A DNA stretch of 64,000 bases from assembly GCF_900148505.1 (NCBI RefSeq), contig NZ_FRXO01000005.1, positions 341,434-405,433 on the forward strand, read 5' to 3'. This document shows, piece after piece, positions 1-64,000 of the stretch; position 1 is the stretch's first letter, and every line of letters begins with the position of its first letter. Source of the stretch: Pseudoxanthobacter soli DSM 19599 (GTDB lineage Bacteria > Pseudomonadota > Alphaproteobacteria > Rhizobiales > Segnochrobactraceae). The notes below the pieces were generated by a model that was given only the letters and a program-made list of their open reading frames with translations, made no database searches and was not told the DNA's origin. A program made the translations under genes and the position numbers.

Positions 1-49
1 GCGGGCTGCGGGCTGCGGGCTGCGGGCTGCGGGCTGCGGGCTGCGGGCT
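1..49. repeat. Heptamer tandem repeat (GCGGGCT)7
   Basis: Seven perfect copies of gcgggct run from the first base of the window, so the array may continue upstream. It lies ahead of the GTA cluster and no gene is visible over it. A 7-bp unit changes reading frame with each copy, so a coding role is unlikely. Confidence 0.95.
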
Positions 50-140
50 TCGTTTCGCGTGTTTTACGCGTTTTGCCGGTTTTGACGGCTTTACCGATTT
101 TAACGGCTGCGACCGCTTTACGCGGGAGCGGCCGGTTATT

Positions 141-179
141 TCGATGTCGATGTCGATGTCGATGTCGATGTCGATGTCG
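141..179. repeat. Hexamer tandem repeat (TCGATG)6
   Basis: Six perfect copies of tcgatg plus a partial seventh lie about 140 bp ahead of the likely start of the first GTA gene. It is in the leader region and not in a supported gene. Confidence 0.95.
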
Positions 180-316
180 GCATGATTCAGGTTGGATTTT
201 AAGGAACGGGCCGGCGGCGCTTTCGGGTGCCGCACGACCCGTTTTCGTTTCTGGACCGTCCGGTCGCGGGCAAGCCTTGCTGGACCGGGCATCGTCGGCA
301 ACCGGGAGATGGGCGC

Positions 317-1648
317 ATGACCGCGAGGAGATTTGAGGCGGGCATGGGGCCTGCGGCGCGGGCCGCTGACGGCCATGCCGGCGGGGCCGAGGCGGTTGGT
401 GTTCTCTGCGGCGATGCGGATGCCGACGGTGCCTTCGCCAGCGACGCTGACACCGGCGAAGCACATGGCCGCGATGCGGCGGGGAGGAATGCGGCAAGCC
501 CGACTGCGAAAGGCCGGAGTGCAGCGGGCCTGGATCCGGCAGGGCGCGAGCCAGCGGATCGGGATGCAGCTGGTCGGATTGCAGCAGGCCGGGATTCTGC
601 GGGTTGCGATGCCGCGGGTCGGGATTCGGCAGGTGGCGATGCAGCCTGTCGCGATGCAGCAGATCGGGATGCGGCAGGGCGGGGGGCGGCGGGCCGGGAT
701 TCGGCAAGTCAGGACGCGGCAGGTCGGGATGTGGCAGGGCGCGAGCCAGCGGGCGGGGGGTCGGCAGGTCGGGGGTCCGCAGGTCGGATTGCAGTGGGTC
801 AGGATTCGGCAGGTTGCGATACCGCTGGTCGGGTTGCGGCAGGTGGCGATGCAGCGTGTCGCGATGCAGCGGACCGGGATGTGGCAGGGCGGGAGGCAGC
901 GGGCGGGGATTCGGCAAGTCAGGGCGTGGCAAGTCAGGGTGCGACAAGTCACGGCGCGGCACGTCGGGACGCGGCAAGTCAGGCCGCGGCAGGCCGGGAT
1001 GTGGCGGGGCGGAATGCGGCAAGCCCGACTGCGACAGGCCGGAGTGCAGCGGGTCCGGACCCGGCAGGGCGCGAGCCAGCGGATCGGGATGCGGCCGGCC
1101 GCGATATCCCGCGTCGCGGTGCGGCCGGGCGCGATGCGGGCGGTGGCGGGCGGGCGGCGAAGCGGGGTGCGGGCGGGCGCGGGGGCGAGATCGCGGTGGA
1201 AGCCCGCGGGCGCGACAGGGCGCGCGGGCTTTACGAGGGCGACGGCATCCTGATCGGCGACATCGCCGAGGCGATGGGGGTGACGCCCTCGACCGTGCGG
1301 CGGTGGGCAAGGCTCGGCGGCTGGCAGCGCGGCGAGCGGCCGATCCCCCGCCGGCGCAAGGCGGACGCGGAGACGGACACCGACCGGGGCGCGATGGTGC
1401 GCCGGCTGATGCTCGCTTTCGCGCGGCAGGTGGCGGAGGTGGAGGCGCGGCTCGGCCCGGCCGGGAAACCGGCGGGCGAGCGCGATGCCCGCACGCTCGG
1501 CGTGCTCGCCAAGACGCTGGAGACGCTGATCGAGCTCGACCGCGCGGCCCGGGCGGGCGACGGCGGCGGCGACGAGGCGGGAAAGGATGCCGATGCTGTC
1601 CGGGAAGACATTGCGCGCCGCATTGATCGGCTGCGCGGAGCGCGGTGA
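317..1648 (+). CDS. Putative GTA small terminase (gp1-like) with long pentapeptide-periodic linker
   Basis: The ATG at 317 is preceded by gggag about 9 bp upstream and is preferred to the in-frame GTG at 227. The last ~140 residues look like a small terminase: a helix-turn-helix (GDIAEAMGVTPSTVRRWARL) followed by a charged helical tail. The position directly ahead of the large terminase fits. The middle, roughly codons 60-275, is low-complexity sequence of five-residue period (consensus DAAGR), encoded by 15-bp repeats, and is probably disordered. Known GTA gp1 proteins are, as I recall, only about 100-150 residues, so the N-terminal ~280 residues are unusual. The real start could lie inside the array, close to the helix-turn-helix. 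The 3' end overlaps the terminase start by about 60 bp. The role, DNA recognition for packaging, is inferred. Confidence 0.6.
   Translation: MTARRFEAGMGPAARAADGHAGGAEAVGVLCGDADADGAFASDADTGEAHGRDAAGRNAASPTAKGRSAAGLDPAGREPADRDAAGRIAAGRDSAGCDAAGRDSAGGDAACRDAADRDAAGRGAAGRDSASQDAAGRDVAGREPAGGGSAGRGSAGRIAVGQDSAGCDTAGRVAAGGDAACRDAADRDVAGREAAGGDSASQGVASQGATSHGAARRDAASQAAAGRDVAGRNAASPTATGRSAAGPDPAGREPADRDAAGRDIPRRGAAGRDAGGGGRAAKRGAGGRGGEIAVEARGRDRARGLYEGDGILIGDIAEAMGVTPSTVRRWARLGGWQRGERPIPRRRKADAETDTDRGAMVRRLMLAFARQVAEVEARLGPAGKPAGERDARTLGVLAKTLETLIELDRAARAGDGGGDEAGKDADAVREDIARRIDRLRGAR
480..1140. repeat. 15-bp-period degenerate minisatellite inside the gp1-like gene
   Basis: Roughly 44 degenerate copies of a 15-bp unit of the type gcggcaggtcgggat are present. 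There is also higher-order duplication: the segment from 486 to about 571 recurs at 1011 to about 1096 with few changes, 525 bp apart, which is exactly 35 units. A second internal duplication relates about 600-720 to about 795-915. Because 15 is a multiple of three, all three forward frames stay largely open over the array. Confidence 0.9.
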
Positions 1649-2927
1649 ACTCGAGGACCTGATCGCTGGGCTCGACCGGGCGAGCCTCGATGCCCTTGCC
1701 CACGACTGGACGCTGTGGGCGCGGGACGACCAGCTGCCGCCGGACGGCGGATGGACGCTGTGGCTGGTGCTGGGCGGGCGCGGCGCCGGCAAGACGCGGG
1801 CGGGCGCCGAGTGGGTGCGCGCCATGGCGACGGGCCGGGCGCCGTTCGCGGCCGCCCCGGCGGGCCGGATCGCGCTCGTCGGCGAGACCCTGGCCGACGT
1901 GCGCGAGGTGATGATCGAGGGCGTTTCCGGGCTGATCGCGATCCACCCCAAGGGCGAGCGGCCGGAGTGGCAGCCGTCGCGGCGGCGGCTGACGTGGCCG
2001 AACGGAGCGGTGGCGCAGGTGTTTTCCGCCGAGGACCCCGAGGGATTGCGCGGGCCGCAGTTCGATGCGGCTTGGGCGGACGAGATCGCCAAGTGGCGCC
2101 ATGCCGAAGCGACCTGGGACATGCTGCAGTTCGGGCTTCGGCTCGGCGACCGGCCGCGACAGGTGGCGACCACCACGCCGCGGCCGATCCCGCTGCTGAA
2201 GCGGCTGATGGCGGAGCCGCGAACGGTCGTCACCCATGCGCCGACGGCGCGCAACGCCGCCAATCTGGCCCCGGGTTTTCTGGAGACCATCGTCGGCCGC
2301 TATGCCGGCACGCGGCTCGGCCGGCAGGAACTCGACGGCGAGCTGATCGAGGACAGGCCCGATGCGCTGTGGCGGCGCGGCGCCATCGAGGCGCTGAGGG
2401 TGGAGGCGGCGCCGGCGCTCGGCCGGGTGGTGGTGGCGGTCGATCCGCCGGCATCGAGCGGCGCAAACGCCGATGCCTGCGGGCTCGTCGTCGCCGGGCT
2501 CGGCCTCGCGGACGGGGTCGGCTATGTGCTGAAGGATGCGAGCGAACGCGGGCTGAGGCCGGCGGAATGGGCGGCGCGGGCCGTCGCGCTCCATCGCCGC
2601 TTCGAGGCGGACGGGCTCATCGCCGAAGTCAACCAGGGCGGCGAGATGGTGGCGGCGGTGCTGAGGGAGGTCGATCCCGGCGTGCCGGTGACCATGGTGC
2701 GGGCGACGCGGGGCAAGTGGCTGCGGGCGGAACCGGTGGCCGCGCTCTATGAGCAGGGCCGGGTGCGCCATGTCGGCACCATGCCGGAACTCGAGGACGA
2801 ATTGTGCGATTTCGGCCCGTCCGGGCTTTCGAGCGGGCGTTCTCCCGACCGGCTGGACGCGCTGGTATGGGCGATGACGGCGCTGATGCTGGGCCGGGCG
2901 GGCGAGCCCAAGGTGCGGCGGATGTGA
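1587..2927 (+). CDS. GTA/phage large terminase (DNA packaging ATPase-nuclease, gp2)
   Basis: 446 residues, the usual size for GTA large terminases. The Walker A motif GGRGAGKT is at residues 63-70 and the Walker B segment AAWADE at 161-166. The C-terminal RNase H-like nuclease starts with VVVAVDPPASS around residue 280 and ends with DALVWAMTAL. It should power packaging of host DNA into the particle, docking on the portal encoded next. ATG at 1587 or 1593 is possible; gggaaagg lies just upstream and favours 1593. The start lies inside the preceding gene, implying translational coupling. Confidence 0.95.
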   Translation: MPMLSGKTLRAALIGCAERGELEDLIAGLDRASLDALAHDWTLWARDDQLPPDGGWTLWLVLGGRGAGKTRAGAEWVRAMATGRAPFAAAPAGRIALVGETLADVREVMIEGVSGLIAIHPKGERPEWQPSRRRLTWPNGAVAQVFSAEDPEGLRGPQFDAAWADEIAKWRHAEATWDMLQFGLRLGDRPRQVATTTPRPIPLLKRLMAEPRTVVTHAPTARNAANLAPGFLETIVGRYAGTRLGRQELDGELIEDRPDALWRRGAIEALRVEAAPALGRVVVAVDPPASSGANADACGLVVAGLGLADGVGYVLKDASERGLRPAEWAARAVALHRRFEADGLIAEVNQGGEMVAAVLREVDPGVPVTMVRATRGKWLRAEPVAALYEQGRVRHVGTMPELEDELCDFGPSGLSSGRSPDRLDALVWAMTALMLGRAGEPKVRRM

Positions 2928-3241
2928 CGGCCGCGGCAGCCACGGGCTGACGGGGGTGTGCGGCGGGCCGGCCGGGGCCGCCGGGCCGTTCGCGATCAGG
3001 GCCGGCGCTCCGGGGCGACTTGTCCGAGGGAACTCGTCCAAGATAACGCGTCCAAGGGTGGCTGTCCCCGCGGCTTGTCCCGCGGAGCCTGGAGCGCTTT
3101 CCGGCCGGGTGGCTCGTCCGATCGGGAGCCATCGCTCCGGCTTCGGAGGCTCGAGCACGACCTGCGTCCATGAGGCCGGCCCGGCGCGATTTGGTGGGGC
3201 ACGGTCGTGCGGCGGTGAGATTCTCAGAGCAGGAGAGCGAG
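2928..3241. other. 314-bp gap between terminase and portal genes
   Basis: No gene is supported here. The stretch is rich in tgtcc/cgtcc words (about 3020-3080) and holds ggagcgctttccgg at 3091-3104, the reverse complement of a short motif also found in the gaps at 9205 and 42266. The portal ribosome-binding site (aggag) is at 3231-3235. Confidence 0.6.
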
Positions 3242-4441
3242 ATGCGGAATTGGCTGCGCTTCGGCAGGGCGCGGGCGGCGGCGCGCGGCCGTGAAGCGGG
3301 AGGCGGCGAGGCGAAGGCATCGAGGACGGGGGCGCTGGTGGCGTTCTCCCGCCTCGGCCGGCCGGTGTGGACGCCCCGCGATTATGCGGCGCTGGCGCGG
3401 GAGGGCTTCGGCCGCAACCCGGTGGTCTATCGCGCGGTGCGGACGATTTCCGAGGCGGCGGCCTCGGTGCCGTGGCTGGTGTTCGAGGACGAGCACGAGA
3501 TCGACGACCATCCGCTCGCCCGGCTGCTGGCGCGGCCCGGCGGGCAACGGGCCGGCGCGGAGCTGATGGAGGCGGTCTACGGCCATCTTCTCGTGGCGGG
3601 CAATGCCTATCTGGAGGCGGTCGGCGTCGACGGCGAGGTGAGGGAACTCCACGCGCTGCGGCCGGACCGGATGAAGGTGGTGCCGGGGGCGGACGGCTGG
3701 CCTTCGGCCTACGACTATTCGGTCGCCGGGCGCAGCGTGCGCTTCGCGGCCGAGAGCGAGGCCGGGGTGCGGCCGATCCTGCACCTTCGGCTGTTCCATC
3801 CGACCGACGACCATTACGGCTTCGCCCCGATCGAGGCGGCGCTGACGAGCCTCGACATCCACAACGCCGCCGGGGCCTGGGCGAAGGCGCTGCTCGACAA
3901 TTCGGCGCGGCCCTCGGGGGCGCTGGTCTATAGCGGCGGCGAGGGCGGCAACCTCAGCGACGAACAGTTCGACCGGCTGAAGAAGGAGCTGGAAGAGGGC
4001 TTTTCCGGCGCGCGCAATGCCGGGCGGCCGCTGCTGCTGGAGGGCGGGCTCGACTGGCGCGCGATGGCGCTGACGCCGCGCGACATGGATTTCGTCGAGG
4101 CCAAGAACCTGGCGGCGCGGGAGATCGCGCTCGCCTTCGGCGTGCCGCCGATGCTGCTCGGCATTCCCGGCGACAACACCTACGCCAATTATCAGGAAGC
4201 CAACCGGGCGCTATGGCGCCAGACCGTGCTGCCGCTGGTGGCGCGCACGGCGGCGGCGCTTTCGGCCTGGCTGGCGCCGGCCTTCGACCGGCCGGTGCGG
4301 CTTTCCTTCGACGTCGACGCCGTGGAGGCGCTTTCGACCGAGCGCGAGGCGCTGTGGGCGCGCGTCGGCGCCGCGGGCTTCATCGACGACGACGAGAAGC
4401 GCGCCGCGGTGGGCTACGGCCCGCGACGCGGCAGGGACTGA
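3242..4441 (+). CDS. HK97-type portal protein (GTA gp3)
   Basis: 399 residues from the ATG at 3242, chosen because aggag lies 6 bp upstream and homology-like sequence (WTPRDYAALAREGF) begins soon after. An in-frame start at 3170 would only add a non-conserved leader. Features typical of the HK97/SPP1 portal family are PVVYRAVRTISEAAASVPW near the N-terminus, the HLRLFHPTDDHYGFAPIEAA segment, and the FGVPPMLLGIPGDNTYANY-type segment in the C-terminal half. It forms the ring through which DNA enters the capsid and to which the connector binds. Confidence 0.95.
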   Translation: MRNWLRFGRARAAARGREAGGGEAKASRTGALVAFSRLGRPVWTPRDYAALAREGFGRNPVVYRAVRTISEAAASVPWLVFEDEHEIDDHPLARLLARPGGQRAGAELMEAVYGHLLVAGNAYLEAVGVDGEVRELHALRPDRMKVVPGADGWPSAYDYSVAGRSVRFAAESEAGVRPILHLRLFHPTDDHYGFAPIEAALTSLDIHNAAGAWAKALLDNSARPSGALVYSGGEGGNLSDEQFDRLKKELEEGFSGARNAGRPLLLEGGLDWRAMALTPRDMDFVEAKNLAAREIALAFGVPPMLLGIPGDNTYANYQEANRALWRQTVLPLVARTAAALSAWLAPAFDRPVRLSFDVDAVEALSTEREALWARVGAAGFIDDDEKRAAVGYGPRRGRD

Positions 4442-4465
4442 AACGAGACAACCCCGGAGGCGCCC

Positions 4466-4654
4466 ATGGACCCCGTCACCCAATCGGTCGTCCAGCGCGG
4501 CGACCTCGCCCATCTCGCGCTGTTCCTGTGGGCGAGCGGGGCGAGCGGCCTTCTGATGTGGGCGCTGCGCGAGCTTGCGGCCTCGAACCGCCGCTTCAAC
4601 GACTTCGTCAACGAGATCGCCCGGCTGAACGCGCAGTTCCGCGACCGGGAGTGA
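4466..4654 (+). CDS. Small one-helix membrane protein (gp3.5 position)
   Basis: 62 residues with a good ribosome-binding site (ggagg at 4456-4460). It has a hydrophobic stretch (AHLALFLWASGASGLLMWAL, about residues 15-34) followed by an amphipathic charged tail, so probably a single membrane-spanning helix. It sits where RcGTA has its small gene 3.5, between portal and protease. Function unknown; only position and size support the comparison. Confidence 0.75.
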   Translation: MDPVTQSVVQRGDLAHLALFLWASGASGLLMWALRELAASNRRFNDFVNEIARLNAQFRDRE

Positions 4655-4676
4655 TTTTTCCAGAAGGAGAACGGCC

Positions 4677-4847
4677 ATGGCAACGCTGCTGATTGCGGCG
4701 GGCCGGCTGACGCGTGCCGCCTTCGGCGGCCGGGCCGGCCGGGACAGGGACGAACACCGGCGGGTGTTCCGGGACTTCGCCGCCGGGCTCGGCGCCGTGC
4801 TGGCGCCGCGCCGCAGCGCCGCGCGGGTTCGGGCGGTGGCGCCGTGA
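4677..4847 (+). CDS. Small arginine-rich hypothetical protein
   Basis: 56 residues, ATG at 4677 with ggaga about 8 bp upstream. The sequence is basic and alanine/arginine-rich (ends RRSAARVRAVAP). Its stop overlaps the GTG start of the protease gene in a GTGA arrangement, which supports translation and coupling. I do not recognise a family. The context suggests a head-assembly accessory protein or simply a coupling leader for the protease. Confidence 0.55.
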   Translation: MATLLIAAGRLTRAAFGGRAGRDRDEHRRVFRDFAAGLGAVLAPRRSAARVRAVAP

Positions 4848-5464
4848 GGGGCTGCGCGGAGGGGCGGGGAGCTGAGAGGCGGGGCGCGGCGGATGGCGCG
4901 GCCGATGCGGTCGACCTTGCCCGGCGCGAGACCAAGACGGTGCCGGCGGAGATGGGGCGGGCCGATGCCGACGGCGTGTTCGAGGGCTATGCCAGCCTGT
5001 TCGGCCGCGAGGACCTCGGCCGCGACCGGGTGATGCCCGGCGCGTTCCGCCGTTCGCTCGCCGCCCGTGGCGCGGCCGGCGTGAAGATGCTGTGGCAGCA
5101 CGAGCCGGGCGAACCGATCGGCCGCTGGCTCGACATCCGCGAGGACGCGCGCGGGCTTCATGTCCGCGGCCGGCTCGCGCCCGAAGTCGCCCGCGCCCGG
5201 GAGGCGCTGGCGCTGATGCGCATCGGCGCCATCGACGGCCTTTCGATCGGCTTCCGCACGGTGAAGGCCCGGCGCGACGCGGCGGGCGGCGGCCGCGCGC
5301 TGATCGAGATCGACCTCTGGGAGATCTCGATCGTGACCTTTCCGCTTCTGCCCGAGGCGCGCATCGCGGCGGTGAAGACTGCCGGCGCGGCCGGGGCCGA
5401 GCTTTCCCGCGCGCTCGCCGGATCGTTCCGACGGGCCGCACAGCGCATCCAGACGATGAGGTGA
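4844..5464 (+). CDS. HK97-family prohead protease (GTA gp4)
   Basis: 206 residues from the GTG at 4844, which overlaps the previous stop. The domain begins near residue 37 (DGVFEGYASLFG). Expected catalytic residues of peptidase family S78/U35 are present: His86 in LWQHEPGEPIGRW and Ser134 in IDGLSIGFR. It should cleave the N-terminal scaffolding part of the major capsid protein encoded next. Confidence 0.95.
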   Translation: MRGCAEGRGAERRGAADGAADAVDLARRETKTVPAEMGRADADGVFEGYASLFGREDLGRDRVMPGAFRRSLAARGAAGVKMLWQHEPGEPIGRWLDIREDARGLHVRGRLAPEVARAREALALMRIGAIDGLSIGFRTVKARRDAAGGGRALIEIDLWEISIVTFPLLPEARIAAVKTAGAAGAELSRALAGSFRRAAQRIQTMR

Positions 5465-5468
5465 GACG

Positions 5469-6740
5469 ATGCAGGACATTCCGCGCGCGCCTGAGGCGAA
5501 GATGGCGGCGGCCTATCGCGACGGCCGCGATCCGGTCTCCGCGTTCGAGGACTTCATGACGGCGTTCGAGACCTTCAAGGAGGTGAACGATCGCCGGCTC
5601 GACGAGATCGAGCGGCGCTCCAGCGCCGATGCGGTGACGCTGGAACGGCTCGACCGCATCGACCATGCGCTCGACGAGCAGAAGCGGCGGCTCGACCACG
5701 CGAGCGTGAAGGCGCGGCGGCCGGGACTGGCGCCGGAGACCGGCGAGGCCGCCGGCCGGGCGGGCGCGGGCGAGCGCAAGGCGGCGTTCGAGACCTATGT
5801 CCGCACCGGCCGCGAGGCGGTTCATGCCGCCGGCATCGAGGCGAAGGCGCTTTCGGCGGCGTCGCCCGCAGACGGCGGCTACCTGGTGCCGGAGGAGACC
5901 GAGCGCGAGATCATGCGCCGGCTGGCGGCGATCTCGCCGATCCGCCGCATCGCCGGCAGCCGGCAGGTGTCCGGCACGGTCTACCGCAAGCCGTTCTCGG
6001 TGGCGGGGCCGGCGGTCGGCTGGGTGGGCGAGACGGCGGCGCGGCCGGAAACCGCGGCGCCGACGCTCGCCGAGCTCTCCTATCCGACGATGGAGCTCTA
6101 CGCGATGCCGGCGGCGACGGGCACGCTGCTCGACGATACGGCGGTCGACATCGACCAGTGGATCGCCGAGGAGGTGGAGACGGCGTTCGCCGAGCAGGAG
6201 GGCGCGGCCTTCGTCGGCGGCAACGGAATCAACCGGCCGAAAGGATTCCTATCCTATACCACCGCCGCCGAAAGCGCCTGGAGCTGGGAGAAGATCGGCT
6301 ATCTCGCCACCGGCGCGGCCGGCGCGTTCCCGGCGAGCAACCCCTCCGATGTGCTCGTCGATCTCGTCTATACGCTGAAGGCGGGCTACCGGCAGAACGC
6401 GAGCTGGGTGATGAGCCGCAAGACCCAGGCCGCGATCCGCAAGATGAAGGACGCCGAGGGCGCCTATATCTGGCAGCCGCCGGCCTCGGCCGGGACCGAG
6501 GCGAGCCTGATGAACTTTCCCGTGGTGGAGGCGGAGGACATGCCGGCGATCTCCGCGGGCAGCCTTTCCATCGCCTTCGGCGACTTCCGGCGCGGCTATC
6601 TGGTGGTGGACCGGGTGGGCGTGAGGGTGCTGCGCGATCCCTATTCCGCCAAGCCCTACGTGCTGTTCTACACGACGAAGCGCGTGGGCGGCGGGGTGCA
6701 GGACTTCGACGCCATCAAGCTTCTGAAGTTCGCGGCCTGA
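5469..6740 (+). CDS. HK97-family major capsid protein (GTA gp5)
   Basis: 423 residues. Residues about 15-80 are a charged helical, probably coiled-coil scaffold (delta) domain (FKEVNDRRLDEIERRSSADA), to be removed by the prohead protease. The mature HK97 fold follows, with SAASPADGGYLVPEETEREI marking its start. Ends with the family-typical GVQDFDAIKLLKF. The gene is separated from the protease by 4 bp and followed by a strong terminator-like hairpin. Confidence 0.96.
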   Translation: MQDIPRAPEAKMAAAYRDGRDPVSAFEDFMTAFETFKEVNDRRLDEIERRSSADAVTLERLDRIDHALDEQKRRLDHASVKARRPGLAPETGEAAGRAGAGERKAAFETYVRTGREAVHAAGIEAKALSAASPADGGYLVPEETEREIMRRLAAISPIRRIAGSRQVSGTVYRKPFSVAGPAVGWVGETAARPETAAPTLAELSYPTMELYAMPAATGTLLDDTAVDIDQWIAEEVETAFAEQEGAAFVGGNGINRPKGFLSYTTAAESAWSWEKIGYLATGAAGAFPASNPSDVLVDLVYTLKAGYRQNASWVMSRKTQAAIRKMKDAEGAYIWQPPASAGTEASLMNFPVVEAEDMPAISAGSLSIAFGDFRRGYLVVDRVGVRVLRDPYSAKPYVLFYTTKRVGGGVQDFDAIKLLKFAA

Positions 6741-6785
6741 GCACGGCGCAAAGCCGCGAGAGATCGCGCGATCGCTGAGACCTTG

Positions 6786-6823
6786 CGGCCCCGCCGGGCG
6801 ATCCGGCGGGGCCGTTTCTTTTT
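6786..6823 (+). terminator. Perfect intrinsic terminator-like hairpin after the capsid gene
   Basis: A 12-bp perfect stem (cggccccgccgg, 6786-6797, with ccggcggggccg, 6803-6814) and 5-nt loop (gcgat) is followed at once by tttcttttt. It lies between the capsid gene and the connector gene, inside the GTA cluster, so it probably works as a partial terminator. Confidence 0.85.
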
Positions 6824-6837
6824 CGAGGGGACGGACG

Positions 6838-7404
6838 ATGGCGACATTCCTGGTGCGGCCGCCGGAGGCCGAGCCCGCGAGCCTGCAGGAGGCGAAGCTG
6901 TTCCTGCGCGTCGACGGCGACGACGAGGACGACCTGATCGCCGGTCTCGTGACCACGGCGCGGACGCATGTGGAGCGCGAGGCGCGGCGGGCGATGGTCT
7001 CGCAGGGATGGCGCACGGTGCTGCCGGGCCGGCCGTCCGGCGGACGGGTGCCGCTCGGGCCGGCGCCGGTGATCGCGGTGACGGCGGTGACGGCCTACGA
7101 CGCCGAAGGCACGGCGACGGCCGTCGATGCGGGCCGGTACCGTGTGGACCGCGCGGGCGAACCGGCGGAGCTGGTGCTGGAGCGCGCCGTGGCGGGGGCG
7201 GAGAACGGCATCGAGATCGATTTCGACTGCGGATACGGCACGGACGGCGCGGCGGTGCCGCGTCCTCTGGTGCAGGCCGTGCTGATGGTCGCGGCGCACT
7301 GGTACGAGCACCGCGAGGCGGCGACGCTCGGCGCCGTGACGGCGCCGGTGGCGCGCGGCGTCGAGGCGCTGATCGCGCCCTATCGCGCGGTGAGGCTGCG
7401 ATGA
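6838..7404 (+). CDS. Head-tail connector (gp6-like, GTA gp6)
   Basis: 188 residues, preceded by gagggg about 10 bp upstream. It starts ATFLVRPPEAEPASLQEAKLFLRVDGDDEDDLI, typical of the phage conserved family with HK97 gp6-like helical connectors, and contains VERAVAG-ENGIEIDFDCGYG near the middle and APVARGVEALIAPYR at the end. It should form a ring beneath the portal. The stop overlaps the next start (ATGA). Confidence 0.9.
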   Translation: MATFLVRPPEAEPASLQEAKLFLRVDGDDEDDLIAGLVTTARTHVEREARRAMVSQGWRTVLPGRPSGGRVPLGPAPVIAVTAVTAYDAEGTATAVDAGRYRVDRAGEPAELVLERAVAGAENGIEIDFDCGYGTDGAAVPRPLVQAVLMVAAHWYEHREAATLGAVTAPVARGVEALIAPYRAVRLR

Positions 7405-7727
7405 CGGCGATCGGACGGCTGTCACAGCGGCTGGTTCTGGAGCGGCCGGTGGCGGTCGGCGACGGCGCCGGCGGGCGGGTCGAGACCTTCGCCGCCCTGG
7501 GCGAGGTCTGGGCCGAGATCGTGCCGGCAGGGGCGGCGGAGCGGGAGATCGCCGGACGGCTCGACGGCGTCGCCAGCCATCGCATCGCCATCCGCCATCG
7601 CGGCGACGTGCGCGGCGGGATGCGGTTCGTGGCGGCGGACGGGCGGGTGTTCCGCATCCTCGCGACGTTCGATGCCGACGGGCGGCGGCGCCGGCTCGTC
7701 TGCGTGGCCGAGGAGGAAGGGCGATGA
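7401..7727 (+). CDS. Head closure / head-tail adaptor protein (GTA gp7)
   Basis: 108 residues starting MTAIGRLSQRLVLERPVAVG. It is a small beta-rich protein of the SPP1 gp16-like head-tail joining family (HRIAIRHRGDVRGGMRF and VFRILATFDADGR are typical). Translationally coupled on both sides by ATGA overlaps. It should close the head after packaging and connect to the tail. Confidence 0.9.
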   Translation: MTAIGRLSQRLVLERPVAVGDGAGGRVETFAALGEVWAEIVPAGAAEREIAGRLDGVASHRIAIRHRGDVRGGMRFVAADGRVFRILATFDADGRRRRLVCVAEEEGR

Positions 7728-8128
7728 GCGGCGACGCGGCGACGGCGCTTCGGGAGGCCGTTCATGCCCGGCTTGCGGGGGATGCGGCGCTGGCGGCGCT
7801 GCTCGGCGACGGCGGCGTTCACGACACGGCGCCGCGCGGCGCGGCGTTCCCGTGGATCGCGGCCGGACCCTGGCGGGTGCGGCCGCTCGGCGACGGCGGG
7901 CTTTGCGAGCATCGCTTCGACCTCGCGGTGCGCTCGCGGGCTGCCGGGCGGAAGGAGGCGGAGGCGCTCGCGGCCCGCATCGAGGCGCTGCTGGACGGCA
8001 CGGCGCTGGCGCCGGCGGGCCACCGGCTCGACGCGCTGCACGTCGTCGAGCGGGTGACGATGCCCGGCCGCGACGGCCGTTCCTTCGAGGCGACGGCCTC
8101 CTTCCGCGCCGTGACCGAACCGATCTGA
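7724..8128 (+). CDS. Tail terminator, DUF3168 family (GTA gp8)
   Basis: 134 residues; ATG at 7724 overlaps the previous stop by 4 bp. The family pattern of an N-terminal helix (TALREAVHARLAGDAALAALLGDGGVHD) and a closing strand (FEATASFRAVTEP) fits DUF3168 tail-completion proteins. It should cap the tail tube and join it to the head closure ring. Confidence 0.9.
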   Translation: MSGDAATALREAVHARLAGDAALAALLGDGGVHDTAPRGAAFPWIAAGPWRVRPLGDGGLCEHRFDLAVRSRAAGRKEAEALAARIEALLDGTALAPAGHRLDALHVVERVTMPGRDGRSFEATASFRAVTEPI

Positions 8129-8159
8129 ACGAAATTCCGAACGAGAAGGGAGGCCGGCG

Positions 8160-8573
8160 ATGGCGGCACAGAAGGGCAAGGACCTGCTGCTCAAGGTCGA
8201 TACCACCGGGGCCGGGGTCTACGCGACGGTGGCGGGGCTGCGCTCGCGCAGGCTCGCCTTCAACGCCGAGGCTGCGGACGTGACGGACTCCGAATCCGCG
8301 GGGCGCTGGCGCGAGCTGCTGGCGGGGACCGGCGTGCGGCGGGCGAGCCTGTCGGGCTCCGGCATCTTCCGCGACGCGGCGGCCGACGCCACCGTGCGCG
8401 GCCTGTTCTTCGACGGCACCATCCGCAACTGGCAGGTCGTCATTCCCGATTTCGGCTCCGTGACCGGGCCGTTCCACGTCTCCGGCCTGGAATATGGCGG
8501 CGAGCACGACGGCGAGGTGACGTTCGAGATCGCGCTGGAATCGGCCGGCGCGCTGGCGTTTTCGGCACTGTGA
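8160..8573 (+). CDS. Major tail tube protein, TP901-1 family (GTA gp9)
   Basis: 137 residues with a strong ribosome-binding site (agggagg) ahead of the ATG at 8160, consistent with a protein needed in many copies. The sequence MAAQKGKDLLLKVDTTGAGV and the segment DVTDSESAGRWRELLAGTG are hallmarks of TP901-1-like tail tube proteins. It polymerises into the tail tube. Confidence 0.93.
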   Translation: MAAQKGKDLLLKVDTTGAGVYATVAGLRSRRLAFNAEAADVTDSESAGRWRELLAGTGVRRASLSGSGIFRDAAADATVRGLFFDGTIRNWQVVIPDFGSVTGPFHVSGLEYGGEHDGEVTFEIALESAGALAFSAL

Positions 8574-8586
8574 GGGAGATTTCGCG

Positions 8587-8934
8587 ATGAGAGCGAACAG
8601 GCGGCGCGGAGAGATCGAGGCGGAATTCGACGGCGAGCCCCATGTGCTCTGCCTGACGCTCGGCGCGCTGGCGGAACTGGAGACGGCGTTCGGGGTCGAC
8701 GACCTCGGCGCGCTTGCCACCCGGTTCGGCGCAGGCAGGCTTTCGGCGGGCGACGCCATCAAGGTGATCGGCGCCGGGCTGCGCGGCGCGGGGGCGGCCG
8801 CCTCCGACGAGGACGTGGCGGCGATGGGCCGCCACGACGGCGCAATCGGCTTCGCCGCGGTGGTCGCGGACCTGCTTGCCGCGGCGTTCGGAGGCGGCGG
8901 GGACACGGCAAACCCTCCGCCGCCGCGGACGTAG
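8587..8934 (+). CDS. GTA gp10-like tail assembly chaperone (upstream product)
   Basis: 115 residues (MRANRRRGEIEAEFDGEPHV...) of the GTA gp10 / tail tube-associated family, with the conserved pattern LTLGALAELETAFGVDDLGAL. By position it is the upstream member of the tail assembly chaperone pair, analogous to lambda gpG. Codons 109-110 (AAC CCT) form part of a slippery heptamer, and the downstream chaperone frame is open in -1. Most ribosomes should stop at 8932-8934 and yield this short form. Confidence 0.9.
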   Translation: MRANRRRGEIEAEFDGEPHVLCLTLGALAELETAFGVDDLGALATRFGAGRLSAGDAIKVIGAGLRGAGAAASDEDVAAMGRHDGAIGFAAVVADLLAAAFGGGGDTANPPPPRT

Positions 8935-8947
8935 GCGCGCCCGCGGC
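8910..8947 (+). promoter_or_regulatory. Predicted -1 programmed ribosomal frameshift site
   Basis: The heptamer A_AAC_CCT (8910-8916) is exactly in register for tandem slippage: AAC and CCT are codons 109 and 110 of the gp10 frame. It is followed after 5 nt by a hairpin with a 7-bp stem (gccgcgg 8922-8928 with ccgcggc 8941-8947) and 13-nt or shorter loop containing the gp10 stop codon. After a -1 slip reading continues from 8916 to the stop at 9135-9137. Confidence 0.75.
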
Positions 8948-9137
8948 ATTTCCCTGGGACTGGGTGATCGGCTTCGGCATCGGCCGGCTCGGCCTTTCGC
9001 CGGAGGCGCTATGGCGGGCGACGCCCCGGGAGATCGCGCTCGCGGCGGACTGTCTCGCGGGCGGACGGGCGCGCGCGGCGGACACGCCCGACCGCGCAGC
9101 GCTCGGCCGGCTGATGGCGCGCTTTCCGGACGCATGA
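8916..9137 (+). CDS. Second tail assembly chaperone reading frame (gp10.1 / TIGR02216-like), probably made as a frameshift fusion
   Basis: From 8916 the frame encodes 73 codons containing FPWDWVIGFGIGRLGLSP and LWRATPREIALAADCLAG, the pattern of the ~60-residue phage chaperone family found after gp10 in GTAs. No ATG, GTG or TTG exists in this frame between about 8820 and 8964. The only candidate, GTG 8964, falls after the FPWDW motif (which I recall as conserved in the family) and lacks a ribosome-binding site. A -1 frameshift in gp10 would give a 183-residue fusion (110 + 73), analogous to lambda gpG-T. Independent initiation at GTG 8964 (57 residues) remains the alternative. Confidence 0.8.
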   Translation, partial: SAAADVGAPAAFPWDWVIGFGIGRLGLSPEALWRATPREIALAADCLAGGRARAADTPDRAALGRLMARFPDA

Positions 9138-9235
9138 CGGCGAGAATGCAAGCAAAGCTTTGAATCCGAAGCGATTTCTCTTGGGTCGGACGGTTTCCAG
9201 CCGGTCGGAAAGCGCTCCGTGCGGAGGAGGACGGC

Positions 9236-9829
9236 ATGGTGGACGAGACGACGGAGGGGGTCGCCGCGCTGACCAGGGCGACGGGCGACCTGGAGGACGT
9301 GTTCGACGGCATCGGCCGCGGGGCGCGCAGCTTCACCGGCACGCTGGTGTCGGGACTGAAATCGGCGGTCGGAGAGGGGCGCAGGCTCGACGGCATCCTG
9401 CAGCAGGCGGCCCTGAGGCTGAGCGACCGCGTGCTCGACAAGGCGCTGTCGCCGTTCGAGGACGCGGTTTCCGGCGCGCTCGCCGGTCTTGCCGGCGGGG
9501 CGGGCCTCAACCTGTTTCCCGCCCGGCTCGGCGCGGTGATCGGCAGCGGGCGGGTGCGCGCCTTCGCGAACGGCGGCGTGGTCGCCTCGCCGACCTTCTT
9601 TCCGCTCGGCAACGGCATCGGGCTCGCGGGCGAGGCGGGGGCGGAGGCGATCATGCCGCTGGCACGCGGCGCCGACGGGCGGCTCGGCGTGCGGACGAAC
9701 GGCGGGGGCGGCGGCGTTTCGGTGACCTTCAACGTGACGACGCCGGATGTGGCCGGATTCCGCCGGTCGGAGGCGCAGATCACGGGGATGCTGGCGCGCA
9801 GCGTGGCGCGCGGCCGGCGGGGGATGTGA
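9236..9829 (+). CDS. Short tape measure protein (GTA gp11)
   Basis: 197 residues with a strong ribosome-binding site (ggaggagg). Helical and glycine/alanine-rich (about residues 1-100), then the typical tail segment FANGGVVASPTFFPLGNGIG and AGEAGAEAIMPLARGADGRLGV. Tape measure length sets tail length, and RcGTA also has a very short one, so a short tail is expected. Small size here is normal for GTAs and not a truncation. Confidence 0.92.
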   Translation: MVDETTEGVAALTRATGDLEDVFDGIGRGARSFTGTLVSGLKSAVGEGRRLDGILQQAALRLSDRVLDKALSPFEDAVSGALAGLAGGAGLNLFPARLGAVIGSGRVRAFANGGVVASPTFFPLGNGIGLAGEAGAEAIMPLARGADGRLGVRTNGGGGGVSVTFNVTTPDVAGFRRSEAQITGMLARSVARGRRGM

Positions 9830-9832
9830 GCG

Positions 9833-10465
9833 ATGGCCGGTTTTCACGAAGTCCGCTTTCCGGTCGACGTGGCGTTCGGCTCCACCGGCGGGCCGCAGCG
9901 CCGCACCGAGGTGGTGACGCTCGGTTCCGGCCGCGAGCAGCGCAACAGCCGCTGGGCCCGCTCTCGGCGCCGGTTCGACGCGGGCTACGGCATCCGCACC
10001 CTCGACGAACTCGCGGAGGTGATCGCCTTCTTCGAGGAACGGAGGGGCCGGCTCTACGGCTTCCGCTTCCGCGATCCGCTCGATTTCAAGTCCTGCCCGC
10101 CGAGCCGCGCGCCGGCCCCGACCGACCAGCAGATCGGCATCGGCGACGGCGCGACGAGGACCTTCCGGCTGGTGAAGCGCTACGGCGCGGGTTTCGCGCC
10201 CTATGACCGCGAGATCGCGAAGCCGGTCGCCGGCACCGTGCGGGTCGCCGTCGGCGGGGCGGAACAGGTGGCGCCGGCCTTCGCGCTGGACACCTCGACC
10301 GGTGTCGTGACGTTCGCGAGCCCGCCGGCAGCCGGCGCCGTCGTCACCGCCGGCTTCCAGTTCGACTGCCCGGTGCGGTTCGACACGGATGCCATCGAGA
10401 TCGACCTGTCCGCCTTCCAGGCGGGGGCGCTGCCGTCGGTGCCCGTGGTGGAGATCAGGCCATGA
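9833..10465 (+). CDS. Distal tail protein, DUF2460 family (GTA gp12)
   Basis: 210 residues. It begins AGFHEVRFPVDVAFGSTGGP and has RRTEVVTLGSGREQRNSRWA, strong signatures of the DUF2460/TIGR02217 GTA family. RLYGFRFRDPLDFKS follows in the middle. It forms the ring that joins the tail tube to the baseplate hub. The last codons overlap the next start (ATGA). Confidence 0.94.
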   Translation: MAGFHEVRFPVDVAFGSTGGPQRRTEVVTLGSGREQRNSRWARSRRRFDAGYGIRTLDELAEVIAFFEERRGRLYGFRFRDPLDFKSCPPSRAPAPTDQQIGIGDGATRTFRLVKRYGAGFAPYDREIAKPVAGTVRVAVGGAEQVAPAFALDTSTGVVTFASPPAAGAVVTAGFQFDCPVRFDTDAIEIDLSAFQAGALPSVPVVEIRP

Positions 10466-11340
10466 AGACATTCGATGCCGCCTTCGCCGCGCACATCGCC
10501 GGCGAGACCACGACCCTGTGCCGCTGCTGGAAGCTGATCCGCACCGACGGCGCGGTCCGGGGGTTCACCGACCACGACGAGGCCGTGACGTTCGACGGGG
10601 TCGCCTTCGAAGCGGCGGGCGGACTGGAGGCGAGCGCGGAGACCGCGGGTTCCGGCCTTTCGGCCGGCGGCATGGACGTCGCGGGGGCGCTTTCGTCCGA
10701 AAGCCTCGACGAGGCGGACCTTGCCGCCGGGCGCTATGACGGCGCGCGGGTGGAACTCTGGCTCGTCAACTGGGCGGCGCCGTCGATGCGCGCGCGACTG
10801 CGTGTCGGCACGGTCGGCGACGTGACGCGGGAGGATGGGCGGTTCCGCGCCGAGGTCCGCGGCCTCGCCCAGGCGCTCGACGAGCCGCACGGGCGGATCG
10901 TGGGGCGGACCTGCGACGCGGTGCTCGGCGACGGCCGCTGCCGGGCGGACCTCTCGGGCCTCAGGGTGACCGGAACCGTGACGGCGATCGACGCGGCCGG
11001 CCGGCTCGTGGTCGGCGGGATCGGCGACCGCGAGGCCGGCTGGTTCACCCACGGCACGGCCAGCTTTCTCGACGGCGACGGGGCGGGCGAGCGCTGCGAG
11101 ATCCGGCGCCACGGCCGCGACGGAGACGGCGCCCTGATCGAACTCTGGCAGATGCCGCGCGCGACCGTGGCGGCCGGCGACAGGGTGGAACTGACGGCCG
11201 GCTGCGACAAGCGGTTTGAGACCTGTGTCGCGAAATTCGCCAATCACCTGAATTTCCGCGGTTTCCCCCACGTGCCCGGCAACGATTTCGCGCTCTACCC
11301 GGCGAGCGGCGATGCCGCCGGCGGCGGCACGCTCGTCTGA
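10462..11340 (+). CDS. Baseplate hub protein, DUF2163 / BR0599 family (GTA gp13)
   Basis: 292 residues starting MKTFDAAFAAHIAGETTTLCRCW, as in the DUF2163 family. The C-terminal part has the conserved cysteine pattern (GRTCDAVLGDGRCRADL; GCDKRFETCVAKFANHLNFRGFPHVPGND) known in RcGTA gp13, where it is proposed to hold an iron-sulfur or other metal site. Coupled to gp12 by a 4-bp overlap. Confidence 0.94.
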   Translation: MKTFDAAFAAHIAGETTTLCRCWKLIRTDGAVRGFTDHDEAVTFDGVAFEAAGGLEASAETAGSGLSAGGMDVAGALSSESLDEADLAAGRYDGARVELWLVNWAAPSMRARLRVGTVGDVTREDGRFRAEVRGLAQALDEPHGRIVGRTCDAVLGDGRCRADLSGLRVTGTVTAIDAAGRLVVGGIGDREAGWFTHGTASFLDGDGAGERCEIRRHGRDGDGALIELWQMPRATVAAGDRVELTAGCDKRFETCVAKFANHLNFRGFPHVPGNDFALYPASGDAAGGGTLV

Positions 11341-11379
11341 TCGACGAACCCGGCCAGCGCGGCCTTCCGGAGAGCGAAC

Positions 11380-11811
11380 ATGAAACGAGAGCGGATCGTC
11401 GCCGAAGCGCGGCGCTGGATCGGCACGCCCTATCGCCACCAGGCCTCGATGATCGGCGCGGGCGCCGACTGCCTGGGGCTCGTGCGCGGCGTCTGGCGCG
11501 CGGTCGTGGGGGCCGAGCCGGAGGCGGCCGGGGCCTATACCGCCGACTGGGCGGAGGCGACCGGCGAGGACCGGCTGGCGGAGGCGGGACGGCGCCATTT
11601 CACGCCGTGCGCGCCGGATGAACGGCAGGCGGGCGACGTGGTGCTGTTCCGCTTCCGCCCGGGCGCGCCGGCAAAGCACGCCGGGATCCTCGTGGAGATC
11701 GACCGGTTCGTGCACGCCTACGAGGGCACCGGCGTCGTCGAGACCGATCTGAGCCCATGGTGGCGGCGGCGGTTGGCGTTTGTGTTCCGCTTTCCCGGCA
11801 TCGACGATTGA
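11380..11811 (+). CDS. NlpC/P60-type peptidase of the GTA tail (gp14)
   Basis: 143 residues. The catalytic Cys31 is in GADCLGLVRGVWR, His100 in AKHAGILVE, with His112 (FVHAYEGTGVVE) downstream, matching NlpC/P60 cysteine peptidases (TIGR02219 phage cell wall peptidase). It is expected to cut peptidoglycan peptides at the tail tip so that DNA can enter the recipient periplasm. Confidence 0.94.
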   Translation: MKRERIVAEARRWIGTPYRHQASMIGAGADCLGLVRGVWRAVVGAEPEAAGAYTADWAEATGEDRLAEAGRRHFTPCAPDERQAGDVVLFRFRPGAPAKHAGILVEIDRFVHAYEGTGVVETDLSPWWRRRLAFVFRFPGIDD

Positions 11812-11823
11812 GGAGACCGGCCG

Positions 11824-14800
11824 ATGGCGACATTGGTGCTTCAGGCCGCCGGCGCGGCGGTGGGCGGGCTGTTCGGCCCTATCGGCGCGCTCGTCGGCGG
11901 CGCGCTCGGCGCGGTGGCCGGCGCGGCCGTCGACCAGCGGCTGTTCGCCGGCCCGGCGGCCAGTGGACCGCAGCTCGGCTGCGTCGCGTTCCAGGGGGGG
12001 GCCGAGGGCACGGCGCTGCCACGGGTCTACGGCCGGATGCGGCTGTCGGGCACGGTGATCTGGGCGACGCAGTTCACGGAAACCGCGACCACGGCGAGCG
12101 GCGGCAAGGGCGCCGCGAGTGCCGGCGCGACCAGCTATTCCTATGCGGCGAATTTCGCGGTGGCGATCTGCGAGGGGCCGGTGACGCGGATCGGGCGCAT
12201 CTGGGCCGACGGCAAGCCGCTCGACCGCGCGACCGTGAACGTGCGCCTCCATCACGGCGACGAGGGGCAGGGCGCCGACGTGCTGCCGGTGTTCTACCAG
12301 GGCCATGCGCCGGCCTATCGCGGCACGGCCTATGCGGTGTTCCAGAACCTGCCGCTCGCCGATTACGGCAACCGCCTGCCGCAGCTCTCGTTCGAGGTGA
12401 TCCGCGTCGTCGACGATCTCGAACCGATGATCCGCGCGGTGACGCTGATCCCCGGCGCGACCGAGTTCGGCTACCACCCGGCGCCGGTGGTGACCACATG
12501 GCGGTTCGGCGGCGGCACGGCGATGAACCGTCACGTCGCCTCGGACCTGACCGATATCGAGGCCTCGCTCGACGAGCTGCAGGCGGTCTGCCCCCGTCTG
12601 GAGCGGGTGGCGCTGGTGGCCGGCTGGTTCGGCGACGACCTGCGGGCCGGGGCGTGCACGCTGCGCCCGAAGGTCGAGACCCGCGAGCGGGCGACGCTCG
12701 GCGCCGACTGGGTCGTCTCCGGCCTTTCCCGAGCGGATGCGCTGGAGGTTTCGCGCACCGACGGCAGCTCGAACTATGGCGGCACGCCCTCCGACGAGAC
12801 GGTGATCGCGGCGATCCGGGCCATCCGCGCGCGCGGCCTGAAGGTGACGCTCTACCCGTTCGTGCTGATGGACGTGCCGGGCGGGAACGGACTGCCGGAC
12901 CCCTATGGCGGCGGCGAGCAGGCCGCCTTTCCCTGGCGCGGGCGCATCACGGTGCATCCGGCCCGGGGCCGGGCGGGCAGCCCGGACGGAACGGCCGCGG
13001 CGGCCGGACAGGTGGCGGCCTTCGTCGGGACCGCGACCCGGACTGTCTTTGCGGCGGACACGGCGACCGTTCGCTATACCGGCGCGGAGGAATGGTCGCT
13101 GCGGCGGATGGTGCTGCATTATGCCCATCTCTCGGTTCTCGCCGGCGGCGTCGATGCGTTCGTGATCGCCTCGGAAATGCGCGGCCTTTCGACGGTGCGC
13201 AGCGCGCGGACGCGCTTTCCGTTCGTCGAGGCGCTGACCGCGCTCGCGGCCGACGTGCGTGCGGTGGTTGGGGCCGGACCGGTGGTGACCTATGCCGCGG
13301 ACTGGTCGGAGTTCACCACCTACCGGCCGGACGACGGCAGCGGCGACGTGTTCTTCCACCTCGATCCGCTGTGGGCTTCGGCGGCGATCGACGCCATCGG
13401 CCTCGACGCCTACTGGCCGCTTGCCGACTGGCGCGATGGCGACCATCCCGACGGTGCGGTCGCCGGATCCACCTACGATCTCGGCTATCTCGCGGCCAAT
13501 GTCGCAGGCGGGGAGGGCTACGACTGGTATTATGCGGATAACGCCGACCGGGCGGCGGCGGTGCGCACGCCGATCACCGACGGCGCCCACGGCAAGCCAT
13601 GGGTGTTCCGCTACAAGGACATCGCCCAATGGTGGATGAACCACCATTTCGAACGCACCGGCGGCACCGAGAACGCCGAGGCGACGGGGTGGGAGCCTGG
13701 CTCCAAGCCGATCTGGTTCACCGAGATCGGTTGCCCGGCCATCGATCGCGGCGCCAATCAGCCGAACGTGTTCGTCGATCCGAAATCCGCCGAATCGGCC
13801 GTGCCCTATTTTTCGAGCGGGGCGCGGGACGACGCCATCCAGCGCCGCTATCTGCAGGCGCTGATCGGGCATTTCGACCCCGATGCGCCGGGCTTCGAGG
13901 CCGGTGCCAACCCGGTGCATCCCGCGACCGGCAAGCGGATGGTCGATGTGGGCGCGATGCATGTCTGGACCTGGGACGCGCGGCCCTTTCCCGCCTTTCC
14001 GGCCCTGACGGACATCTGGGCCGACGGGCCGAACTGGGAGCGGGGACACTGGCTGACCGGGCGGCTGGGGAGCACCTCGCTCGCCGGGCTCGTGAAGGCG
14101 ATCTTCGCCGATCACGGCTTCTCGGACGTCGCGATCGACGGGCTGGAGACGGTGGTCGACGGCTATCTGGTCGACCGGCCGATGTCGCTGCGGGATGCCG
14201 TCGTGCCGCTGGCCGACGCCTTCCGGTTCGTGCTCGCCGACGGCGGCGACCGGGTGCTGGTGCGCGGGCTCGACCGCAAGCCGGCGGCGACGCTCGGCGA
14301 CGACGATCTGGTGGAGACCGGAAGCGACGGCGAGCCGGCCGTGGCGTGGACGCGGACGCAGGATTCCGAGCTGCCGGCCGAGGTGCGGTTCGCCTATCTC
14401 GATTCAGGGCGCGACCTGCAGGCGGGCGCGGCCTCTGCGCGCCGGGCGATCGCGACGAACCGCCGGGTGGAGACCGTGGACCTCGCGGCGGCGATGCAGG
14501 AAGGCGTCGCCCGGCGGGCGGCGGAAATCCGCTTGCACGACGCCTGGACGGCGCGGGACCGGGTTACGCTGCGCCTGCCGCCGGGACAGATGGCCCTGGA
14601 GCCCGGCGACGTCATCGCGGTCGCCGCGCGGGGCACCGGACGCGAGGCGGTGATCGAGGAAATCGAGGACACCGACCACCGCCGGGTGACCGCACGGGCG
14701 CTCGACCGGCGGGTGCTGCGCGGAGGCGGGGGCGATGCCGCCCCGGGCACCGGCTGGTTGACGGCGACACCGGCGGGGCGCGGCCCTCCGGCGGTCGCGA

Positions 14801-15726
14801 TCCTGGACCTGCCGATCCTTCAGGAGACCGTCGCCGCGCAACGGCCCTGGATCGCGGCGACGGCGACGCCCTGGCTCGGCGCGCTCGCGGTGATGCGTGC
14901 CGTCGGCGGCAGCGGCTTTTCCGAGGTGGCGCGGATCGAGCGGGCGGCGGCGTTCGGGTTCCTGACGGACGCGGTCGGATCCGGCCCGGTCGGGCGCTGG
15001 GACCGGGGCACCGTCATCCGGATGGACACCTCCGGGTCGCTGTCGTCGCTCTCGCCGGCGCAGGTTCTCGCGGGCGGCAACGTGCTCGCCATCCGCTCCG
15101 CCGCGGGCACCTGGGAGGTGCTGCAGTTTGCGACCGCGACCCTGGTAGGTAGCGGCCGCTACGAACTCTCCGGCCTGCTGCGCGCCCAGATCGGGACCGA
15201 GGACGCCATGGCGGCCGGCCATGCGGCGGGAGCGCTGGCGGTGCTGCTCGACGACCGGCTCGTCGCGCTGCCGATGGAGCGCGGCGAGATCGGCCGCAGC
15301 TTCGACTATCGCGTGATGTCGCCCTCGGTGCCGCTGGACGATCCGACGGTGACGGCGCTGTCGGCGACGGCCACGGGGCGCGGGCTGAGGCCGCTGAGCC
15401 CCGTCCACCTGCGCGGGCGGCGGGACGACGCCACCGGCGACGTGACGCTCTCGTGGATCCGCCGGACGCGGATCGGCGGCGACGACTGGGGCGGCGCGGA
15501 CGTGCCGCTCGGCGAGGAGAGCGAACTCTACGCCGTCGAGATCCGCGAGGCGGCAGGGATGCCGGTCCGGCGGCGGTTCTCCGTGACCGCGCCGCGCGTG
15601 GTCTACACCGCCGCCCTCCAGATCGCCGATTTCGGCGCGCTGCCGGCGGGCTTCCGCTTCAGCGTCGCGCAGGTCGCGGCCGGCACCGGCGCCGGCACAC
15701 CCCGGGAGGAGACTTTCCATGGCTGA
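11824..15726 (+). CDS. Large GTA host-interaction / baseplate protein with TIM-barrel domain (gp15, 'megatron')
   Basis: 1300 residues. The N-terminus is a glycine-zipper segment (AVGGLFGPIGALVGGALGAV), possibly membrane-inserting. Residues about 420-730 are the GTA TIM-barrel-like domain, similar to glycoside hydrolases (ADWSEFTTYRP, FFHLDPLWASAAIDAIGLDA, WFTEIGCPAIDRG, HVWTWDARPFPAFP). The C-terminal third matches phage tail hub and Rcc01698-like domains. It should be the central tail-tip protein that contacts the recipient cell wall. It overlaps the next start by 8 bp. Confidence 0.96.
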   Translation: MATLVLQAAGAAVGGLFGPIGALVGGALGAVAGAAVDQRLFAGPAASGPQLGCVAFQGGAEGTALPRVYGRMRLSGTVIWATQFTETATTASGGKGAASAGATSYSYAANFAVAICEGPVTRIGRIWADGKPLDRATVNVRLHHGDEGQGADVLPVFYQGHAPAYRGTAYAVFQNLPLADYGNRLPQLSFEVIRVVDDLEPMIRAVTLIPGATEFGYHPAPVVTTWRFGGGTAMNRHVASDLTDIEASLDELQAVCPRLERVALVAGWFGDDLRAGACTLRPKVETRERATLGADWVVSGLSRADALEVSRTDGSSNYGGTPSDETVIAAIRAIRARGLKVTLYPFVLMDVPGGNGLPDPYGGGEQAAFPWRGRITVHPARGRAGSPDGTAAAAGQVAAFVGTATRTVFAADTATVRYTGAEEWSLRRMVLHYAHLSVLAGGVDAFVIASEMRGLSTVRSARTRFPFVEALTALAADVRAVVGAGPVVTYAADWSEFTTYRPDDGSGDVFFHLDPLWASAAIDAIGLDAYWPLADWRDGDHPDGAVAGSTYDLGYLAANVAGGEGYDWYYADNADRAAAVRTPITDGAHGKPWVFRYKDIAQWWMNHHFERTGGTENAEATGWEPGSKPIWFTEIGCPAIDRGANQPNVFVDPKSAESAVPYFSSGARDDAIQRRYLQALIGHFDPDAPGFEAGANPVHPATGKRMVDVGAMHVWTWDARPFPAFPALTDIWADGPNWERGHWLTGRLGSTSLAGLVKAIFADHGFSDVAIDGLETVVDGYLVDRPMSLRDAVVPLADAFRFVLADGGDRVLVRGLDRKPAATLGDDDLVETGSDGEPAVAWTRTQDSELPAEVRFAYLDSGRDLQAGAASARRAIATNRRVETVDLAAAMQEGVARRAAEIRLHDAWTARDRVTLRLPPGQMALEPGDVIAVAARGTGREAVIEEIEDTDHRRVTARALDRRVLRGGGGDAAPGTGWLTATPAGRGPPAVAILDLPILQETVAAQRPWIAATATPWLGALAVMRAVGGSGFSEVARIERAAAFGFLTDAVGSGPVGRWDRGTVIRMDTSGSLSSLSPAQVLAGGNVLAIRSAAGTWEVLQFATATLVGSGRYELSGLLRAQIGTEDAMAAGHAAGALAVLLDDRLVALPMERGEIGRSFDYRVMSPSVPLDDPTVTALSATATGRGLRPLSPVHLRGRRDDATGDVTLSWIRRTRIGGDDWGGADVPLGEESELYAVEIREAAGMPVRRRFSVTAPRVVYTAALQIADFGALPAGFRFSVAQVAAGTGAGTPREETFHG

Positions 15727-16420
15727 GACGCCCCGTCTGGCGCTGCCGCTGCTTGAACCGGCGCAGGCGCAGAAACATGTGACCGTCAACGAGGCCCTGG
15801 CGCTGCTCGATGCGTTCGCGCAGCCGGTGGCGGTGAGCGCGACGCTTGCCGCTCCGCCCGCGAGCCCGGCCGAGGGCGCCTGCTATCTGGTTCCGGCCGC
15901 AGCCACCGGCGCGTGGGCCGGGGCCGGCGGCAAGCTGGCGCTCTGGTCCGGCGGCGCATGGACCTTCCGTGCGCCCTTCCGGGGCATGACCGTGTTCGTC
16001 GCCGACGAGGGCCGGCTCGCGCTCTACGATCCGCTGCGCGGCTGGGCGACGGCGCGGGCGATCAGCCCCCACGGCGCGGCGACCGCCGAGATCGTGCTGG
16101 AGGAGGAGGTCACGCTCGCCGGTGCCTTCGTCAGCACGGCAATGGCGATCCCGGACCGGGCGGTGGTGATCGGGGTCTCCACCCGGACCACGGCGGCCGT
16201 CACGGGGGCGACGTCGTATAGCTGCGGCATCGCCGGCGAGACGGCGAAGTTCGGCGGCGGTCTCGGCGTCGCCCTGGGCGCGACCAATGTCGGCGTCATC
16301 GGTCCGACCGCCTTCTATGCCGCGACGCCCGTCCGGCTGACGGCGGCCGGCGGCAACTTCACCGGCGGGAAGGTGCGCGTCGCCATCCATGCCCTCATGC
16401 CGAACGCGCCGCTGTCCTGA
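15719..16420 (+). CDS. DUF2793 domain protein (GTA-linked tail/fibre protein)
   Basis: 233 residues. The opening TPRLALPLLEPAQAQKHVTVNEALALLDAFAQP is the DUF2793 signature, a family regularly found just after gp15 in alphaproteobacterial GTAs and phages. The C-terminal half (from about residue 125) is a beta-rich domain that may bind a ligand. Starts inside the end of gp15, so it is co-translated. A tail-fibre or accessory role is likely but unproven. Confidence 0.88.
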   Translation: MAETPRLALPLLEPAQAQKHVTVNEALALLDAFAQPVAVSATLAAPPASPAEGACYLVPAAATGAWAGAGGKLALWSGGAWTFRAPFRGMTVFVADEGRLALYDPLRGWATARAISPHGAATAEIVLEEEVTLAGAFVSTAMAIPDRAVVIGVSTRTTAAVTGATSYSCGIAGETAKFGGGLGVALGATNVGVIGPTAFYAATPVRLTAAGGNFTGGKVRVAIHALMPNAPLS

Positions 16421-16487
16421 GCGGCGGCACGGCCTTTCCGATCTCCTATCCCCTCGATCACCGGCCATTTCCGACGGAGGAACAGCC

Positions 16488-16757
16488 ATGCCCGCATCCG
16501 ACCGCCATTCCGCGACCGCCTCCAGTCTCGCCGGGCCGGCGGACGCGATCTTCGCGATCACGCCCCACGCGAGCGACGAACTGCCCGAAGTGACGCGCGC
16601 GCTCTATGTCGGCGCCGGCGGCGACGTTGCCGTGGTCGACCGCTTCGGCGGCGCGGCGCTGTTCAGGAACGTGCCGGGCGGGACGGTTCTTCCGGTCCGC
16701 GTGCGGGCCGTGCGGGCGCCGGCGACGACCGCCGGCGACCTCCTCGGGCTGGTGTGA
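16488..16757 (+). CDS. Head-spike base protein, Rcc01079 (GhsA-like) family
   Basis: 89 residues from the ATG at 16488, chosen because ggagg lies just upstream; in-frame codons further upstream are not conserved-looking. The pattern ITPHASDELPEVTRALYVGAGGDVAVVDRFGG and GGTVLPVRVRAVRAPATTAGDLLGLV is that of the small spike-base proteins named after Rhodobacter Rcc01079. In RcGTA these anchor head spikes. The RcGTA genes lie away from the main cluster; here the gene is next to it. Confidence 0.85.
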   Translation: MPASDRHSATASSLAGPADAIFAITPHASDELPEVTRALYVGAGGDVAVVDRFGGAALFRNVPGGTVLPVRVRAVRAPATTAGDLLGLV

Positions 16758-16770
16758 CGGGGCAGGCGTG

Positions 16771-18045
16771 ATGGCGATCGCTCTTGGAACCGGGCTCGGG
16801 ATCGGCAGCGGCGGAATGCCGGGCCTCGAAGCCTATCTCTCGACCCGCGGCCTCGCGGGGTCCGTCGCCGGCGCGGATTTCCGGCGCAGGCTCTACTGGT
16901 TGCCTTCGACCGCCGATCCGACGAAGGCGCGGCCGGCGAGCGAAACGGAGTTCTTCGCGCAGTTCACCGCCGCGTCGACCGCGACGCGGCCCTATTTCGA
17001 CGCGGGCGGCGTGCTGCGGGCGGACCTCGCGGCCAACCAGCCGCGCTTCAGCCATATCGGCGGAACCCGCCGCCTGGTGCTGGAGAACGCGCTGACGAAC
17101 AAGCTCCTCTGCCGCAAGCACAACCCGGTCGACCTCGCCCAGCTGGGCACGGGGGGCGATGCCGCCGCGGTGCTTTCTCTGGTGGACGATCGGACGGCCC
17201 TGTCGGCGGCCGGGCTTTCCGCCGTCTGCTCGAATGGCATGGTCTACAAGGTCAACAATACCGCGGGAACGACGAATGCCATCGTTGCCTTCAACGGCTC
17301 GGTCGGCAACACGAACGTTCACTGCGTTCAGGCCTGGATGCGGGGCAGTGGAACCGTCGACCTGCGGCTTTCCGATGCGTCTGTGTCCGTCTCCGCTTCG
17401 TTGACGCCGAACTGGGTGCAGTATCAGTCCGGTGGCGGAACGCCGACGGCGACCAACATGACCATGCGGGTCGTCATCCCCGCCGGGGCGATCCTCTATT
17501 TGATCCTGCCTGGACTCTATGAGCAGCCGTTCGCGCCTCATGCGCCCGTCATCGGCGACACGGCGGCGGTGGCATCGCGCGCCGTCGAGAGCTTTCGCCT
17601 GCCAATCGGGCTGGAGGCGGCGATGCAAGGGAGTGCCGGCACGATGCTGGTGCGGATGGCGGCACGGCGGGCGGGTACATCGTCGTCTGATGTTCCGGTG
17701 GTACTCGGCGGCCCCGCGCACCCGCTCGTCGGTCTTCGGAGCGCGACAGGGGTGAGGACCATGCTCGACGGCGCGTCCGTGCTCGACGCCGTGCCCGGCG
17801 CCGACATCCTGGCCAACGGCCTCGGTGCGGTTGTCGCCTGGAGCGCAGATGGGGCGGCTTCGTGCGCCAATGGCGGCGCGGTGGTGTCGAGCGCGACGTC
17901 CATCCTCCCCGGCATCCGCTCCACCGGCTGGCTCGGCCGGGCCGGCGCCGGTGGATACGCCTACGGGGACGGCCTCTACGACCTGCTGGCGCTATTCCCC
18001 GCACGCCTGACAAACGGCCGGATGCAGGCACTGTCAGCGCCGTGA
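16771..18045 (+). CDS. Putative head-spike fibre / receptor-binding protein (GhsB-like position)
   Basis: 424 residues starting MAIALGTGLGIGSGG. The N-terminal part (FSHIGGTRRLVLENALTNKL) resembles the segments that open phage head-spike fibre and tail-fibre domains, followed by beta-rich sequence (NTNVHCVQAWMRGSGTVDLR) and a glycine-rich C-terminal domain (GWLGRAGAGGYAYGDGLYDLLALFP). The DNA around 17,160-17,560 is visibly less GC-rich than its neighbours, as expected for an exchangeable receptor-binding part. By position after a GhsA-like gene it should bind the recipient surface, perhaps capsule. Confidence 0.7.
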   Translation: MAIALGTGLGIGSGGMPGLEAYLSTRGLAGSVAGADFRRRLYWLPSTADPTKARPASETEFFAQFTAASTATRPYFDAGGVLRADLAANQPRFSHIGGTRRLVLENALTNKLLCRKHNPVDLAQLGTGGDAAAVLSLVDDRTALSAAGLSAVCSNGMVYKVNNTAGTTNAIVAFNGSVGNTNVHCVQAWMRGSGTVDLRLSDASVSVSASLTPNWVQYQSGGGTPTATNMTMRVVIPAGAILYLILPGLYEQPFAPHAPVIGDTAAVASRAVESFRLPIGLEAAMQGSAGTMLVRMAARRAGTSSSDVPVVLGGPAHPLVGLRSATGVRTMLDGASVLDAVPGADILANGLGAVVAWSADGAASCANGGAVVSSATSILPGIRSTGWLGRAGAGGYAYGDGLYDLLALFPARLTNGRMQALSAP

Positions 18046-18239
18046 TTTCGAGACCGGCCGAACCGGAGTTGCCATACGGGAGCGCTTTTCAAGGCGGTCG
18101 GGGCACCCTATTCATGTCGAGTTCAGCCGGCGGATGCATGATATCGACGGTGACTGGAACGAACGGCGACGGGGACTTTTTCCCGATCGCGGACGTTCCA
18201 GGACCGGGTGTGGTCCGGGTCCACGATGCGGTGCCGTAG
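18042..18239 (+). CDS. Small hypothetical protein ending the GTA cluster
   Basis: 65 residues if the GTG at 18042 is used, which overlaps the spike gene's stop in a GTGA arrangement. The composition is glycine/serine-rich (SSSAGGCMISTVTGTNGDGDFF) and beta-prone. I do not recognise a family; the coupling and position suggest a spike or fibre accessory protein. The next in-frame ATG is at 18114. It could be non-coding. Confidence 0.45.
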   Translation: MISRPAEPELPYGSAFQGGRGTLFMSSSAGGCMISTVTGTNGDGDFFPIADVPGPGVVRVHDAVP

Positions 18240-18269
18240 CGGGGACCGGCGGTGTGCAGAGAAGCGCAG

Positions 18270-18581
18270 ATGGCGAAAGCGCGAGACAGGCGATGGATTG
18301 GCTTTCTGGCCGTGGCGGTGACGGCTGCGGGCCTCACGATGCCTGCCGCGTCGGTGGCGTCCGCCGGGTGCCTCGATGCGGCCGCCCAGCGCAATGCGAT
18401 CCAGTCCGGCGCGGTTGTCCGGCCGACGGCGGTGCGCCGGGTCGTTCCCGGTGAACTCATCGACCTGGCGCTGTGCGACCAGGGCGGCCATCTCGTCTAT
18501 ATCGCGACCGCACTCCAGCCAGATGGGTCGGTGAAGCGGGTGGTGGTGGACGCGCGCACCGGCAACGTGGTCGGCAATTGA
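18270..18581 (+). CDS. Small secreted protein ahead of a FeuPQ-like two-component system (PepSY/FeuN-like)
   Basis: 103 residues from ATG 18270 (GTG 18252 would add six). A signal peptide (RRWIGFLAVAVTAAGLTMPAA, cleavage near ASVASA-G) is followed by a small domain with two cysteines and a C-terminal strand-turn VKRVVVDARTGNVVG, the usual end of PepSY-like domains. It lies 78 bp ahead of the response regulator. In Sinorhizobium meliloti a small periplasmic protein, FeuN, restrains FeuPQ signalling; this gene is in the right place to do the same. That role is inferred. Confidence 0.8.
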   Translation: MAKARDRRWIGFLAVAVTAAGLTMPAASVASAGCLDAAAQRNAIQSGAVVRPTAVRRVVPGELIDLALCDQGGHLVYIATALQPDGSVKRVVVDARTGNVVGN

Positions 18582-18659
18582 GCGGAGCCGCGCGTCGGCG
18601 CGGCTGAGAGACAGGACAGGCCGGCATGGCGCCGGCTTTCAGAAGAGGGATGGCCCGAC

Positions 18660-19322
18660 GTGCGTCTTCTCGTGGTGGAGGATGATCCGGATCTCAACCG
18701 TCAGCTCGTGACGGCCTTTCGCGACGCCGGGTATGCGGTCGATGCCGCCTTCGACGGGGAAGAGGGGCATTTCCTTGGGGATACCGAGCCCTACGACGCG
18801 GTGGTGCTCGATATCGGCCTCGCCAAGATGGACGGGTTGAGCGTGCTGCAGCGGTGGCGGCAGGGCGGCCGGGGCATGCCGGTGCTGCTGCTGACGGCCC
18901 GCGACCGCTGGAGCGACAAGGTCGCCGGCATCGACGCGGGAGCGGACGATTACGTCGCCAAGCCGTTCCACATCGAGGAGGTGCTGGCGCGCATCCGCGC
19001 CCTGGTGCGGCGGGCCGCCGGCCATGCCGCCAACGAGATCACCTGTGGCCCGGTCGCGATCGACATGCGAGCGGGGCGGGTAACGGTTTCGGGCGAGCCG
19101 GTGAAGCTGACGTCACACGAGTTCCGGCTGTTGTCCTACCTGATGCTGCACCGGGGCCGCGTGGTCTCCCGCACCGAACTGACGGAACATCTCTACGATC
19201 AGGATTTCGACCGGGATTCGAACACCATCGAGGTGTTCGTGGGACGCCTGCGCAAGAAACTCTCGGTCGACGTGATCGAGACCGTGCGCGGGCTCGGCTA
19301 TCGCATCGCGCCGCCGGCGTGA
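18660..19322 (+). CDS. feuP: OmpR-family response regulator (FeuP/PhoP-like)
   Basis: 220 residues from the GTG at 18660, with gaggg about 11 bp upstream. The receiver domain (1-115) has the acidic pair ED at 7-8, phosphoacceptor Asp51 (VVLDIGLAKMDG) and the DDYVAKPF lysine motif. The winged-helix DNA-binding domain (about 125-218) has VKLTSHEFRLLSYLMLHRG and TVRGLGYRI. With the downstream kinase and the following ccm operon, the context matches rhizobial FeuPQ, which responds to envelope or osmotic conditions. The symbol is inferred from context. Confidence 0.93.
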   Translation: MRLLVVEDDPDLNRQLVTAFRDAGYAVDAAFDGEEGHFLGDTEPYDAVVLDIGLAKMDGLSVLQRWRQGGRGMPVLLLTARDRWSDKVAGIDAGADDYVAKPFHIEEVLARIRALVRRAAGHAANEITCGPVAIDMRAGRVTVSGEPVKLTSHEFRLLSYLMLHRGRVVSRTELTEHLYDQDFDRDSNTIEVFVGRLRKKLSVDVIETVRGLGYRIAPPA

Positions 19323-19345
19323 AAAAGTGATGGCGTGAGGGCGTG

Positions 19346-20722
19346 ATGGCAAGGCAGAAACAGCGTTCGCTGACCTTCACGCTGTTCGTGTCGTCGGCGC
19401 TGTGGAGCGGCGTGGCCCTCATCGTCGCCGCGGTGATTCTCGTTGCGCTCTACCGGGCGTCGGTCGAGCGGGCGTTCGACGCGCGGCTCGAAATCTATCT
19501 CAAGGCGCTCGTCGCCGGCATCGTGCCGGGCGAGGACAGCGGCGCGATCCTGCATGATCCCGGCAATCTCGGTGATCCCCGGTTCGGGCTGCCTTTGTCG
19601 GGCTGGTACTGGGTGGTGCGCGATGCCGGTGACAACCGCGTGGCGCTCGCCTCGCCGTCGCTCGCGGGCGATGCCCTCGCCGTGCCGCCCGACGTGCCGG
19701 GCGTGCCGCGGCCGACCTTCGTGCGGCAGGGAACCATCGCCGGCCCCGACGGCGAGCGCCTGCGCTTTCTCGAGCGTCTCGTCACGCTGGCGGATGGGCG
19801 GCGCTATTCCGTCGCGGTTGCCGGCGACGGCGGAGAGGTCGAGCGCGATGTTTCGATCTTCGGGAACCGCGTCGCGCTGACCCTCGGCATCTTCGGCCTC
19901 GGCCTCGTGCTGGCGACCTTCGTGCAGGTGCGCGTCGGGCTGCGGCCGCTGAAAAGGATGCGGGTCGCGATCCAGGAAATCCGCAGCGGTGCCAAGGCCA
20001 GACTGGAAGGCGACTTCCCGCGCGAGATCGAGCCCGTCGCGGAGGAACTCAACGCACTGATCGATTCCAACCGCGAGGTGGTGGAGCGGGCACGGACCCA
20101 TGTCGGCAACCTCGCCCATGCGCTGAAGACGCCGCTGAGCGTTATCCTCAACGAAGCGCGCTCCGCGGGAGGACCGTTCGGCGAGAAGGTCGTCGAACAG
20201 GCGAAGCTGATGCGCGAGCGCATCGACAACGATCTCGACCGTGCCCGCGCCGCCGCCCAGCGGCGGGTGGTCGGCGTCTCCACCGAGGTCGCCCCGGCGG
20301 TCGACGGACTGGCGCGCGCGATGCGCAAGATCCACGACCAGCGCGAACTCGTGCTGTCGGTGCAGTGTCCGCCGGGCGCCCGCTTCCGCGGCGAGCAGCA
20401 GGACCTGGAGGAAATGCTGGGCAACCTGATGGACAATGCCTGCAAATGGGCGCGGCGGCGGGTGGAGGTTCGCGTCGATGCGGCGGCGATCCCCGGCCGG
20501 CCGATGCTGCTGCTGACGGTGGACGACGACGGGCCGGGCCTCGATCCGGCCGGGCGCAAGGCTGCGCTCGAACGCGGCCGGCGGCTCGACGAGACGGTGC
20601 CAGGCTCGGGACTCGGCTTGTCGATCGTGTCGGATCTCGCCGGCGCCTACGGGGGGCGGTTCTCCCTCGGGTCCGCTCCCTCGGGCGGGCTGCGGGCGGA
20701 ACTCTATCTCCCGGCGGCTTGA
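19346..20722 (+). CDS. feuQ: Membrane sensor histidine kinase (FeuQ/PhoQ-like)
   Basis: 458 residues from ATG 19346 (GTG 19343 also possible). A membrane helix at about 14-37, a periplasmic sensor domain of ~130 residues, a second helix about 174-197, then HAMP-like linker. The phosphorylated histidine is about residue 258 in HVGNLAHALKTPLSV, a PhoQ-type H-box. The ATPase domain has DNACKW and DDDGPGLDP. It should phosphorylate the regulator just upstream (24-bp gap). Confidence 0.93.
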   Translation: MARQKQRSLTFTLFVSSALWSGVALIVAAVILVALYRASVERAFDARLEIYLKALVAGIVPGEDSGAILHDPGNLGDPRFGLPLSGWYWVVRDAGDNRVALASPSLAGDALAVPPDVPGVPRPTFVRQGTIAGPDGERLRFLERLVTLADGRRYSVAVAGDGGEVERDVSIFGNRVALTLGIFGLGLVLATFVQVRVGLRPLKRMRVAIQEIRSGAKARLEGDFPREIEPVAEELNALIDSNREVVERARTHVGNLAHALKTPLSVILNEARSAGGPFGEKVVEQAKLMRERIDNDLDRARAAAQRRVVGVSTEVAPAVDGLARAMRKIHDQRELVLSVQCPPGARFRGEQQDLEEMLGNLMDNACKWARRRVEVRVDAAAIPGRPMLLLTVDDDGPGLDPAGRKAALERGRRLDETVPGSGLGLSIVSDLAGAYGGRFSLGSAPSGGLRAELYLPAA

Positions 20723-20995
20723 GCCGCGCTCAAATCGCGTCTCCCGGTCCCCGGACTGTCTCCGGAAGGACACACTCGACCGGCGATGACCGCCCGCTCT
20801 CGCGTATGCTGTGACACCCCGGTCCGCAAACGCGATAGTGAAGGAAGCGGGTGCCGGCCGCCGAGCGGCCTTCCGGGTGTTGTAGCGATGAAGCGGGCGA
20901 TGATGCTGAGGCATATGCCGTTCGGGTCGATGCGATCCGCACGGCAGGGTCATGCGCGGGCTTTCGAGCCCGATGCGGCAGCCGTCGTCGGGCCG

Positions 20996-21478
20996 ATGTC
21001 CGGCCGCGCGGCGCCGTGCTGCGGCAGAGGCCGGGCGGCAAGGGCTCCGCACGCCGTTTCGGTGGTGGTCTTTCTCTCGGTGCTCGGCGGCTGCAGCACG
21101 ACCAATTTGAATTTCCTGCAAGCGACGCCGCAGCCTACACCGGCGGCGGACGACGCCCTGTCCGATCCGGCCGCGGTGGCTTTCGCCGCGGCGCTGCCGA
21201 TGGACGGAACCGTGGCGCGCGCGCTCGGCGACACCGACCGCAAGGCAGCGGCGAAGGCGGAGATCGAGGCCCTCGAACTCTCCAAGACCGGGGCGCCGGT
21301 GACCTGGAAGAACCCGGACACCGACTTCTACGGCGTGGTGGTGCCCGGCCCGACCTATGTCGTGAACAACCAGGAATGCCGCGATTACACGCACACGATC
21401 TATGCGGACGGCCAGTCGCTGACCTTGCGCGGCCGGGCCTGCCGGGGCGAGGACGGCACCTGGCGTCCGCTGACCTGA
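20996..21478 (+). CDS. Lipoprotein, 17-kDa surface antigen-like (RT0821/Lpp0805 type)
   Basis: 160 residues from the ATG at 20996, chosen because it puts the lipobox LGGC at a normal distance after a short hydrophobic stretch (HAVSVVVFLSVLGG). Starts at 20888 or 20786 would give an overlong signal. The C-terminal part (TYVVNNQECRDYTHTIYADG and GRACRGEDGTWRPL) is the conserved end of rickettsial-type surface antigen lipoproteins. Probably anchored in the outer membrane. Function unknown. Confidence 0.8.
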   Translation: MSGRAAPCCGRGRAARAPHAVSVVVFLSVLGGCSTTNLNFLQATPQPTPAADDALSDPAAVAFAAALPMDGTVARALGDTDRKAAAKAEIEALELSKTGAPVTWKNPDTDFYGVVVPGPTYVVNNQECRDYTHTIYADGQSLTLRGRACRGEDGTWRPLT

Positions 21479-21824
21479 CAGCGATCACGTCTGCGTTGCG
21501 CGGGCGTGTCGCGCGCGAGCGTGACAACCTGTCGCCATCGTCTGGCGCACCATCCACGCCACATTGCAGGGACGATTCGCCGACGAAAGATGGCGACGGC
21601 TTGCCGTTCGCCGGCCGCGGGTCGCAGCATGAACATGAAGCGCACACCGGCCGGCAGATCCCCGCTGGCCGCCTCAAGAGGCGCGTGATGGGCAGGACGG
21701 GTTTCAGCCGGACAGGCAGCGGATCGGATGACCGTAGATCGAAGGCGGCTGGCAGATCGAAGGCGGCTGGCATGAGCGGATCTGGATCGAGCGATCCGGA
21801 ATCGAGCCGCCCGGGTGTTCGCAG
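21479..21824. other. 346-bp gap ahead of the cytochrome c maturation operon
   Basis: No gene is supported. It holds a perfect 18-bp tandem duplication, agatcgaaggcggctggc, at 21736-21753 and 21754-21771, shortly ahead of ccmI. The promoter of the ccm operon is probably in this stretch. Confidence 0.6.
21736..21771. repeat. Perfect 18-bp tandem direct repeat
   Basis: Two adjacent identical copies of agatcgaaggcggctggc, about 55 bp upstream of the ccmI start. Could be a recent slippage duplication or a paired operator; nothing else distinguishes these. Confidence 0.9.
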
Positions 21825-22940
21825 GTGATCTGGATCCTGTTCGCGGTCATGACGGTGCTTGCGGCGCTGGCCGTGCTGGTTCCGCTTGCGCGGGCCGGCG
21901 GCGCGCGCGGCAGCGACGCGTCCGCCGCTGACATCGCGGTCTATGGTAGCCAGCTTGCCGAAATCGACCGGGATCTTGCGCGGGGGCTGATTGCCGAGCC
22001 GGAGGCCGGTGCGGCGAAGGCGGAGATCGGCCGGAGGCTGCTTCGGGCCGCGCGCGATCCGGGACGGCCGGGGCGAACGGAAGGTGCGGAGGCCGGCGCG
22101 AGACGGCGCCTCAAGGTGGCGGCGCTCGCGGTCGCCCTCGGCCTTCCTACCATGGCCCTGGCCTTCTATGCCGCGATCGGGCGGCCGGAGATGCCGGACG
22201 AGCCGCTTGCCTCGCGCGCGGTCGAAGAGGGCGACATGGATGCGCTCGTCGCGCGCGTGGAGGCGCGGCTGGCGAGCCAGCCGGAGGACGGCCGCGGATG
22301 GACGGTGATCGCACCGATCTATCTGCGCCTCGGCCGGGCCGGCGAGGCGGCGACGGCCTATCGCAACGCCATCCGCCTGACCGGCACGACGCCCGCGCTG
22401 GAAGCGGGCCTCGGCGAAGCGCTGGTGGCGGAGGCCGGCGGCATCGTGACGGAAGCGGCGCGGCAGGCGTTCAACGCGGCGCGTTCGGGCGATCCGAAGG
22501 CGGTGAAGCCGCGGTTCTATCTCGCGCTGTCGCTGTCGCAGGCCGGCGAGCGGGATGCGGCCATCACGGCCTGGAAGGCGCTTCTGGCCGACAGCCGCGG
22601 CGACGAACCCTGGGCCGAGGCCGCACGCGAACAGCTCGCTTTGCTGGAGGGCGGCGCGCCGTCACCGCCGGGCGGCGGCATTCCGGCTGGCGGGGAGGCG
22701 ATTGCAGAAATGGCGCCCGAGGCGCAGCGGGCGGCGATCGAGGGCATGGTCTCCGGCCTCGACCAGCGGCTTGCCACGCAGGGCGGCACGCCCGAAGAAT
22801 GGAGCCGGCTGATCCGCGCCTATGCGGTGCTGAAACGGCCCGACGACGCGAAGCGGGCCGTCGAACGGGCGAAGGCGGCGCTCCCGGCGCAAGCCAAGGC
22901 GTTCGATGAACTCGCCGCGAGCCTCGGCCTCCGGCCCTGA
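21825..22940 (+). CDS. ccmI: Cytochrome c maturation protein CcmI (CycH)
   Basis: 371 residues from GTG 21825. The N-terminal membrane helix (IWILFAVMTVLAALAVLVPLA), the DIAVYGSQLAEIDRDLARGLIAEPEAGAAKAEIGRRLL segment typical of CcmI, a second helix (about 87-108), then a periplasmic TPR region (from about 125) that holds apocytochrome c. It heads the ccmI-ccmE-ccmF-ccmH operon, called cycHJKL in rhizobia. Confidence 0.94.
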   Translation: MIWILFAVMTVLAALAVLVPLARAGGARGSDASAADIAVYGSQLAEIDRDLARGLIAEPEAGAAKAEIGRRLLRAARDPGRPGRTEGAEAGARRRLKVAALAVALGLPTMALAFYAAIGRPEMPDEPLASRAVEEGDMDALVARVEARLASQPEDGRGWTVIAPIYLRLGRAGEAATAYRNAIRLTGTTPALEAGLGEALVAEAGGIVTEAARQAFNAARSGDPKAVKPRFYLALSLSQAGERDAAITAWKALLADSRGDEPWAEAAREQLALLEGGAPSPPGGGIPAGGEAIAEMAPEAQRAAIEGMVSGLDQRLATQGGTPEEWSRLIRAYAVLKRPDDAKRAVERAKAALPAQAKAFDELAASLGLRP

Positions 22941-23029
22941 GGTGGGGCGTGCAAACGGCGCCCCTCTCGAATAAGAACATAAGCAGGGAGGCGGTCGGGG
23001 CGGCGGATCCTCCCGGCCGGTAGAGCGGA

Positions 23030-23551
23030 ATGACGCGGAAACAGAGACGGCTTAGCCTCATCGCGCTTTGCGGCGTCGTGCTTTCGGCGGCCATCGGGCT
23101 CGTGCTGTTCGCGCTGAGCGGCGAGATCGTGTTCTTCCGTTCACCGACCGACATCGCCGAGCAGCACATCGAGCCCGGCACCCGCATCCGTCTCGGCGGC
23201 CTCGTGGAAGAGGGCAGCGTGGTGAAGGCCGGCAAGCGGGTCGATTTCGTCGTCACCGATACCGCGCACACCATTCTCGTGACCTATAGCGGACTGCTGC
23301 CGGACCTGTTCCGCGAGGGGCAGGGCGTGGTCGCCGAAGGCAGCATCGGCACGGACGGGGTCTTCCACGCCGACACCGTGCTCGCCAAGCACGACGAGCG
23401 CTATATGCCCCGCGAGGTCGTGGAGGCCCTGAAGGCACGCGGCGTCTGGGAGGAGGGCTCCACGGAGACGTCCGCGCTGGTGCCGGCCAAGGAGCAGATG
23501 CCCAAGGAGCAGATGATGAAGGGCCGCCCGGTGGCCCAGTCGACGCCATGA
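23030..23551 (+). CDS. ccmE: Haem chaperone CcmE (CycJ)
   Basis: 173 residues. A single N-terminal membrane anchor (IALCGVVLSAAIGLVLFAL), an OB-fold periplasmic domain (RIRLGGLVEEGSVVK; FVVTDTAHTILVTYSG), and the haem-binding motif with covalent His121 and Tyr125 in LAKHDERYMP. It receives haem and passes it to the CcmF-CcmH ligation complex encoded downstream. Confidence 0.97.
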   Translation: MTRKQRRLSLIALCGVVLSAAIGLVLFALSGEIVFFRSPTDIAEQHIEPGTRIRLGGLVEEGSVVKAGKRVDFVVTDTAHTILVTYSGLLPDLFREGQGVVAEGSIGTDGVFHADTVLAKHDERYMPREVVEALKARGVWEEGSTETSALVPAKEQMPKEQMMKGRPVAQSTP

Positions 23552-23567
23552 GCGGCGGGACCTGCCG

Positions 23568-25547
23568 ATGATCACGGAAACCGGCCACTTCGCCCTCGTT
23601 CTTGCGCTGGCGCTGGCGCTGATCCAGTCCGTCGTGCCGCTCTGGGGCGCGCGGCGGCGGGACGAGCGGCTGATGGCCGTCGCAGGTCCGGTCGCGGGCG
23701 CCATGCTCGGTTTCGTGGCGATCGCCTTCGCCGCGCTGGTGCTCGCCTATGTCCGCTCCGATTTCTCGGTGGTGAACGTCGTCGAGAATTCCCATTCCGC
23801 CAAGCCGATGCTGTTCAAGATCACCGGCGTCTGGGGCAACCACGAAGGCTCGATGCTCTTGTGGGTGCTGATCCTGGTGCTGTTCGGCGGCCTCGTCGCG
23901 GCGTTCGGCGGCGGGCTGCCACAAACGCTGCGCGCGACGGTGCTCGCCGTGCAGGCCTGGATCGTGACGGCGTTCCTGTCGTTCATCCTGATGACGTCCG
24001 ATCCGTTCGTGCGCGCCGTGCCGCCGCCGTTCGAGGGGCAGGACCTTAACCCGGTGCTGCAGGACATCGGCCTCGCGATCCACCCGCCGCTGCTCTATCT
24101 CGGCTATGTCGGCATGTCGGTGTCGTTCTCGTTCGCGGTTGCGGCGCTGATCGAAGGCCGCATCGATGCCGCGTGGGCGCGCTGGGTGCGGCCTTGGGTG
24201 CTGACCGCCTGGGTGTTCCTGACGCTCGGCATCGCGATGGGCTCCTACTGGGCCTATTACGAGCTCGGCTGGGGCGGCTGGTGGTTCTGGGACCCGGTGG
24301 AGAACGCCTCGTTCATGCCGTGGCTCGCCGGCACCGCGCTGATCCATTCGGCGCTGGTGATGGAGAAGCGCGACGCGCTCAAGGTCTGGACGGTGCTGCT
24401 TGCCATCCTGACCTTCTCGCTGTCGCTGCTCGGCACTTTCCTGGTGCGCTCGGGCGTGCTGACATCGGTCCATGCCTTCGCGACCGATCCGGCGCGCGGC
24501 GTGTTCATCCTCGGCATCCTCGTGGCGTTCATCGGCGGGTCGCTGTCGCTCTATGCGTGGCGGGCGCCGATCCTGCGGCAGGGCGGGCTGTTCGCGCCGG
24601 TGAGCCGGGAGGGCGCGCTCGTCCTGAACAATGTGTTCCTGACGGCCGCCTGCGCGACGGTGTTCGTCGGCACGCTCTATCCGCTGGCGCTCGACGCGCT
24701 GACGGGCGCGAAGATTTCCGTGGGCGCGCCGTTCTTCAACATGACGTTCGTGCCGCTGATGATCCCGGCGCTGCTGGCCGTGCCGGTCGGGCCGTTCCTG
24801 TCGTGGAAGCGGGCGGATCTCGCCGGCGTCGCGCAGCGGCTGCTCGCGGCGGCGCTGATCGCGGTCGCGACCGTCGCCGTGGCCGCGTGGGCGACCGGCG
24901 CGAACGGCGTTCTGCCGGCGCTGGGGCTCGGCCTCGCGGCGTGGCTGATCGCCGGCGCGGTGAGCGAGCCCGTGTGGCGGGCGTCGCGCGGCGCGCGTTC
25001 GGCCGGCGCGGCGGCGCGGCGGCTCGCCGGGCTGCCGTGGTCGGCGTTCGGCACGGCGCTCGGCCATCTCGGCCTCGGCCTCAGCGTGCTCGGCATGGTG
25101 GCGGCGACCTCGTTTCAGGTGGAGCACATCGCGACGATGAAGCCGGGCGAGACCGTCGATCTCGCCGGCTACACGCTGACCTATGACGGCGCGAGCGACG
25201 AGGAAGGCGCCGGCTTCCGTGCCAGCGTGGCGCACTTCACGCTGCGCTCGGCCGGCGTGGTCGTCGCCGAGATGAAGCCGGCGAAGCGCTTCTACATCGT
25301 GCGGCAGACGCCGACGACGGAATCGGCGATTGCCACCCGCTGGGGATCGCAGGTCTACGTCACCCTCGGCGATGCCGGTGCGGACGGCAGCTTCGCGGTT
25401 CACGCCTTCTACAAGCCGCTGGTCACGCTGATCTGGCTCGGCGCGGTGGTGATGGCCGCGGGCGCGGCCTTGTCGCTCGCCGACCGCAGGCTGCGCGTGG
25501 GCGTGCCGCGGCCAGCCCGCGCTGCCATCGCCGGAGCGCGGCCCTGA
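23568..25547 (+). CDS. ccmF: Haem lyase subunit CcmF (CycK)
   Basis: 659 residues, the usual size. A polytopic membrane protein with the tryptophan-rich haem-handling motif [17 protein letters not shown] around residue 238, and HEGSMLLW nearer the N-terminus. It completes attachment of haem to apocytochrome c. Its last base is shared with the ccmH start codon. Confidence 0.97.
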
Positions 25548-26095
25548 TGCGCCGTGCTCTCGCCGCCGTGCTGCTCGCCGTTGCGACTGCAGCGGGCACA
25601 TGCGGCGTCGCGGTCGCGCCGACGCCGGTCCATGCGGTGCAGCCCGACGAGATGCTGGCCGATCCGGCGCTCGAAGCGCGCGCGCGGGCGCTGACGGCGC
25701 AACTGCGCTGCCTCGTCTGCCAGAACGAATCGATCGACGATTCCGAGGCGTCGCTGGCGCGCGATCTCCGGGTGCTCGTCCGCGAGCGGCTCGAGGCCGG
25801 CGACAGCGACCGCCAGGTCATCGACTTCCTGGTCGCGCGCTATGGCGAGTTCGTGCTGCTCAAGCCCCGGCTGACGCCGCAGACCGTGCTGCTGTGGGCG
25901 ACGCCGCCGCTGGCGCTGGTCGCGGGTCTTCTGCTGGCGTGGCGGGTGCTCCGCCGGCGCGGCGCGCGGGGGGACGCGGCGCCGCTGAGCGCCGACGAAC
26001 AGGCGGACATCGACCGCCTGCTGGCGAGCGGGCAAGCCGCTCCGCCGGTGCCGGATCCGGATCGCGGGCGGCCGGCGCGGGACCCGGCCGCGTAG
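25547..26095 (+). CDS. ccmH: Cytochrome c maturation thiol protein CcmH (CycL)
   Basis: 182 residues. Signal peptide, then the redox motif [16 protein letters not shown] with Cys55 and Cys58, a membrane helix at about 105-127 ([22 protein letters not shown]), and a cytoplasmic tail. It reduces the apocytochrome CXXCH disulfide before haem attachment. Starts at the last base of ccmF, so the two are coupled. Confidence 0.96.
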
Positions 26096-26310
26096 CCGCC
26101 GGCAGGGTATAGTCTCCGGCGGGTGTAGTCTCCGGCAGGCGTGGCTCCGGGCACGCGGCTCCGCCCGGCGGGAAGCCGGCTTCATTAACAAACTTTCATG
26201 TCGCGGACAGGCTGCCGTAAGGCGGCCGGTGTCATGACTCGTTCCCACGGGACCGGGCTGGGCGGCGCGCCCCGTAGCTGATCAGATCTATTTGTAAGGA
26301 AGCCACGCCG
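26096..26310 (+). promoter_or_regulatory. Probable degP promoter/operator region
   Basis: The gap holds a perfect 12-bp palindrome gaagccggcttc (26172-26183), an AT-richer stretch cattaacaaactttcatg (26183-26200) and the palindrome gtcatgac (26231-26238). Such features fit a regulated envelope-stress promoter, possibly bound by the regulator encoded after degP, but no consensus could be confirmed. Confidence 0.4.
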
Positions 26311-27876
26311 ATGCACCTCCACGAGACGCCCATGGCCAAGACGTCCTCGTCCAATTCCGGTGTCATGCGTCGTCGCCGCAGCTCGCTGCTGACGGCCGGC
26401 GCGCTTTCTCTCGCGCTCGTCGGCAGCGTCGCCGGCGGGATCGCGACGCCCGCCTTCGCGGCGGCGGTGAACGTGCCCGCCAATGCCGCGACGCAGATGC
26501 CGAGCTTCGCCGACGTCGTCGCGGCGGTGCAGCCGGCGGTGGTCTCGATCCGCGTGAAGGCGGATGCCGGGCCGCAGATGTCGAGCTTCAACGGCGGCCA
26601 GGACGACGACCAGGGCAGCGGCCCCGGCGGCATTCCGTTCGAATTCTTCAAGCGCTTCGGCCAGATCCCCGGCGGGGAAGGCCAGGGTGCTCCCGGTGCC
26701 GGCAAGCGTGCGCCCCACGAGATGGTGATGGGGCAGGGCTCCGGCTTCATCATCTCGTCCGACGGCTATGTCGTGACCAACAACCACGTCGTCGACAAGG
26801 CGACCGAGGTGACGGTCACCACCAACGACGGAAAGGACTACAGCGCCAAGGTCATCGGCACCGACGAGAAGACCGACGTCGCGCTTCTGAAGATTTCCGG
26901 CGACCACGACTTCCCGTTCGTGAAGTTCGCCGACAGCGATGTGCGCGTCGGCGACTGGGTGATCGCGGTCGGCAATCCGTTCGGCCTCGGCGGAACGGTG
27001 ACGGCGGGCATCGTCTCGGCGCGCGGCCGCGACATCGGCTCGGGTCCCTACGACGACTTCATCCAGATCGACGCGCCGATCAACAAGGGCAATTCCGGCG
27101 GTCCGACCTTCAACCTGAAGGGCGACGTCGTCGGCATGAACACGGCGATCTACTCGCCGACCGGCGGCTCCGTCGGCATCGGCTTCGACATTCCCGCCGA
27201 GACGGTCAGCCAGATCGTCTCGACGCTGAAGACGAAGGGCGTCGTCACCCGCGGCTGGCTCGGCGTGCAGATCCAGCCGATCACGGACGACATCGCCGAC
27301 AGCCTCGGCCTGAAGTCCGACAAGGGTGCGCTCGTTGCCGAGGCCCAGTCCGACAGCCCGGCGGTCGCCTCCGGCATCAAGTCCGGCGATGCCATTCTGG
27401 CGGTCGACGGCAAGCCGGTCGCCTCGCCGCGCGAACTCGCCAAGGTGATCGCCGGTTACGAGCCGGGCACCACGGTGAAAGTCGACGTGTGGCGCGGCGG
27501 CAAGTCCGAGGAAGTCGCCGTCAAGCTCGGCAAGCTGCCGACCAAGCAGCAGCAGGCCATGGCCGACGATGCCTCGCCGCAGGACAGCTCGTCCGAGGTC
27601 GGCCAGCTCGGTCTGACCGTCGCACCGGCCTCTGCGGTCGGCAAGGACGAGAAGGGCGTCGCGGTGGTGAAGATCGATCCCGACGGTCCGGCCGCCGACA
27701 AGGGCGTGCAGGTCGGCGACGTGATCGTGGCCGCCGGCGGCAAGCCGGTCGGCGATGCCAAGGACGTTGCGGCCAGCATCGAGGCCGCCAAGGCCGACGG
27801 CCGCAAGGCGGTGCTGCTGCAGCTGAAGCAGGGCAGCCAGCTGCGCTTCGTGGCGCTGCCGATCGCCAAGGCCTGA
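26311..27876 (+). CDS. degP: Periplasmic serine protease/chaperone DegP (HtrA, Do family)
   Basis: 521 residues; ATG at 26311 or 26332. Signal peptide ends near ATPAFA-A (residue 50). The protease domain has the triad His159 (VVTNNHVVD), Asp189 (KTDVALLKI) and Ser262 (NKGNSGGP). Two PDZ domains follow (about 290-385 and 410-515). It degrades or refolds damaged periplasmic proteins. The following two-component system is a likely regulator, as in rhizobia. Confidence 0.97.
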   Translation: MHLHETPMAKTSSSNSGVMRRRRSSLLTAGALSLALVGSVAGGIATPAFAAAVNVPANAATQMPSFADVVAAVQPAVVSIRVKADAGPQMSSFNGGQDDDQGSGPGGIPFEFFKRFGQIPGGEGQGAPGAGKRAPHEMVMGQGSGFIISSDGYVVTNNHVVDKATEVTVTTNDGKDYSAKVIGTDEKTDVALLKISGDHDFPFVKFADSDVRVGDWVIAVGNPFGLGGTVTAGIVSARGRDIGSGPYDDFIQIDAPINKGNSGGPTFNLKGDVVGMNTAIYSPTGGSVGIGFDIPAETVSQIVSTLKTKGVVTRGWLGVQIQPITDDIADSLGLKSDKGALVAEAQSDSPAVASGIKSGDAILAVDGKPVASPRELAKVIAGYEPGTTVKVDVWRGGKSEEVAVKLGKLPTKQQQAMADDASPQDSSSEVGQLGLTVAPASAVGKDEKGVAVVKIDPDGPAADKGVQVGDVIVAAGGKPVGDAKDVAASIEAAKADGRKAVLLQLKQGSQLRFVALPIAKA

Positions 27877-27981
27877 CGGCCAGGGACGCGTGAGGATATG
27901 GCCCCGGGGCGGATGCGCCGGGGCTGAGGCGGACCCCGCATCGCGGGGCGCCGCGACACAAGGCTCGCAAGGGTCAGAATC

Positions 27982-28024
27982 CGGTACTGGTGAGGCTCCC
28001 GTCGCCCCCGCCGATCCAGTACCG
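27982..28024 (+). other. Inverted repeat downstream of degP (9-bp stem, long loop)
   Basis: cggtactgg (27982-27990) pairs perfectly with ccagtaccg (28016-28024) across a 25-nt GC-rich loop. It sits directly ahead of a second, stronger hairpin. No T-run follows, so it is not a classical terminator. Confidence 0.55.
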
Positions 28025-28028
28025 AAGG

Positions 28029-28060
28029 GGCGACAGGACGGCGTAAATCGTCCTGTCGCC
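28029..28060 (+). terminator. Strong hairpin between degP and the response regulator gene
   Basis: A perfect 12-bp stem (ggcgacaggacg, 28029-28040, with cgtcctgtcgcc, 28049-28060) with an 8-nt loop gcgtaaat, followed by tctggtattt. It may terminate or attenuate degP transcripts, stabilise their 3' ends, or form part of a structured leader of the downstream regulator gene. Confidence 0.65.
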
Positions 28061-28246
28061 TCTGGTATTTCCGCCGGTCCCTCCACCGTGGCCTGAAACC
28101 GGCCCCCAGGGCGTGGAGTGCGTGAGATGCGTGCGTCGCCATTTTGGTCCGTCGACACGAGATTCGATCCCAATAGCCTTGGATTGAGCGTGCTTTCCCT
28201 GCGCGAGGCAGTTTCCGTCGAGCGCGCATGCGGTATGATGGCGCCC

Positions 28247-28927
28247 ATGCGGGTACTCCTCATCGAAGACGACAAGGATTCGGCGGCTTTCCTGATGCGC
28301 GGCTTGCGTGAAGCCGGGCACGTCGCCGAGCACGCCGCAGACGGCGAAGTCGGGGCCGCTTCCGTTGAGGCCGGCGGCTACGACGTCATCGTCGTCGATC
28401 GCATGCTGCCCTTCCGGGACGGCCTTTCCATCATCGAGGACATGCGCCGCCGCGGCGACCAGACGCCCGCGCTGATCCTCTCCGCGCTCGGACAGGTCGA
28501 CGACCGCGTCCAGGGCCTGCGGGCGGGCGGCGACGACTATCTCACCAAGCCATTCGCCTTCACGGAGCTTCTGGCGCGCGTCGAGGCACTCGGCCGCCGC
28601 CGCCGTTCCGGCGACAACGAGATGATCTATCGGGTCGGCGAGCTGGAGCTCGACCGGCTGTCCCACACCGTGAGCCGCGCCGGGCAGGACATTCCGCTGC
28701 AGCCGCGCGAGTTCCGCCTGCTCGAATACCTGATGAAGAATGCCGGCCAGGTGGTGACCCGCACCATGCTGCTGGAGAACGTGTGGGATTATCACTTCGA
28801 TCCGCAGACCAACGTGATCGACGTTCACGTCTCGCGGCTGCGGTCGAAGATCGACAAGGGCTTCGAGCGCCAGCTGCTGCACACCGTGCGCGGTGCCGGA
28901 TACATGCTGCGCGACGGGATCCGCTGA
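28247..28927 (+). CDS. OmpR-family response regulator (CpxR/QseB-like)
   Basis: 226 residues from the ATG at 28247 (MRVLLIEDD); ATG 28235 is also possible. Receiver domain with Asp51 (VVDRMLPFRDG) and DDYLTKPF; winged-helix domain with IPLQPREFRLLEYLMKNAGQ and TVRGAGYML. Lies between degP and its cognate kinase gene, so it probably senses cell-envelope stress and may control degP. Confidence 0.93.
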   Translation: MRVLLIEDDKDSAAFLMRGLREAGHVAEHAADGEVGAASVEAGGYDVIVVDRMLPFRDGLSIIEDMRRRGDQTPALILSALGQVDDRVQGLRAGGDDYLTKPFAFTELLARVEALGRRRRSGDNEMIYRVGELELDRLSHTVSRAGQDIPLQPREFRLLEYLMKNAGQVVTRTMLLENVWDYHFDPQTNVIDVHVSRLRSKIDKGFERQLLHTVRGAGYMLRDGIR

Positions 28928-28929
28928 CC

Positions 28930-30351
28930 GTGTTCCGTGACGGCCTCGGCGGCGGCGGCCGTTTTTTCCGCACCACGGCGTTCAGGCTCGCCGTCATCTA
29001 TCTGGTGGTGTTCGCCGCACTCGCGGTCTTCCTGATCGGCTATCTCGGCTACAACACCAACGAACTCATCAGCCGGCAGATGCAGGATACCATCGAGGCC
29101 GAGCTGCAGGGCCTCTCCGAGCAATACCGCGCCGGTGGCGTAGTGCGGCTGGTGCGCGTTATCGATGCGCGGTCGCGGTCTCCGGGTGCCAGCCTCTATC
29201 TCCTGACCGATTTCGCGGGCAACCGCATCGCCGGAAACGTCGCGGATGTGCCGTCGTCGGTGCTCGATTCGGCGGATGGCATCGCGCGCCCGGTGCACTA
29301 TGTGCGCCTCGAAGGTGACGACGCGCCCGAGAAGGCGCGCCAGGACACCTCGGCACTGGTGCGTGTGTTCGTGCTTCCGGGCGGGTTCCGGCTTCTGGTC
29401 GGGCGCGACCTCGCGGAGCGGGACCATCTGAGCCAGGTCGTCAACGAGGCCCGCTGGATCTCGGCGGGCGTGTTCCTGCTGCTCGGCTTCGTGACCTGGT
29501 TCTTCGTGCAGCACCGGGTGCTGAGGCGGATCGAGGCGATGGCGGAGACCAGCCGTCGCATCATGGACGGCGACCTGACGGGGCGGCTTACGGTGGACGG
29601 GTCGGGAGACGAGTTCGACCGGCTGGCGGAAAGCCTCAACGCCATGCTGGAGCGCATCGAGCAACTGATGCGCGGCTTCAAGGAGGTTTCCGACAACATC
29701 GCCCACGACCTGCGGACGCCGCTGACGCGGCTGCGGGCGCGGGTCGAGGACGCCTTGCGGATGCCGCCGTCGGAGGCGCTCTACCGCGAGGCGCTCGAAG
29801 GCACCATCGAGGAATCCGACGGCCTGATCCGCACCTTCGAGGCGCTGCTGCGCATCGCGCGCGTCGAGGCCGGGTCCGCCGGGGTGGCGCCGGAGCCGGT
29901 GGACGTCGCCGAGATCGTGCGCGATGCCGCCGAACTCTATGAGCCGCTCGCCGAAGATGCCGGCGTCCGCCTCGAGGTCGAATCGGCTGAAAGCGCCACG
30001 GTGATGGGCAGCCGCGAGCTGATCGCGCAGGCCGTCATCAACCTCATCGACAACGCCATGAAATATGGCCGCCCGGCCGAACCCGGCGTTGAAGCCTGCA
30101 TCCGCGTCTCCTCCCGCCGCGAGGACGGGGCGGCGCTGATCTCGGTCGCCGACAACGGCCCGGGGGTGCCCGAAGGCGACCAGAGCCGCATCGTGCGCCG
30201 CTTCGTGCGGCTTGAGGCGAGCCGAAGCGCGCCGGGCTCCGGGCTCGGACTCAGCCTCGTCCAGGCCGTCGCGGGGCTGCACAAGGGCACGCTCGTGCTC
30301 GGCGACGCCGCACCCGGCCTCATCGTCACGCTCCGGCTGCCGTCGGCGTAG
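28930..30351 (+). CDS. Membrane sensor histidine kinase, partner of the preceding regulator
   Basis: 473 residues from GTG 28930, 2 bp after the regulator's stop. Two membrane helices (about 17-38 and 176-198) flank a periplasmic sensor of ~140 residues; a HAMP domain follows. His259 in DNIAHDLRTPLTRLRARVED is the phosphorylation site. ATPase motifs are NLIDNAMKY, VADNGPGVPEGD and GSGLGLSLV. Confidence 0.94.
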   Translation: MFRDGLGGGGRFFRTTAFRLAVIYLVVFAALAVFLIGYLGYNTNELISRQMQDTIEAELQGLSEQYRAGGVVRLVRVIDARSRSPGASLYLLTDFAGNRIAGNVADVPSSVLDSADGIARPVHYVRLEGDDAPEKARQDTSALVRVFVLPGGFRLLVGRDLAERDHLSQVVNEARWISAGVFLLLGFVTWFFVQHRVLRRIEAMAETSRRIMDGDLTGRLTVDGSGDEFDRLAESLNAMLERIEQLMRGFKEVSDNIAHDLRTPLTRLRARVEDALRMPPSEALYREALEGTIEESDGLIRTFEALLRIARVEAGSAGVAPEPVDVAEIVRDAAELYEPLAEDAGVRLEVESAESATVMGSRELIAQAVINLIDNAMKYGRPAEPGVEACIRVSSRREDGAALISVADNGPGVPEGDQSRIVRRFVRLEASRSAPGSGLGLSLVQAVAGLHKGTLVLGDAAPGLIVTLRLPSA

Positions 30352-30456
30352 CGGCCATCCGCCCCGACCGGGCCTGCGGGGCTTGATCCCGCGCCGGAAC
30401 TCGCGGACACAGGAGCCGGGCGGCCTTCAGGCCGCCGCGTCCGGAAGGCGAGAGTG

Positions 30457-33438
30457 ATGGCGGAAGAACAACAAGAGACGCCGGGACATGTTGGGGGACG
30501 CGCGGGCGATCATGGTGCCCTCGCCGCGCGGTTCGCCATCGAGCTTCCCTCCGAACCGGGGGCCTCTGCGGCGGCGGCGAACGACCTCGCGCTGGCGGCA
30601 CGCCGTACGGGCGCGCCCGGACTCGCGGACGCGCTCGAACGCGACGAGCGGCTGCGTTCTTTCCTCGGCGAAGTGTTCTCCGATGCGCCGTTCCTGCGCG
30701 ACCTCGCCCACATCGCGCCGGAGAGGCTGGAAAGGCTGCTCGGGGAAGCGCCCGAGCACGCGCTGGAACGCCTGCTCGCGGCGGTCGACCAGCCGATGCC
30801 CGACGAGGCGGCGCTGATGCGCCACATGCGGCTTCTCAAGCAGGAAGTCGCGCTGCTCGTCGCGCTGTGCGATCTCGGCGGCGTTTGGGCGGTGTCGCAG
30901 GTGACGCGCGCGCTCGCGCGGTTCGCCGATGCCTGCCTCGGCGCCTGCCTGCGCCTTTTGCTGGTCGAAGCCCACGACAAGGGACGCCTCACCCTCGTCG
31001 ATCCCGCCGACCCGGGGCCGGGATCCGGCTTCGTGATCCTCGCCATGGGCAAGCACGGGGCGTTCGAACTCAACTATTCGAGCGACATCGACATCATCGT
31101 GCTGTTCGACCGCGAGCGGATCAGGATCGCCGACCGGGACGAGGCCGGGACGCTGTTCGTGCGCATGACGCGGCGGCTGGTGCGGATGATGCAGGAGCGA
31201 ACCGCGGAGGGTTATGTGTTCCGCGTCGATCTGCGCCTCCGGCCGGATCCCGGCGCGACGCCGCTGGCGCTCTCCGTGCAGGGCGCGCTGATCTATTACG
31301 AAAGCCTCGGCCAGAACTGGGAGCGCGCGGCGCTCATCAAGGCGCGGCCGTGCGCGGGCGACATCGAGGCGGGCGAGGCGTTCCTGGCGGAAATCCGCCC
31401 GTTCATCTGGCGCAAGTCGTTCGACTATGCCGCCGTCGCCGATGTCCACGCCATCAAGCGCCAGATTCATGCCGTGAAGGGCCACGGCGCCATCGCCATC
31501 GCCGGCCATGACGTGAAACTCGGGCGCGGCGGCATCCGCGAGATCGAGTTCTTCGTGCAGACGCAGCAGCTGATCGCCGGCGGACGCGAGCCGCGGCTGC
31601 GCGGCCGCTCGACCCGCGAGATGCTGGCGATGCTCGCCGAACTCGGCTGGATCGAACGCTCGACGCGCGACGAACTCGATCGCGCCTACGTGTTCCTGCG
31701 CATCGTCGAGCACCGCATCCAGATGGTGCGCGACGAGCAGACCCACCAGCTTCCGGAAGACCCCGACGAACTCGCGCGCATCGCGCGGCTCTGCGGCTTC
31801 CCTTCGGTCGATCCGTTCGCGAAGGTGCTGCGCGGCCATTTCCAGGCCGTGCAGCGGCATTACAGCCGCCTGTTCGAGCAGGCGCCGCAGCTTGCCGCCG
31901 ATCACGGCAGCCTCGTCTTCACCGGGGCGGAGCCCGATCCCGCCACCATCGCCACCCTGAAGGAATTCGGCTTCCGCAATCCCGTGGAGGTCGCGGAGGC
32001 GATCCGCGGCTGGCATTTCGGCCGCTACCCGGCGATCCGTTCGGCCAAGGCCCGCGAGCGGCTGACGGAGCTGACGCCGGCGCTGCTGGAGGCGCTGGCG
32101 CGCACCGACAACGTGGATGCGGCATTCGTCGCCTTCGACCGGTTCCTGTCCCAGCTGCCGACGGGCATCCAGCTGTTCTCGCTGCTGCGCTCGAATCTGG
32201 GCCTACTCGACCTGCTCGCCACCATCATGGGCTCGGCGCCGCGGCTTGCCGGCATCATCACGAGGCGGCCGCGGGTGATCGATTCCCTGCTCGATCCCGC
32301 CTTCTTTGGGTCGCTGCCGAACGAGGTCGATCTTTCCGCGCGGCTCGACCGTTCCCTCGGCGAGGCCCGCTCCTACGAGGAGGAGCTCGACCGCGCCCGC
32401 ATCTTCGGCCAGGAGCAGGCTTTCCTGATCGGGGTGCGGGTGCTGACGGGCACCATCGCGCCCGGGCAGGCCGGCGAGGCCTATGCCGCGCTCGCCGACG
32501 TCGTGGTGCGCTCGCTGGTGAAGGCGGCCGAGTACGAACTCGCCAAGCACCACGGCCGCGTTCCCGGCGGCTCCGTCTCGGTCGTCGCGATGGGCAAGCT
32601 CGGCGGGCGGGAGATGACGGCCTCGTCCGATCTCGACCTCATCCTGCTCTACGACCACCCCGAGGACGTGTCCGCGACCGACGGGCTGAAGCCGCTGGCG
32701 CCGAGCCAGTATTATATCCGCCTCACCCAGCGGCTCGTCTCGGCGCTGTCGGCGCCGACGGGCGAGGGCACGCTCTACGACGTGGATTTCCGCCTGCGGC
32801 CATCCGGCAAGGCCGGGCCGCTCGCGACCCACATCAAGGCGTTCGAGGTCTATCAGGCGACCGATTCCTGGACGTGGGAGCAGATGGCACTGACCCGGGC
32901 GCGGCCGATCACCGGCGATCTCGCCTTCGTCGGGCGGGTAGAGCAGGTCATCCGCACCGCCCTGACGCGCACAAGGCCGGCGCTCGCCGCCGACGTGGCG
33001 GACATGCGCCGCCGCATCGAGGCCGACAAGGGAACCCGCGATCCGTGGGACCTGAAGCAGGTCGCCGGCGGAATGGTCGACATCGAGTTCATCGCCCAAT
33101 ATCTGACGCTGGCCCACGCGCGGGAGCGGCCCGACCTTGCCTCGCCCAACACCCTCGTCGCTCTCGGGCGTCTCGCCCATGCCGGCATTCTCGACCCGGA
33201 GGCAGCGCGGGTGCTCTGCCCGGCGATCGGGCTCTATCAGGCTCTGACGCAGGTGCTGAGGCTCGCCGTCGAGGGGCCGTTCAAGCCGGACACGGCGCCG
33301 CGCGGCGTGGTGGAACTCGTCTGCCGGGCGAGCGGCGAGCCCGATATCCGCGTGCTGGAGGCCCGGCTCGTCGAGGTGCAGGCGGAGGTTCGCGCCTGCT
33401 TCGAGCGCATCGTCGGCAAAGGCACCGCGCCCTCCTGA
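30457..33438 (+). CDS. glnE: Bifunctional glutamine synthetase adenylyltransferase/adenylyl-removing enzyme
   Basis: 993 residues from ATG 30457 (GTG 30454 directly precedes it). The two nucleotidyltransferase domains of GlnE are visible: the N-terminal de-adenylylating one with YSSDIDIIVLFD (about residues 208-219) and the C-terminal adenylylating one with ASSDLDLILLYD (about 721-732). Each has the following DLRLRPDPGATPLALS or DFRLRPSGKAGPLATH segment. It controls glutamine synthetase activity according to nitrogen status through PII proteins. Confidence 0.97.
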   Translation: MAEEQQETPGHVGGRAGDHGALAARFAIELPSEPGASAAAANDLALAARRTGAPGLADALERDERLRSFLGEVFSDAPFLRDLAHIAPERLERLLGEAPEHALERLLAAVDQPMPDEAALMRHMRLLKQEVALLVALCDLGGVWAVSQVTRALARFADACLGACLRLLLVEAHDKGRLTLVDPADPGPGSGFVILAMGKHGAFELNYSSDIDIIVLFDRERIRIADRDEAGTLFVRMTRRLVRMMQERTAEGYVFRVDLRLRPDPGATPLALSVQGALIYYESLGQNWERAALIKARPCAGDIEAGEAFLAEIRPFIWRKSFDYAAVADVHAIKRQIHAVKGHGAIAIAGHDVKLGRGGIREIEFFVQTQQLIAGGREPRLRGRSTREMLAMLAELGWIERSTRDELDRAYVFLRIVEHRIQMVRDEQTHQLPEDPDELARIARLCGFPSVDPFAKVLRGHFQAVQRHYSRLFEQAPQLAADHGSLVFTGAEPDPATIATLKEFGFRNPVEVAEAIRGWHFGRYPAIRSAKARERLTELTPALLEALARTDNVDAAFVAFDRFLSQLPTGIQLFSLLRSNLGLLDLLATIMGSAPRLAGIITRRPRVIDSLLDPAFFGSLPNEVDLSARLDRSLGEARSYEEELDRARIFGQEQAFLIGVRVLTGTIAPGQAGEAYAALADVVVRSLVKAAEYELAKHHGRVPGGSVSVVAMGKLGGREMTASSDLDLILLYDHPEDVSATDGLKPLAPSQYYIRLTQRLVSALSAPTGEGTLYDVDFRLRPSGKAGPLATHIKAFEVYQATDSWTWEQMALTRARPITGDLAFVGRVEQVIRTALTRTRPALAADVADMRRRIEADKGTRDPWDLKQVAGGMVDIEFIAQYLTLAHARERPDLASPNTLVALGRLAHAGILDPEAARVLCPAIGLYQALTQVLRLAVEGPFKPDTAPRGVVELVCRASGEPDIRVLEARLVEVQAEVRACFERIVGKGTAPS

Positions 33439-33510
33439 TCGTGACGCTACGGGAAGGTCGGCGACGGGTGCGTCCCGGCGGCTTGCGGCGCGGCGCCTCT
33501 CAGGGAAGGC

Positions 33511-36048
33511 TCAGGCTGCGGAGGCCTGAACGGTCTCGCGGCGCGGCGGGTCCTTCGGCAGGTGCACGGTGATGACCGTGCCGACGCCGACTTCGGACTG
33601 GATGTCCATCCGCCCGCCGTGGAGCTGCACCAGCGAGCGGGCGATCGCGAGCCCGAGGCCCGAGCCCTTGTGGCTCTTGGTGAACTGGTTCTCCACCTGC
33701 ACGAACGGCTGGCCGAGACGCAGGATTTCCTTCTTCGCGATGCCGATACCGGTGTCCTCGACCGAAACGGCGATGCCGTCCTGGTCGGAGCGGGCCCGCA
33801 CGGTCACGCGGCCGCCCTGGGGCGTGAACTTCACCGCGTTGGACAGCAGGTTCAGGAGGATCTGCTTCATCGCACGGCGGTCGACGTTCATCTTCAGCTG
33901 CGACACGGCCGAGACGACCTCGATGTCCTTCTCGGAGGCGGTCGGCGACATGATCCGCGCCGCCTCGGAAACGACCTCCTCCAAGTCGATGGCTTCCACC
34001 GAGAGATCGATCTGGCCGGCCTCGATCCGCGACATGTCGAGAATGTCGTTGATCACGCCGAGCAGATAATTGCCGCTGTGGTGGATGTCCTGGCAGTATT
34101 CGACGTACTTGTCGGAGCCGAGCGAGCCGAACATGCCCTGGGTCATGATTTCCGAGAAGCCGATGATCGCGTTCAGCGGCGTGCGGAGTTCGTGGCTGAT
34201 ATTGGCGAGGAATTCCGACTTCGCGCGGTTGGCTTCCTCCGCGCGGGTCTTCTCCTCGGCATATTTCTCGGCGAGCTCGACGAGCTGGCGGGCCTGGCTC
34301 TCCAGCTTCTGGCGCGACTGGCGCAGGTCCGCGACGGTGGCGCGCAGCCGCCGCTCGCTTTCCATCAGCCGCTCCTCGTGCCGCTTCAGCGCGGTGATGT
34401 CGGTGCCAACCGAGACGAAGCCGCCGTCCTTGGTGCGCCGCTCGTTGATCTGGAGCCAGCGGCCGTCGGAAAGCTGCGCCTCGTAGGAGCGAGAGCCCTC
34501 CTCCGGATAGCCCTCGGCGGGGATCTCGGAGGTGACGATCGGCTGGCTGGCGGAGCGCATGATGGTCGGGTAGGGCGCTCCGGCGGCGATGGCCTCGTCC
34601 GGCAGGTTGTGAAGCTGCTGGTATTTCGAGTTGCACATCACCAGGCGGTTGTCGGCGTCCCACAGCACGAACGCTTCCGAGATGGTCTCGATGGCGTCGC
34701 GCAGGCGCATGTCGGCCGTCGCGGAACGCTCGGCAAGCGCGCGCTGTTCGGTGACGTCGACGGCGATGCCGATGAGGTGCGGCGTGGTGTCGTCGGTCTC
34801 GGCGGCGAGTTCGGCGCGCATCCGCAGCCAGATCCAGCGGCCGTCGGCGTGGCGCATCCGCAGCATGCGGTCCAGCGTGCCGGCGCCGCTCGTCAGCATC
34901 CCGTCGGCGATGGCGAACAGGTCGCCGTCCTCGGGATGGATCAGGGCGGAGACTTCGCGGAACCCGAGCAGGTCGTCCTTCGGCTCCATGCCGAGGATGT
35001 CGTACATCGAGGCCGACCAGAACATCCGCCCCCGGGCGAGATCCCAGTCGAACAGGCCGCAGCGCCCGCGCATCAGCGCGGCATCGATGCGCACCTGCGT
35101 CGAGGCGTAGATGGTGTCGGCCGAGCGGGCGCGGGTCGATTGCGCGAAGAAGGCATAGACCAGCACCAGGATCACGCCGCTGGTGCAGACGAACAGCGTG
35201 ACGTTGGCGGAAAGGTCGCGGCGCCAGGAGCCGAACACCGCGTCGGTCGGCTGCACGGCGGCGACCATGCTGCCGCCGTCGGCGAGCTGGTGCACGGTGG
35301 CGAAGGCGGGCGTGCCGTCGACGAGGGTGAGTTCGAGAACGCCGGCCTTGGCGCCGAACGTCGTCAGCGGCTGGGATTCGCCGAGCACGTCGATCAGCGT
35401 CTTGCCTTCGAGGTCCGGCCGCACCGGATCGGTGACGACGATCTTGCCGTCGGCGTCGGTGACCATGAGCTGGCGGCCGTCGAGGGTCGCGCGACTCGGC
35501 AGCACGCCCAGAAGCGCGGCGCGGATCGTCTCGGCCGGCGTCGCGCGCACGGCGTCGAGCGGCATCGCGGCCTGATCCGCGGCGGCGGCGCTTTCCGCCG
35601 CGCGATCCTTGGCGTTCTTCTGGCCGCCCTTCGATTTCTCCGCCAGTTCCGCGGCAGCGGTCGCCTTCGCCACGGCGCTCAAGGCGCGGTCGTGGTCGAT
35701 GGTGGCGGCCACACCGGTCGCGAGCAGCGCGAGTTCATCGCGTGCGGTGCGGTCGGCGCTCTCGTACGACGCGACGAGCGCGGCGCAGCGATAGCCGGCC
35801 ATCACCAGGATGAACAGAATGGTCAGGACAGGGATGGCCCGGCGGAACAGCGGCTCCTTGGCGACGAGCTGGGCATAGGCCGGCGCTGCCAGCAAGCCTG
35901 CATGGCCGGAGAGCGCAACCGGTGTACCGCGCCCCTGTGCGGCGCGGCCGGTCGTCTGCGTTGCCGTCAGTCTCGCCCAGGCCGCGTTCAACGCCGAAAA
36001 AGGCGCACGACGCCGCCCCGAGGCGTCGGCGGTGTCCGCCCGCGCCAT
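33511..36048 (-). CDS. pleC: PAS-domain sensor histidine kinase, PleC-like (PdhS family)
   Basis: 845 residues. A membrane helix at about 71-93, an extracytoplasmic domain of ~180 residues, a second helix about 275-298, then two PAS domains (about 325-445 and 455-565), a coiled-coil linker and the kinase core with His619 in FLANISHELRTPLNAIIGFSE. ATPase motifs are LLNLLSNAVKF and GSGLGLAIA. The segment after the H-box (MFGSLGSDKYVEYCQDIHHSG) and the position beside glnE are typical of rhizobial PleC/PdhS kinases that act on DivK to control the cell cycle. Exact orthology is inferred. Confidence 0.88.
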   Translation of the reverse strand: MARADTADASGRRRAPFSALNAAWARLTATQTTGRAAQGRGTPVALSGHAGLLAAPAYAQLVAKEPLFRRAIPVLTILFILVMAGYRCAALVASYESADRTARDELALLATGVAATIDHDRALSAVAKATAAAELAEKSKGGQKNAKDRAAESAAAADQAAMPLDAVRATPAETIRAALLGVLPSRATLDGRQLMVTDADGKIVVTDPVRPDLEGKTLIDVLGESQPLTTFGAKAGVLELTLVDGTPAFATVHQLADGGSMVAAVQPTDAVFGSWRRDLSANVTLFVCTSGVILVLVYAFFAQSTRARSADTIYASTQVRIDAALMRGRCGLFDWDLARGRMFWSASMYDILGMEPKDDLLGFREVSALIHPEDGDLFAIADGMLTSGAGTLDRMLRMRHADGRWIWLRMRAELAAETDDTTPHLIGIAVDVTEQRALAERSATADMRLRDAIETISEAFVLWDADNRLVMCNSKYQQLHNLPDEAIAAGAPYPTIMRSASQPIVTSEIPAEGYPEEGSRSYEAQLSDGRWLQINERRTKDGGFVSVGTDITALKRHEERLMESERRLRATVADLRQSRQKLESQARQLVELAEKYAEEKTRAEEANRAKSEFLANISHELRTPLNAIIGFSEIMTQGMFGSLGSDKYVEYCQDIHHSGNYLLGVINDILDMSRIEAGQIDLSVEAIDLEEVVSEAARIMSPTASEKDIEVVSAVSQLKMNVDRRAMKQILLNLLSNAVKFTPQGGRVTVRARSDQDGIAVSVEDTGIGIAKKEILRLGQPFVQVENQFTKSHKGSGLGLAIARSLVQLHGGRMDIQSEVGVGTVITVHLPKDPPRRETVQASAA

Positions 36049-36256
36049 CTTAGCATCCCCGTGGAATTCGTTGATTCTTGGGTGGATCCGGCACTCGAAC
36101 TGCCCGAATCATGGCCATTTGAATCGACGTGAATCACATTGTCCAGAGGGTATGGTTAAAAAATGGTGAGCGGCCGCAAACGGGCTCGCGGCACCGGGTG
36201 CCGCGAGCAACTGGAAGGGGTTGGCGCCGAATCCTGAGGTTGCGCCGGCTCGCGCC

Positions 36257-38902
36257 TCACGCGAGACAGCGGCCGACGATATCGGTCACATCGGGCGAAA
36301 GCGGCCGCACCGCCGCGATGCGGCGCAGCTCCACCTCCGCCTTGGCGCGCCGGCCCGGCTCCATCGTGCGCCACGACCGGAACGCGCCCAGCAGGCGCGC
36401 GGCGAGCTGAGGGTTGCGCGGATCGAGATCGATGGCGGTGGAGGCGAGGAAGGCATAGCCCGCGCCGTCCGGCCGGTTGAACTGGGCGGGGTTGGCCATC
36501 GAGAACGCGCCGACCAGCGAGCGCACCCGGTTCGGATTGGTGAAGGCGAATGCCGGATGGCCGGTGAGGCGGCGAACGGTATCGAGCGTGTCGTCCGACG
36601 GCGCGGTCGCCTGCACCACGAACCACTTGTCGATCGCGAGCGGGTGGTCCTTGAAGCGGTCGTAGAAGTCGGCGAGCGCGGCCTCGGCCCCGGCAGCGCC
36701 GGTGAAGACCAGCGCCGTCAGGGCGGCGAGGCGATCGGTCATGTTGTCGGCGGTATCGTAATGCCGCTCCATCCGTCCGGCGCCCGCGGGCACCAGCGAG
36801 AGATAGTCGAGCAGGGTGTTGCGGAACGCGCGCCGGCCTGCGCCGGCGGCATCGGGGCGGAACGGCTCGGCGGTCGACAGCCGGTCGTAGAGGCCGGCGA
36901 AGGTGTCGGCGAGGGCCTCGGCGATCGCGCGGCGCATGTTCCGGCGCGCCGCGGCGATGGCGGTCGGGTCAACGTCGGAGCCGATCTCGCGGGCGATGTC
37001 GGTCTCGCTCGGAAGCTGGAGCACGAGGGCGCGGAAGGCGTGGTCCAGGGTCTCGTCGGCGGCCACGGTACCGAGAGCGGAGACGAAACTGCGGTCGGTT
37101 TCCGGGGACGTGCCCCCTGCAGCGATCGCGGCGGCCGCGGCCTTCAGGGCAACGGTGGCGATGGCCTGAGCGGCCTCCCAGCGGTTGAACGGATCGCTGT
37201 CGTGACCGAGCAGGAACAGCCTGTCCTCGAGCGGCAGATCGATGTCGAGCACCACGGGTGCCGAGAACGCGCGCAGCAGCGACGGCACAGGACGTGCCGC
37301 CACGCCCTCGAACACCACGGTCTGGCTGGCCTCGGTCAAATGGATAACGTCGTCCTTCACCGTGGCGCCGGAGACGGCGGTGACGTCGAGATCGGCCCCG
37401 TTCGGCCCGACGAGCCCGAAGCGCACCGGGATCGGCACGGGCAGCTTGGTCGGCTGGCCGGGTGTCGGCGGGCAGGTTTGGGCGAGATCGAGGGTGAAAC
37501 GGCGGGCCTCGGCGTCATACGTGCCGCGCGCGGTCACGCGCGGCGTGCCGGCCTGACGATACCACATCAGGAAGGGCGCGAGATCGGAGCCGGAGGCTTC
37601 GGCGAAGCAGGCGAGGAAGTCCTCGATGGTCGCCGCGTCGCCGTCGTGGCGGTCGAAATAGAGGTCCATGCCCCGGGCGAACGCATCGGCGCCGATGAGC
37701 GTCTTCAGGGCGCGGATCAGCTCTGCGCCCTTCTCGTAGACCGTCGCGGTGTAGAAGTTGTTGATTTCGTGGTAGATTTCTGGTCGGACCGGGTGGGCGA
37801 GCGGCCCGGCATCCTCGGTGAACTGCTGGGCGCGAAGGGTGCGCACATCCGAAATCCGCTTCACCGGGCGCGAGCGCTGGTCGGAGGAGAACTCCTGATC
37901 GCGGAACACGGTCAGCCCTTCCTTCAGGCAGAGCTGGAACCAGTCGCGGCAGGTGATGCGGTTACCCGTCCAGTTGTGGAAATATTCGTGGGCGATCACG
38001 CCCTCGATGCCGGTATAGTCCTGATCGGTCGCAGTCTCCGGCGCGGCAAGGACATATTTGTCGTTGAAGATGTTGAGGCCCTTGTTCTCCATCGCCCCCA
38101 TGTTGAAGTCCGACACCGCAACGATCATGAAGATATCGAGATCGTATTCGCGGCCGAACGCCTCCTCGTCCCAGCGCATCGAACGCTTCAGGGCGTCCAT
38201 CGCATAGGTCGCGCGGTCCTCGTTGCCGTGCTCGACATAGATGCGAAGGTCGACCTCGCGGCCCGAGGCGGTGACGAAATCGTCGCGCACGAGGGCGAGA
38301 TCGCCCGCCACCATGGCGAACAGGTAGCTCGGCTTCGGATAGGGATCGTGCCAGACGGCGAAGTGGCGGGTGCCGTCCGCCGAGGTGCCGGAGACGATCT
38401 GGTTGCCGTTGGCGAGCAGGATCGGGGCCTCGGCCACCGGCGCCTCGATGCGGGTGGTGTAGATCGACAGCACGTCCGGCCGGTCGAGGAAATAGGTGAT
38501 GCGGCGGAAGCCCTCGGCCTCGCACTGGGTGCAGTAGGTGCCGCGGCTGCGATAGAGCCCGCTCAGCGCCAGATTGGCTTCCGGATCGATCTCGGTGACG
38601 ATTTCCAGCGTGAATGGGCGAGCCGGCGGCGTGGCGACGGTCAATCCGTCGGGCGTCGCGGTGAAGGCCTCGGCCGCCAGGGGACGGCCGTCGAGGGAAA
38701 CCGACACGAGGGTCAGGCCGTCGCCGTCGAGGACGAGCGGGGCGCCGGCGTCCGTGCCGTCACGCGGGACGATGGCGAGCCTCGCCGTGACGAGGGTCGC
38801 ATGCGGCGAGAGCAGGAAGTCCAGGTCGACGGTTTCGATCGCGTAGAGCGTCGGCTGGTAGTCGGCGAGGCGAACGGCCTGTCCGGCATGTCGCGACATC
38901 AT
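36257..38902 (-). CDS. pepN: Aminopeptidase N
   Basis: 881 residues, M1-family size. Substrate motif GAMEN at 269-273, zinc motif HEYFH at 305-309 with the third ligand Glu328 (LKEGLT), matching HEXXH-X18-E. It removes N-terminal residues from peptides in the cytoplasm. Two adjacent ATG codons (38902, 38899) are possible starts. Confidence 0.97.
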   Translation of the reverse strand: MMSRHAGQAVRLADYQPTLYAIETVDLDFLLSPHATLVTARLAIVPRDGTDAGAPLVLDGDGLTLVSVSLDGRPLAAEAFTATPDGLTVATPPARPFTLEIVTEIDPEANLALSGLYRSRGTYCTQCEAEGFRRITYFLDRPDVLSIYTTRIEAPVAEAPILLANGNQIVSGTSADGTRHFAVWHDPYPKPSYLFAMVAGDLALVRDDFVTASGREVDLRIYVEHGNEDRATYAMDALKRSMRWDEEAFGREYDLDIFMIVAVSDFNMGAMENKGLNIFNDKYVLAAPETATDQDYTGIEGVIAHEYFHNWTGNRITCRDWFQLCLKEGLTVFRDQEFSSDQRSRPVKRISDVRTLRAQQFTEDAGPLAHPVRPEIYHEINNFYTATVYEKGAELIRALKTLIGADAFARGMDLYFDRHDGDAATIEDFLACFAEASGSDLAPFLMWYRQAGTPRVTARGTYDAEARRFTLDLAQTCPPTPGQPTKLPVPIPVRFGLVGPNGADLDVTAVSGATVKDDVIHLTEASQTVVFEGVAARPVPSLLRAFSAPVVLDIDLPLEDRLFLLGHDSDPFNRWEAAQAIATVALKAAAAAIAAGGTSPETDRSFVSALGTVAADETLDHAFRALVLQLPSETDIAREIGSDVDPTAIAAARRNMRRAIAEALADTFAGLYDRLSTAEPFRPDAAGAGRRAFRNTLLDYLSLVPAGAGRMERHYDTADNMTDRLAALTALVFTGAAGAEAALADFYDRFKDHPLAIDKWFVVQATAPSDDTLDTVRRLTGHPAFAFTNPNRVRSLVGAFSMANPAQFNRPDGAGYAFLASTAIDLDPRNPQLAARLLGAFRSWRTMEPGRRAKAEVELRRIAAVRPLSPDVTDIVGRCLA

Positions 38903-39154
38903 GGGCTTCCCTTGTGGCGACGGCCGGTCACGGCCGTCGGTGGCTGCAAGGCGGCCGTGACGGCCGCGGATCGGCCGGTTTTAGGCGCTTGGGGCGTCCG
39001 GCACCAGAGCGTCGCCCGCATGGGGCGTCTGTCTCCAGCAAAGCCGCCGCCGTGCGCCGCGCCGGGCCGCGGCATCCGAAATCGGGTCGCGGCGCTCGCC
39101 GCTTCGTGGCATGTCCCGTCTGAGCTCATCCGATTCTCGACTGGAAACCGTGCA

Positions 39155-40096
39155 ATGCCCGGTAACGCGCCGCCCCGCCGCACCATGACGCCGCTCGAAT
39201 GGGGGATGCTGCTCATCCTCTCGGTGGTGTGGGGTGGCTCGTTCTTCTTCAACCGCGTCGCCGTGCAGGAGTTGCCGGTGTTCACGGTGGTGGTGTCGCG
39301 GGTGGCACTGGCGGCCATCATCCTCACCGTGATCCTGAGGCTACGGGGCGAACGGCTGCCGACGAGCGGGCGCGTCTGGGCCGCCTTCTTCGGCATGGGA
39401 TTTCTCAACAACGCGGTCCCCTTTCTGCTGATCGTCTGGGGGCAGCAGTTCATCGCGTCCGGCGTCGCCTCGATCCTGAATGCCTCGACGCCGCTGTTCA
39501 CAGTGCTGTTCGCGCATTTCCTGACGACTGACGAGAAGCTGAGCGGAGGACGGCTCGCGGGCGTGCTCATCGGCTTCGCCGGTGTCGCCGTGATGATCGG
39601 TCCCGATGCCTTCCGCGCGCTCGGCGGCAATCTGGCGGCGCAGCTCGCCTGCCTCGGAGCGGCGGTGTCCTATGCCTTCGCGGGCATCTTCGGGCGACGG
39701 TTCCGGGCGATGGGCGTCACGCCGATCACGACGGCGGCGGGGCAGGTGATCGCGTCGAGCACCATGCTGCTTCCGGTCATGCTCGTCGTCGACCGGCCAT
39801 GGACGCTGCCGCTGCCGAGCGTGGCCGCGCTCGGGGCCCTCGTGGCGCTGGCGGCGGTGTCGACCGCCTTCGCCTATGTGCTGTTCTTCCGGATTCTCTC
39901 GACCGCAGGCGCGACCAACATCGTGCTGGTGACGTTCCTCGTTCCCGTCAGCGCCATTCTGCTGGGCGTTGCCTTCCTCGGCGAGCGCCTGCGGCCGGAG
40001 CATCTCGCCGGCATGGCGCTGATCGGCGCCGGCCTCGCGGCGATCGACGGCCGCCTCTGGCGCCGTCTCAATCCCCGCGCCGCCCGGGACGGGTGA
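39155..40096 (+). CDS. EamA/DMT-family membrane transporter
   Basis: 313 residues from ATG 39155; ATG 39185 (MTPLEWGML) is an alternative that starts nearer the first helix. Ten predicted membrane helices in two EamA repeats; typical motifs are LSVVWGGSFFFNRVAV at the start and FLGERLRPEHLAGMALIGAGL at the end of the second repeat. The substrate is unknown. Divergent from pepN. Confidence 0.9.
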   Translation: MPGNAPPRRTMTPLEWGMLLILSVVWGGSFFFNRVAVQELPVFTVVVSRVALAAIILTVILRLRGERLPTSGRVWAAFFGMGFLNNAVPFLLIVWGQQFIASGVASILNASTPLFTVLFAHFLTTDEKLSGGRLAGVLIGFAGVAVMIGPDAFRALGGNLAAQLACLGAAVSYAFAGIFGRRFRAMGVTPITTAAGQVIASSTMLLPVMLVVDRPWTLPLPSVAALGALVALAAVSTAFAYVLFFRILSTAGATNIVLVTFLVPVSAILLGVAFLGERLRPEHLAGMALIGAGLAAIDGRLWRRLNPRAARDG

Positions 40097-40234
40097 GGGC
40101 ACAAGACGGGCAAGAAGACGGCGCATGAAGGCGGCGGATGCCGCGCGGGCCGAAGCCGGCGGCGGGAACGGCCTCCATGGCGGGCGCCGCAGATCCGGGT
40201 TAAGTAAGGGGTCCAGCGTCGAGACAAGGCCCGC

Positions 40235-42166
40235 ATGAAGCGCGAAACGTCCACGATGCCGCCGCCAGCGTCGCCCGTCGTGCCTTCCGGCAGCGAGGGA
40301 AGCTCCGCGCGTGCCGAAGCGCCGTCGAGAGGCGACGCGCCCGCTCGGTGGACCGTTCCGCTCGGCTGGGTGCTGGGCGGCGGCTACGGGCTTCTGCTGT
40401 TCGTCTCGCTCGTGATCGTGCTGTCGATCGCGGTCACCAGCAACTACAACAACACCTACAGTCTGCTCCGCGACAAGGCGATCCTGGTGATGGATCTCCT
40501 GTCGAGCCGCATCTCCGACCAGCTCGCCCCGGCGGAACTCGCCGCCAACGACATCGCCTCGCTTTACGCCGCTGGCGCTTTCGAGACGGATCGGCAGGAC
40601 GACCGGCAGATGCTGGCGCTGCTGGAAGGCGCCCTCGTCGGCAATTCGTCCGTCGGCGGCGCGGTGATCTACGACCGGAATTTCGATGTCGTCGGGTTTT
40701 ACCGGTCGAACGACGGCGCGATCCAGAAGCTCGCCGACGGCTCGGTGGAGGCGCTCAGCGAAGGCGATCGGAAGGTGCTCTCCGCGATGCCGGCGCACGC
40801 CGGCGCGACATGGGAGCCCCTGCGCTTCACCGCGGGCAACCTCGTCGCCAGCGTCGCCGCCCCCCTCGACCGCGACGGCCAGCGCGGGGGCTATGTCGTC
40901 GCCGCGGTCACGGCGGAAGCGCTCAGCCACGTCGTCGCCGAACTGGGGCAGGGCACGCGCGTCACGGCCTTTCTGCTCGATTCAAAGGGGCAGGTGTTCG
41001 CCCACTCCGGTGGCTCGGCGCTCAAGCTCCCCGACGCGATCAACCGCAACCACGGCTGGGTCACGCCGGCCGACATCGGCGACCGGGTGCTCGTCGCCTA
41101 CGAGGATGAAGACCAGCCCGCGACGCTCGCCCGGGTCGCCGGCGACATCAACATCGACCAGGTGGAGGTGGGCGAGGATTCCTACATCATCATCACCCGC
41201 CAGCTGAACAGGTTCGGCGCGAAGCCTTGGACCGTCGGCGCCTACATGCTGTCCGCCGATACCCTCGACCAGCTGCGCGGCCTCTATGGATCGGTCATCG
41301 CCGGCATCGTGATGATCGTCATCGCCATCGCGCTCGCGCTCTGGATCGCGCGGCGCATTGCAAGGTCGATCGGCCAGCTTCGCACCGAGGCCGATCGCAT
41401 CGCCGCGCTCGACCTCGACGCCGCCCGCCAGGTTCCGTCGAGCCGCATCGCCGAGTTCGACAGCGGCGCGCGCGCCTTCAACAACATGCTGGAGGCCGTG
41501 CGGGCCTTCTCGCGCTATGTGCCGAGCGGGCTCGTTCGCCGGCTGATGCGGTTCGGCTTCGCCGCCGCGACCCGGCCCGAGCGGCGCATCGCGGCGATCA
41601 TGTTCACCGACCTCGCCGGCTTCACCACGCTCTCCGAGGAACTCAGCCCCGAGGACGTGTCGCTGCTGCTGAACCGCCATTTCAGCGCGCTGGTCGCCTG
41701 CGTCGAAGCGGAGAACGGCACCGTCGACAAGTTCCTCGGCGACGGCATGATGGCGGTGTGGGCCGAAGGCTCGCCTGCGGAGAACGCCGCTCGCGCCGCC
41801 CGCGCCGCCGTCGCCATCGCCCGCGCGGTCGAGGAAAGCGCGGCGCAGGCCCGCGCCGAAGGCGCTCTGGTGCTGCGGGTCCGCATCGGGCTTCACGTCG
41901 GCCCGGTGATCATCGGCAATCTCGGCGCGACCGAGCGCGTCAACTACACCACCATCGGCGATACGGTGAACGTCGCTTCACGGCTGGAGGCGTTCGGCAA
42001 GACACTCGCCGACGCCGACGCGCAGGATGCCGTGGTTCTGGCGACCGGCGATCTGGTCCAACTCGCCGATCCCGGCATTCGCTGTGCGGCGATCGGCGCG
42101 ACCGCGCTCAGGGGCCGCTCCGGCGCGCTCACCGTCTACCGCATTCTGCCTCACGCGGCGCCGTGA
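40235..42166 (+). CDS. Membrane class III adenylate cyclase
   Basis: 643 residues. Membrane helix at about 47-67, an extracytoplasmic sensor (about 70-340, dCache-like by size), a second helix at about 352-372, a HAMP domain (about 373-425) and a class III cyclase domain (about 450-640). Catalytic features are Asp459 (MFTDLAGFT) and Asp503 (FLGDGMM) for metal, Lys499 and Asp576 (IGDTVNVASR) for adenine, and Arg583. It should make cAMP in response to an outside signal. The cAMP-binding-type protein at 58722 in this window is a possible, untested target. Confidence 0.93.
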   Translation: MKRETSTMPPPASPVVPSGSEGSSARAEAPSRGDAPARWTVPLGWVLGGGYGLLLFVSLVIVLSIAVTSNYNNTYSLLRDKAILVMDLLSSRISDQLAPAELAANDIASLYAAGAFETDRQDDRQMLALLEGALVGNSSVGGAVIYDRNFDVVGFYRSNDGAIQKLADGSVEALSEGDRKVLSAMPAHAGATWEPLRFTAGNLVASVAAPLDRDGQRGGYVVAAVTAEALSHVVAELGQGTRVTAFLLDSKGQVFAHSGGSALKLPDAINRNHGWVTPADIGDRVLVAYEDEDQPATLARVAGDINIDQVEVGEDSYIIITRQLNRFGAKPWTVGAYMLSADTLDQLRGLYGSVIAGIVMIVIAIALALWIARRIARSIGQLRTEADRIAALDLDAARQVPSSRIAEFDSGARAFNNMLEAVRAFSRYVPSGLVRRLMRFGFAAATRPERRIAAIMFTDLAGFTTLSEELSPEDVSLLLNRHFSALVACVEAENGTVDKFLGDGMMAVWAEGSPAENAARAARAAVAIARAVEESAAQARAEGALVLRVRIGLHVGPVIIGNLGATERVNYTTIGDTVNVASRLEAFGKTLADADAQDAVVLATGDLVQLADPGIRCAAIGATALRGRSGALTVYRILPHAAP

Positions 42167-42474
42167 CCCTGCGCCGGCGGGGCGCGCGGCCAAAATGCAC
42201 GGCGCCGGGATGTATGCCGGCTTCTGAATTGCGTGCGGCCGGCTCGGTCTGGCGCTCCCGTCCGATCGGAAAGCGCTCCAGCGGCTTTCGGACGCAAGGC
42301 CCGGATGCCGCCAGAAATCGCCGTTCGGACAGCGAAATTCGTCCTGCCCCCCTGTTTCCTTAACGGCGCCGTGCGGTCATAGTCTCGAACGGTCCGGCGA
42401 TGGATGGACCGGGTCGGCATGAGGGGCGGTGCGGGGAGCGGCGAGCCCCCGGAGCCAGCCCCCGGCTTCAGGGG
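42167..42474. other. 308-bp gap ahead of the peptide ABC importer operon
   Basis: No gene is supported. It contains tcggaaagcgctcc (42266-42279), a 14-base word that also occurs at 9205-9218. The promoter of the importer operon is probably near 42350-42400 (ttccttaacggcgccgtgcggtcatagtc) but is not certain. Confidence 0.5.
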
Positions 42475-44376
42475 ATGGCGTTCGTGGATGTCCTGACGAT
42501 CGAGGGCCTCACAGTCGATTTCCGCGGCGACGAGGGTCTGGTCCGCGCCGTGGACGGGGTTTCCCTGTCGGTTCCGGCGGGACGCACCGTCGCCCTGGTG
42601 GGCGAGTCCGGCTCCGGCAAGACCGTGATTTCCCAGGCGATCATGGGGCTTCTGCCGAAGAAGGCGAAAATCACGTCCGGCCGCATCCTGTTCAACGATC
42701 CCGACGAGGGCGGGCGGCAGACCGACATCGCCGCGCTGGAGCCATCCGGCCGCAAGATGCGCGCGATCCGAGGCAATCGCATCGCCATCGTGTTCCAGGA
42801 GCCGATGACGTCGCTGTCGCCGCTCCACACCGTCGGCGACCAGATCGGCGAGGCGGCGCAGCTCCATCGCGGCTGCAGCCGGGCCGAGGCCCGCGAGATC
42901 ACCCGCGAGATGCTGCGCCTGGTGCAGTTTCCCGACCCCGACCGGGCGCTGGCGTCCTATCCCTTCCAGCTTTCCGGCGGTCTGCGCCAGCGCGCGGTGA
43001 TCGCCATGGCGCTGGTCTGCCGGCCAGCGCTTCTGATTGCCGACGAGCCGACCACCGCGCTCGACGTGACCATTCAGGCCGAAATCCTGAAGCTCATCCG
43101 CGACCTGCAGCGCGAGCTGGCGATGTCGGTGCTGATGATCACCCACGATTTCGGAGTGGTGGCGAACGTCGCCCACGACGTGGTCGTGGTCTATCACGGC
43201 CGCGTCATGGAATCCGGGCCGGTGGACGAGATCTTCCGGGCGCCGCAGCACGACTATCTCAAGGCGCTGCTCCGGGCCGTGCCCCGCTTCGAGATGGCGC
43301 CCGGGGAGCGGCTCGTGCCGATCCGGCCGATCGCTCCCGCCTCCAGCGGGTTCCTCGCGAAGACCGGCACGCGCGAGCGCACCTCGGACGGCCCGATCGT
43401 CACCTTCGAGCGGGTGTTCAAGAGCTACGGCGCCAAGCGCAAGCGCGGCAGTCGCCTCGTCGGCCCGATCCGGGCGATGGACGACATCAATTTCACCGTG
43501 CGCCGCGGCGAATGCCTCGGCATCGTCGGTGAATCCGGCTCGGGCAAGACCACCTCCGCGCTTGCGCTGATGCGGGCCATCGACATCGATTCCGGCCGCA
43601 TCCTGTTCGATGACGGTCATGGCGCGGTGGACGTCGCGCACCTGCGCGGCAGCGACCTGTTCGCCTATCGCCGCAAGGCGCAGATGATCTTCCAGGACCC
43701 GTTCTCCTCGCTCAATCCGCGCATGACGGTGAACGAGATCATCTCCGAGCCGCTCACCATCCACGAGAAGCTCAGCCCGGAGGAACGCTCCGAAAGGGTG
43801 CGCGAGCTGATGCGCCTCGTCGGGCTCGATCCCCGCTTCCTGCGGCGCTATCCGCATTCGTTCTCCGGCGGCCAGCGCCAGCGCATCGGCATCGCGCGCG
43901 CGCTTGCGCTGAAGCCCGACCTGATCGTGTGCGACGAACCGGTCTCCGCGCTCGACGTCTCGGTCCAGGCCCAGATTCTCAATCTTCTCAAGGATCTCCA
44001 GTCCGAACTCGGACTGACCTACATCTTCGTCAGCCACAATCTCGCGGTCATCGACTACATGGCCGACCGCGTGGTGGTGATGTGCCGGGGGCGGGTCGTG
44101 GAGATCGGCGCCACCCGCGAGGTGGTGGGGGACCCGATCCACCCCTACACAAAGGCCCTGCTGACCGCCGTGCCCGAGGCGAGCCTGGACCATCCGCTCG
44201 ACTTCGCCGCACTCTCCGCCGGACGCACGTCCGATCCCGCATCATGGCCGGAGCCGTTCCGCCTCGGGCCGGACACGCCGCCGACGCTGGTGGAAATGCG
44301 GCCGGGCCGCTTCGTCTGCGCGCCGGGCATCGCCGGCCAGATCCCCGCGACAGGTCAGCTGGAGGTTGCCGGATGA
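42475..44376 (+). CDS. Fused double ATP-binding protein of a peptide-type ABC importer
   Basis: 633 residues from ATG 42475. Two complete ABC domains, like DppD and DppF joined: Walker A GESGSGKT in both halves, signatures LSGGLRQR and FSGGQRQR, Walker [13 protein letters not shown] and [12 protein letters not shown]. Each half ends with an oligopeptide-transporter C-terminal segment. It energises import through the two permeases at 46352 and 47374. First of a four-gene operon; its stop overlaps the next ATG. Confidence 0.95.
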
Positions 44377-46346
44377 ACGCCGCCCGTCTCGCCCTTTCCG
44401 GCCCGGCAGCCCTGTTCGGGTCCGCCGTCCGCCTCGCGTCCGCGCTCGGGCTCTGCGTGCTGTTGGCGGGCGTCCTGCCGCCGGCCGCCGCCCGCGCCGC
44501 CTCCGATCCCGCGCCGGCGGCGGAAGCGGAGGGACCGCAGCTTCCGCCGCTCGCCGAGCGGCTGCCGAAGGAGCCTCTGGTCGTCAATCTCGAGGCCATG
44601 GGCCTCAAGGTCGGCAAGCCCGGCGGTTCGATCCGCACCCTGATCAGCCGCGTCAAGGATGCGCGCATGATCACGGTTTGGGGATATGCCCGCCTCGTCG
44701 GCTACAACGAAAAGCTCGAGATCGTGCCGGATATCCTCAAGTCCGTGGATGTCGAGGATGGGCGCATCTTCACGCTGCACCTCAGGGCCGGTCACAAGTG
44801 GTCGGACGGCAAGCCCTTCACCGCCGAGGATTTCCGCTACTACTGGGAGGACATCGTCGGCAACAAGGAACTGACGCCTGCCGGCCCGGAGCCGTTCCTG
44901 CTGGTGAACGGCGAAATGCCGACATTCGAGGTCATCGACGATCTCACGGTGCGCTACAGCTGGAGCAAGCCGAATGCGTTGTTCCTGCCGAGTCTGGCGG
45001 CTGCTCGCGACCCCTTCATCTATCGCCCGGCGCACTACCTGAAGCAGTTCCATATCAAGTACGCCGATCCCGACAAGCTGGCGGCGATGATCAAGAAGAA
45101 GAAGGCGCGCTCCTGGGCTGCGCTTCACTTCAAGATGGACAATCTCTACGACGCGATGGACCCGCATGAACCGTCGCTGCAGCCGTGGGTGCCGTCGGAA
45201 AATTCGTCCGATCGCCGGCTGGTCATGCGCCGCAACCCCTATTTCCATCGCGTCGATGAAACCGGTCAGCAGCTTCCCTATGCCGACGCGGTGGTGATGA
45301 ACGTGGTCTCCGCCAGCCTGATCCCGAGCCAGACCCAGGCGGGCGAGGCCGATCTTCAGGCGCGCGGATTGTCCTTCCCGGACATCACGGTGCTGAAGCG
45401 CGGCGAGGCGCAATCGGGCTACCGCACCTATCTCTGGCCGATGTCCACCTCGAACCAGGTGGCCATCTACCCGAACCTGACCGTGGCCGATCCGATGTGG
45501 CGCACGCTGCTGCGCGACACCCGCTTCCGCCGCGCGCTGTCGCTCGGCATCGACCGCGACATGATCAACCGCGTGCTCTATTTCGGCCTTGCCGAGCCCT
45601 CGAACAACGCCGTGCTGTCGAAGAGCAAGCTGTTCGAGCCGGATTTCCGCACGAAGTGGGCGACCTACGATCCGGCGGAGGCCAACCGGCTGCTCGACGA
45701 GGTCGGGCTCAAGAAGAAGCGCAGCGACGGCATCCGCCTGCTGCCGAACGGCGAGCCGCTCCAGATCGTCATCGAGGCGGACGGAACCAGCCAGGAACAG
45801 GTCGACATGCTCCAGCTCGTCGCCGAGACGTGGCGGGAGATCGGCGTCAACCTGTTCGTGAAGGGCTCTGACCGCGACATCATGTGGAACCGCGCGCTCG
45901 CCGGCAGCCTCGTGATGATGGCCGCGAACGGCTACGACAATGGCATCCCGACGAGCGAGATGAGCCCGGCCGAGCGCGTGCCGTCCGACAGTTCCTTCGT
46001 GCTGGGCATGGGCTGGGGCGCCTATCGCGACAGCGAAGGCGCCAACGGCGAGAAGATCGACTATCCGCCGGTGCAGAAGCTGATGGATGCCTATAACGAC
46101 TGGCTCTCCGCACGCGACGACGATGCACGCACGGCGGCCTGGAAGACCATCATCCGCACCCATGTGGACGAGACGCTCTCGATCGGCATTGTAGCTTCGG
46201 TGAAGCAGCCGGTGGTGGTGGCCCGCAAACTGATGAACGTGCCCGAAACCGCGTTCTACGGCTTCGAGCCCGGCGCGTTCTTCGGCATCTACCACATGGA
46301 CTGCTTCTGGTTCGACACGAACAACAAGACCGCCGATCGGAACTGA
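44373..46346 (+). CDS. Periplasmic substrate-binding protein, SBP_bac_5 (peptide/nickel) family
   Basis: 657 residues; ATG overlaps the ATPase stop (ATGA). A long signal sequence ends near PAAARAAS (about residue 47). Family motifs are FTLHLRAGHKWSDGKPFTAEDFRYYWED and FRRALSLGIDRDMINRVLYFG. It is longer than classic DppA (about 535) because of internal insertions. Presents a peptide, opine or similar ligand to the permeases; the ligand cannot be read from sequence. Confidence 0.93.
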   Translation: MNAARLALSGPAALFGSAVRLASALGLCVLLAGVLPPAAARAASDPAPAAEAEGPQLPPLAERLPKEPLVVNLEAMGLKVGKPGGSIRTLISRVKDARMITVWGYARLVGYNEKLEIVPDILKSVDVEDGRIFTLHLRAGHKWSDGKPFTAEDFRYYWEDIVGNKELTPAGPEPFLLVNGEMPTFEVIDDLTVRYSWSKPNALFLPSLAAARDPFIYRPAHYLKQFHIKYADPDKLAAMIKKKKARSWAALHFKMDNLYDAMDPHEPSLQPWVPSENSSDRRLVMRRNPYFHRVDETGQQLPYADAVVMNVVSASLIPSQTQAGEADLQARGLSFPDITVLKRGEAQSGYRTYLWPMSTSNQVAIYPNLTVADPMWRTLLRDTRFRRALSLGIDRDMINRVLYFGLAEPSNNAVLSKSKLFEPDFRTKWATYDPAEANRLLDEVGLKKKRSDGIRLLPNGEPLQIVIEADGTSQEQVDMLQLVAETWREIGVNLFVKGSDRDIMWNRALAGSLVMMAANGYDNGIPTSEMSPAERVPSDSSFVLGMGWGAYRDSEGANGEKIDYPPVQKLMDAYNDWLSARDDDARTAAWKTIIRTHVDETLSIGIVASVKQPVVVARKLMNVPETAFYGFEPGAFFGIYHMDCFWFDTNNKTADRN

Positions 46347-46351
46347 GCCTC

Positions 46352-47377
46352 ATGCTGGCCTATATCATCAGACGCACGCTGGCGATGATCCCGACGCTCG
46401 CGGTCATCAGCTTCCTGATATTCGTCGTCATCCAGTTGCCGCCCGGGGACTATCTGTCCAACCAGATCGCGGAACTGCGCTCCTCCGGCGAGGCGGCCTC
46501 GATCGCGAAGGTCGAGTTCCTGCGCAAGGAGTTCTCCCTCGACCGGCCGTTCCTCGAGCGCTACCTGATCTGGGTCGGCGCTTGGCCGGGGCCGCACGGC
46601 TTCGACGGGCTGCTTCAGGGCAACTGGGGTTGGTCGTTCGAGTACGACAAGCCCGTCGCGGACGTGGTCGGCCCCACCCTGCCGCTGACGATCATCCTCA
46701 ATCTCGCGACGGTGCTGTTCGTCTATGTGGTGTCGTTCCCGATCGGCATCTATTCGGCCACACGGCAATATAGCTGGGGCGATTACGGCTTCACGCTGAT
46801 CGGCTATATCGGGCTCGCCGTACCGAACTTCCTGTTCGGGCTCATCCTGCTCTATCTCGCCAACCGCTGGTTCGGGCTTTCCATCGGCGGGCTGATGGAC
46901 CCGCGCTATGTGGATGCGCCATGGAGCTGGGCCAAGGCGATGTCGATCTTGGGTCACCTCATCGTGCCGACGATCGTGATCGGCACTGCGGGAACCGCCG
47001 GCATGATCCGCAGGCTGCGCGCCAACCTGCTCGACGAGATTCACCGGCAATATGTCGTCACCGCCCGCGCCAAGGGGCTGAGCGAGCGCAAGCTTCTGGT
47101 GAAATATCCGCTGCGGATGGCGCTCAATCCGTTCATCGCCGATATCGGCCACCTGCTGCCGTCGCTCGTCTCGGGCTCGGTCATCGTCTCCGTGGTGCTC
47201 AACCTTCCGACCGTCGGTCCGGTGCTGCTCGATGCGCTGCGCTCGCTCGACCAGTTCCTCGCGGCCTTCATCCTGATGTTCGTGGCGCTCCTCACGGTGG
47301 TCGGCATGCTGATCTCCGACCTCCTCCTGGGCGTGCTCGATCCCCGCATCCGTCTCGGCGGAAAGGTGCGTAAATGA
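46352..47377 (+). CDS. ABC importer permease, DppB/OppB type
   Basis: 341 residues, about six membrane helices. The N-terminus (LAYIIRRTLAMIPTLAVISF) and the EAA-like coupling segment (VTARAKGLSERKLLVKYPLR) are typical. Follows the binding-protein gene by 5 bp and overlaps the next start by 4 bp. Confidence 0.95.
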   Translation: MLAYIIRRTLAMIPTLAVISFLIFVVIQLPPGDYLSNQIAELRSSGEAASIAKVEFLRKEFSLDRPFLERYLIWVGAWPGPHGFDGLLQGNWGWSFEYDKPVADVVGPTLPLTIILNLATVLFVYVVSFPIGIYSATRQYSWGDYGFTLIGYIGLAVPNFLFGLILLYLANRWFGLSIGGLMDPRYVDAPWSWAKAMSILGHLIVPTIVIGTAGTAGMIRRLRANLLDEIHRQYVVTARAKGLSERKLLVKYPLRMALNPFIADIGHLLPSLVSGSVIVSVVLNLPTVGPVLLDALRSLDQFLAAFILMFVALLTVVGMLISDLLLGVLDPRIRLGGKVRK

Positions 47378-48552
47378 GTTCCGAAGTGTCCGCGACGCCC
47401 GGGCCGCGCACGCCCCACTATGTCGATCCGCGTCCGTTCGATCCGGCGGAGACGGAGATTCTGACGCCGGAGCAGGAGCGCTTCTATCAGGCATCGCAGT
47501 GGAGCATCATCTGGATGCGCTTCCGCCGCCACCGCGTGGCGGTGTGGTCGGGCGTCATCCTGATCCTGTTCTATCTGTGCGTGCCGTTCGCCGGCGTGAT
47601 CGCGCCCTATACCCCGAGCGACCGCGACAACTATCATCTCTATGCGCCGCCGCAGGGCCTGCACCTGTTCCACGACGGCAAATTCGTCGGCCCCTTCGTC
47701 TACGGGCTGAACGCGCGCGTCGACATGGACGAGATGCGGTGGGTCTACGAGGTCGACGAGACCGCCGTGCAGCCGCTGCGCTTCTTCTGTTCCGGCAGCC
47801 CCTATTCGTTCTGGGGCGTAGTCGAAACCCGCTTCCATCTCGTCTGCCCGGCAGAGGGCGGCACGTTCTTTCCGCTCGGCACCGACCGTCTCGGGCGCGA
47901 CATCTTCTCCGGCCTCATCTACGGCGCGCGGATTTCGCTCACGGTGGGCCTCGTCGGCGTCGCCATCTCCATCGTGCTCGGCATGTTCTTTGGCGGCATC
48001 GCTGGGTTCTTCGGCGGCTTCGTCGACACCGCCATCCAGCGCCTGATCGAGATCATGCGCTCGCTTCCCGAACTGCCGTTGTGGATGGCGCTGTCGGCCG
48101 CCCTGCCGGTGACGTGGAGCCCTGTGCTGATCTATCTCGGCATCACCGTGATCCTCGGGCTGCTCGACTGGCCGAGCCTTGCGCGCGCGGTACGCTCCAA
48201 GCTGCTCGCGCTGCGTGAGGAGGACTATGCCCGCGCGGCCGTGATGATGGGGGCCTCGCCGCGGCGCATCATCTTGCGCCACCTGCTGCCGGGTTTCACC
48301 AGCCACATCATCGCCTCGGCCACGCTGGCGATCCCCGGCATGATCCTCGGCGAGACGGCTCTGTCGTTCCTGGGTCTCGGCCTGCGGCGCCCTGCGGTGA
48401 GCTGGGGCGTGATGCTGAACGAGGCGCAGAACATCACGGCGGTGACCGTCTATCCGTGGCTGATGGCGCCGACGATCCCCGTCATCATCGTCGTGCTCGC
48501 CTTCAACTTCCTCGGCGACGGCATGCGGGACGCGGCCGACCCTTACAAGTAG
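47374..48552 (+). CDS. ABC importer permease, DppC/OppC type
   Basis: 392 residues. A cytoplasmic N-terminal extension, then a first helix (WSGVILILFYLCVPFAGVIA), a large periplasmic insert (about 80-160), and the core with the EAA-like segment EEDYARAAVMMGASPRRIIL. Last gene of the importer operon. Confidence 0.95.
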   Translation: MSSEVSATPGPRTPHYVDPRPFDPAETEILTPEQERFYQASQWSIIWMRFRRHRVAVWSGVILILFYLCVPFAGVIAPYTPSDRDNYHLYAPPQGLHLFHDGKFVGPFVYGLNARVDMDEMRWVYEVDETAVQPLRFFCSGSPYSFWGVVETRFHLVCPAEGGTFFPLGTDRLGRDIFSGLIYGARISLTVGLVGVAISIVLGMFFGGIAGFFGGFVDTAIQRLIEIMRSLPELPLWMALSAALPVTWSPVLIYLGITVILGLLDWPSLARAVRSKLLALREEDYARAAVMMGASPRRIILRHLLPGFTSHIIASATLAIPGMILGETALSFLGLGLRRPAVSWGVMLNEAQNITAVTVYPWLMAPTIPVIIVVLAFNFLGDGMRDAADPYK

Positions 48553-48643
48553 GCCGCAGGACCGCATCTCGGAACATGTCCCGTTCGGATCAGGGCGACC
48601 TGAACGAATAGGATATCTTCAGGCTCTTGAAGCCGATGCGCTT

Positions 48644-48677
48644 CCTTCCGATCGGATCAGTCCATCCGACCGGAAGG
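48644..48677. terminator. Hairpin between convergent importer and ArsB-like genes
   Basis: ccttccgatcgg (48644-48655) pairs with ccgaccggaagg (48666-48677) with one mismatch and a 10-nt loop. It lies between converging genes and may end transcription from both sides. No long T-run is present. Confidence 0.55.
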
Positions 48678-48681
48678 GTTC

Positions 48682-49980
48682 TCAGGGAGCGGTCAGCGCG
48701 TGGGCGAGGAGCGCGCCGGCGAGTGCCGGCGGCATCACCACGAGGCCGAGTTTCAGGAACTGCCACGCGCCGACGTGCTCGCCTTCGCGCCGGAGCGCGG
48801 TGAGCCAGAGGATGGTCGCGAGCGAGCCCGTCACCGACAGGTTCGGGCCGAGATCGACAGCGATCAGCACCGCGCCGGCGATGTGATCGTGCAGCCCCAC
48901 CGCCGCGGCCGTCGAGCCGGCGATCAGGCCGACCGGCAGGTTGTTCATCAGGTTCGACGCGACGGCGACGGCGACCGCCGCTCCCGCCGCCGTCCATGCG
49001 ATCGATTCGGCCGCGAAATGCGCGACGACGCCCGCCAGAAGTCCGATCACGCCGGTCTTCTGCAGGGCCTCGACCAGCACGAACAGCCCGGCCACCAGCG
49101 GCAGAACGCTCCAGGAGACATGCCTGAGCACCGGCAGCGGCGAGCGCCCGCCGACCGCGAGGATCGCCGTGGCGGTGCCGATGCCGGCGAGGAAGGTGGG
49201 CAGGCCGAGTTCCCAGCCCAGGGCGGACGCGGCGATGAGCACGAGCGCCGTGCAGCCGATGCCGATCGCCGCCAGCCGGCCTTCGCGCGTCAGCCGGGTT
49301 TCCGGCACCGTCGCCGCCAGCGTGGCGGGAATGCTGCGCCTCAGCATCAGCCGCAGCGCGATATAGGTGAGCGCGATCGCGGCGATCGAGGGCAGGGTGA
49401 AGGTCGCGAGCCATGTGGCGAGCGGCGGCATCCGGTCGCCGAAGATGACGAGGTTCGCCGGGTTGGAGATCGGCAGCACGAAGCTCGCCGCATTGGCGAT
49501 GAACGCGCAGACGAACAGATAGGGCAGTGCCGGCGCGCCGGCCGCCCGCGCGGCCGCATAGACCGCCGGCGTCAGCACCACGGCCGTCGCGTCGTTCGAG
49601 AGGAACACCGTCACCACGATGCCGACGCCGTAGACGAGGGCGAACAGCCGGCGCCCGGAGCCTTTGGCGTGGCGCACCGCGACGGTCGCTAGCCAGTCGA
49701 ACAGCTTCTCCTGCCGCGCCAGTTCCGCCAGCACCATCATGCCGATCAGGAACAGGTAGACGTCCGTGCCCTTGAGGATGCCGGCGAGCGCGTCGTCGGC
49801 GGGCAGAAGGCCGAGCAGCACCAAAAGCAGCGCCCCGGCGGCGGCCCAGATCGCCTCGGGCAGTCGCCAGGGACGGACGATCACGCCCGCCGTCGCCACG
49901 GCGGCGATGGTCCAGGCCGCGAGGGTGGTGCGGCCGACCGTCAGGGTCTCCGCGCCGAATAGTGCCGGATCGAGGGCCAT
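48682..49980 (-). CDS. ArsB/NhaD-like ion transporter family membrane protein
   Basis: 432 residues from the ATG at 49980. A polytopic protein with the ArsB/ion-transporter features VFLSNDATAVVLTPAVY and VLPISNPANLVIFGDRMPP in the first half and ASNLMNNLPVGLIAG in the second. Such proteins move arsenite, antimonite or other anions. No arsR or arsC gene is nearby, so arsenic specificity is not supported by context. Confidence 0.88.
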   Translation of the reverse strand: MALDPALFGAETLTVGRTTLAAWTIAAVATAGVIVRPWRLPEAIWAAAGALLLVLLGLLPADDALAGILKGTDVYLFLIGMMVLAELARQEKLFDWLATVAVRHAKGSGRRLFALVYGVGIVVTVFLSNDATAVVLTPAVYAAARAAGAPALPYLFVCAFIANAASFVLPISNPANLVIFGDRMPPLATWLATFTLPSIAAIALTYIALRLMLRRSIPATLAATVPETRLTREGRLAAIGIGCTALVLIAASALGWELGLPTFLAGIGTATAILAVGGRSPLPVLRHVSWSVLPLVAGLFVLVEALQKTGVIGLLAGVVAHFAAESIAWTAAGAAVAVAVASNLMNNLPVGLIAGSTAAAVGLHDHIAGAVLIAVDLGPNLSVTGSLATILWLTALRREGEHVGAWQFLKLGLVVMPPALAGALLAHALTAP

Positions 49981-50135
49981 GGCCCGGTTACCTGTCTGCG
50001 TTGGAGGAGATGAGCGGAGCACCATCGACCACAACGGCCGGTCCGGCGCAATCCCGCCCGGAAGGCTGCCAGGTGGCCGGGATGCCGAAACGGCAGGGCG
50101 CGGGAAATCGACGGCGCTCCCCTCGGGGCGCGCGG

Positions 50136-50897
50136 CTAGGCTGCAAACAGCGCGGGCAGGTCCGGCCAGAGCGCGGCCGGGTGGGAGGCGGCGACTGAAA
50201 CGAACGCCTCGACGAACGTCCACACGGCATCGTCGTGGGCGAGGTGATGGGTGAGAAGGCCGATGGGGGCCGCCGCATCCCGCCGCGCCGTGATCTGCTC
50301 GCCGGAGATGGCAAGCGCCTTGGCGTCGCCGATATAGCCCCGGTCGATGCGCCAGGCGATCGGGTCGACATGCGTGTCGACCCGGGCTGGCGCGCCGTCG
50401 AGCGCACCGAAGGCGGAAAGCCCGGGCAGTACCGCCTCGCCCCGCCGCTCGGCGACGGCGGGCGCGATGCGGTTCCAGGGTGGCGTCAGTACCGGCAGGA
50501 ACCGCTGCGGAAACAGCGTCTCCAGCCGCGCCCGGCCGGCGACGAGTTCCGCGAGCACCGCGTCCACGGGCCGGGCGTCGCCGAGTTCGGCCGCGCGGCT
50601 GCCGGCCGGCTGGTGATTGGTGTGGCTCCAGCCGTGCTGGATCGCGTACGTGTTCCGCGTGCGCTCCACCCGCGCGCCGAGCGCCTCTGTCGCGCCGGCG
50701 GGGATGACCGCCAGCGCCAGCGGCACGCCGTGACGCTCCGCGATACCGATCAGCCGCTCCAGGGCCGGCGTCGGCTCCACGGCATCGTCGTCACGCCACC
50801 AGAACGAGACGGTGCGGCCGGCCGCCGCCACGTCGTCGAGCAGGGCGCGGAAGCCGGCCGCGAATGCGGCGGGCGTGGCAGGCGGTGCATCCGTCAT
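50136..50897 (-). CDS. Polysaccharide deacetylase-like protein
   Basis: 253 residues. Metal and catalytic motifs of the carbohydrate esterase 4 fold are recognisable: SFWWRDDDAVEP (about 36-47), HGWSHTNH (about 97-104), and LTPPWNRIAP. No signal peptide, so it is probably cytoplasmic and acts on a sugar precursor or lipid-linked sugar. Overlaps the preceding glycosyltransferase gene by 4 bp and is the last gene of the block. Confidence 0.85.
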   Translation of the reverse strand: MTDAPPATPAAFAAGFRALLDDVAAAGRTVSFWWRDDDAVEPTPALERLIGIAERHGVPLALAVIPAGATEALGARVERTRNTYAIQHGWSHTNHQPAGSRAAELGDARPVDAVLAELVAGRARLETLFPQRFLPVLTPPWNRIAPAVAERRGEAVLPGLSAFGALDGAPARVDTHVDPIAWRIDRGYIGDAKALAISGEQITARRDAAAPIGLLTHHLAHDDAVWTFVEAFVSVAASHPAALWPDLPALFAA

Positions 50898-52042
50898 CTC
50901 GGCTTCCGTGCGGCTTCGATCAGAATGGCGGCGCTGTGAAGGGCGCCTTCGGTGTCCACGGTCGTGGCGGGCGGGCGGCCGGCGGCGATGGCGGCATCGC
51001 AGGCGGCGGCGAGGCTGGAGGCATCGACCGCCGCCTCTTCGAGCACCGTCGCGCGCCCGCGGGCGGCGAGCAACTGCGCGCGCTGGCTCTGTTCGGTCTC
51101 CCGGCCTTCCGCGAACGGCACCAGAACCGCGGCGCAGCCGGCAGAGAGCACATCGAGCACGGTGTTGTAGCCGGCCTGGCTGACCGAGAGCCGAGCCCGG
51201 TGGAGTATCCGCGCGAAGTCCGGCCGCGCCGGTTCGACGATCGTGCCGGCGCCGGCCCGCGCCTGAAGCGCCCGGAGCATCGCCCCGCCGTGTTCATGGC
51301 CGACGAGAATGCGCCACGTCGCATCTCCGGCCCGCCGGGAAAGCGCGCGCGCGCCGAGCGCGGCCTCGATCAGCCGCCCGCCCACCGGCCCGCCGCCGCA
51401 CGAGACCACCACCTCGTCGCGGCCGTCCTCACCCGCCGGTTCCAGCGCCGAAGGCGTGTGAACGAAACCGGTGTAGCGGATCAGGTCCGCGATCTCGCCG
51501 GCGAACGGAAAGCTGTCTTCGAGGCGGACGAACGACGGATCGGCGTGCACCAGCACCAGATCGTAGAGCCTCGCCGCCGTCTCGGCCATGGCGCGTTCCT
51601 TGGCCAGATCCTCCTTGCGAACCAGAATGTCGCGCACGGACGAGGCGACCAGCGCGCCGCTCCGGGCGGCGCGGACGGTCTCGATCAGCGGCTCCAGTTC
51701 GAAGGCGAATTGCCGGCGGCCGAACGGAAAGGTCTCGGTCACGAGGATGTCCGGCGCGACCCTTTGGGCGATGGCGGTGAGCACGCGGGTCCGTTCGGCC
51801 CGCCACGCATCGCCGATGGGCGCGCCGGCCTCGTTCAGGATGCGGGCGAAGCTCGCGTCGGCCGCGCGGGCCGGCGCAAGCCGCTCGATGGCGAGGCCGC
51901 CGGTGTCGAGCGTCGGCGGCAGGCGGTTGCCGGTGACGAGGGTGACGGCGACGCCGGCCTCGGCCAACGCCCGGCCGATGGCCGCCGCGCGGACCGCGTG
52001 TCCGGTGCCGAGCAGGTGCTGGACGTGGATGAGCGCCTTCAT
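50894..52042 (-). CDS. MurG-like (GT-B, UGT/GT28 type) glycosyltransferase
   Basis: 382 residues. Starts MKALIHVQHLLGTGHAVRAAAIGRALA, with the GTGH glycine/histidine loop of GT28-type enzymes; the C-terminal nucleotide-sugar site is VVSCGGGPVGGRLIEAAL and LSVSQAGYNTVLDVLSAGCAAVLVP. Coupled by 4-bp overlaps to both neighbours. Confidence 0.9.
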   Translation of the reverse strand: MKALIHVQHLLGTGHAVRAAAIGRALAEAGVAVTLVTGNRLPPTLDTGGLAIERLAPARAADASFARILNEAGAPIGDAWRAERTRVLTAIAQRVAPDILVTETFPFGRRQFAFELEPLIETVRAARSGALVASSVRDILVRKEDLAKERAMAETAARLYDLVLVHADPSFVRLEDSFPFAGEIADLIRYTGFVHTPSALEPAGEDGRDEVVVSCGGGPVGGRLIEAALGARALSRRAGDATWRILVGHEHGGAMLRALQARAGAGTIVEPARPDFARILHRARLSVSQAGYNTVLDVLSAGCAAVLVPFAEGRETEQSQRAQLLAARGRATVLEEAAVDASSLAAACDAAIAAGRPPATTVDTEGALHSAAILIEAARKPR

Positions 52043-53157
52043 GGCAATTGCTCCGTGCGCGCCGTTCGCTCGCGGTGAACCGTCGTCGCGCCGGCGAGAA
52101 GGGCGGTCAGCCCGGCCCGTCCGGCGGCGAGGTCGTGGCGGGCGAGCACATGGCGACGCGCCGCCACTCCCATGCGATGGCGCAGGCTTCCGTCGTCGAT
52201 GAGAGTGGCGAGCGCCGCGGCGAAGCCCGCCGCATCGCCCTCGGCAGCCAGCAGCCCGGTCTCGCCGGGGCGGACGATGGCGGCGACGCCATCCCGGTCG
52301 CCGGCGACCACCGGCAGCCCTGCCGCCTGCGCCTCCAGCAGCACGAGCCCGTAGGCCTCGTTGATCGCCGGCCAGACCTTGATGTCCGCGTCGCCGTAGA
52401 GCGCCGGCAAGGCGACCGGCGGAACGGCACCGGCGAAACGCACCCGGTCGGGAGGAAACAGGGCTCGCACCTCGTCGCGCGCCGGTCCGTCGCCGACGAT
52501 GGTCAGGTGCCAGGGCCGGTCTTCCAGCCGGGCGAGCGCGTTCGCGAGCACGCGGTAGGAGGCGACCTTGTCGCCCGGCCGCATCATGCCGACCGCGATC
52601 AGCCGGACCGGCCCGCCGTCGGCATCCAACCGGGGCACGGCTGCGAACGGGACGGCATCGATGAAGGGCGGCAGGGCGTGGAGACGCCCGGCGTCGACCA
52701 CGGCGGCAAGGCCTTCCCGGTCGCCCTCGTGCATCGCTGCCACTGCATCGGCCGCGGCGAGCGCGCCGTCGGCGAGGGTGAAGCGCGTGGCCCATGGTCC
52801 CGTCGCCCGCTTCGCCGCCCGGCTCGCCTCGACGATGGCATAGGGAATGCGGCGGCCGGCGGCGACCGCGGGGCCGATCAGGTCGGGCGCCTTGTGATAG
52901 TTGTGGTAGGTGAGCCAGAGATCGAAATGCGGGGCCTGCGGTGCGAGCAGGCGGGCGATCTCTGCCGACGCCCCGGCGCGGAGCGCGGTGTCGCGCGCAT
53001 CATCGGGCACCGCCGCCCACGACACGAACGAGGTCGCCGGCACGGTCTTATGGCCGAGGTCGCCGAGCGCGCGCACCATCAGCCGCGCCATGGCGAGATC
53101 GCCCGAAGGCACCTCGCTCGACAGCGGCTTCAGCGGCGTGTGAAGGGCGATGCGCAT
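52039..53157 (-). CDS. GT4-family glycosyltransferase
   Basis: 372 residues. The C-terminal domain has RLIAVGMMRPGDKVASYRVL, WHLTIVGDGPARDEV and the EX7E-type segment INEAYGLVLLEAQAAGLPVVA with two key glutamates. The N-terminal half opens MRIALHTPLKPLSSEVPSGD. It should add a sugar from a nucleotide-sugar donor to a growing glycan. Confidence 0.92.
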   Translation of the reverse strand: MRIALHTPLKPLSSEVPSGDLAMARLMVRALGDLGHKTVPATSFVSWAAVPDDARDTALRAGASAEIARLLAPQAPHFDLWLTYHNYHKAPDLIGPAVAAGRRIPYAIVEASRAAKRATGPWATRFTLADGALAAADAVAAMHEGDREGLAAVVDAGRLHALPPFIDAVPFAAVPRLDADGGPVRLIAVGMMRPGDKVASYRVLANALARLEDRPWHLTIVGDGPARDEVRALFPPDRVRFAGAVPPVALPALYGDADIKVWPAINEAYGLVLLEAQAAGLPVVAGDRDGVAAIVRPGETGLLAAEGDAAGFAAALATLIDDGSLRHRMGVAARRHVLARHDLAAGRAGLTALLAGATTVHRERTARTEQLP

Positions 53158-53172
53158 CGGACCGGAACGGGA

Positions 53173-54393
53173 TCAGGCGGCCACGGCCGCCCGGTGCCGC
53201 AGGAGCGCGGCCATGCGGTCGAGCCCCGGGTCGGTGGAGAACCGTTCGCGCACCACGCGGGAGGCCGTCTCGCCGAGGCGCCGGCGCAATTCGGCGTCCG
53301 TGATGAGCCGCTCCAGCGCACCGGCGAGAAGGTCGGGCCGCCGTTCCGGCACCATCAGGCCGGTCCTGTCCTGCTCGATGATCTCCGGCACCGCCGAAAT
53401 CTCGGTCGAGAGGCAGGCGAGGCCCTGGGACTGGGCTTCCATCAGCACGTTCGGCAGCCCGTCGCGGTCGCCGTTGCGGGTCACCCGGCAGGGCAGGATG
53501 AAGATGTCCGCCCGCCGGTAAGCCTCGATCACGTCGGTCTGGGCGAGCGCGCCGCGCCATGCCACGCGGTCGGCAATGCCGAGCCGTTCGGCCAGCGCCT
53601 TCAACCGTTCGCTCAGCGCCCCGCCGCCGATGTGCTCGAACCGCCAGTCGAGCCCTGCCGGCAGGCGCGCGAGCGCGCGCAGCGCGTCGTCGATGCCCTT
53701 CTTTTCCACAGCCCGGCCGACGCAGAGGATGCGCACCGCGCCGTCGCGGTCGCTCCGGTCCGGCGGCGCCGGCAGGCGACTGAAATCGAGCCCGTGATAG
53801 ACGAGTTCCACCTTCGCGGGATCGTCGGCGAGCGAGCGCAGATAGGCCGCATTTGCGCCGGTGCAGGTCGCGCCCCATTCCGCGCCCGCGATCTTGTCGC
53901 GAAGCTCCCACGCCGGCGAGGTCCAGATGTCCTTGGCGTGAGCCGAGAACGACCACGGCAGGCCGCGCAGCATCGCCGCGTAGCGGGTGACGGAGGCGGG
54001 GGTGTGCAGGAAATGCACGTGCAGGTGCTCGATATCCGCCGGAAGCTCACGGGCGAGCACGCAGGCCTGGCCGAGGCGGCGCCAGCGGCTCGCCGAACGG
54101 TCGCGGGCGAGATCGGTCTCGAAGGCCGCGTGCATCGCGGCGTAGGTCGGCAGCGCCTGCGCATAGGCCCGGCCCGCGGCGACGCGGGGCGGATCGTCGT
54201 GGAGATATTCCGGCAGGTAGAGAACGTCGGCCTCGATCTCGCGGTGGATCGGGTGCACCGCTCCATCGGTCGGGCGGCGCAGCGAGACGATCAGCACCTC
54301 GATGCCCCGGCGTTCGAGGCCGCGGATTTCCTGGGCGACAAAGGTTTCCGACAGCCGCGGATAGCCTTTCACGACGATTGCGATACGGCCCAA
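53173..54393 (-). CDS. GT4-family glycosyltransferase
   Basis: 406 residues. It starts MGRIAIVVKGYPRLSETFVAQEIRGL, typical of colanic-acid type GT4 enzymes, with FSAHAKDIWT in the acceptor domain, RILCVGRAVEKKGIDDALRA at the donor site and DGLPNVLMEAQSQGLACLST carrying the EX7E motif. Separated from the next gene by 15 bp. Confidence 0.93.
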   Translation of the reverse strand: MGRIAIVVKGYPRLSETFVAQEIRGLERRGIEVLIVSLRRPTDGAVHPIHREIEADVLYLPEYLHDDPPRVAAGRAYAQALPTYAAMHAAFETDLARDRSASRWRRLGQACVLARELPADIEHLHVHFLHTPASVTRYAAMLRGLPWSFSAHAKDIWTSPAWELRDKIAGAEWGATCTGANAAYLRSLADDPAKVELVYHGLDFSRLPAPPDRSDRDGAVRILCVGRAVEKKGIDDALRALARLPAGLDWRFEHIGGGALSERLKALAERLGIADRVAWRGALAQTDVIEAYRRADIFILPCRVTRNGDRDGLPNVLMEAQSQGLACLSTEISAVPEIIEQDRTGLMVPERRPDLLAGALERLITDAELRRRLGETASRVVRERFSTDPGLDRMAALLRHRAAVAA

Positions 54394-54519
54394 GCGTCGG
54401 TTCCTTCCCGTTGCGGCATCATCAGGCCCGCGTCCGGACGGCGGGCAGGAGAGGGTGGTTCATGGTCCGAAAGGGTCGTCGGAGCGGCGCTGCGGCCTCC
54501 GGGCCGCAGCCCTGCCGCG

Positions 54520-55734
54520 TCAGCCGGCCGCCGCCACGAGGCGCGGCCCCTGGCGGGTGGAAAGGATGTCCTTCACACGCCCGTTGATGACGTCGAGCCC
54601 ACCGAGAAGGTGGGGGATGCCCGCCATCGAGGGGGGCGGCTGGCCAGGCAGGCTGGCGAGCGCGTCCGCCATGGCGTGGACATCCGGGTAGAAGTCGATC
54701 GGCAGCACACGGGCGAGCCCGGCCTCGGTGGCGAGCGAGGCGCGGATCGCCTGCTCCCGGCGCGGCACTACGCGCGGAACAAGCAATGTCGGCTTGTCGA
54801 ACGACAGGATCTCGCAGAACACGTTGTATCCGCCCATCCCGACGATGGCGGTGGCCTGCGCCATGATGGATTCGATCTGCGGCGTGAAGGTGATGAGGTG
54901 CAAATCACGTACCTTCGCCGCGCGCTCGGCGAAGGCGGCCTGCCGTTCTGGGTCCATGAACGGGCCGAGCACGATGATCGCCGGGAACAACGGCCGGATA
55001 TGGGCCTCGTAGGTGCGGATCACCCAGTCGACCAGTTCCACCCCGTCGCCGCCGCCGCCGGGGCTGACGAGGATGTAGGGTTCCCCGCCGAACGGCGAGC
55101 GGAACGGCGCCGCGACGGCCGCCGCCGGCAGATCGCGCTTCAGATAGCCCGTGAACAGCGCCTTGGCGCGCGCGGCCTCCGACACGCCGACACCCTGCAG
55201 GGGGTCGTGGATGTCGCCGAGACCGTAGATCCAGATGTCGTCGTAGAGATCGTCCAGCGCCTGGGCGACGCCCTTGCGCTCCCACTCCTCGGCGAGCACG
55301 CCGGGATCATCCATCACGTCGCGCAGGCCGAGCACGAGCCGGGTGCCGGCGCCGCTGAGCCGTTCCAGCGTGCCGCGTACCTCGCCGCGCAGGCCGAGCG
55401 GCTCCTTGTCGACGATGAAAATGTCCGGCCGGAAGACTTTCGCCGTGTGCTCGATGATGGAGCCCCGGATCGCCAGCGTCTCCTCGATGTCGAGGTGCAG
55501 GCTCAAAGACGTATATTCGCCGTTGCGCAGCTTGATCACGCCGGGGATACGTACGAAATCGACGCGCGTGCGAAAGTCGAAGCTGCCGATGATCGGCGAG
55601 CCCGACAGGATCAGCACCGACAGATCGGACATGCTGCCCACGAGCGAATGGGCAATGGCCCTGCAGCGACGCAGGTGGCCGAGACCGAACGAATCGTGGC
55701 TATAAATCAATATTCTCGGCGTCGAGGCCCGCAT
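54520..55734 (-). CDS. MurG-like glycosyltransferase (predicted glycosyl transferase type)
   Basis: 404 residues from the ATG at 55734 (RASTPRILIYSHDSFGLGHLRRCRAIA). The FGLGHLRR loop and the C-terminal VSPGGGGDGVELVDW and AIVGMGGYNVFCEILSFDKP mark a GT-B fold related to MurG/UGT enzymes, and to the gene at 50894. First gene of the block; divergent from the ABC-like operon at 56044. Confidence 0.9.
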   Translation of the reverse strand: MRASTPRILIYSHDSFGLGHLRRCRAIAHSLVGSMSDLSVLILSGSPIIGSFDFRTRVDFVRIPGVIKLRNGEYTSLSLHLDIEETLAIRGSIIEHTAKVFRPDIFIVDKEPLGLRGEVRGTLERLSGAGTRLVLGLRDVMDDPGVLAEEWERKGVAQALDDLYDDIWIYGLGDIHDPLQGVGVSEAARAKALFTGYLKRDLPAAAVAAPFRSPFGGEPYILVSPGGGGDGVELVDWVIRTYEAHIRPLFPAIIVLGPFMDPERQAAFAERAAKVRDLHLITFTPQIESIMAQATAIVGMGGYNVFCEILSFDKPTLLVPRVVPRREQAIRASLATEAGLARVLPIDFYPDVHAMADALASLPGQPPPSMAGIPHLLGGLDVINGRVKDILSTRQGPRLVAAAG

Positions 55735-56043
55735 GTGGCTCGTCCCGCTCCGATTGTGGCGACGATCTGGGGCAAGGCATCCCCGACGGGGCCGCCGCAT
55801 CCCATATCCATGAGTGGCCCGGCGGCGAATGGCACGGCGGCGCGATGACCGTCCGGCCGGATATACCGGATGGCGCCGGCTCTCCCCGAAGCGGATGAAC
55901 GCGAACGCGTTCGGACCCTAACCTCCCGGCTGAACTACGTAAAGAGTGGCCGCAATCGAGGCGCGACAGCCGGCAATCTGTCGCTATAGTGCCGCCATGG
56001 CGCCCGCGTGGCGGCGGCGGGCGGACGAATGCAAGGCGTGGGA
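55735..56043. other. 309-bp divergent control region between glycosyltransferase and ABC-like operons
   Basis: No gene is supported. It should hold the promoters of both divergent operons. An AT-richer patch (actacgtaaagagtgg, around 55935-55950) lies on the + strand side, but I could not assign boxes with confidence. Confidence 0.5.
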
Positions 56044-58725
56044 ATGAAGAAGACGCTTTTCGGTTTCATCTGGCGGTACAGCAAGCGGCAGCAGATCATC
56101 ATCGTCCTGATCACCGTCCTGTCGTTCCCGCTGGTCTATGCCTCGCTCGAACTGCCGAAGCTGATCGTCAACGACGCCCTGCAGGGCGACAAGTTCCCGC
56201 GCACCTTCTATGGATTCGAGCTCGACCAGGTGCCGTACCTGATCGTGCTCTGCTTCTGCTTTCTCGGGCTCGTCGTCCTCAACAACGTCGTCAAGCTGGT
56301 CCTCAATATCTACAAGGGCCTTGTCGGCGAGCGGATGCTGCGGCGCCTGCGATTCCAGCTGTTCTCCCAGATCGTCCGCTTCCGGCCGGCGCATTTCCGC
56401 AAGGTGTCGAGCGGCGAGCTGATTCCGATGGTCACCGCGGAGGTGGAGGACCTCGGCGCCTTCATCGGCGACTCGATCGCGGTGCCGGCGTTCCAGGGCG
56501 GCACGCTGCTCGTCTATATCAGCTTCATCTTCATCCAGGATCCGCTGCTCGGCCTCGCCTCCATCGCGCTCTATCCGGTGCAGGGCTACATCATCCCCAA
56601 GCTCCAGAGGCGGGTGATCATCCTGTCGCGCGAGCGCATCAAGAACATCCGCCGCATCTCCGATCGCATCGGCGAGACCGTCGGCGGCTCCGTCGACATG
56701 CACGCCAACGGCACCAGCGCCTGGCACGTCGCCAACATCTCGGACCGGCTCTACGAGAACTTCGTCATCCGCTTCGCCATCTTCCGGCGGAAGTACATGA
56801 TCAAGTTCGTCAACAACTTCCTCAACCAGCTTCCGCCGTTCATGTTCTATCTGATCGGCGGCCTGCTGGTGATCAACGGCGAGATGTCGTTCGGCGCTCT
56901 GGTCGCGGTGCTCGCAGCCTACAAGGACCTGGCCGCGCCGTGGCTGGAACTCCTGAACTATTATCAGGACATGGCGAACGTCTCGGTCAAGTACGAGACC
57001 ATCGTCGAGAACTTCGATCCGCCGGAGATCTATCCGGTGAACCGCATGAGCCGCGACGACGACGACGGCAGCGAAAGGCTGAAGGGCGACGTCGCCCTCG
57101 TCAACGCCACGGGGGGCCACACCGCGACGAGCCCGGAGGTGCGCGACGTGTCGTTCTCCATCCCGGGCGGCCGTCACGCCGTTCTCGTCGGCGACGACAC
57201 CAGCGGGCGCACCGAGGCCCTTCAGATGCTGGCCGGGTTGCTGGCGCCGCAGGTCGGGCGCGTCGAGATCGGCGGGCGCGATCTCTCAAGTGTCGCCGAA
57301 ACCATGCTCGGCCGTTCCATCGCCTATTCGTCCTCAAGCCCCTACCTCTTTAACACCACCATCCGCACCAACGTGGCCTATGGCCTGCGCCACAAGCCGA
57401 TGGGCCCGCCGGAAATGCCGGAGGAGACGCTGGCGAAGCGCCGCGCCGAAGCCGAAGCGACCGCGAGCACCACCGACGAGTTCGACGCGCCGTGGGACGA
57501 CTTCGCCCGCGCCGGGGTCGAGAACATGGAAGGGCTCGAGGAGAAGATCATCGATATCCTCGAGCATCTTGGGCTGCGCGAGGACCTCTACCGCATCGGC
57601 CTTCAGGCCCGGATCTCGCCCGATGCCTCGAGCGAGTTCGTGCACGCCATCATCACGGTGCGACGCTCCATCGGAGAGCGTGTCGAGGCCGACCCGAACC
57701 TCGCCGATCTCGTGGAACTCTGGAACCCGCGCGAGATCAACCACAGCGCGACGATTGCGGAGAACATCCTGTTCGCGCTGCCGTCCGATCCGGCGACCTC
57801 CCTTGGCTCCATCCCGCACGACCCGCTCGTCGCGCGGTTCCTGGCGGAGGCGAACCTCGCGGACGATCTCGTCCATGTCGGCATTGCCGTCGCCCGCACC
57901 ATGATCGAACTGTTCTCGACCATGCGCGACGACGACGCCTTCGTCGGCTCCTATTCGTTCCTCACCGCCGAGGAACTGCCGGCCTACGAGGCGCGGCTGA
58001 AGAAGGTGAAGGGCGACAGCCTGGACGGCCTGAACAGCCTCGACCGCAACGATCTGATCGGACTTGCCTTCCGCGTGGTTCCGGCGCGCCACCGCATCTT
58101 CGACCTCACGCCGTCGCTGATCGAGCGCGTCATCGCCGGGCGCGACCTGTTCCGCGAGAAGGTGCTGCCTGCCGCCGACGGACGCTACGTGCCGTTCGAT
58201 CCGGAGGTTTATATCTCCTCGCTCTCGATCGAGGACAACCTCCTGTTCGGCAAGGTCAGGGCCGACCGGCGCGGCGCCCGCGAGCGCACCGATGAGTTCG
58301 TGCGCGAGACCGTCGCGGCGCTCGGCCTCCGGGCGCCGGTGGTGCGCGCCGCGCTCGATTTCGAGGTCGGCGTCGCCGGTGCCAGATTGACCGCCGGCCA
58401 GCGCCGCAAGATCGGAATCGCCCGGGCGCTCATGAAGGATGTGCCGACAATCGTTCTCGACGACGTGCTGGATCTCGATCCACAGACGCTGTCGTTCGTG
58501 CGCGAACGCTGCGAAGGGCGGACCCTTGTGATCGGCGCCGAGCCGGGTCTTATCCCGGCGGCGTTCGATCTCTACATACGGATGCTGGACGGACGCTTGG
58601 TGTCCAGCGGGTCTTACGATACGGTGACGGGAGCCGATATGGCCGAGCACGGGGGCGCGGACGTCAAGGGCGCCCCCGAGGAAGCCGAGGAACGCCCCGT
58701 GGCGATTGGGGAGGCCGGCGCGTGA
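56044..58725 (+). CDS. ABC-exporter-like protein with degenerate, enlarged nucleotide-binding domain
   Basis: 893 residues, far above the ~600 usual for a half exporter. Residues 1-325 are a normal type IV exporter membrane domain (six helices; FVNNFLNQLPPFMFYLIGGL). In the ATPase part Walker A is GDDTSGRT (383-390), lacking the lysine; the Q-loop glutamine is absent (AYSSSSPYLFNTT, 427-439); the signature is LTAGQ (782-786); Walker B is TIVLDDV (802-808), lacking the catalytic glutamate; no switch histidine is seen. About 390 residues separate Walker A and the signature, and contain three related blocks (starting about 438, 569 and 727). Probably a weak or non-hydrolysing ATPase. It is co-translated with a cyclic-nucleotide-binding protein. 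Confidence 0.9.
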   Translation: MKKTLFGFIWRYSKRQQIIIVLITVLSFPLVYASLELPKLIVNDALQGDKFPRTFYGFELDQVPYLIVLCFCFLGLVVLNNVVKLVLNIYKGLVGERMLRRLRFQLFSQIVRFRPAHFRKVSSGELIPMVTAEVEDLGAFIGDSIAVPAFQGGTLLVYISFIFIQDPLLGLASIALYPVQGYIIPKLQRRVIILSRERIKNIRRISDRIGETVGGSVDMHANGTSAWHVANISDRLYENFVIRFAIFRRKYMIKFVNNFLNQLPPFMFYLIGGLLVINGEMSFGALVAVLAAYKDLAAPWLELLNYYQDMANVSVKYETIVENFDPPEIYPVNRMSRDDDDGSERLKGDVALVNATGGHTATSPEVRDVSFSIPGGRHAVLVGDDTSGRTEALQMLAGLLAPQVGRVEIGGRDLSSVAETMLGRSIAYSSSSPYLFNTTIRTNVAYGLRHKPMGPPEMPEETLAKRRAEAEATASTTDEFDAPWDDFARAGVENMEGLEEKIIDILEHLGLREDLYRIGLQARISPDASSEFVHAIITVRRSIGERVEADPNLADLVELWNPREINHSATIAENILFALPSDPATSLGSIPHDPLVARFLAEANLADDLVHVGIAVARTMIELFSTMRDDDAFVGSYSFLTAEELPAYEARLKKVKGDSLDGLNSLDRNDLIGLAFRVVPARHRIFDLTPSLIERVIAGRDLFREKVLPAADGRYVPFDPEVYISSLSIEDNLLFGKVRADRRGARERTDEFVRETVAALGLRAPVVRAALDFEVGVAGARLTAGQRRKIGIARALMKDVPTIVLDDVLDLDPQTLSFVRERCEGRTLVIGAEPGLIPAAFDLYIRMLDGRLVSSGSYDTVTGADMAEHGGADVKGAPEEAEERPVAIGEAGA

Positions 58726-59171
58726 GTCTGGATATCGAAGTCGACGCCCTGAAGCGGGTGCCGCTGTTCCGCGGCATCGATCCGGCGAAGCTGCGTCTCC
58801 TGGCCTATATCAGCGAACGGATCCGCTTCCGGCAGGGCGAGCGGCTCTGCCAGCAGGGCGAGCGCGGCGAGACGGCCTATATCATCCTGTCCGGCAAGGC
58901 CGACGTCGTCATCCGCACCGGCGAGGGTGAGCGCGCCGTCGCCGAGGTGCGCCAGCACGACATCGTCGGCGAGATCTCGATCCTGATCGACGTGCCGCGC
59001 ACCGCTTCGGTCGTGGCGGCAACCGACGTCACGGCGCTCGCGATATCGAAGGATAATTTTCTCAAGATGTTGACCCGATTCCCCGAGATGGGTCTGGAAG
59101 TGATGCGGGTGCTGGCTCATCGTCTCGAACGGACGACGCGGGATCTCGCGCACGTGGGCAGGCAGTCTTAG
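58722..59171 (+). CDS. Stand-alone cyclic-nucleotide-binding domain protein
   Basis: 149 residues; GTG 58722 overlaps the ABC gene stop (GTGA). It is one Crp-type beta-roll with the phosphate-binding cassette GEISILIDVPRTASVVA, including Glu84 and Arg93, which normally contact the ribose and cyclic phosphate of cAMP or cGMP. No helix-turn-helix follows, only a short helix, so it is not a transcription factor. Coupling suggests it regulates the ABC-like protein. Confidence 0.93.
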   Translation: MSLDIEVDALKRVPLFRGIDPAKLRLLAYISERIRFRQGERLCQQGERGETAYIILSGKADVVIRTGEGERAVAEVRQHDIVGEISILIDVPRTASVVAATDVTALAISKDNFLKMLTRFPEMGLEVMRVLAHRLERTTRDLAHVGRQS

Positions 59172-59173
59172 CG

Positions 59174-60019
59174 GTGACCGATCTCAGGGAACAGGGCGGC
59201 GAGCGGATCGAGATCCGTTTCTGGGGCGTGCGGGGATCGTTGCCGACGCCGGGTACCCAGATGATGCGCTATGGCGGCGAGACGATCTGTTTCGAGATCA
59301 AGATCGGCGGCCAGCGGGTGATCGTCGATTGCGGCTCGGGCGCACGGCGCCTCGGCAAGGCGCTGCTCGACGAAGCGCCCCTCGACGTCGACATCCTGTT
59401 CACGCATTCCCACCTCGACCACGTCTGCGGGCTGCCGTTCTTCAAGCCGGCCTACATGCCGGGCTGCAGCGTGCGGCTCTGGGCGGGGCATCTGCCGAGC
59501 GCCGAGGCCCACCGCGAAGCCATCAGCCGGCTGATGTCGCCGCCGCTGTTCCCGGTGAAGCCGAAGGAGATGCGCGCCTGCCAGTTCCGGCATTTCGCGC
59601 CAGGCGACCGGGTCGTGCTGCCGTCGGGCATCGAGGCGACGACGGTGGCGCTCAACCATCCCGGCGGCGCGACCGGCTACCGGTTCGACCACGAAGGCGC
59701 GTCGGTGTGCATCATCACCGACCACGAGCACGGCAATGCCGAAGTCGACGCGGCGCTGGAGGATTTCGTCCGCGGCGCCGACATCATGGCCTATGACGCC
59801 GCCTACACGGAGGCGGATTATCCCCGGTTCATCGGGTGGGGCCATTCGACCTGGGAAAAGGCGCTCGACCTTGCCGAGCGCGCCGGCGTGCGGGTCCCGG
59901 TCATGATTCATCACGACATCTATCGCACCGACGACGCGCTCGACGAGCTCCTGTCGCTTGCCCGCGAGCGATTTCCCGCCGTGATCGCGGGTTACGAGGG
60001 TTTGGTGCTCAAAATTTAG
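59174..60019 (+). CDS. Metallo-beta-lactamase-fold hydrolase (phosphodiesterase-like)
   Basis: 281 residues from GTG 59174, 2 bp after the previous stop. Metal motif THSHLDH (His78, His80, Asp82, His83), then LNHPGGATGYRF (His about 157), CIITDHEH and VMIHHDIY supply further ligands. The opening EIRFWGVRGSLPTPG is typical of the PhnP/RNase Z-like phosphodiesterase branch, not of antibiotic beta-lactamases. Substrate unknown; a cyclic nucleotide is one possibility given the neighbour. Confidence 0.9.
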   Translation: MTDLREQGGERIEIRFWGVRGSLPTPGTQMMRYGGETICFEIKIGGQRVIVDCGSGARRLGKALLDEAPLDVDILFTHSHLDHVCGLPFFKPAYMPGCSVRLWAGHLPSAEAHREAISRLMSPPLFPVKPKEMRACQFRHFAPGDRVVLPSGIEATTVALNHPGGATGYRFDHEGASVCIITDHEHGNAEVDAALEDFVRGADIMAYDAAYTEADYPRFIGWGHSTWEKALDLAERAGVRVPVMIHHDIYRTDDALDELLSLARERFPAVIAGYEGLVLKI

Positions 60020-60040
60020 GCTTCGGCCTCTCCGGACCGG

Positions 60041-60059
60041 GGCCGCGCATTGCGCGGCC
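60041..60059. terminator. Hairpin between convergent MBL and metC genes
   Basis: ggccgcgc (60041-60048) pairs perfectly with gcgcggcc (60052-60059) across a 3-nt loop. It lies in the 49-bp gap between converging genes. Not followed by a T-run, so a terminator role is only likely by position. Confidence 0.5.
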
Positions 60060-60068
60060 GCGGCCGTC

Positions 60069-61268
60069 TCAGCCCTGCGCCACGGCCATCGCCGCGAAGC
60101 CGGCTTCAAGGTCGGCGATCAGATCGGCCGGGTCCTCCAGTCCGATGTGCAGGCGCAGCAGCGTTCCGGAGTGCGTCCACGGCACGGCCGTGCGGCCAAG
60201 CTCGGGCCGCGCGCGGACGATCAGGCTCTCGTAGCCGCCCCACGAATAGCCCATCCCGAACAGCTTGAGCCGGTCGAGGAACGCGATCAGCGCCGCGTCG
60301 GCAACCGGGGCGATCTCGATGGCGAACAGCCCTGACGCGCCCGAGAAGTCACGGCGCCACAGCGCATGGCCGGGATCGTCCGGCAGCGCCGGGTGCCGAA
60401 CGCGCGTCACCTCCGGCCGTGCGGCCAGCCAGCGGGCGATTTCGAGCCCGTTCGCCTGGTGACGGTCGAGCCGCACCGCCATGGTCTTGAGGCCGCGATA
60501 GGCGAGGTAGATATCGTCCGGTCCGACGCACAGGCCGAGCTGGCGATAGGTGTCCTGCAGCGCCGGCCAGACGCGTTCCGACGCCGCGACCGTGCCGATC
60601 ATCACGTCGGAATGGCCGGAGATGTATTTGGTGCCGGCCTGGATCGAGAGGTCGACGCCGTGGGCGAGCGGCTGGAAGAACAGCGGCGTCGCCCAAGTGT
60701 TGTCCATCAGCGTGACGATGCCGCGGCGGGCCGCTTCCGCGGTGATCGCCGGCACGTCCTGCATCTCGAACGTGCCGCTGCCGGGCGCCTCGAGGAAGAT
60801 CGCGCGCGTCTCCGGCCGGATCAGCGCCGCGATGCCGGCGCCGACGGCCGGGTCGTAATAGGTCGTCGTCACGCCGAGCCGCGCCAGCATCCCGTCGCAG
60901 AACTTCCGCGTCGGGCCGTAGACCGTATCGACCATCAGAAGGTGGTCGCCGGGCGACAGCACGCTCATCAGTGCGAGCGTGACGGCGGCGAGGCCGGAGG
61001 GTGCAAGCTTGGTTCCGGCCGCGCCCTCGAGCTCCGTCACGGCATCGGACAGTGCCTCGATGGTGGGGGTGGCGTGCCGCCCGTAGACATAGCGCTGGCG
61101 GTCGGCGAGGTGGGCCTCGGCGTTCTCGAACAGCACCGTCGAGGCATGAACGACCGGCGGATTGACGAAGCCGTGGAACCGATGGCCGTCGTAGCCGCCG
61201 TGAACCACCCGCGTCGCGGGCTTGTGGTCGGGCACCGGGCGGTCGTCGTGCGGCATCGTATCGGTCAT
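60069..61268 (-). CDS. metC: Cystathionine beta-lyase (PLP-dependent trans-sulfuration enzyme)
   Basis: 399 residues. PLP-binding Lys214 is in SIQAGTKYISGHSD, with YGRHATPTIEALSDAVTELEGA and MDNTWATPLFFQPL as further Cys/Met-metabolism family signatures. SGHSDVMIG after the lysine and overall sequence favour the MetC branch over cystathionine gamma-synthase. It should cleave cystathionine to homocysteine. ATG 61256 is an alternative start. Confidence 0.93.
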   Translation of the reverse strand: MTDTMPHDDRPVPDHKPATRVVHGGYDGHRFHGFVNPPVVHASTVLFENAEAHLADRQRYVYGRHATPTIEALSDAVTELEGAAGTKLAPSGLAAVTLALMSVLSPGDHLLMVDTVYGPTRKFCDGMLARLGVTTTYYDPAVGAGIAALIRPETRAIFLEAPGSGTFEMQDVPAITAEAARRGIVTLMDNTWATPLFFQPLAHGVDLSIQAGTKYISGHSDVMIGTVAASERVWPALQDTYRQLGLCVGPDDIYLAYRGLKTMAVRLDRHQANGLEIARWLAARPEVTRVRHPALPDDPGHALWRRDFSGASGLFAIEIAPVADAALIAFLDRLKLFGMGYSWGGYESLIVRARPELGRTAVPWTHSGTLLRLHIGLEDPADLIADLEAGFAAMAVAQG

Positions 61269-61828
61269 GTCAGCTCATCCTGCGGCATCATCAGCGAGCG
61301 CCGGCCTGGTGCCGGCGTGCAAGGCGCGGCCTCCCGGAACCGGAAACCCTCCTGGCTGCCTTGCCGCGAGCCCTGCGAGAGGGGGCGAAGGCAGGTGCCA
61401 TCGAAGGGCCGGCGGAAGATCGGTCCGGTCCCGCATAGCCCATCCTGTTCCCTGCGTCGATGGCTGCGCGGTCGGCGGGAGGCAGTCGCCATCTTCACCG
61501 GCCGGACGCCGGTTCTACCGCTCGTCAGGGGAAATGGCGCCGCAATGCACGGATCGGATGTGGATTTGCCTCCGATTGCCTACGAACGAGGCTTGACCGC
61601 AATAGGGCAATATCCTGTGATGGAGTCAGGGGGGCTGGCAGGAGACGCCATGGGGCAGCGATGCCGCCGTGATGGCGGACGACCGTGAGCCCCTGCCGCC
61701 TTATGGCTGCGGAGCCGGCCTTGTCAGAAGGCCCATTCTCCGTCCACCGGATCGCCTCCTGTCGGATTACAGCGGCAGCGGGCGCGGTTCGTTCGATGTG
61801 ATCGACAAAGATGGGACCACGTCCAACC
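61269..61828. other. 560-bp gap between divergent metC and aapJ
   Basis: No gene is supported; the readings in this stretch are short and lack family-like sequence or ribosome-binding sites. It should carry promoters for metC (leftwards) and aapJ (rightwards). A long leader for aapJ is possible, but I found no recognisable riboswitch fold. Confidence 0.5.
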
Positions 61829-62863
61829 ATGAAGAATAAATTTCTCTCCGTGATGCTCGGCGCCTCGCTTGCGGTGTCGTCGCTCGCCGCTGCGACCGGC
61901 TCCGCCGGTGCCGACACGCTCTCCGACGTGAAGGCGCGTGGCTTCCTCCAGTGCGGCGCGAACACCGGCCTGATCGGCTTCGGCGCGCCGGACGACAAGG
62001 GTGAGTGGACCGGCTTCGATGTCGATTTCTGCCGCGCGGTTGCCGCGGCGGTGTTCGGCGACGCCACCAAGGTGAAGTTCACGCCCCTGAACGCCAAGGA
62101 GCGCTTCACGGCGCTGCAGACCGGCACCGTCGACGTGCTGGCCCGCAACACCACCTGGACGCTGTCGCGCGACTCCCAGATGGGCCTGATGTTCACCGGC
62201 GTCACCTATTATGACGGCCAGGGCTTCATCGTCCGCAAGTCGCTCGGCATCTCGTCGGTGCTGGAGCTGTCTGGCGCCTCGATCTGCGTGCAGACCGGCA
62301 CCACGACCGAGCTCAACCTCGCCGACTATTTCCGCACCCACAACATGCAGTTCAACCCGGTGGTGTTCGAGAGCGCCGACGAGGCGGTGCGCGCCTATGA
62401 CGGCGGCCGCTGCGACGCCTTCACGACCGATCAGTCGGGCCTCTATGCCGAGCGCCTGAAGTTCGCCAACCCCGACGACCACATCGTCCTGCCGGAGCTG
62501 ATCTCCAAGGAGCCGCTCGGTCCCGTCGTCCGCCAGGGCGACGACAAGTGGTTCACGCTGGTGAAGTGGGTCGGCTACGCGATGGTCGACGCCGAGGAAG
62601 CCGGCATCACCTCCAAGAACGTCGACGAGATCAAGGGCTCGACCAACAATCCCGACGTGAAGCGTCTGCTCGGCACCGAAGGTGACTTCGGCCAGGGCCT
62701 CGGGGTGGATAACGCCTGGGTCTACAACATCGTCAAGCAGGTCGGAAACTACGGCGAGGTGTTCGACCGCAATGTCGGCGCCGGAAGCCGCCTGAACATC
62801 GCCCGCGGCCTCAACGCGCTGTGGACCGACAAGGGCCTGCAATACGGCATGCCGGTTCGTTGA
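61829..62863 (+). CDS. aapJ: General L-amino acid ABC transporter, periplasmic binding protein
   Basis: 344 residues from ATG 61829 (MKNKFLSVML). Signal peptide ends about TGSAGA-D. Then GFLQCGANTGLIGFGAPDDKGEWTGFDVDFCRAVAAAV and the AapJ/BztA-type segment RFTALQTGTVDVLARNTTWTLSRD. It captures many L-amino acids for the AapQMP complex. Separated from aapQ by a strong hairpin. Confidence 0.96.
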   Translation: MKNKFLSVMLGASLAVSSLAAATGSAGADTLSDVKARGFLQCGANTGLIGFGAPDDKGEWTGFDVDFCRAVAAAVFGDATKVKFTPLNAKERFTALQTGTVDVLARNTTWTLSRDSQMGLMFTGVTYYDGQGFIVRKSLGISSVLELSGASICVQTGTTTELNLADYFRTHNMQFNPVVFESADEAVRAYDGGRCDAFTTDQSGLYAERLKFANPDDHIVLPELISKEPLGPVVRQGDDKWFTLVKWVGYAMVDAEEAGITSKNVDEIKGSTNNPDVKRLLGTEGDFGQGLGVDNAWVYNIVKQVGNYGEVFDRNVGAGSRLNIARGLNALWTDKGLQYGMPVR

Positions 62864-62872
62864 TCCGAAATG

Positions 62873-62904
62873 CGGAAGGCGGGAACCCCGGTTCCCGCCT
62901 TCCG
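62873..62904 (+). terminator. Perfect 14-bp hairpin between aapJ and aapQ
   Basis: cggaaggcgggaac (62873-62886) pairs perfectly with gttcccgccttccg (62891-62904) across a 4-nt loop. No T-run follows. It probably acts as an mRNA 3' stabiliser or partial terminator that keeps the binding protein more abundant than the permeases. Confidence 0.75.
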
Positions 62905-62937
62905 GCTTCATGGCGACACGTCAACGAGGGCATGCGA

Positions 62938-64000
62938 ATGGCGATGGAATCGTTGCCGGCGACGGCGAAAGTGAAGGACGCCGGAAAAGGGAGAGCATCC
63001 CTGATCAACGACCCCAAGATACGGGGACTTTTCTTCCAGATCGTGCTGATCGGTCTCGTCGTCGCGGTGGCCTATATCGGCATATCGAATGCCGTCGCCA
63101 ACCTGCGGGCCCAGAACATCGCCTCGGGCTTCGGGTTCTGGGACAGGCCCGCCGGCTTCGCGATCTCCCAGACGCTGATCGACTATTCGCCGGCTTCGAG
63201 CTACGGGCGCGCGTTCTTCGTCGGGCTGCTCAACACGCTTCTCGTCGGCGCCGTGGGCATCGTGCTCGCCACCATCCTCGGCTTCGTCGTCGGCATCGCG
63301 CGGCTGTCGCCAAACTGGCTGTTGAGCCGCATCGCGACCGCCTATGTCGACGTGCTCCGCAACATCCCGCTCCTGTTGCAGCTGCTGTTCTGGTATTTCG
63401 CGGTGCTGAAGAGCCTGCCTGCGCCGCGGCAGAGCCTCGATCTCGGCCTCGGCATCTCGCTCAACATCCGCGGCCTGTTCCTGCCCCGGCCGGTGTTCGG
63501 CGAGGGCAGCGGCCTGTTCGACATCGCGGTCATTGTCGCCATCGTGGCCATCGTCGGCCTGCGCACCTGGGCGCGCCGCCGTCAGGACGCGACGGGCCAG
63601 CAGTTCCCGGTGCTGTGGACCTCGCTCGCGCTCATCATCGGCCTCCCGTTCCTGGCGCTCGCCGTCACCGGGTTCCCGGTCCACTTCGACGTGCCCCGGC
63701 TCCAGGGTTTCAACTTCGTCGGCGGCATCACGCTCATCCCGGAACTCGTGGCGCTCATCCTCGGCCTCGTGCTGTTCACGGCCGCCTTCATCGCGGAAAT
63801 CGTGCGCTCCGGCATCGTCGCCGTCAGCAAGGGGCAGAGCGAAGCCGCCGGTGCGCTCGGCCTTCATCCCGGCCAGACGTTGCGGCTGGTGGTCATTCCT
63901 CAGGCCATGCGCGTGATCGTGCCGCCGCTGACGAGCCAGTACCTCAATCTCGTCAAGAACTCGTCGCTCGCCGTTGCGATCGGCTACCCCGACCTCGTCG
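62938..64000 (+). CDS. aapQ: General L-amino acid ABC transporter permease AapQ (truncated at window edge)
   Basis: At least 354 residues from ATG 62938 (gaggg 7 bp upstream; in-frame ATGs at 62932 and 62944 also exist); the gene runs off the right edge still open. Membrane protein with DVLRNIPLLLQLLFWYF, AAFIAEIVRSGIVAVSKGQ and the EAA segment SEAAGALGLHPGQTLRLVVIPQAMRVIVPPLTSQ, characteristic of AapQ/BztB. Works with AapM and AapP, expected just outside the window. Confidence 0.95.
   Translation, partial: MAMESLPATAKVKDAGKGRASLINDPKIRGLFFQIVLIGLVVAVAYIGISNAVANLRAQNIASGFGFWDRPAGFAISQTLIDYSPASSYGRAFFVGLLNTLLVGAVGIVLATILGFVVGIARLSPNWLLSRIATAYVDVLRNIPLLLQLLFWYFAVLKSLPAPRQSLDLGLGISLNIRGLFLPRPVFGEGSGLFDIAVIVAIVAIVGLRTWARRRQDATGQQFPVLWTSLALIIGLPFLALAVTGFPVHFDVPRLQGFNFVGGITLIPELVALILGLVLFTAAFIAEIVRSGIVAVSKGQSEAAGALGLHPGQTLRLVVIPQAMRVIVPPLTSQYLNLVKNSSLAVAIGYPDLV

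Follow-up and report, generated by a model that had tools for sequence, protein, structure and literature searches.

A cyclic-nucleotide-binding protein or domain, encoded next to the gene or fused to its product, accompanies a family of degenerate ABC exporters in 97 of 101 loci (95 distinct proteins and six identical copies), and it is this partner that is new here. The family, for which we use the working name ABC*, was followed from a pseudo-ABC exporter gene of Pseudoxanthobacter soli DSM 19599, in a window of 64,000 nt (NZ_FRXO01000005.1, positions 341,434-405,433; GCF_900148505.1); residues are numbered from the ATG at 56044. We propose, with a probability of roughly one half, that ABC* is a pseudo-ABC exporter under cyclic-nucleotide control, with a surface glycan as its substrate. 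ATP-driven motion is the defining trait of ABC exporters; if this reading is true, the family would be a natural experiment on the ABC fold without its motor, and bacterial cAMP or cGMP would gain a non-transcriptional target at the membrane.

Architecture of ABC* and its tripled segment

The ABC* gene (56044..58725, plus strand) encodes 893 aa, in which an ABC-exporter membrane domain is followed by a nucleotide-binding domain (NBD) interrupted by an insert of about 280 residues. PF00664 matched at residues 64-290 (51.2 bits, cut-off 28), then PF00005 in two stretches (54.9 bits, also above its cut-off). The transmembrane domain (TMD, residues 1-325; 56044..57018, plus strand) has structures of the P-gp/MsbA type as its counterparts, and the family profile matched solved exporters with E values down to 8.6e-76. 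By its sequence, ABC* is an ABC exporter by descent; it scored 131 bits against the MsbA equivalog TIGR02203, short of the cut-off of 602. The membrane domain and the order of NBD N-part, signature and Walker B region are those of MsbA/P-glycoprotein-type (type IV) exporters. What sets it apart from these is the absence of the Walker A Lys, Q-loop Gln, catalytic Glu and switch His, together with the insert, which holds two more copies of a helical-subdomain segment.

The Walker A motif reads GDDTSGRT (residues 383-390; 57190..57213, plus strand), with Arg389 in place of the lysine, and Ser431 aligns with the canonical Q-loop glutamine. In the Walker B remnant LDD (residues 803-811; 58450..58476, plus strand), D806 is retained and the catalytic Glu is replaced by Asp807, while no His was found in the window protein at the aligned switch column. 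All four residues have therefore been lost from one and the same domain. The evidence for a signature-like LTAGQ (residues 782-786; 58387..58401, plus strand) is the alignment of block 3 to canonical NBDs, which spans 151 columns at P 99.6. An earlier note on this DNA had listed the same four losses, along with three motifs (TTIRTNVAYG at 438-447, ATIAENILFA at 569-578 and LSIEDNLLFG at 727-736), helix-pair strings at 505-520, 599-614 and 756-771, and an LTAGQ beyond the last block only; every string it quoted lies where it was said to, each once in ABC*. The possibility of a pseudogene or sequencing artefact was rejected in view of dN/dS values of 0.03-0.05 and family-wide conservation.

The note had also read the helical subdomain as triplicated and suggested a self-alignment. 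Family sub-profiles compared by hhalign gave probabilities (P, in %) of 93.3 (block 1 vs. 2), 95.4 (1 vs. 3) and 98.05 (2 vs. 3), against at most 10.2 for six reversed-profile block pairings and at most 0.46 in nine comparisons with the membrane domain or Walker A subdomain. With the blocks lengthened upstream (93 sequences), the values were 94.4, 95.6 and 99.4, respectively, the last with an E value of 2e-21 over 85 columns; four reversed controls and three with segment 631-684 all stayed at or below 0.8. Repeat 1 (residues 424-520; 57313..57603, plus strand) comprises the Q-loop strand, the TIRTNVAYG motif and a helix-pair segment. Repeat 2 (residues 529-616; 57628..57891, plus strand) consists of an Arg540 segment, ATIAENILFA with N574 and a helix-pair segment, and repeat 3 (residues 689-773; 58108..58362, plus strand) of an Arg700 segment, LSIEDNLLFG with N732 and a helix-pair segment. 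Repeats 2 and 3 share a longer unit than the note had described, beginning with the invariant-Arg segment (R540, R700). Profile statistics and controls support the view that the insert holds two extra copies of the Q-loop/helical-subdomain segment, a triplication at the level of sequence. Against a canonical NBD profile built from five exporters of the same genome, block 1 matched with P 96 over 24 columns and block 3 with the P of 99.6 given above; block 2 alone gave no match (P 7), and the case for its ABC ancestry depends on its resemblance to the other two blocks.

AlphaFold models, made from an alignment of the window protein with those of L021, L022 and L023, had a mean pLDDT of 38.8 for the whole protein and 55.9 (pTM 0.51) for residues 424-790. 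The latter model places helices after all three motifs, those of repeats 1 and 3 with little confidence; it was confident only over a portion of repeat 2 and the stretch that follows. A Foldseek search of the PDB with this low-confidence model, uninformative for that reason, returned nothing at E<=0.001 (best 0.92).

Spread and motif decay of the family

The family is alphaproteobacterial: matches at E<=1e-30, partial and TMD-only ones included, occurred in 60 of 150 genomes of the order and 98 of 289 genomes of the class, and the idea of a lineage-specific oddity was rejected on this basis. The same searches showed that TMD-only relatives exist. A profile search of viral contigs yielded a single locus, L129, with a 415-aa frame whose match is confined to residues 1-322, and L024 was rejected as a relative, being an ordinary double-NBD transporter.

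Motif states were counted in 93 full-length members (98 family ORFs, minus four short ones, L023, L085, L088 and L090, minus five identical ones, plus the four plasmid copies L125, L126, L127 and L130). Of these, 19 retain the Walker A Lys (GK[ST] in 3), 8 the Q-loop Gln, 30 the Walker B Asp and 21 the catalytic Glu, and 11 have a His at the switch column. The signature region retains its Leu in 89/93 and its Gln in 79/93, with variable positions between them, so nucleotide could still be bound. R540, N574, R700, N732 and R794 are invariant in all 93, as is G736. On a quick tree covering 64 members, the state of the Walker A lysine changed at least eight times. When four canonical exporters were added as outgroup, end branches came to 4.6-10 and the tree could not be used; the direction of change is consequently taken from the general rule that ABC ATPases had these motifs ancestrally.

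The note had further asked whether orthologues share the degenerate motifs. This was borne out for the closest fully aligned members, L002 (68% identity) and L003 (63%), which are equally degenerate, but not for L066 (43% identity), which retains the Walker A K/T, the Walker B DE and the switch His, though not the Q-loop Gln. Since L066 is nearly intact, the family is not uniformly inactive and the loss of ATPase motifs looks gradual across it; given also the 19 members with Lys and the 21 with Glu, some members may still use ATP. ABC* is under strong purifying selection, insert included: between Sinorhizobium meliloti and S. medicae, dN/dS was 0.031 for the TMD, 0.050 for the NBD N-part, 0.035 for the insert and 0.041 for the NBD C-part. 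In this one species pair, the TMD is the most constrained part, with 98% identity.

The cyclic-nucleotide-binding partner and its genomic setting

Immediately downstream, with a GTG start that overlaps the ABC* stop, lies a gene for a 149-aa cyclic-nucleotide-binding protein, the sensor (58722..59171, plus strand; PF00027, 80.1 bits, cut-off 27.5). PF00027 was its sole Pfam match at E<=0.1, with no DNA-binding domain. Within it, the cassette GEISILIDVPRTASV (58968..59012, plus strand), which we take to be the phosphate-binding cassette, has the conserved G, E/D and R of a cyclic-nucleotide pocket. In 96 aligned domains of the family, G occurs in 96, E or D in 95 and R in 95, and the 97th domain (L061) also has G, E and R, so that the phosphate-binding E/D and the ligand-pocket Arg are each present in 96/97. 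The pocket looks intact and its predicted ligand is cAMP or cGMP. The sensor domain is adjacent on the same strand in 81 loci and fused C-terminally in 16. Four loci are without it, two of them cut by a contig end; in L102 and L103, a sensor gene was looked for and not found. These counts suggest that the sensor is a near-constant partner of ABC*, and that a pump fold was rewired to obey cAMP-type signals.

The third gene of the ABC*/sensor operon is probably that for a 281-aa metallo-beta-lactamase-fold (MBL) hydrolase (59174..60019, plus strand; PF12706, 72.4 bits). A homologue adjoins the sensor gene in every one of L001-L020 (where L001 is the copy in the window) and is found in 10 of the 47 wide loci, by which we mean non-duplicate loci of at least 9.4 kb and unequal lengths. 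The controls for these wide loci were few or short (6 TMD-only and 20 own-genome loci); in the own-genome controls, the ABC genes themselves accounted for importer ATPase matches in 19 of 20. Divergent from ABC* is a GT28-like glycosyltransferase (54520..55800, minus strand; PF04101, 25.3 bits, cut-off 22; homologue in 24/47 wide loci), followed on the same strand by a family 4 glycosyltransferase (53173..54393; PF00534; 27/47) whose best NCBIfam match, EpsE, was far under its cut-off. Beyond these lie a second family 4 enzyme (52039..53157, minus strand; PF13692; 13/47), a second GT28-like enzyme (50894..52045, minus strand, 5′ end approximate; PF04101, 44.6 bits; 11/47) and a polysaccharide-deacetylase-like protein (50136..50897, minus strand), which had no Pfam match at 1e-3 but has homologues in S. 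meliloti and Mesorhizobium that carry the annotation polysaccharide deacetylase family.

About 14 kb upstream of ABC* is a class III adenylate/guanylate cyclase (40235..42166, plus strand; PF00211, 76.5 bits) with a HAMP domain and a dCache match that falls just short of its cut-off. It is one of six PF00211 matches in the genome, and we infer that it belongs to the ABC* system. A class III cyclase occurs in 25 of the 47 wide loci, with none within the stretch in the other 22; about one would be expected by chance at a density of about 2.4 per Mb, a figure from nine genomes, eight of which were chosen for having a cyclase near ABC*. Besides the sensor, glycosyltransferases and cyclases were the commonest neighbours counted. 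The only ABC ATPase matches in the window beyond ABC* were two of a peptide importer, with no intact partner exporter. No second exporter-like ABC match recurs beside ABC*, including among the 25 neighbour clusters listed; in L096, the neighbour of ABC* is an ABC gene whose NBD order is canonical, one possible case of a partner.

The idea is directly testable, as the gene is present in the genetic model S. meliloti, in an apparent protective-surface-polysaccharide cluster. S. meliloti 2011 (L130) has homologues of both family 4 and both GT28-like glycosyltransferases, the deacetylase, the MBL hydrolase, the cyclase, the opp genes, ABC* and the sensor, the last publicly annotated as a Crp/Fnr family transcriptional regulator. 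From the first glycosyltransferase to an FkbM gene, the gene table, which is incomplete, annotates no other exporter; its two gaps hold GT28-like genes. Because a LacI gene follows FkbM and SM_b21272 is a LacI-family regulator, this cluster is probably smb21252-smb21271, the published phazolicin-protecting polysaccharide (PPP) cluster of pSymB (PMC10128002), which would make ABC* SMb21269 by gene count. The window resembles this S. meliloti pSymB cluster in its glycosyltransferases, deacetylase, MBL hydrolase, cyclase, peptide importer, ABC* and sensor homologues. According to excerpts of that paper, nine genes within smb21252-smb21271 are required for a surface polysaccharide; the same screen also showed depletion of the adenylate cyclase gene cyaA, although a cyaA mutant had a small effect in an independent test. 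The excerpts name the polysaccharide and two glycosyltransferase mutants; in them, ABC*, its ATPase loss and the sensor gene are not discussed.

Mechanism, competing explanations and known systems

We propose that a cyclic nucleotide has taken the place of ATP hydrolysis as the control input of ABC*. The cAMP or cGMP produced by a class III cyclase would be bound by the sensor, a separate protein here and a fused C-terminal domain in other lineages. The ligand-bound sensor would then act on the degenerate NBD, presumably by contact, and the NBD, enlarged by its two extra segment copies, would relay the signal to the exporter-type membrane domains. These would open, or assemble with the neighbouring glycosyltransferases, and surface glycan would be exported, driven by glycan synthesis or a membrane gradient instead of ATP. 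The sensor-ABC* contact, the nucleotide, the glycan substrate and the gating step are the conjectural parts of this scheme. Retention of the pocket Arg in 96/97 sensor domains, versus 19/93 for the Walker A Lys and 8/93 for the Q-loop Gln, would favour cyclic-nucleotide control, as would the sensor partnership itself, the invariant repeat residues, the low dN/dS values, the cyclases and glycosyltransferases nearby and the S. meliloti cluster with its one annotated exporter. We count against it the MBL homologue in only 10/47 and the missing cyclase in 22/47 wide loci, L102 and L103 without a sensor, the members that retain Lys or Glu, the nearly intact L066, the widely conserved Leu and Gln of the signature region, and the small cyaA effect in the excerpts of PMC10128002. 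Of the earlier note's overall reading, triplication and ATPase-site loss are supported, the loss extending far beyond this genome, while the shift to a regulated role is supported indirectly, by the sensor and by the cyclases. More tentative, and in our view rather doubtful, is the bolder idea that the ABC fold was converted several times in Alphaproteobacteria to an ATP-independent, cyclic-nucleotide-gated channel or glycan-translocation gate, in which triplicated helical subdomains replace the ATP-driven power stroke.

Some c-di-GMP receptors recruit or activate synthases, and ABC* could, instead of transporting anything, similarly be a cyclic-nucleotide receptor anchored in the membrane, there to recruit or activate its cluster's glycosyltransferases, with the tripled segment as an enlarged docking surface. 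The repeated loss of ATPase motifs while residues of the repeats stay invariant is consistent with such a scaffold, as is the prominence of glycosyltransferases and cyclases among the neighbours. The constraint on the TMD, highest in the one species pair compared, the S. meliloti cluster without another annotated exporter and the existence of TMD-only relatives, which points to a separate role for the membrane domain, all speak for a conduit, and we consider a pure scaffold possible but unlikely. Alternatively, ABC* might still be an ATP-dependent exporter whose altered sites bind and slowly hydrolyse ATP, or which has an intact partner elsewhere, with the cyclic nucleotide only tuning it. At least 150 ABC ATPase matches occur in the genome (from the scoring of 150 of 273 candidates), a canonical-order ABC gene adjoins ABC* in L096, L066 retains nearly all motifs, and there are well-known exporters in which a nucleotide site is degenerate (excerpts of PMC7756269). 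Nevertheless, the joint disappearance of Lys, Gln, catalytic Glu and His from the window protein's one domain, and the lack of a recurring second exporter-like match beside ABC*, including in the 25 neighbour clusters listed, make this explanation improbable. Finally, the small protein might be a Crp/Fnr regulator of the cluster, as the S. meliloti annotation has it, with ABC* decaying independently. A transcriptional pairing of this sort is very hard to reconcile with a 149-aa protein showing only PF00027 in Pfam at E<=0.1, or with fusion of the sensor domain to the membrane protein in 16/101 loci.

Among known systems, TM287/288 and BmrCD are heterodimeric exporters with one degenerate nucleotide site; exporters of this kind retain Walker A and still have an intact site. 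ABC*, in contrast, also loses the Lys, has no recurring partner exporter nearby and is accompanied by a sensor; the likeness lies in the tolerance of catalytic-residue loss within an exporter fold. The S. meliloti msbA2 operon (SMb21188-21191), proposed in excerpts of PMC3687685 to serve an unknown polysaccharide, likewise has an exporter gene beside glycosyltransferases. ABC* lies elsewhere on pSymB, and its identity with MsbA2 was rejected by coordinates (SMb21188 fragment at 938 kb vs. 841.7-844.2 kb). Searches of the open-licence PMC literature, covered mostly as hit listings, turned up no description of an ABC exporter with a cyclic-nucleotide-binding domain or of the ABC* family. Comparison may also be made with CNBD-regulated channels and CRP-type receptors (PF00027). 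The former have a voltage-gated-like channel as membrane part, whereas that of ABC* is an ABC exporter fold, and unlike CRP-type receptors the separate sensor has no Pfam DNA-binding domain. What ABC* shares with both is a partner with an intact-looking pocket, fused C-terminally to the membrane protein in 16 of the 101 loci.

ATPase motifs and the repeated segment

The gene at 56044-58725 (+) encodes an 893-aa protein, here called ABC*, in which Pfam recognizes an ABC-exporter membrane domain (TMD) and a nucleotide-binding domain (NBD) split by a long insert; its sequence marks it as an ABC exporter by descent. Each motif string quoted in the earlier note was found at the residues assigned to it, and the catalytic losses it described were confirmed: Arg389 replaces the Walker A lysine, Ser431 occupies the Q-loop position, Walker B reads LDD and the switch histidine is absent from the aligned window protein. 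Four of the five motifs by which a functional ATPase was judged are thus degenerate or missing, the fifth being the signature, which reads LTAGQ.

The same note had proposed that the ABC helical subdomain was triplicated. Structure predictions of ABC* were poor in quality, and the three blocks (repeats 1-3) were compared at the sequence level. Family sub-profiles of the blocks aligned with one another in hhalign with probabilities of 93-98% (reversed block profiles, ≤10.2; other parts of ABC*, ≤0.46). When 93 sequences were used and the blocks lengthened upstream, repeats 2 and 3 scored 99.4% (E 2e-21, 85 columns), repeats 1 and 2 94.4%, and repeats 1 and 3 95.6%, with 7/7 controls at ≤0.8. 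These scores indicate that repeats 2 and 3 have a longer unit in common, in which a stretch bearing an invariant Arg (R540, R700) stands ahead of the NLLFG motif (N574, N732) and its helix-pair region. By hhalign, block 3, which continues into the signature, aligns with canonical NBDs across 151 columns; for block 1 the match covers the Q-loop strand, but block 2 by itself has no match to the canonical NBD profile (P 7). Triplication of the segment is supported by these sequence profiles, and a common fold for the three blocks is a prediction.

Motif decay and selection in the family

At E≤1e-30, a threshold whose counts take in partial and TMD-only hits, ABC* matches occur in 60/150 genomes of the order, 98/289 of the class sample and 31/398 of the phylum sample; the single phylum-sample match from outside the class is TMD-only. 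A further fragment (L023) lies in a MAG labelled as Granulosicoccaceae, and named carriers of plasmid-borne copies include Sinorhizobium, Rhizobium, Azospirillum, Ruegeria and Mesorhizobium.

Motif degeneracy extends to most of the 93 full-length members. At the Walker A Lys position 19 have K, 40 R, 25 A and 9 another residue, and at the Walker B Asp position 30 have D and 48 N; the catalytic Glu is kept in 21, the switch His in 11 and the Q-loop Gln in 8. The rule has exceptions, however: the motifs are nearly intact in one relative of 43% identity (L066), and GK[ST] is also retained in L029 and L092. R540, N574, R700, N732, G736 and R794 are invariant (93/93), and N443 of repeat 1 is found in 78. 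On a quick tree of 64 representatives, motif columns excluded, the minimum number of state changes was 8 for Lys, 11 for Glu, 10 for Asp, 7 for His, 6 for Gln, 2 for N443 and 3 for fusion to the partner domain described below. ATPase motifs are ancestral in ABC ATPases, and the direction of change rests on that; our reading is that activity was probably lost repeatedly and gradually from an active ancestor already bearing the repeats.

ABC* is not a decaying gene, since dN/dS in one species pair, S. meliloti 2011 vs. S. medicae, was 0.031 (TMD), 0.050 (NBD N-part), 0.035 (insert), 0.049 (repeat-2 core) and 0.041 (NBD C-part). A frame-broken copy exists in at least one S. meliloti strain (L124:9001-11513, CP140944.1, compared with the strain 2011 locus L130), unlike strains 2011 and ml46, where the frame is intact.

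TMD-only relatives occur at L084-L089 (e.g. L085:3923-5197:-, L088:3797-5245:-) and at L129, from a viral-contig collection. Their frames of 343-483 aa share 32-45% identity with ABC* residues ~1-325 and contain no NBD; they are exporter membrane domains without an ATPase. Genes adjoining L085, L088 and L089 resemble multicopper oxidases by eye. Among the neighbourhoods compared, only L096 has an ABC gene of canonical NBD order nearby (L096:501-2328:+, G302:C1:4034675-4045257; 609 aa), ~1.6 kb from an ABC* with fused sensor.

The cyclic-nucleotide-binding partner and the neighbourhood

The next gene, at 58722-59171 (+), has a GTG start overlapping the ABC* stop; Pfam shows no domain in its product besides a cyclic-nucleotide-binding one. 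Among 101 loci (95 distinct ABC* proteins) this domain is an adjacent same-strand gene in 81 and fused to the ABC* C-terminus in 16 (8/63 homologues in a first set). Four loci have no partner: L023 and L090, which stop at a contig edge, and L102 and L103, which do not. The phosphate-binding cassette is near-invariant (Gly 97/97, Glu/Asp 96/97, Arg 96/97), so the predicted ligand site of the partner is preserved while the ATP site is lost.

Around ABC* in the window lie divergent glycosyltransferases, a deacetylase-like gene and a metallo-beta-lactamase-fold (MBL) hydrolase. Among the 47 loci that span 9.4 kb or more, duplicates set aside, the glycosyltransferases GT4a, GT28, GT4b and GT28b recur in 27, 24, 13 and 11, a cyclase in 25, MBL in 10 and the deacetylase in 8, compared to 0/6 and 0/20 control loci, which were few or short. 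From 106 PF00211 matches in ~44 Mb (nine genomes), a cyclase would be expected by chance at ~1/47 loci, a figure for which 8/9 source genomes were chosen for having one near ABC*.

The recurrent membrane cyclases are of two kinds, one carrying a 2Fe-2S domain, which suggests a possible redox input to the cyclic-nucleotide signal. Such 2Fe-2S cyclases make up one cluster of neighbouring proteins, represented at 14 loci (Pfam run on one); at L032:1498-3327:- and similar genes adjoining ABC*, an N-terminal part with multiple helices by eye precedes the ferredoxin domain.

Sinorhizobium genetics and possible roles

In S. meliloti 1021, ABC* lies on pSymB at 841723-844237. The ml46 cluster has a glycosyltransferase at one end and an FkbM gene at the other, followed by a LacI gene; as SM_b21272 is a LacI-family regulator (PMC11387232), we infer that the cluster corresponds to smb21252-smb21271, with ABC* at about smb21269. 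PMC10128002 reports that an uncharacterized surface polysaccharide, PPP, requires nine genes between smb21252 and smb21271, that phazolicin resistance is strongly lowered in smb21252 and smb21265 mutants, and that cyaA was depleted in its screen, with a small effect on independent test. Seven of the nine genes are reported to be up-regulated under predation (PMC10315480).

The most likely reading, to which we give a probability of about 0.5, is that ABC* would be a pseudo-ABC exporter for a surface glycan, under the control of a cyclic nucleotide. Its main rival, a scaffold for the glycosyltransferases, is a weaker candidate that we hold doubtful. Residual ATP-driven transport is unlikely, and would apply above all to members like L066, whose nearly intact motifs speak for it. 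In the open-licence literature, covered to a limited extent, we found no description of this family or of an exporter paired with a cyclic-nucleotide-binding domain.

A cyclase and a peptide importer lie ~7-16 kb upstream of ABC* in the window; in S. meliloti and Mesorhizobium, cyclase, importer and glycosyltransferases are gathered with ABC* in one cluster. The peptide-type ABC importer (42400-48552, +; opp-like names from homologous annotations), found also at L125, L130, L131 and L127, recurs with the cluster of ABC* and glycosyltransferases across distantly related Alphaproteobacteria. A DUF3095 protein is likewise present in the cluster of S. meliloti (L131:3765-4967:+; PF11294, 434 bits) and, by annotation, of Mesorhizobium (L127:15028-16191:+).
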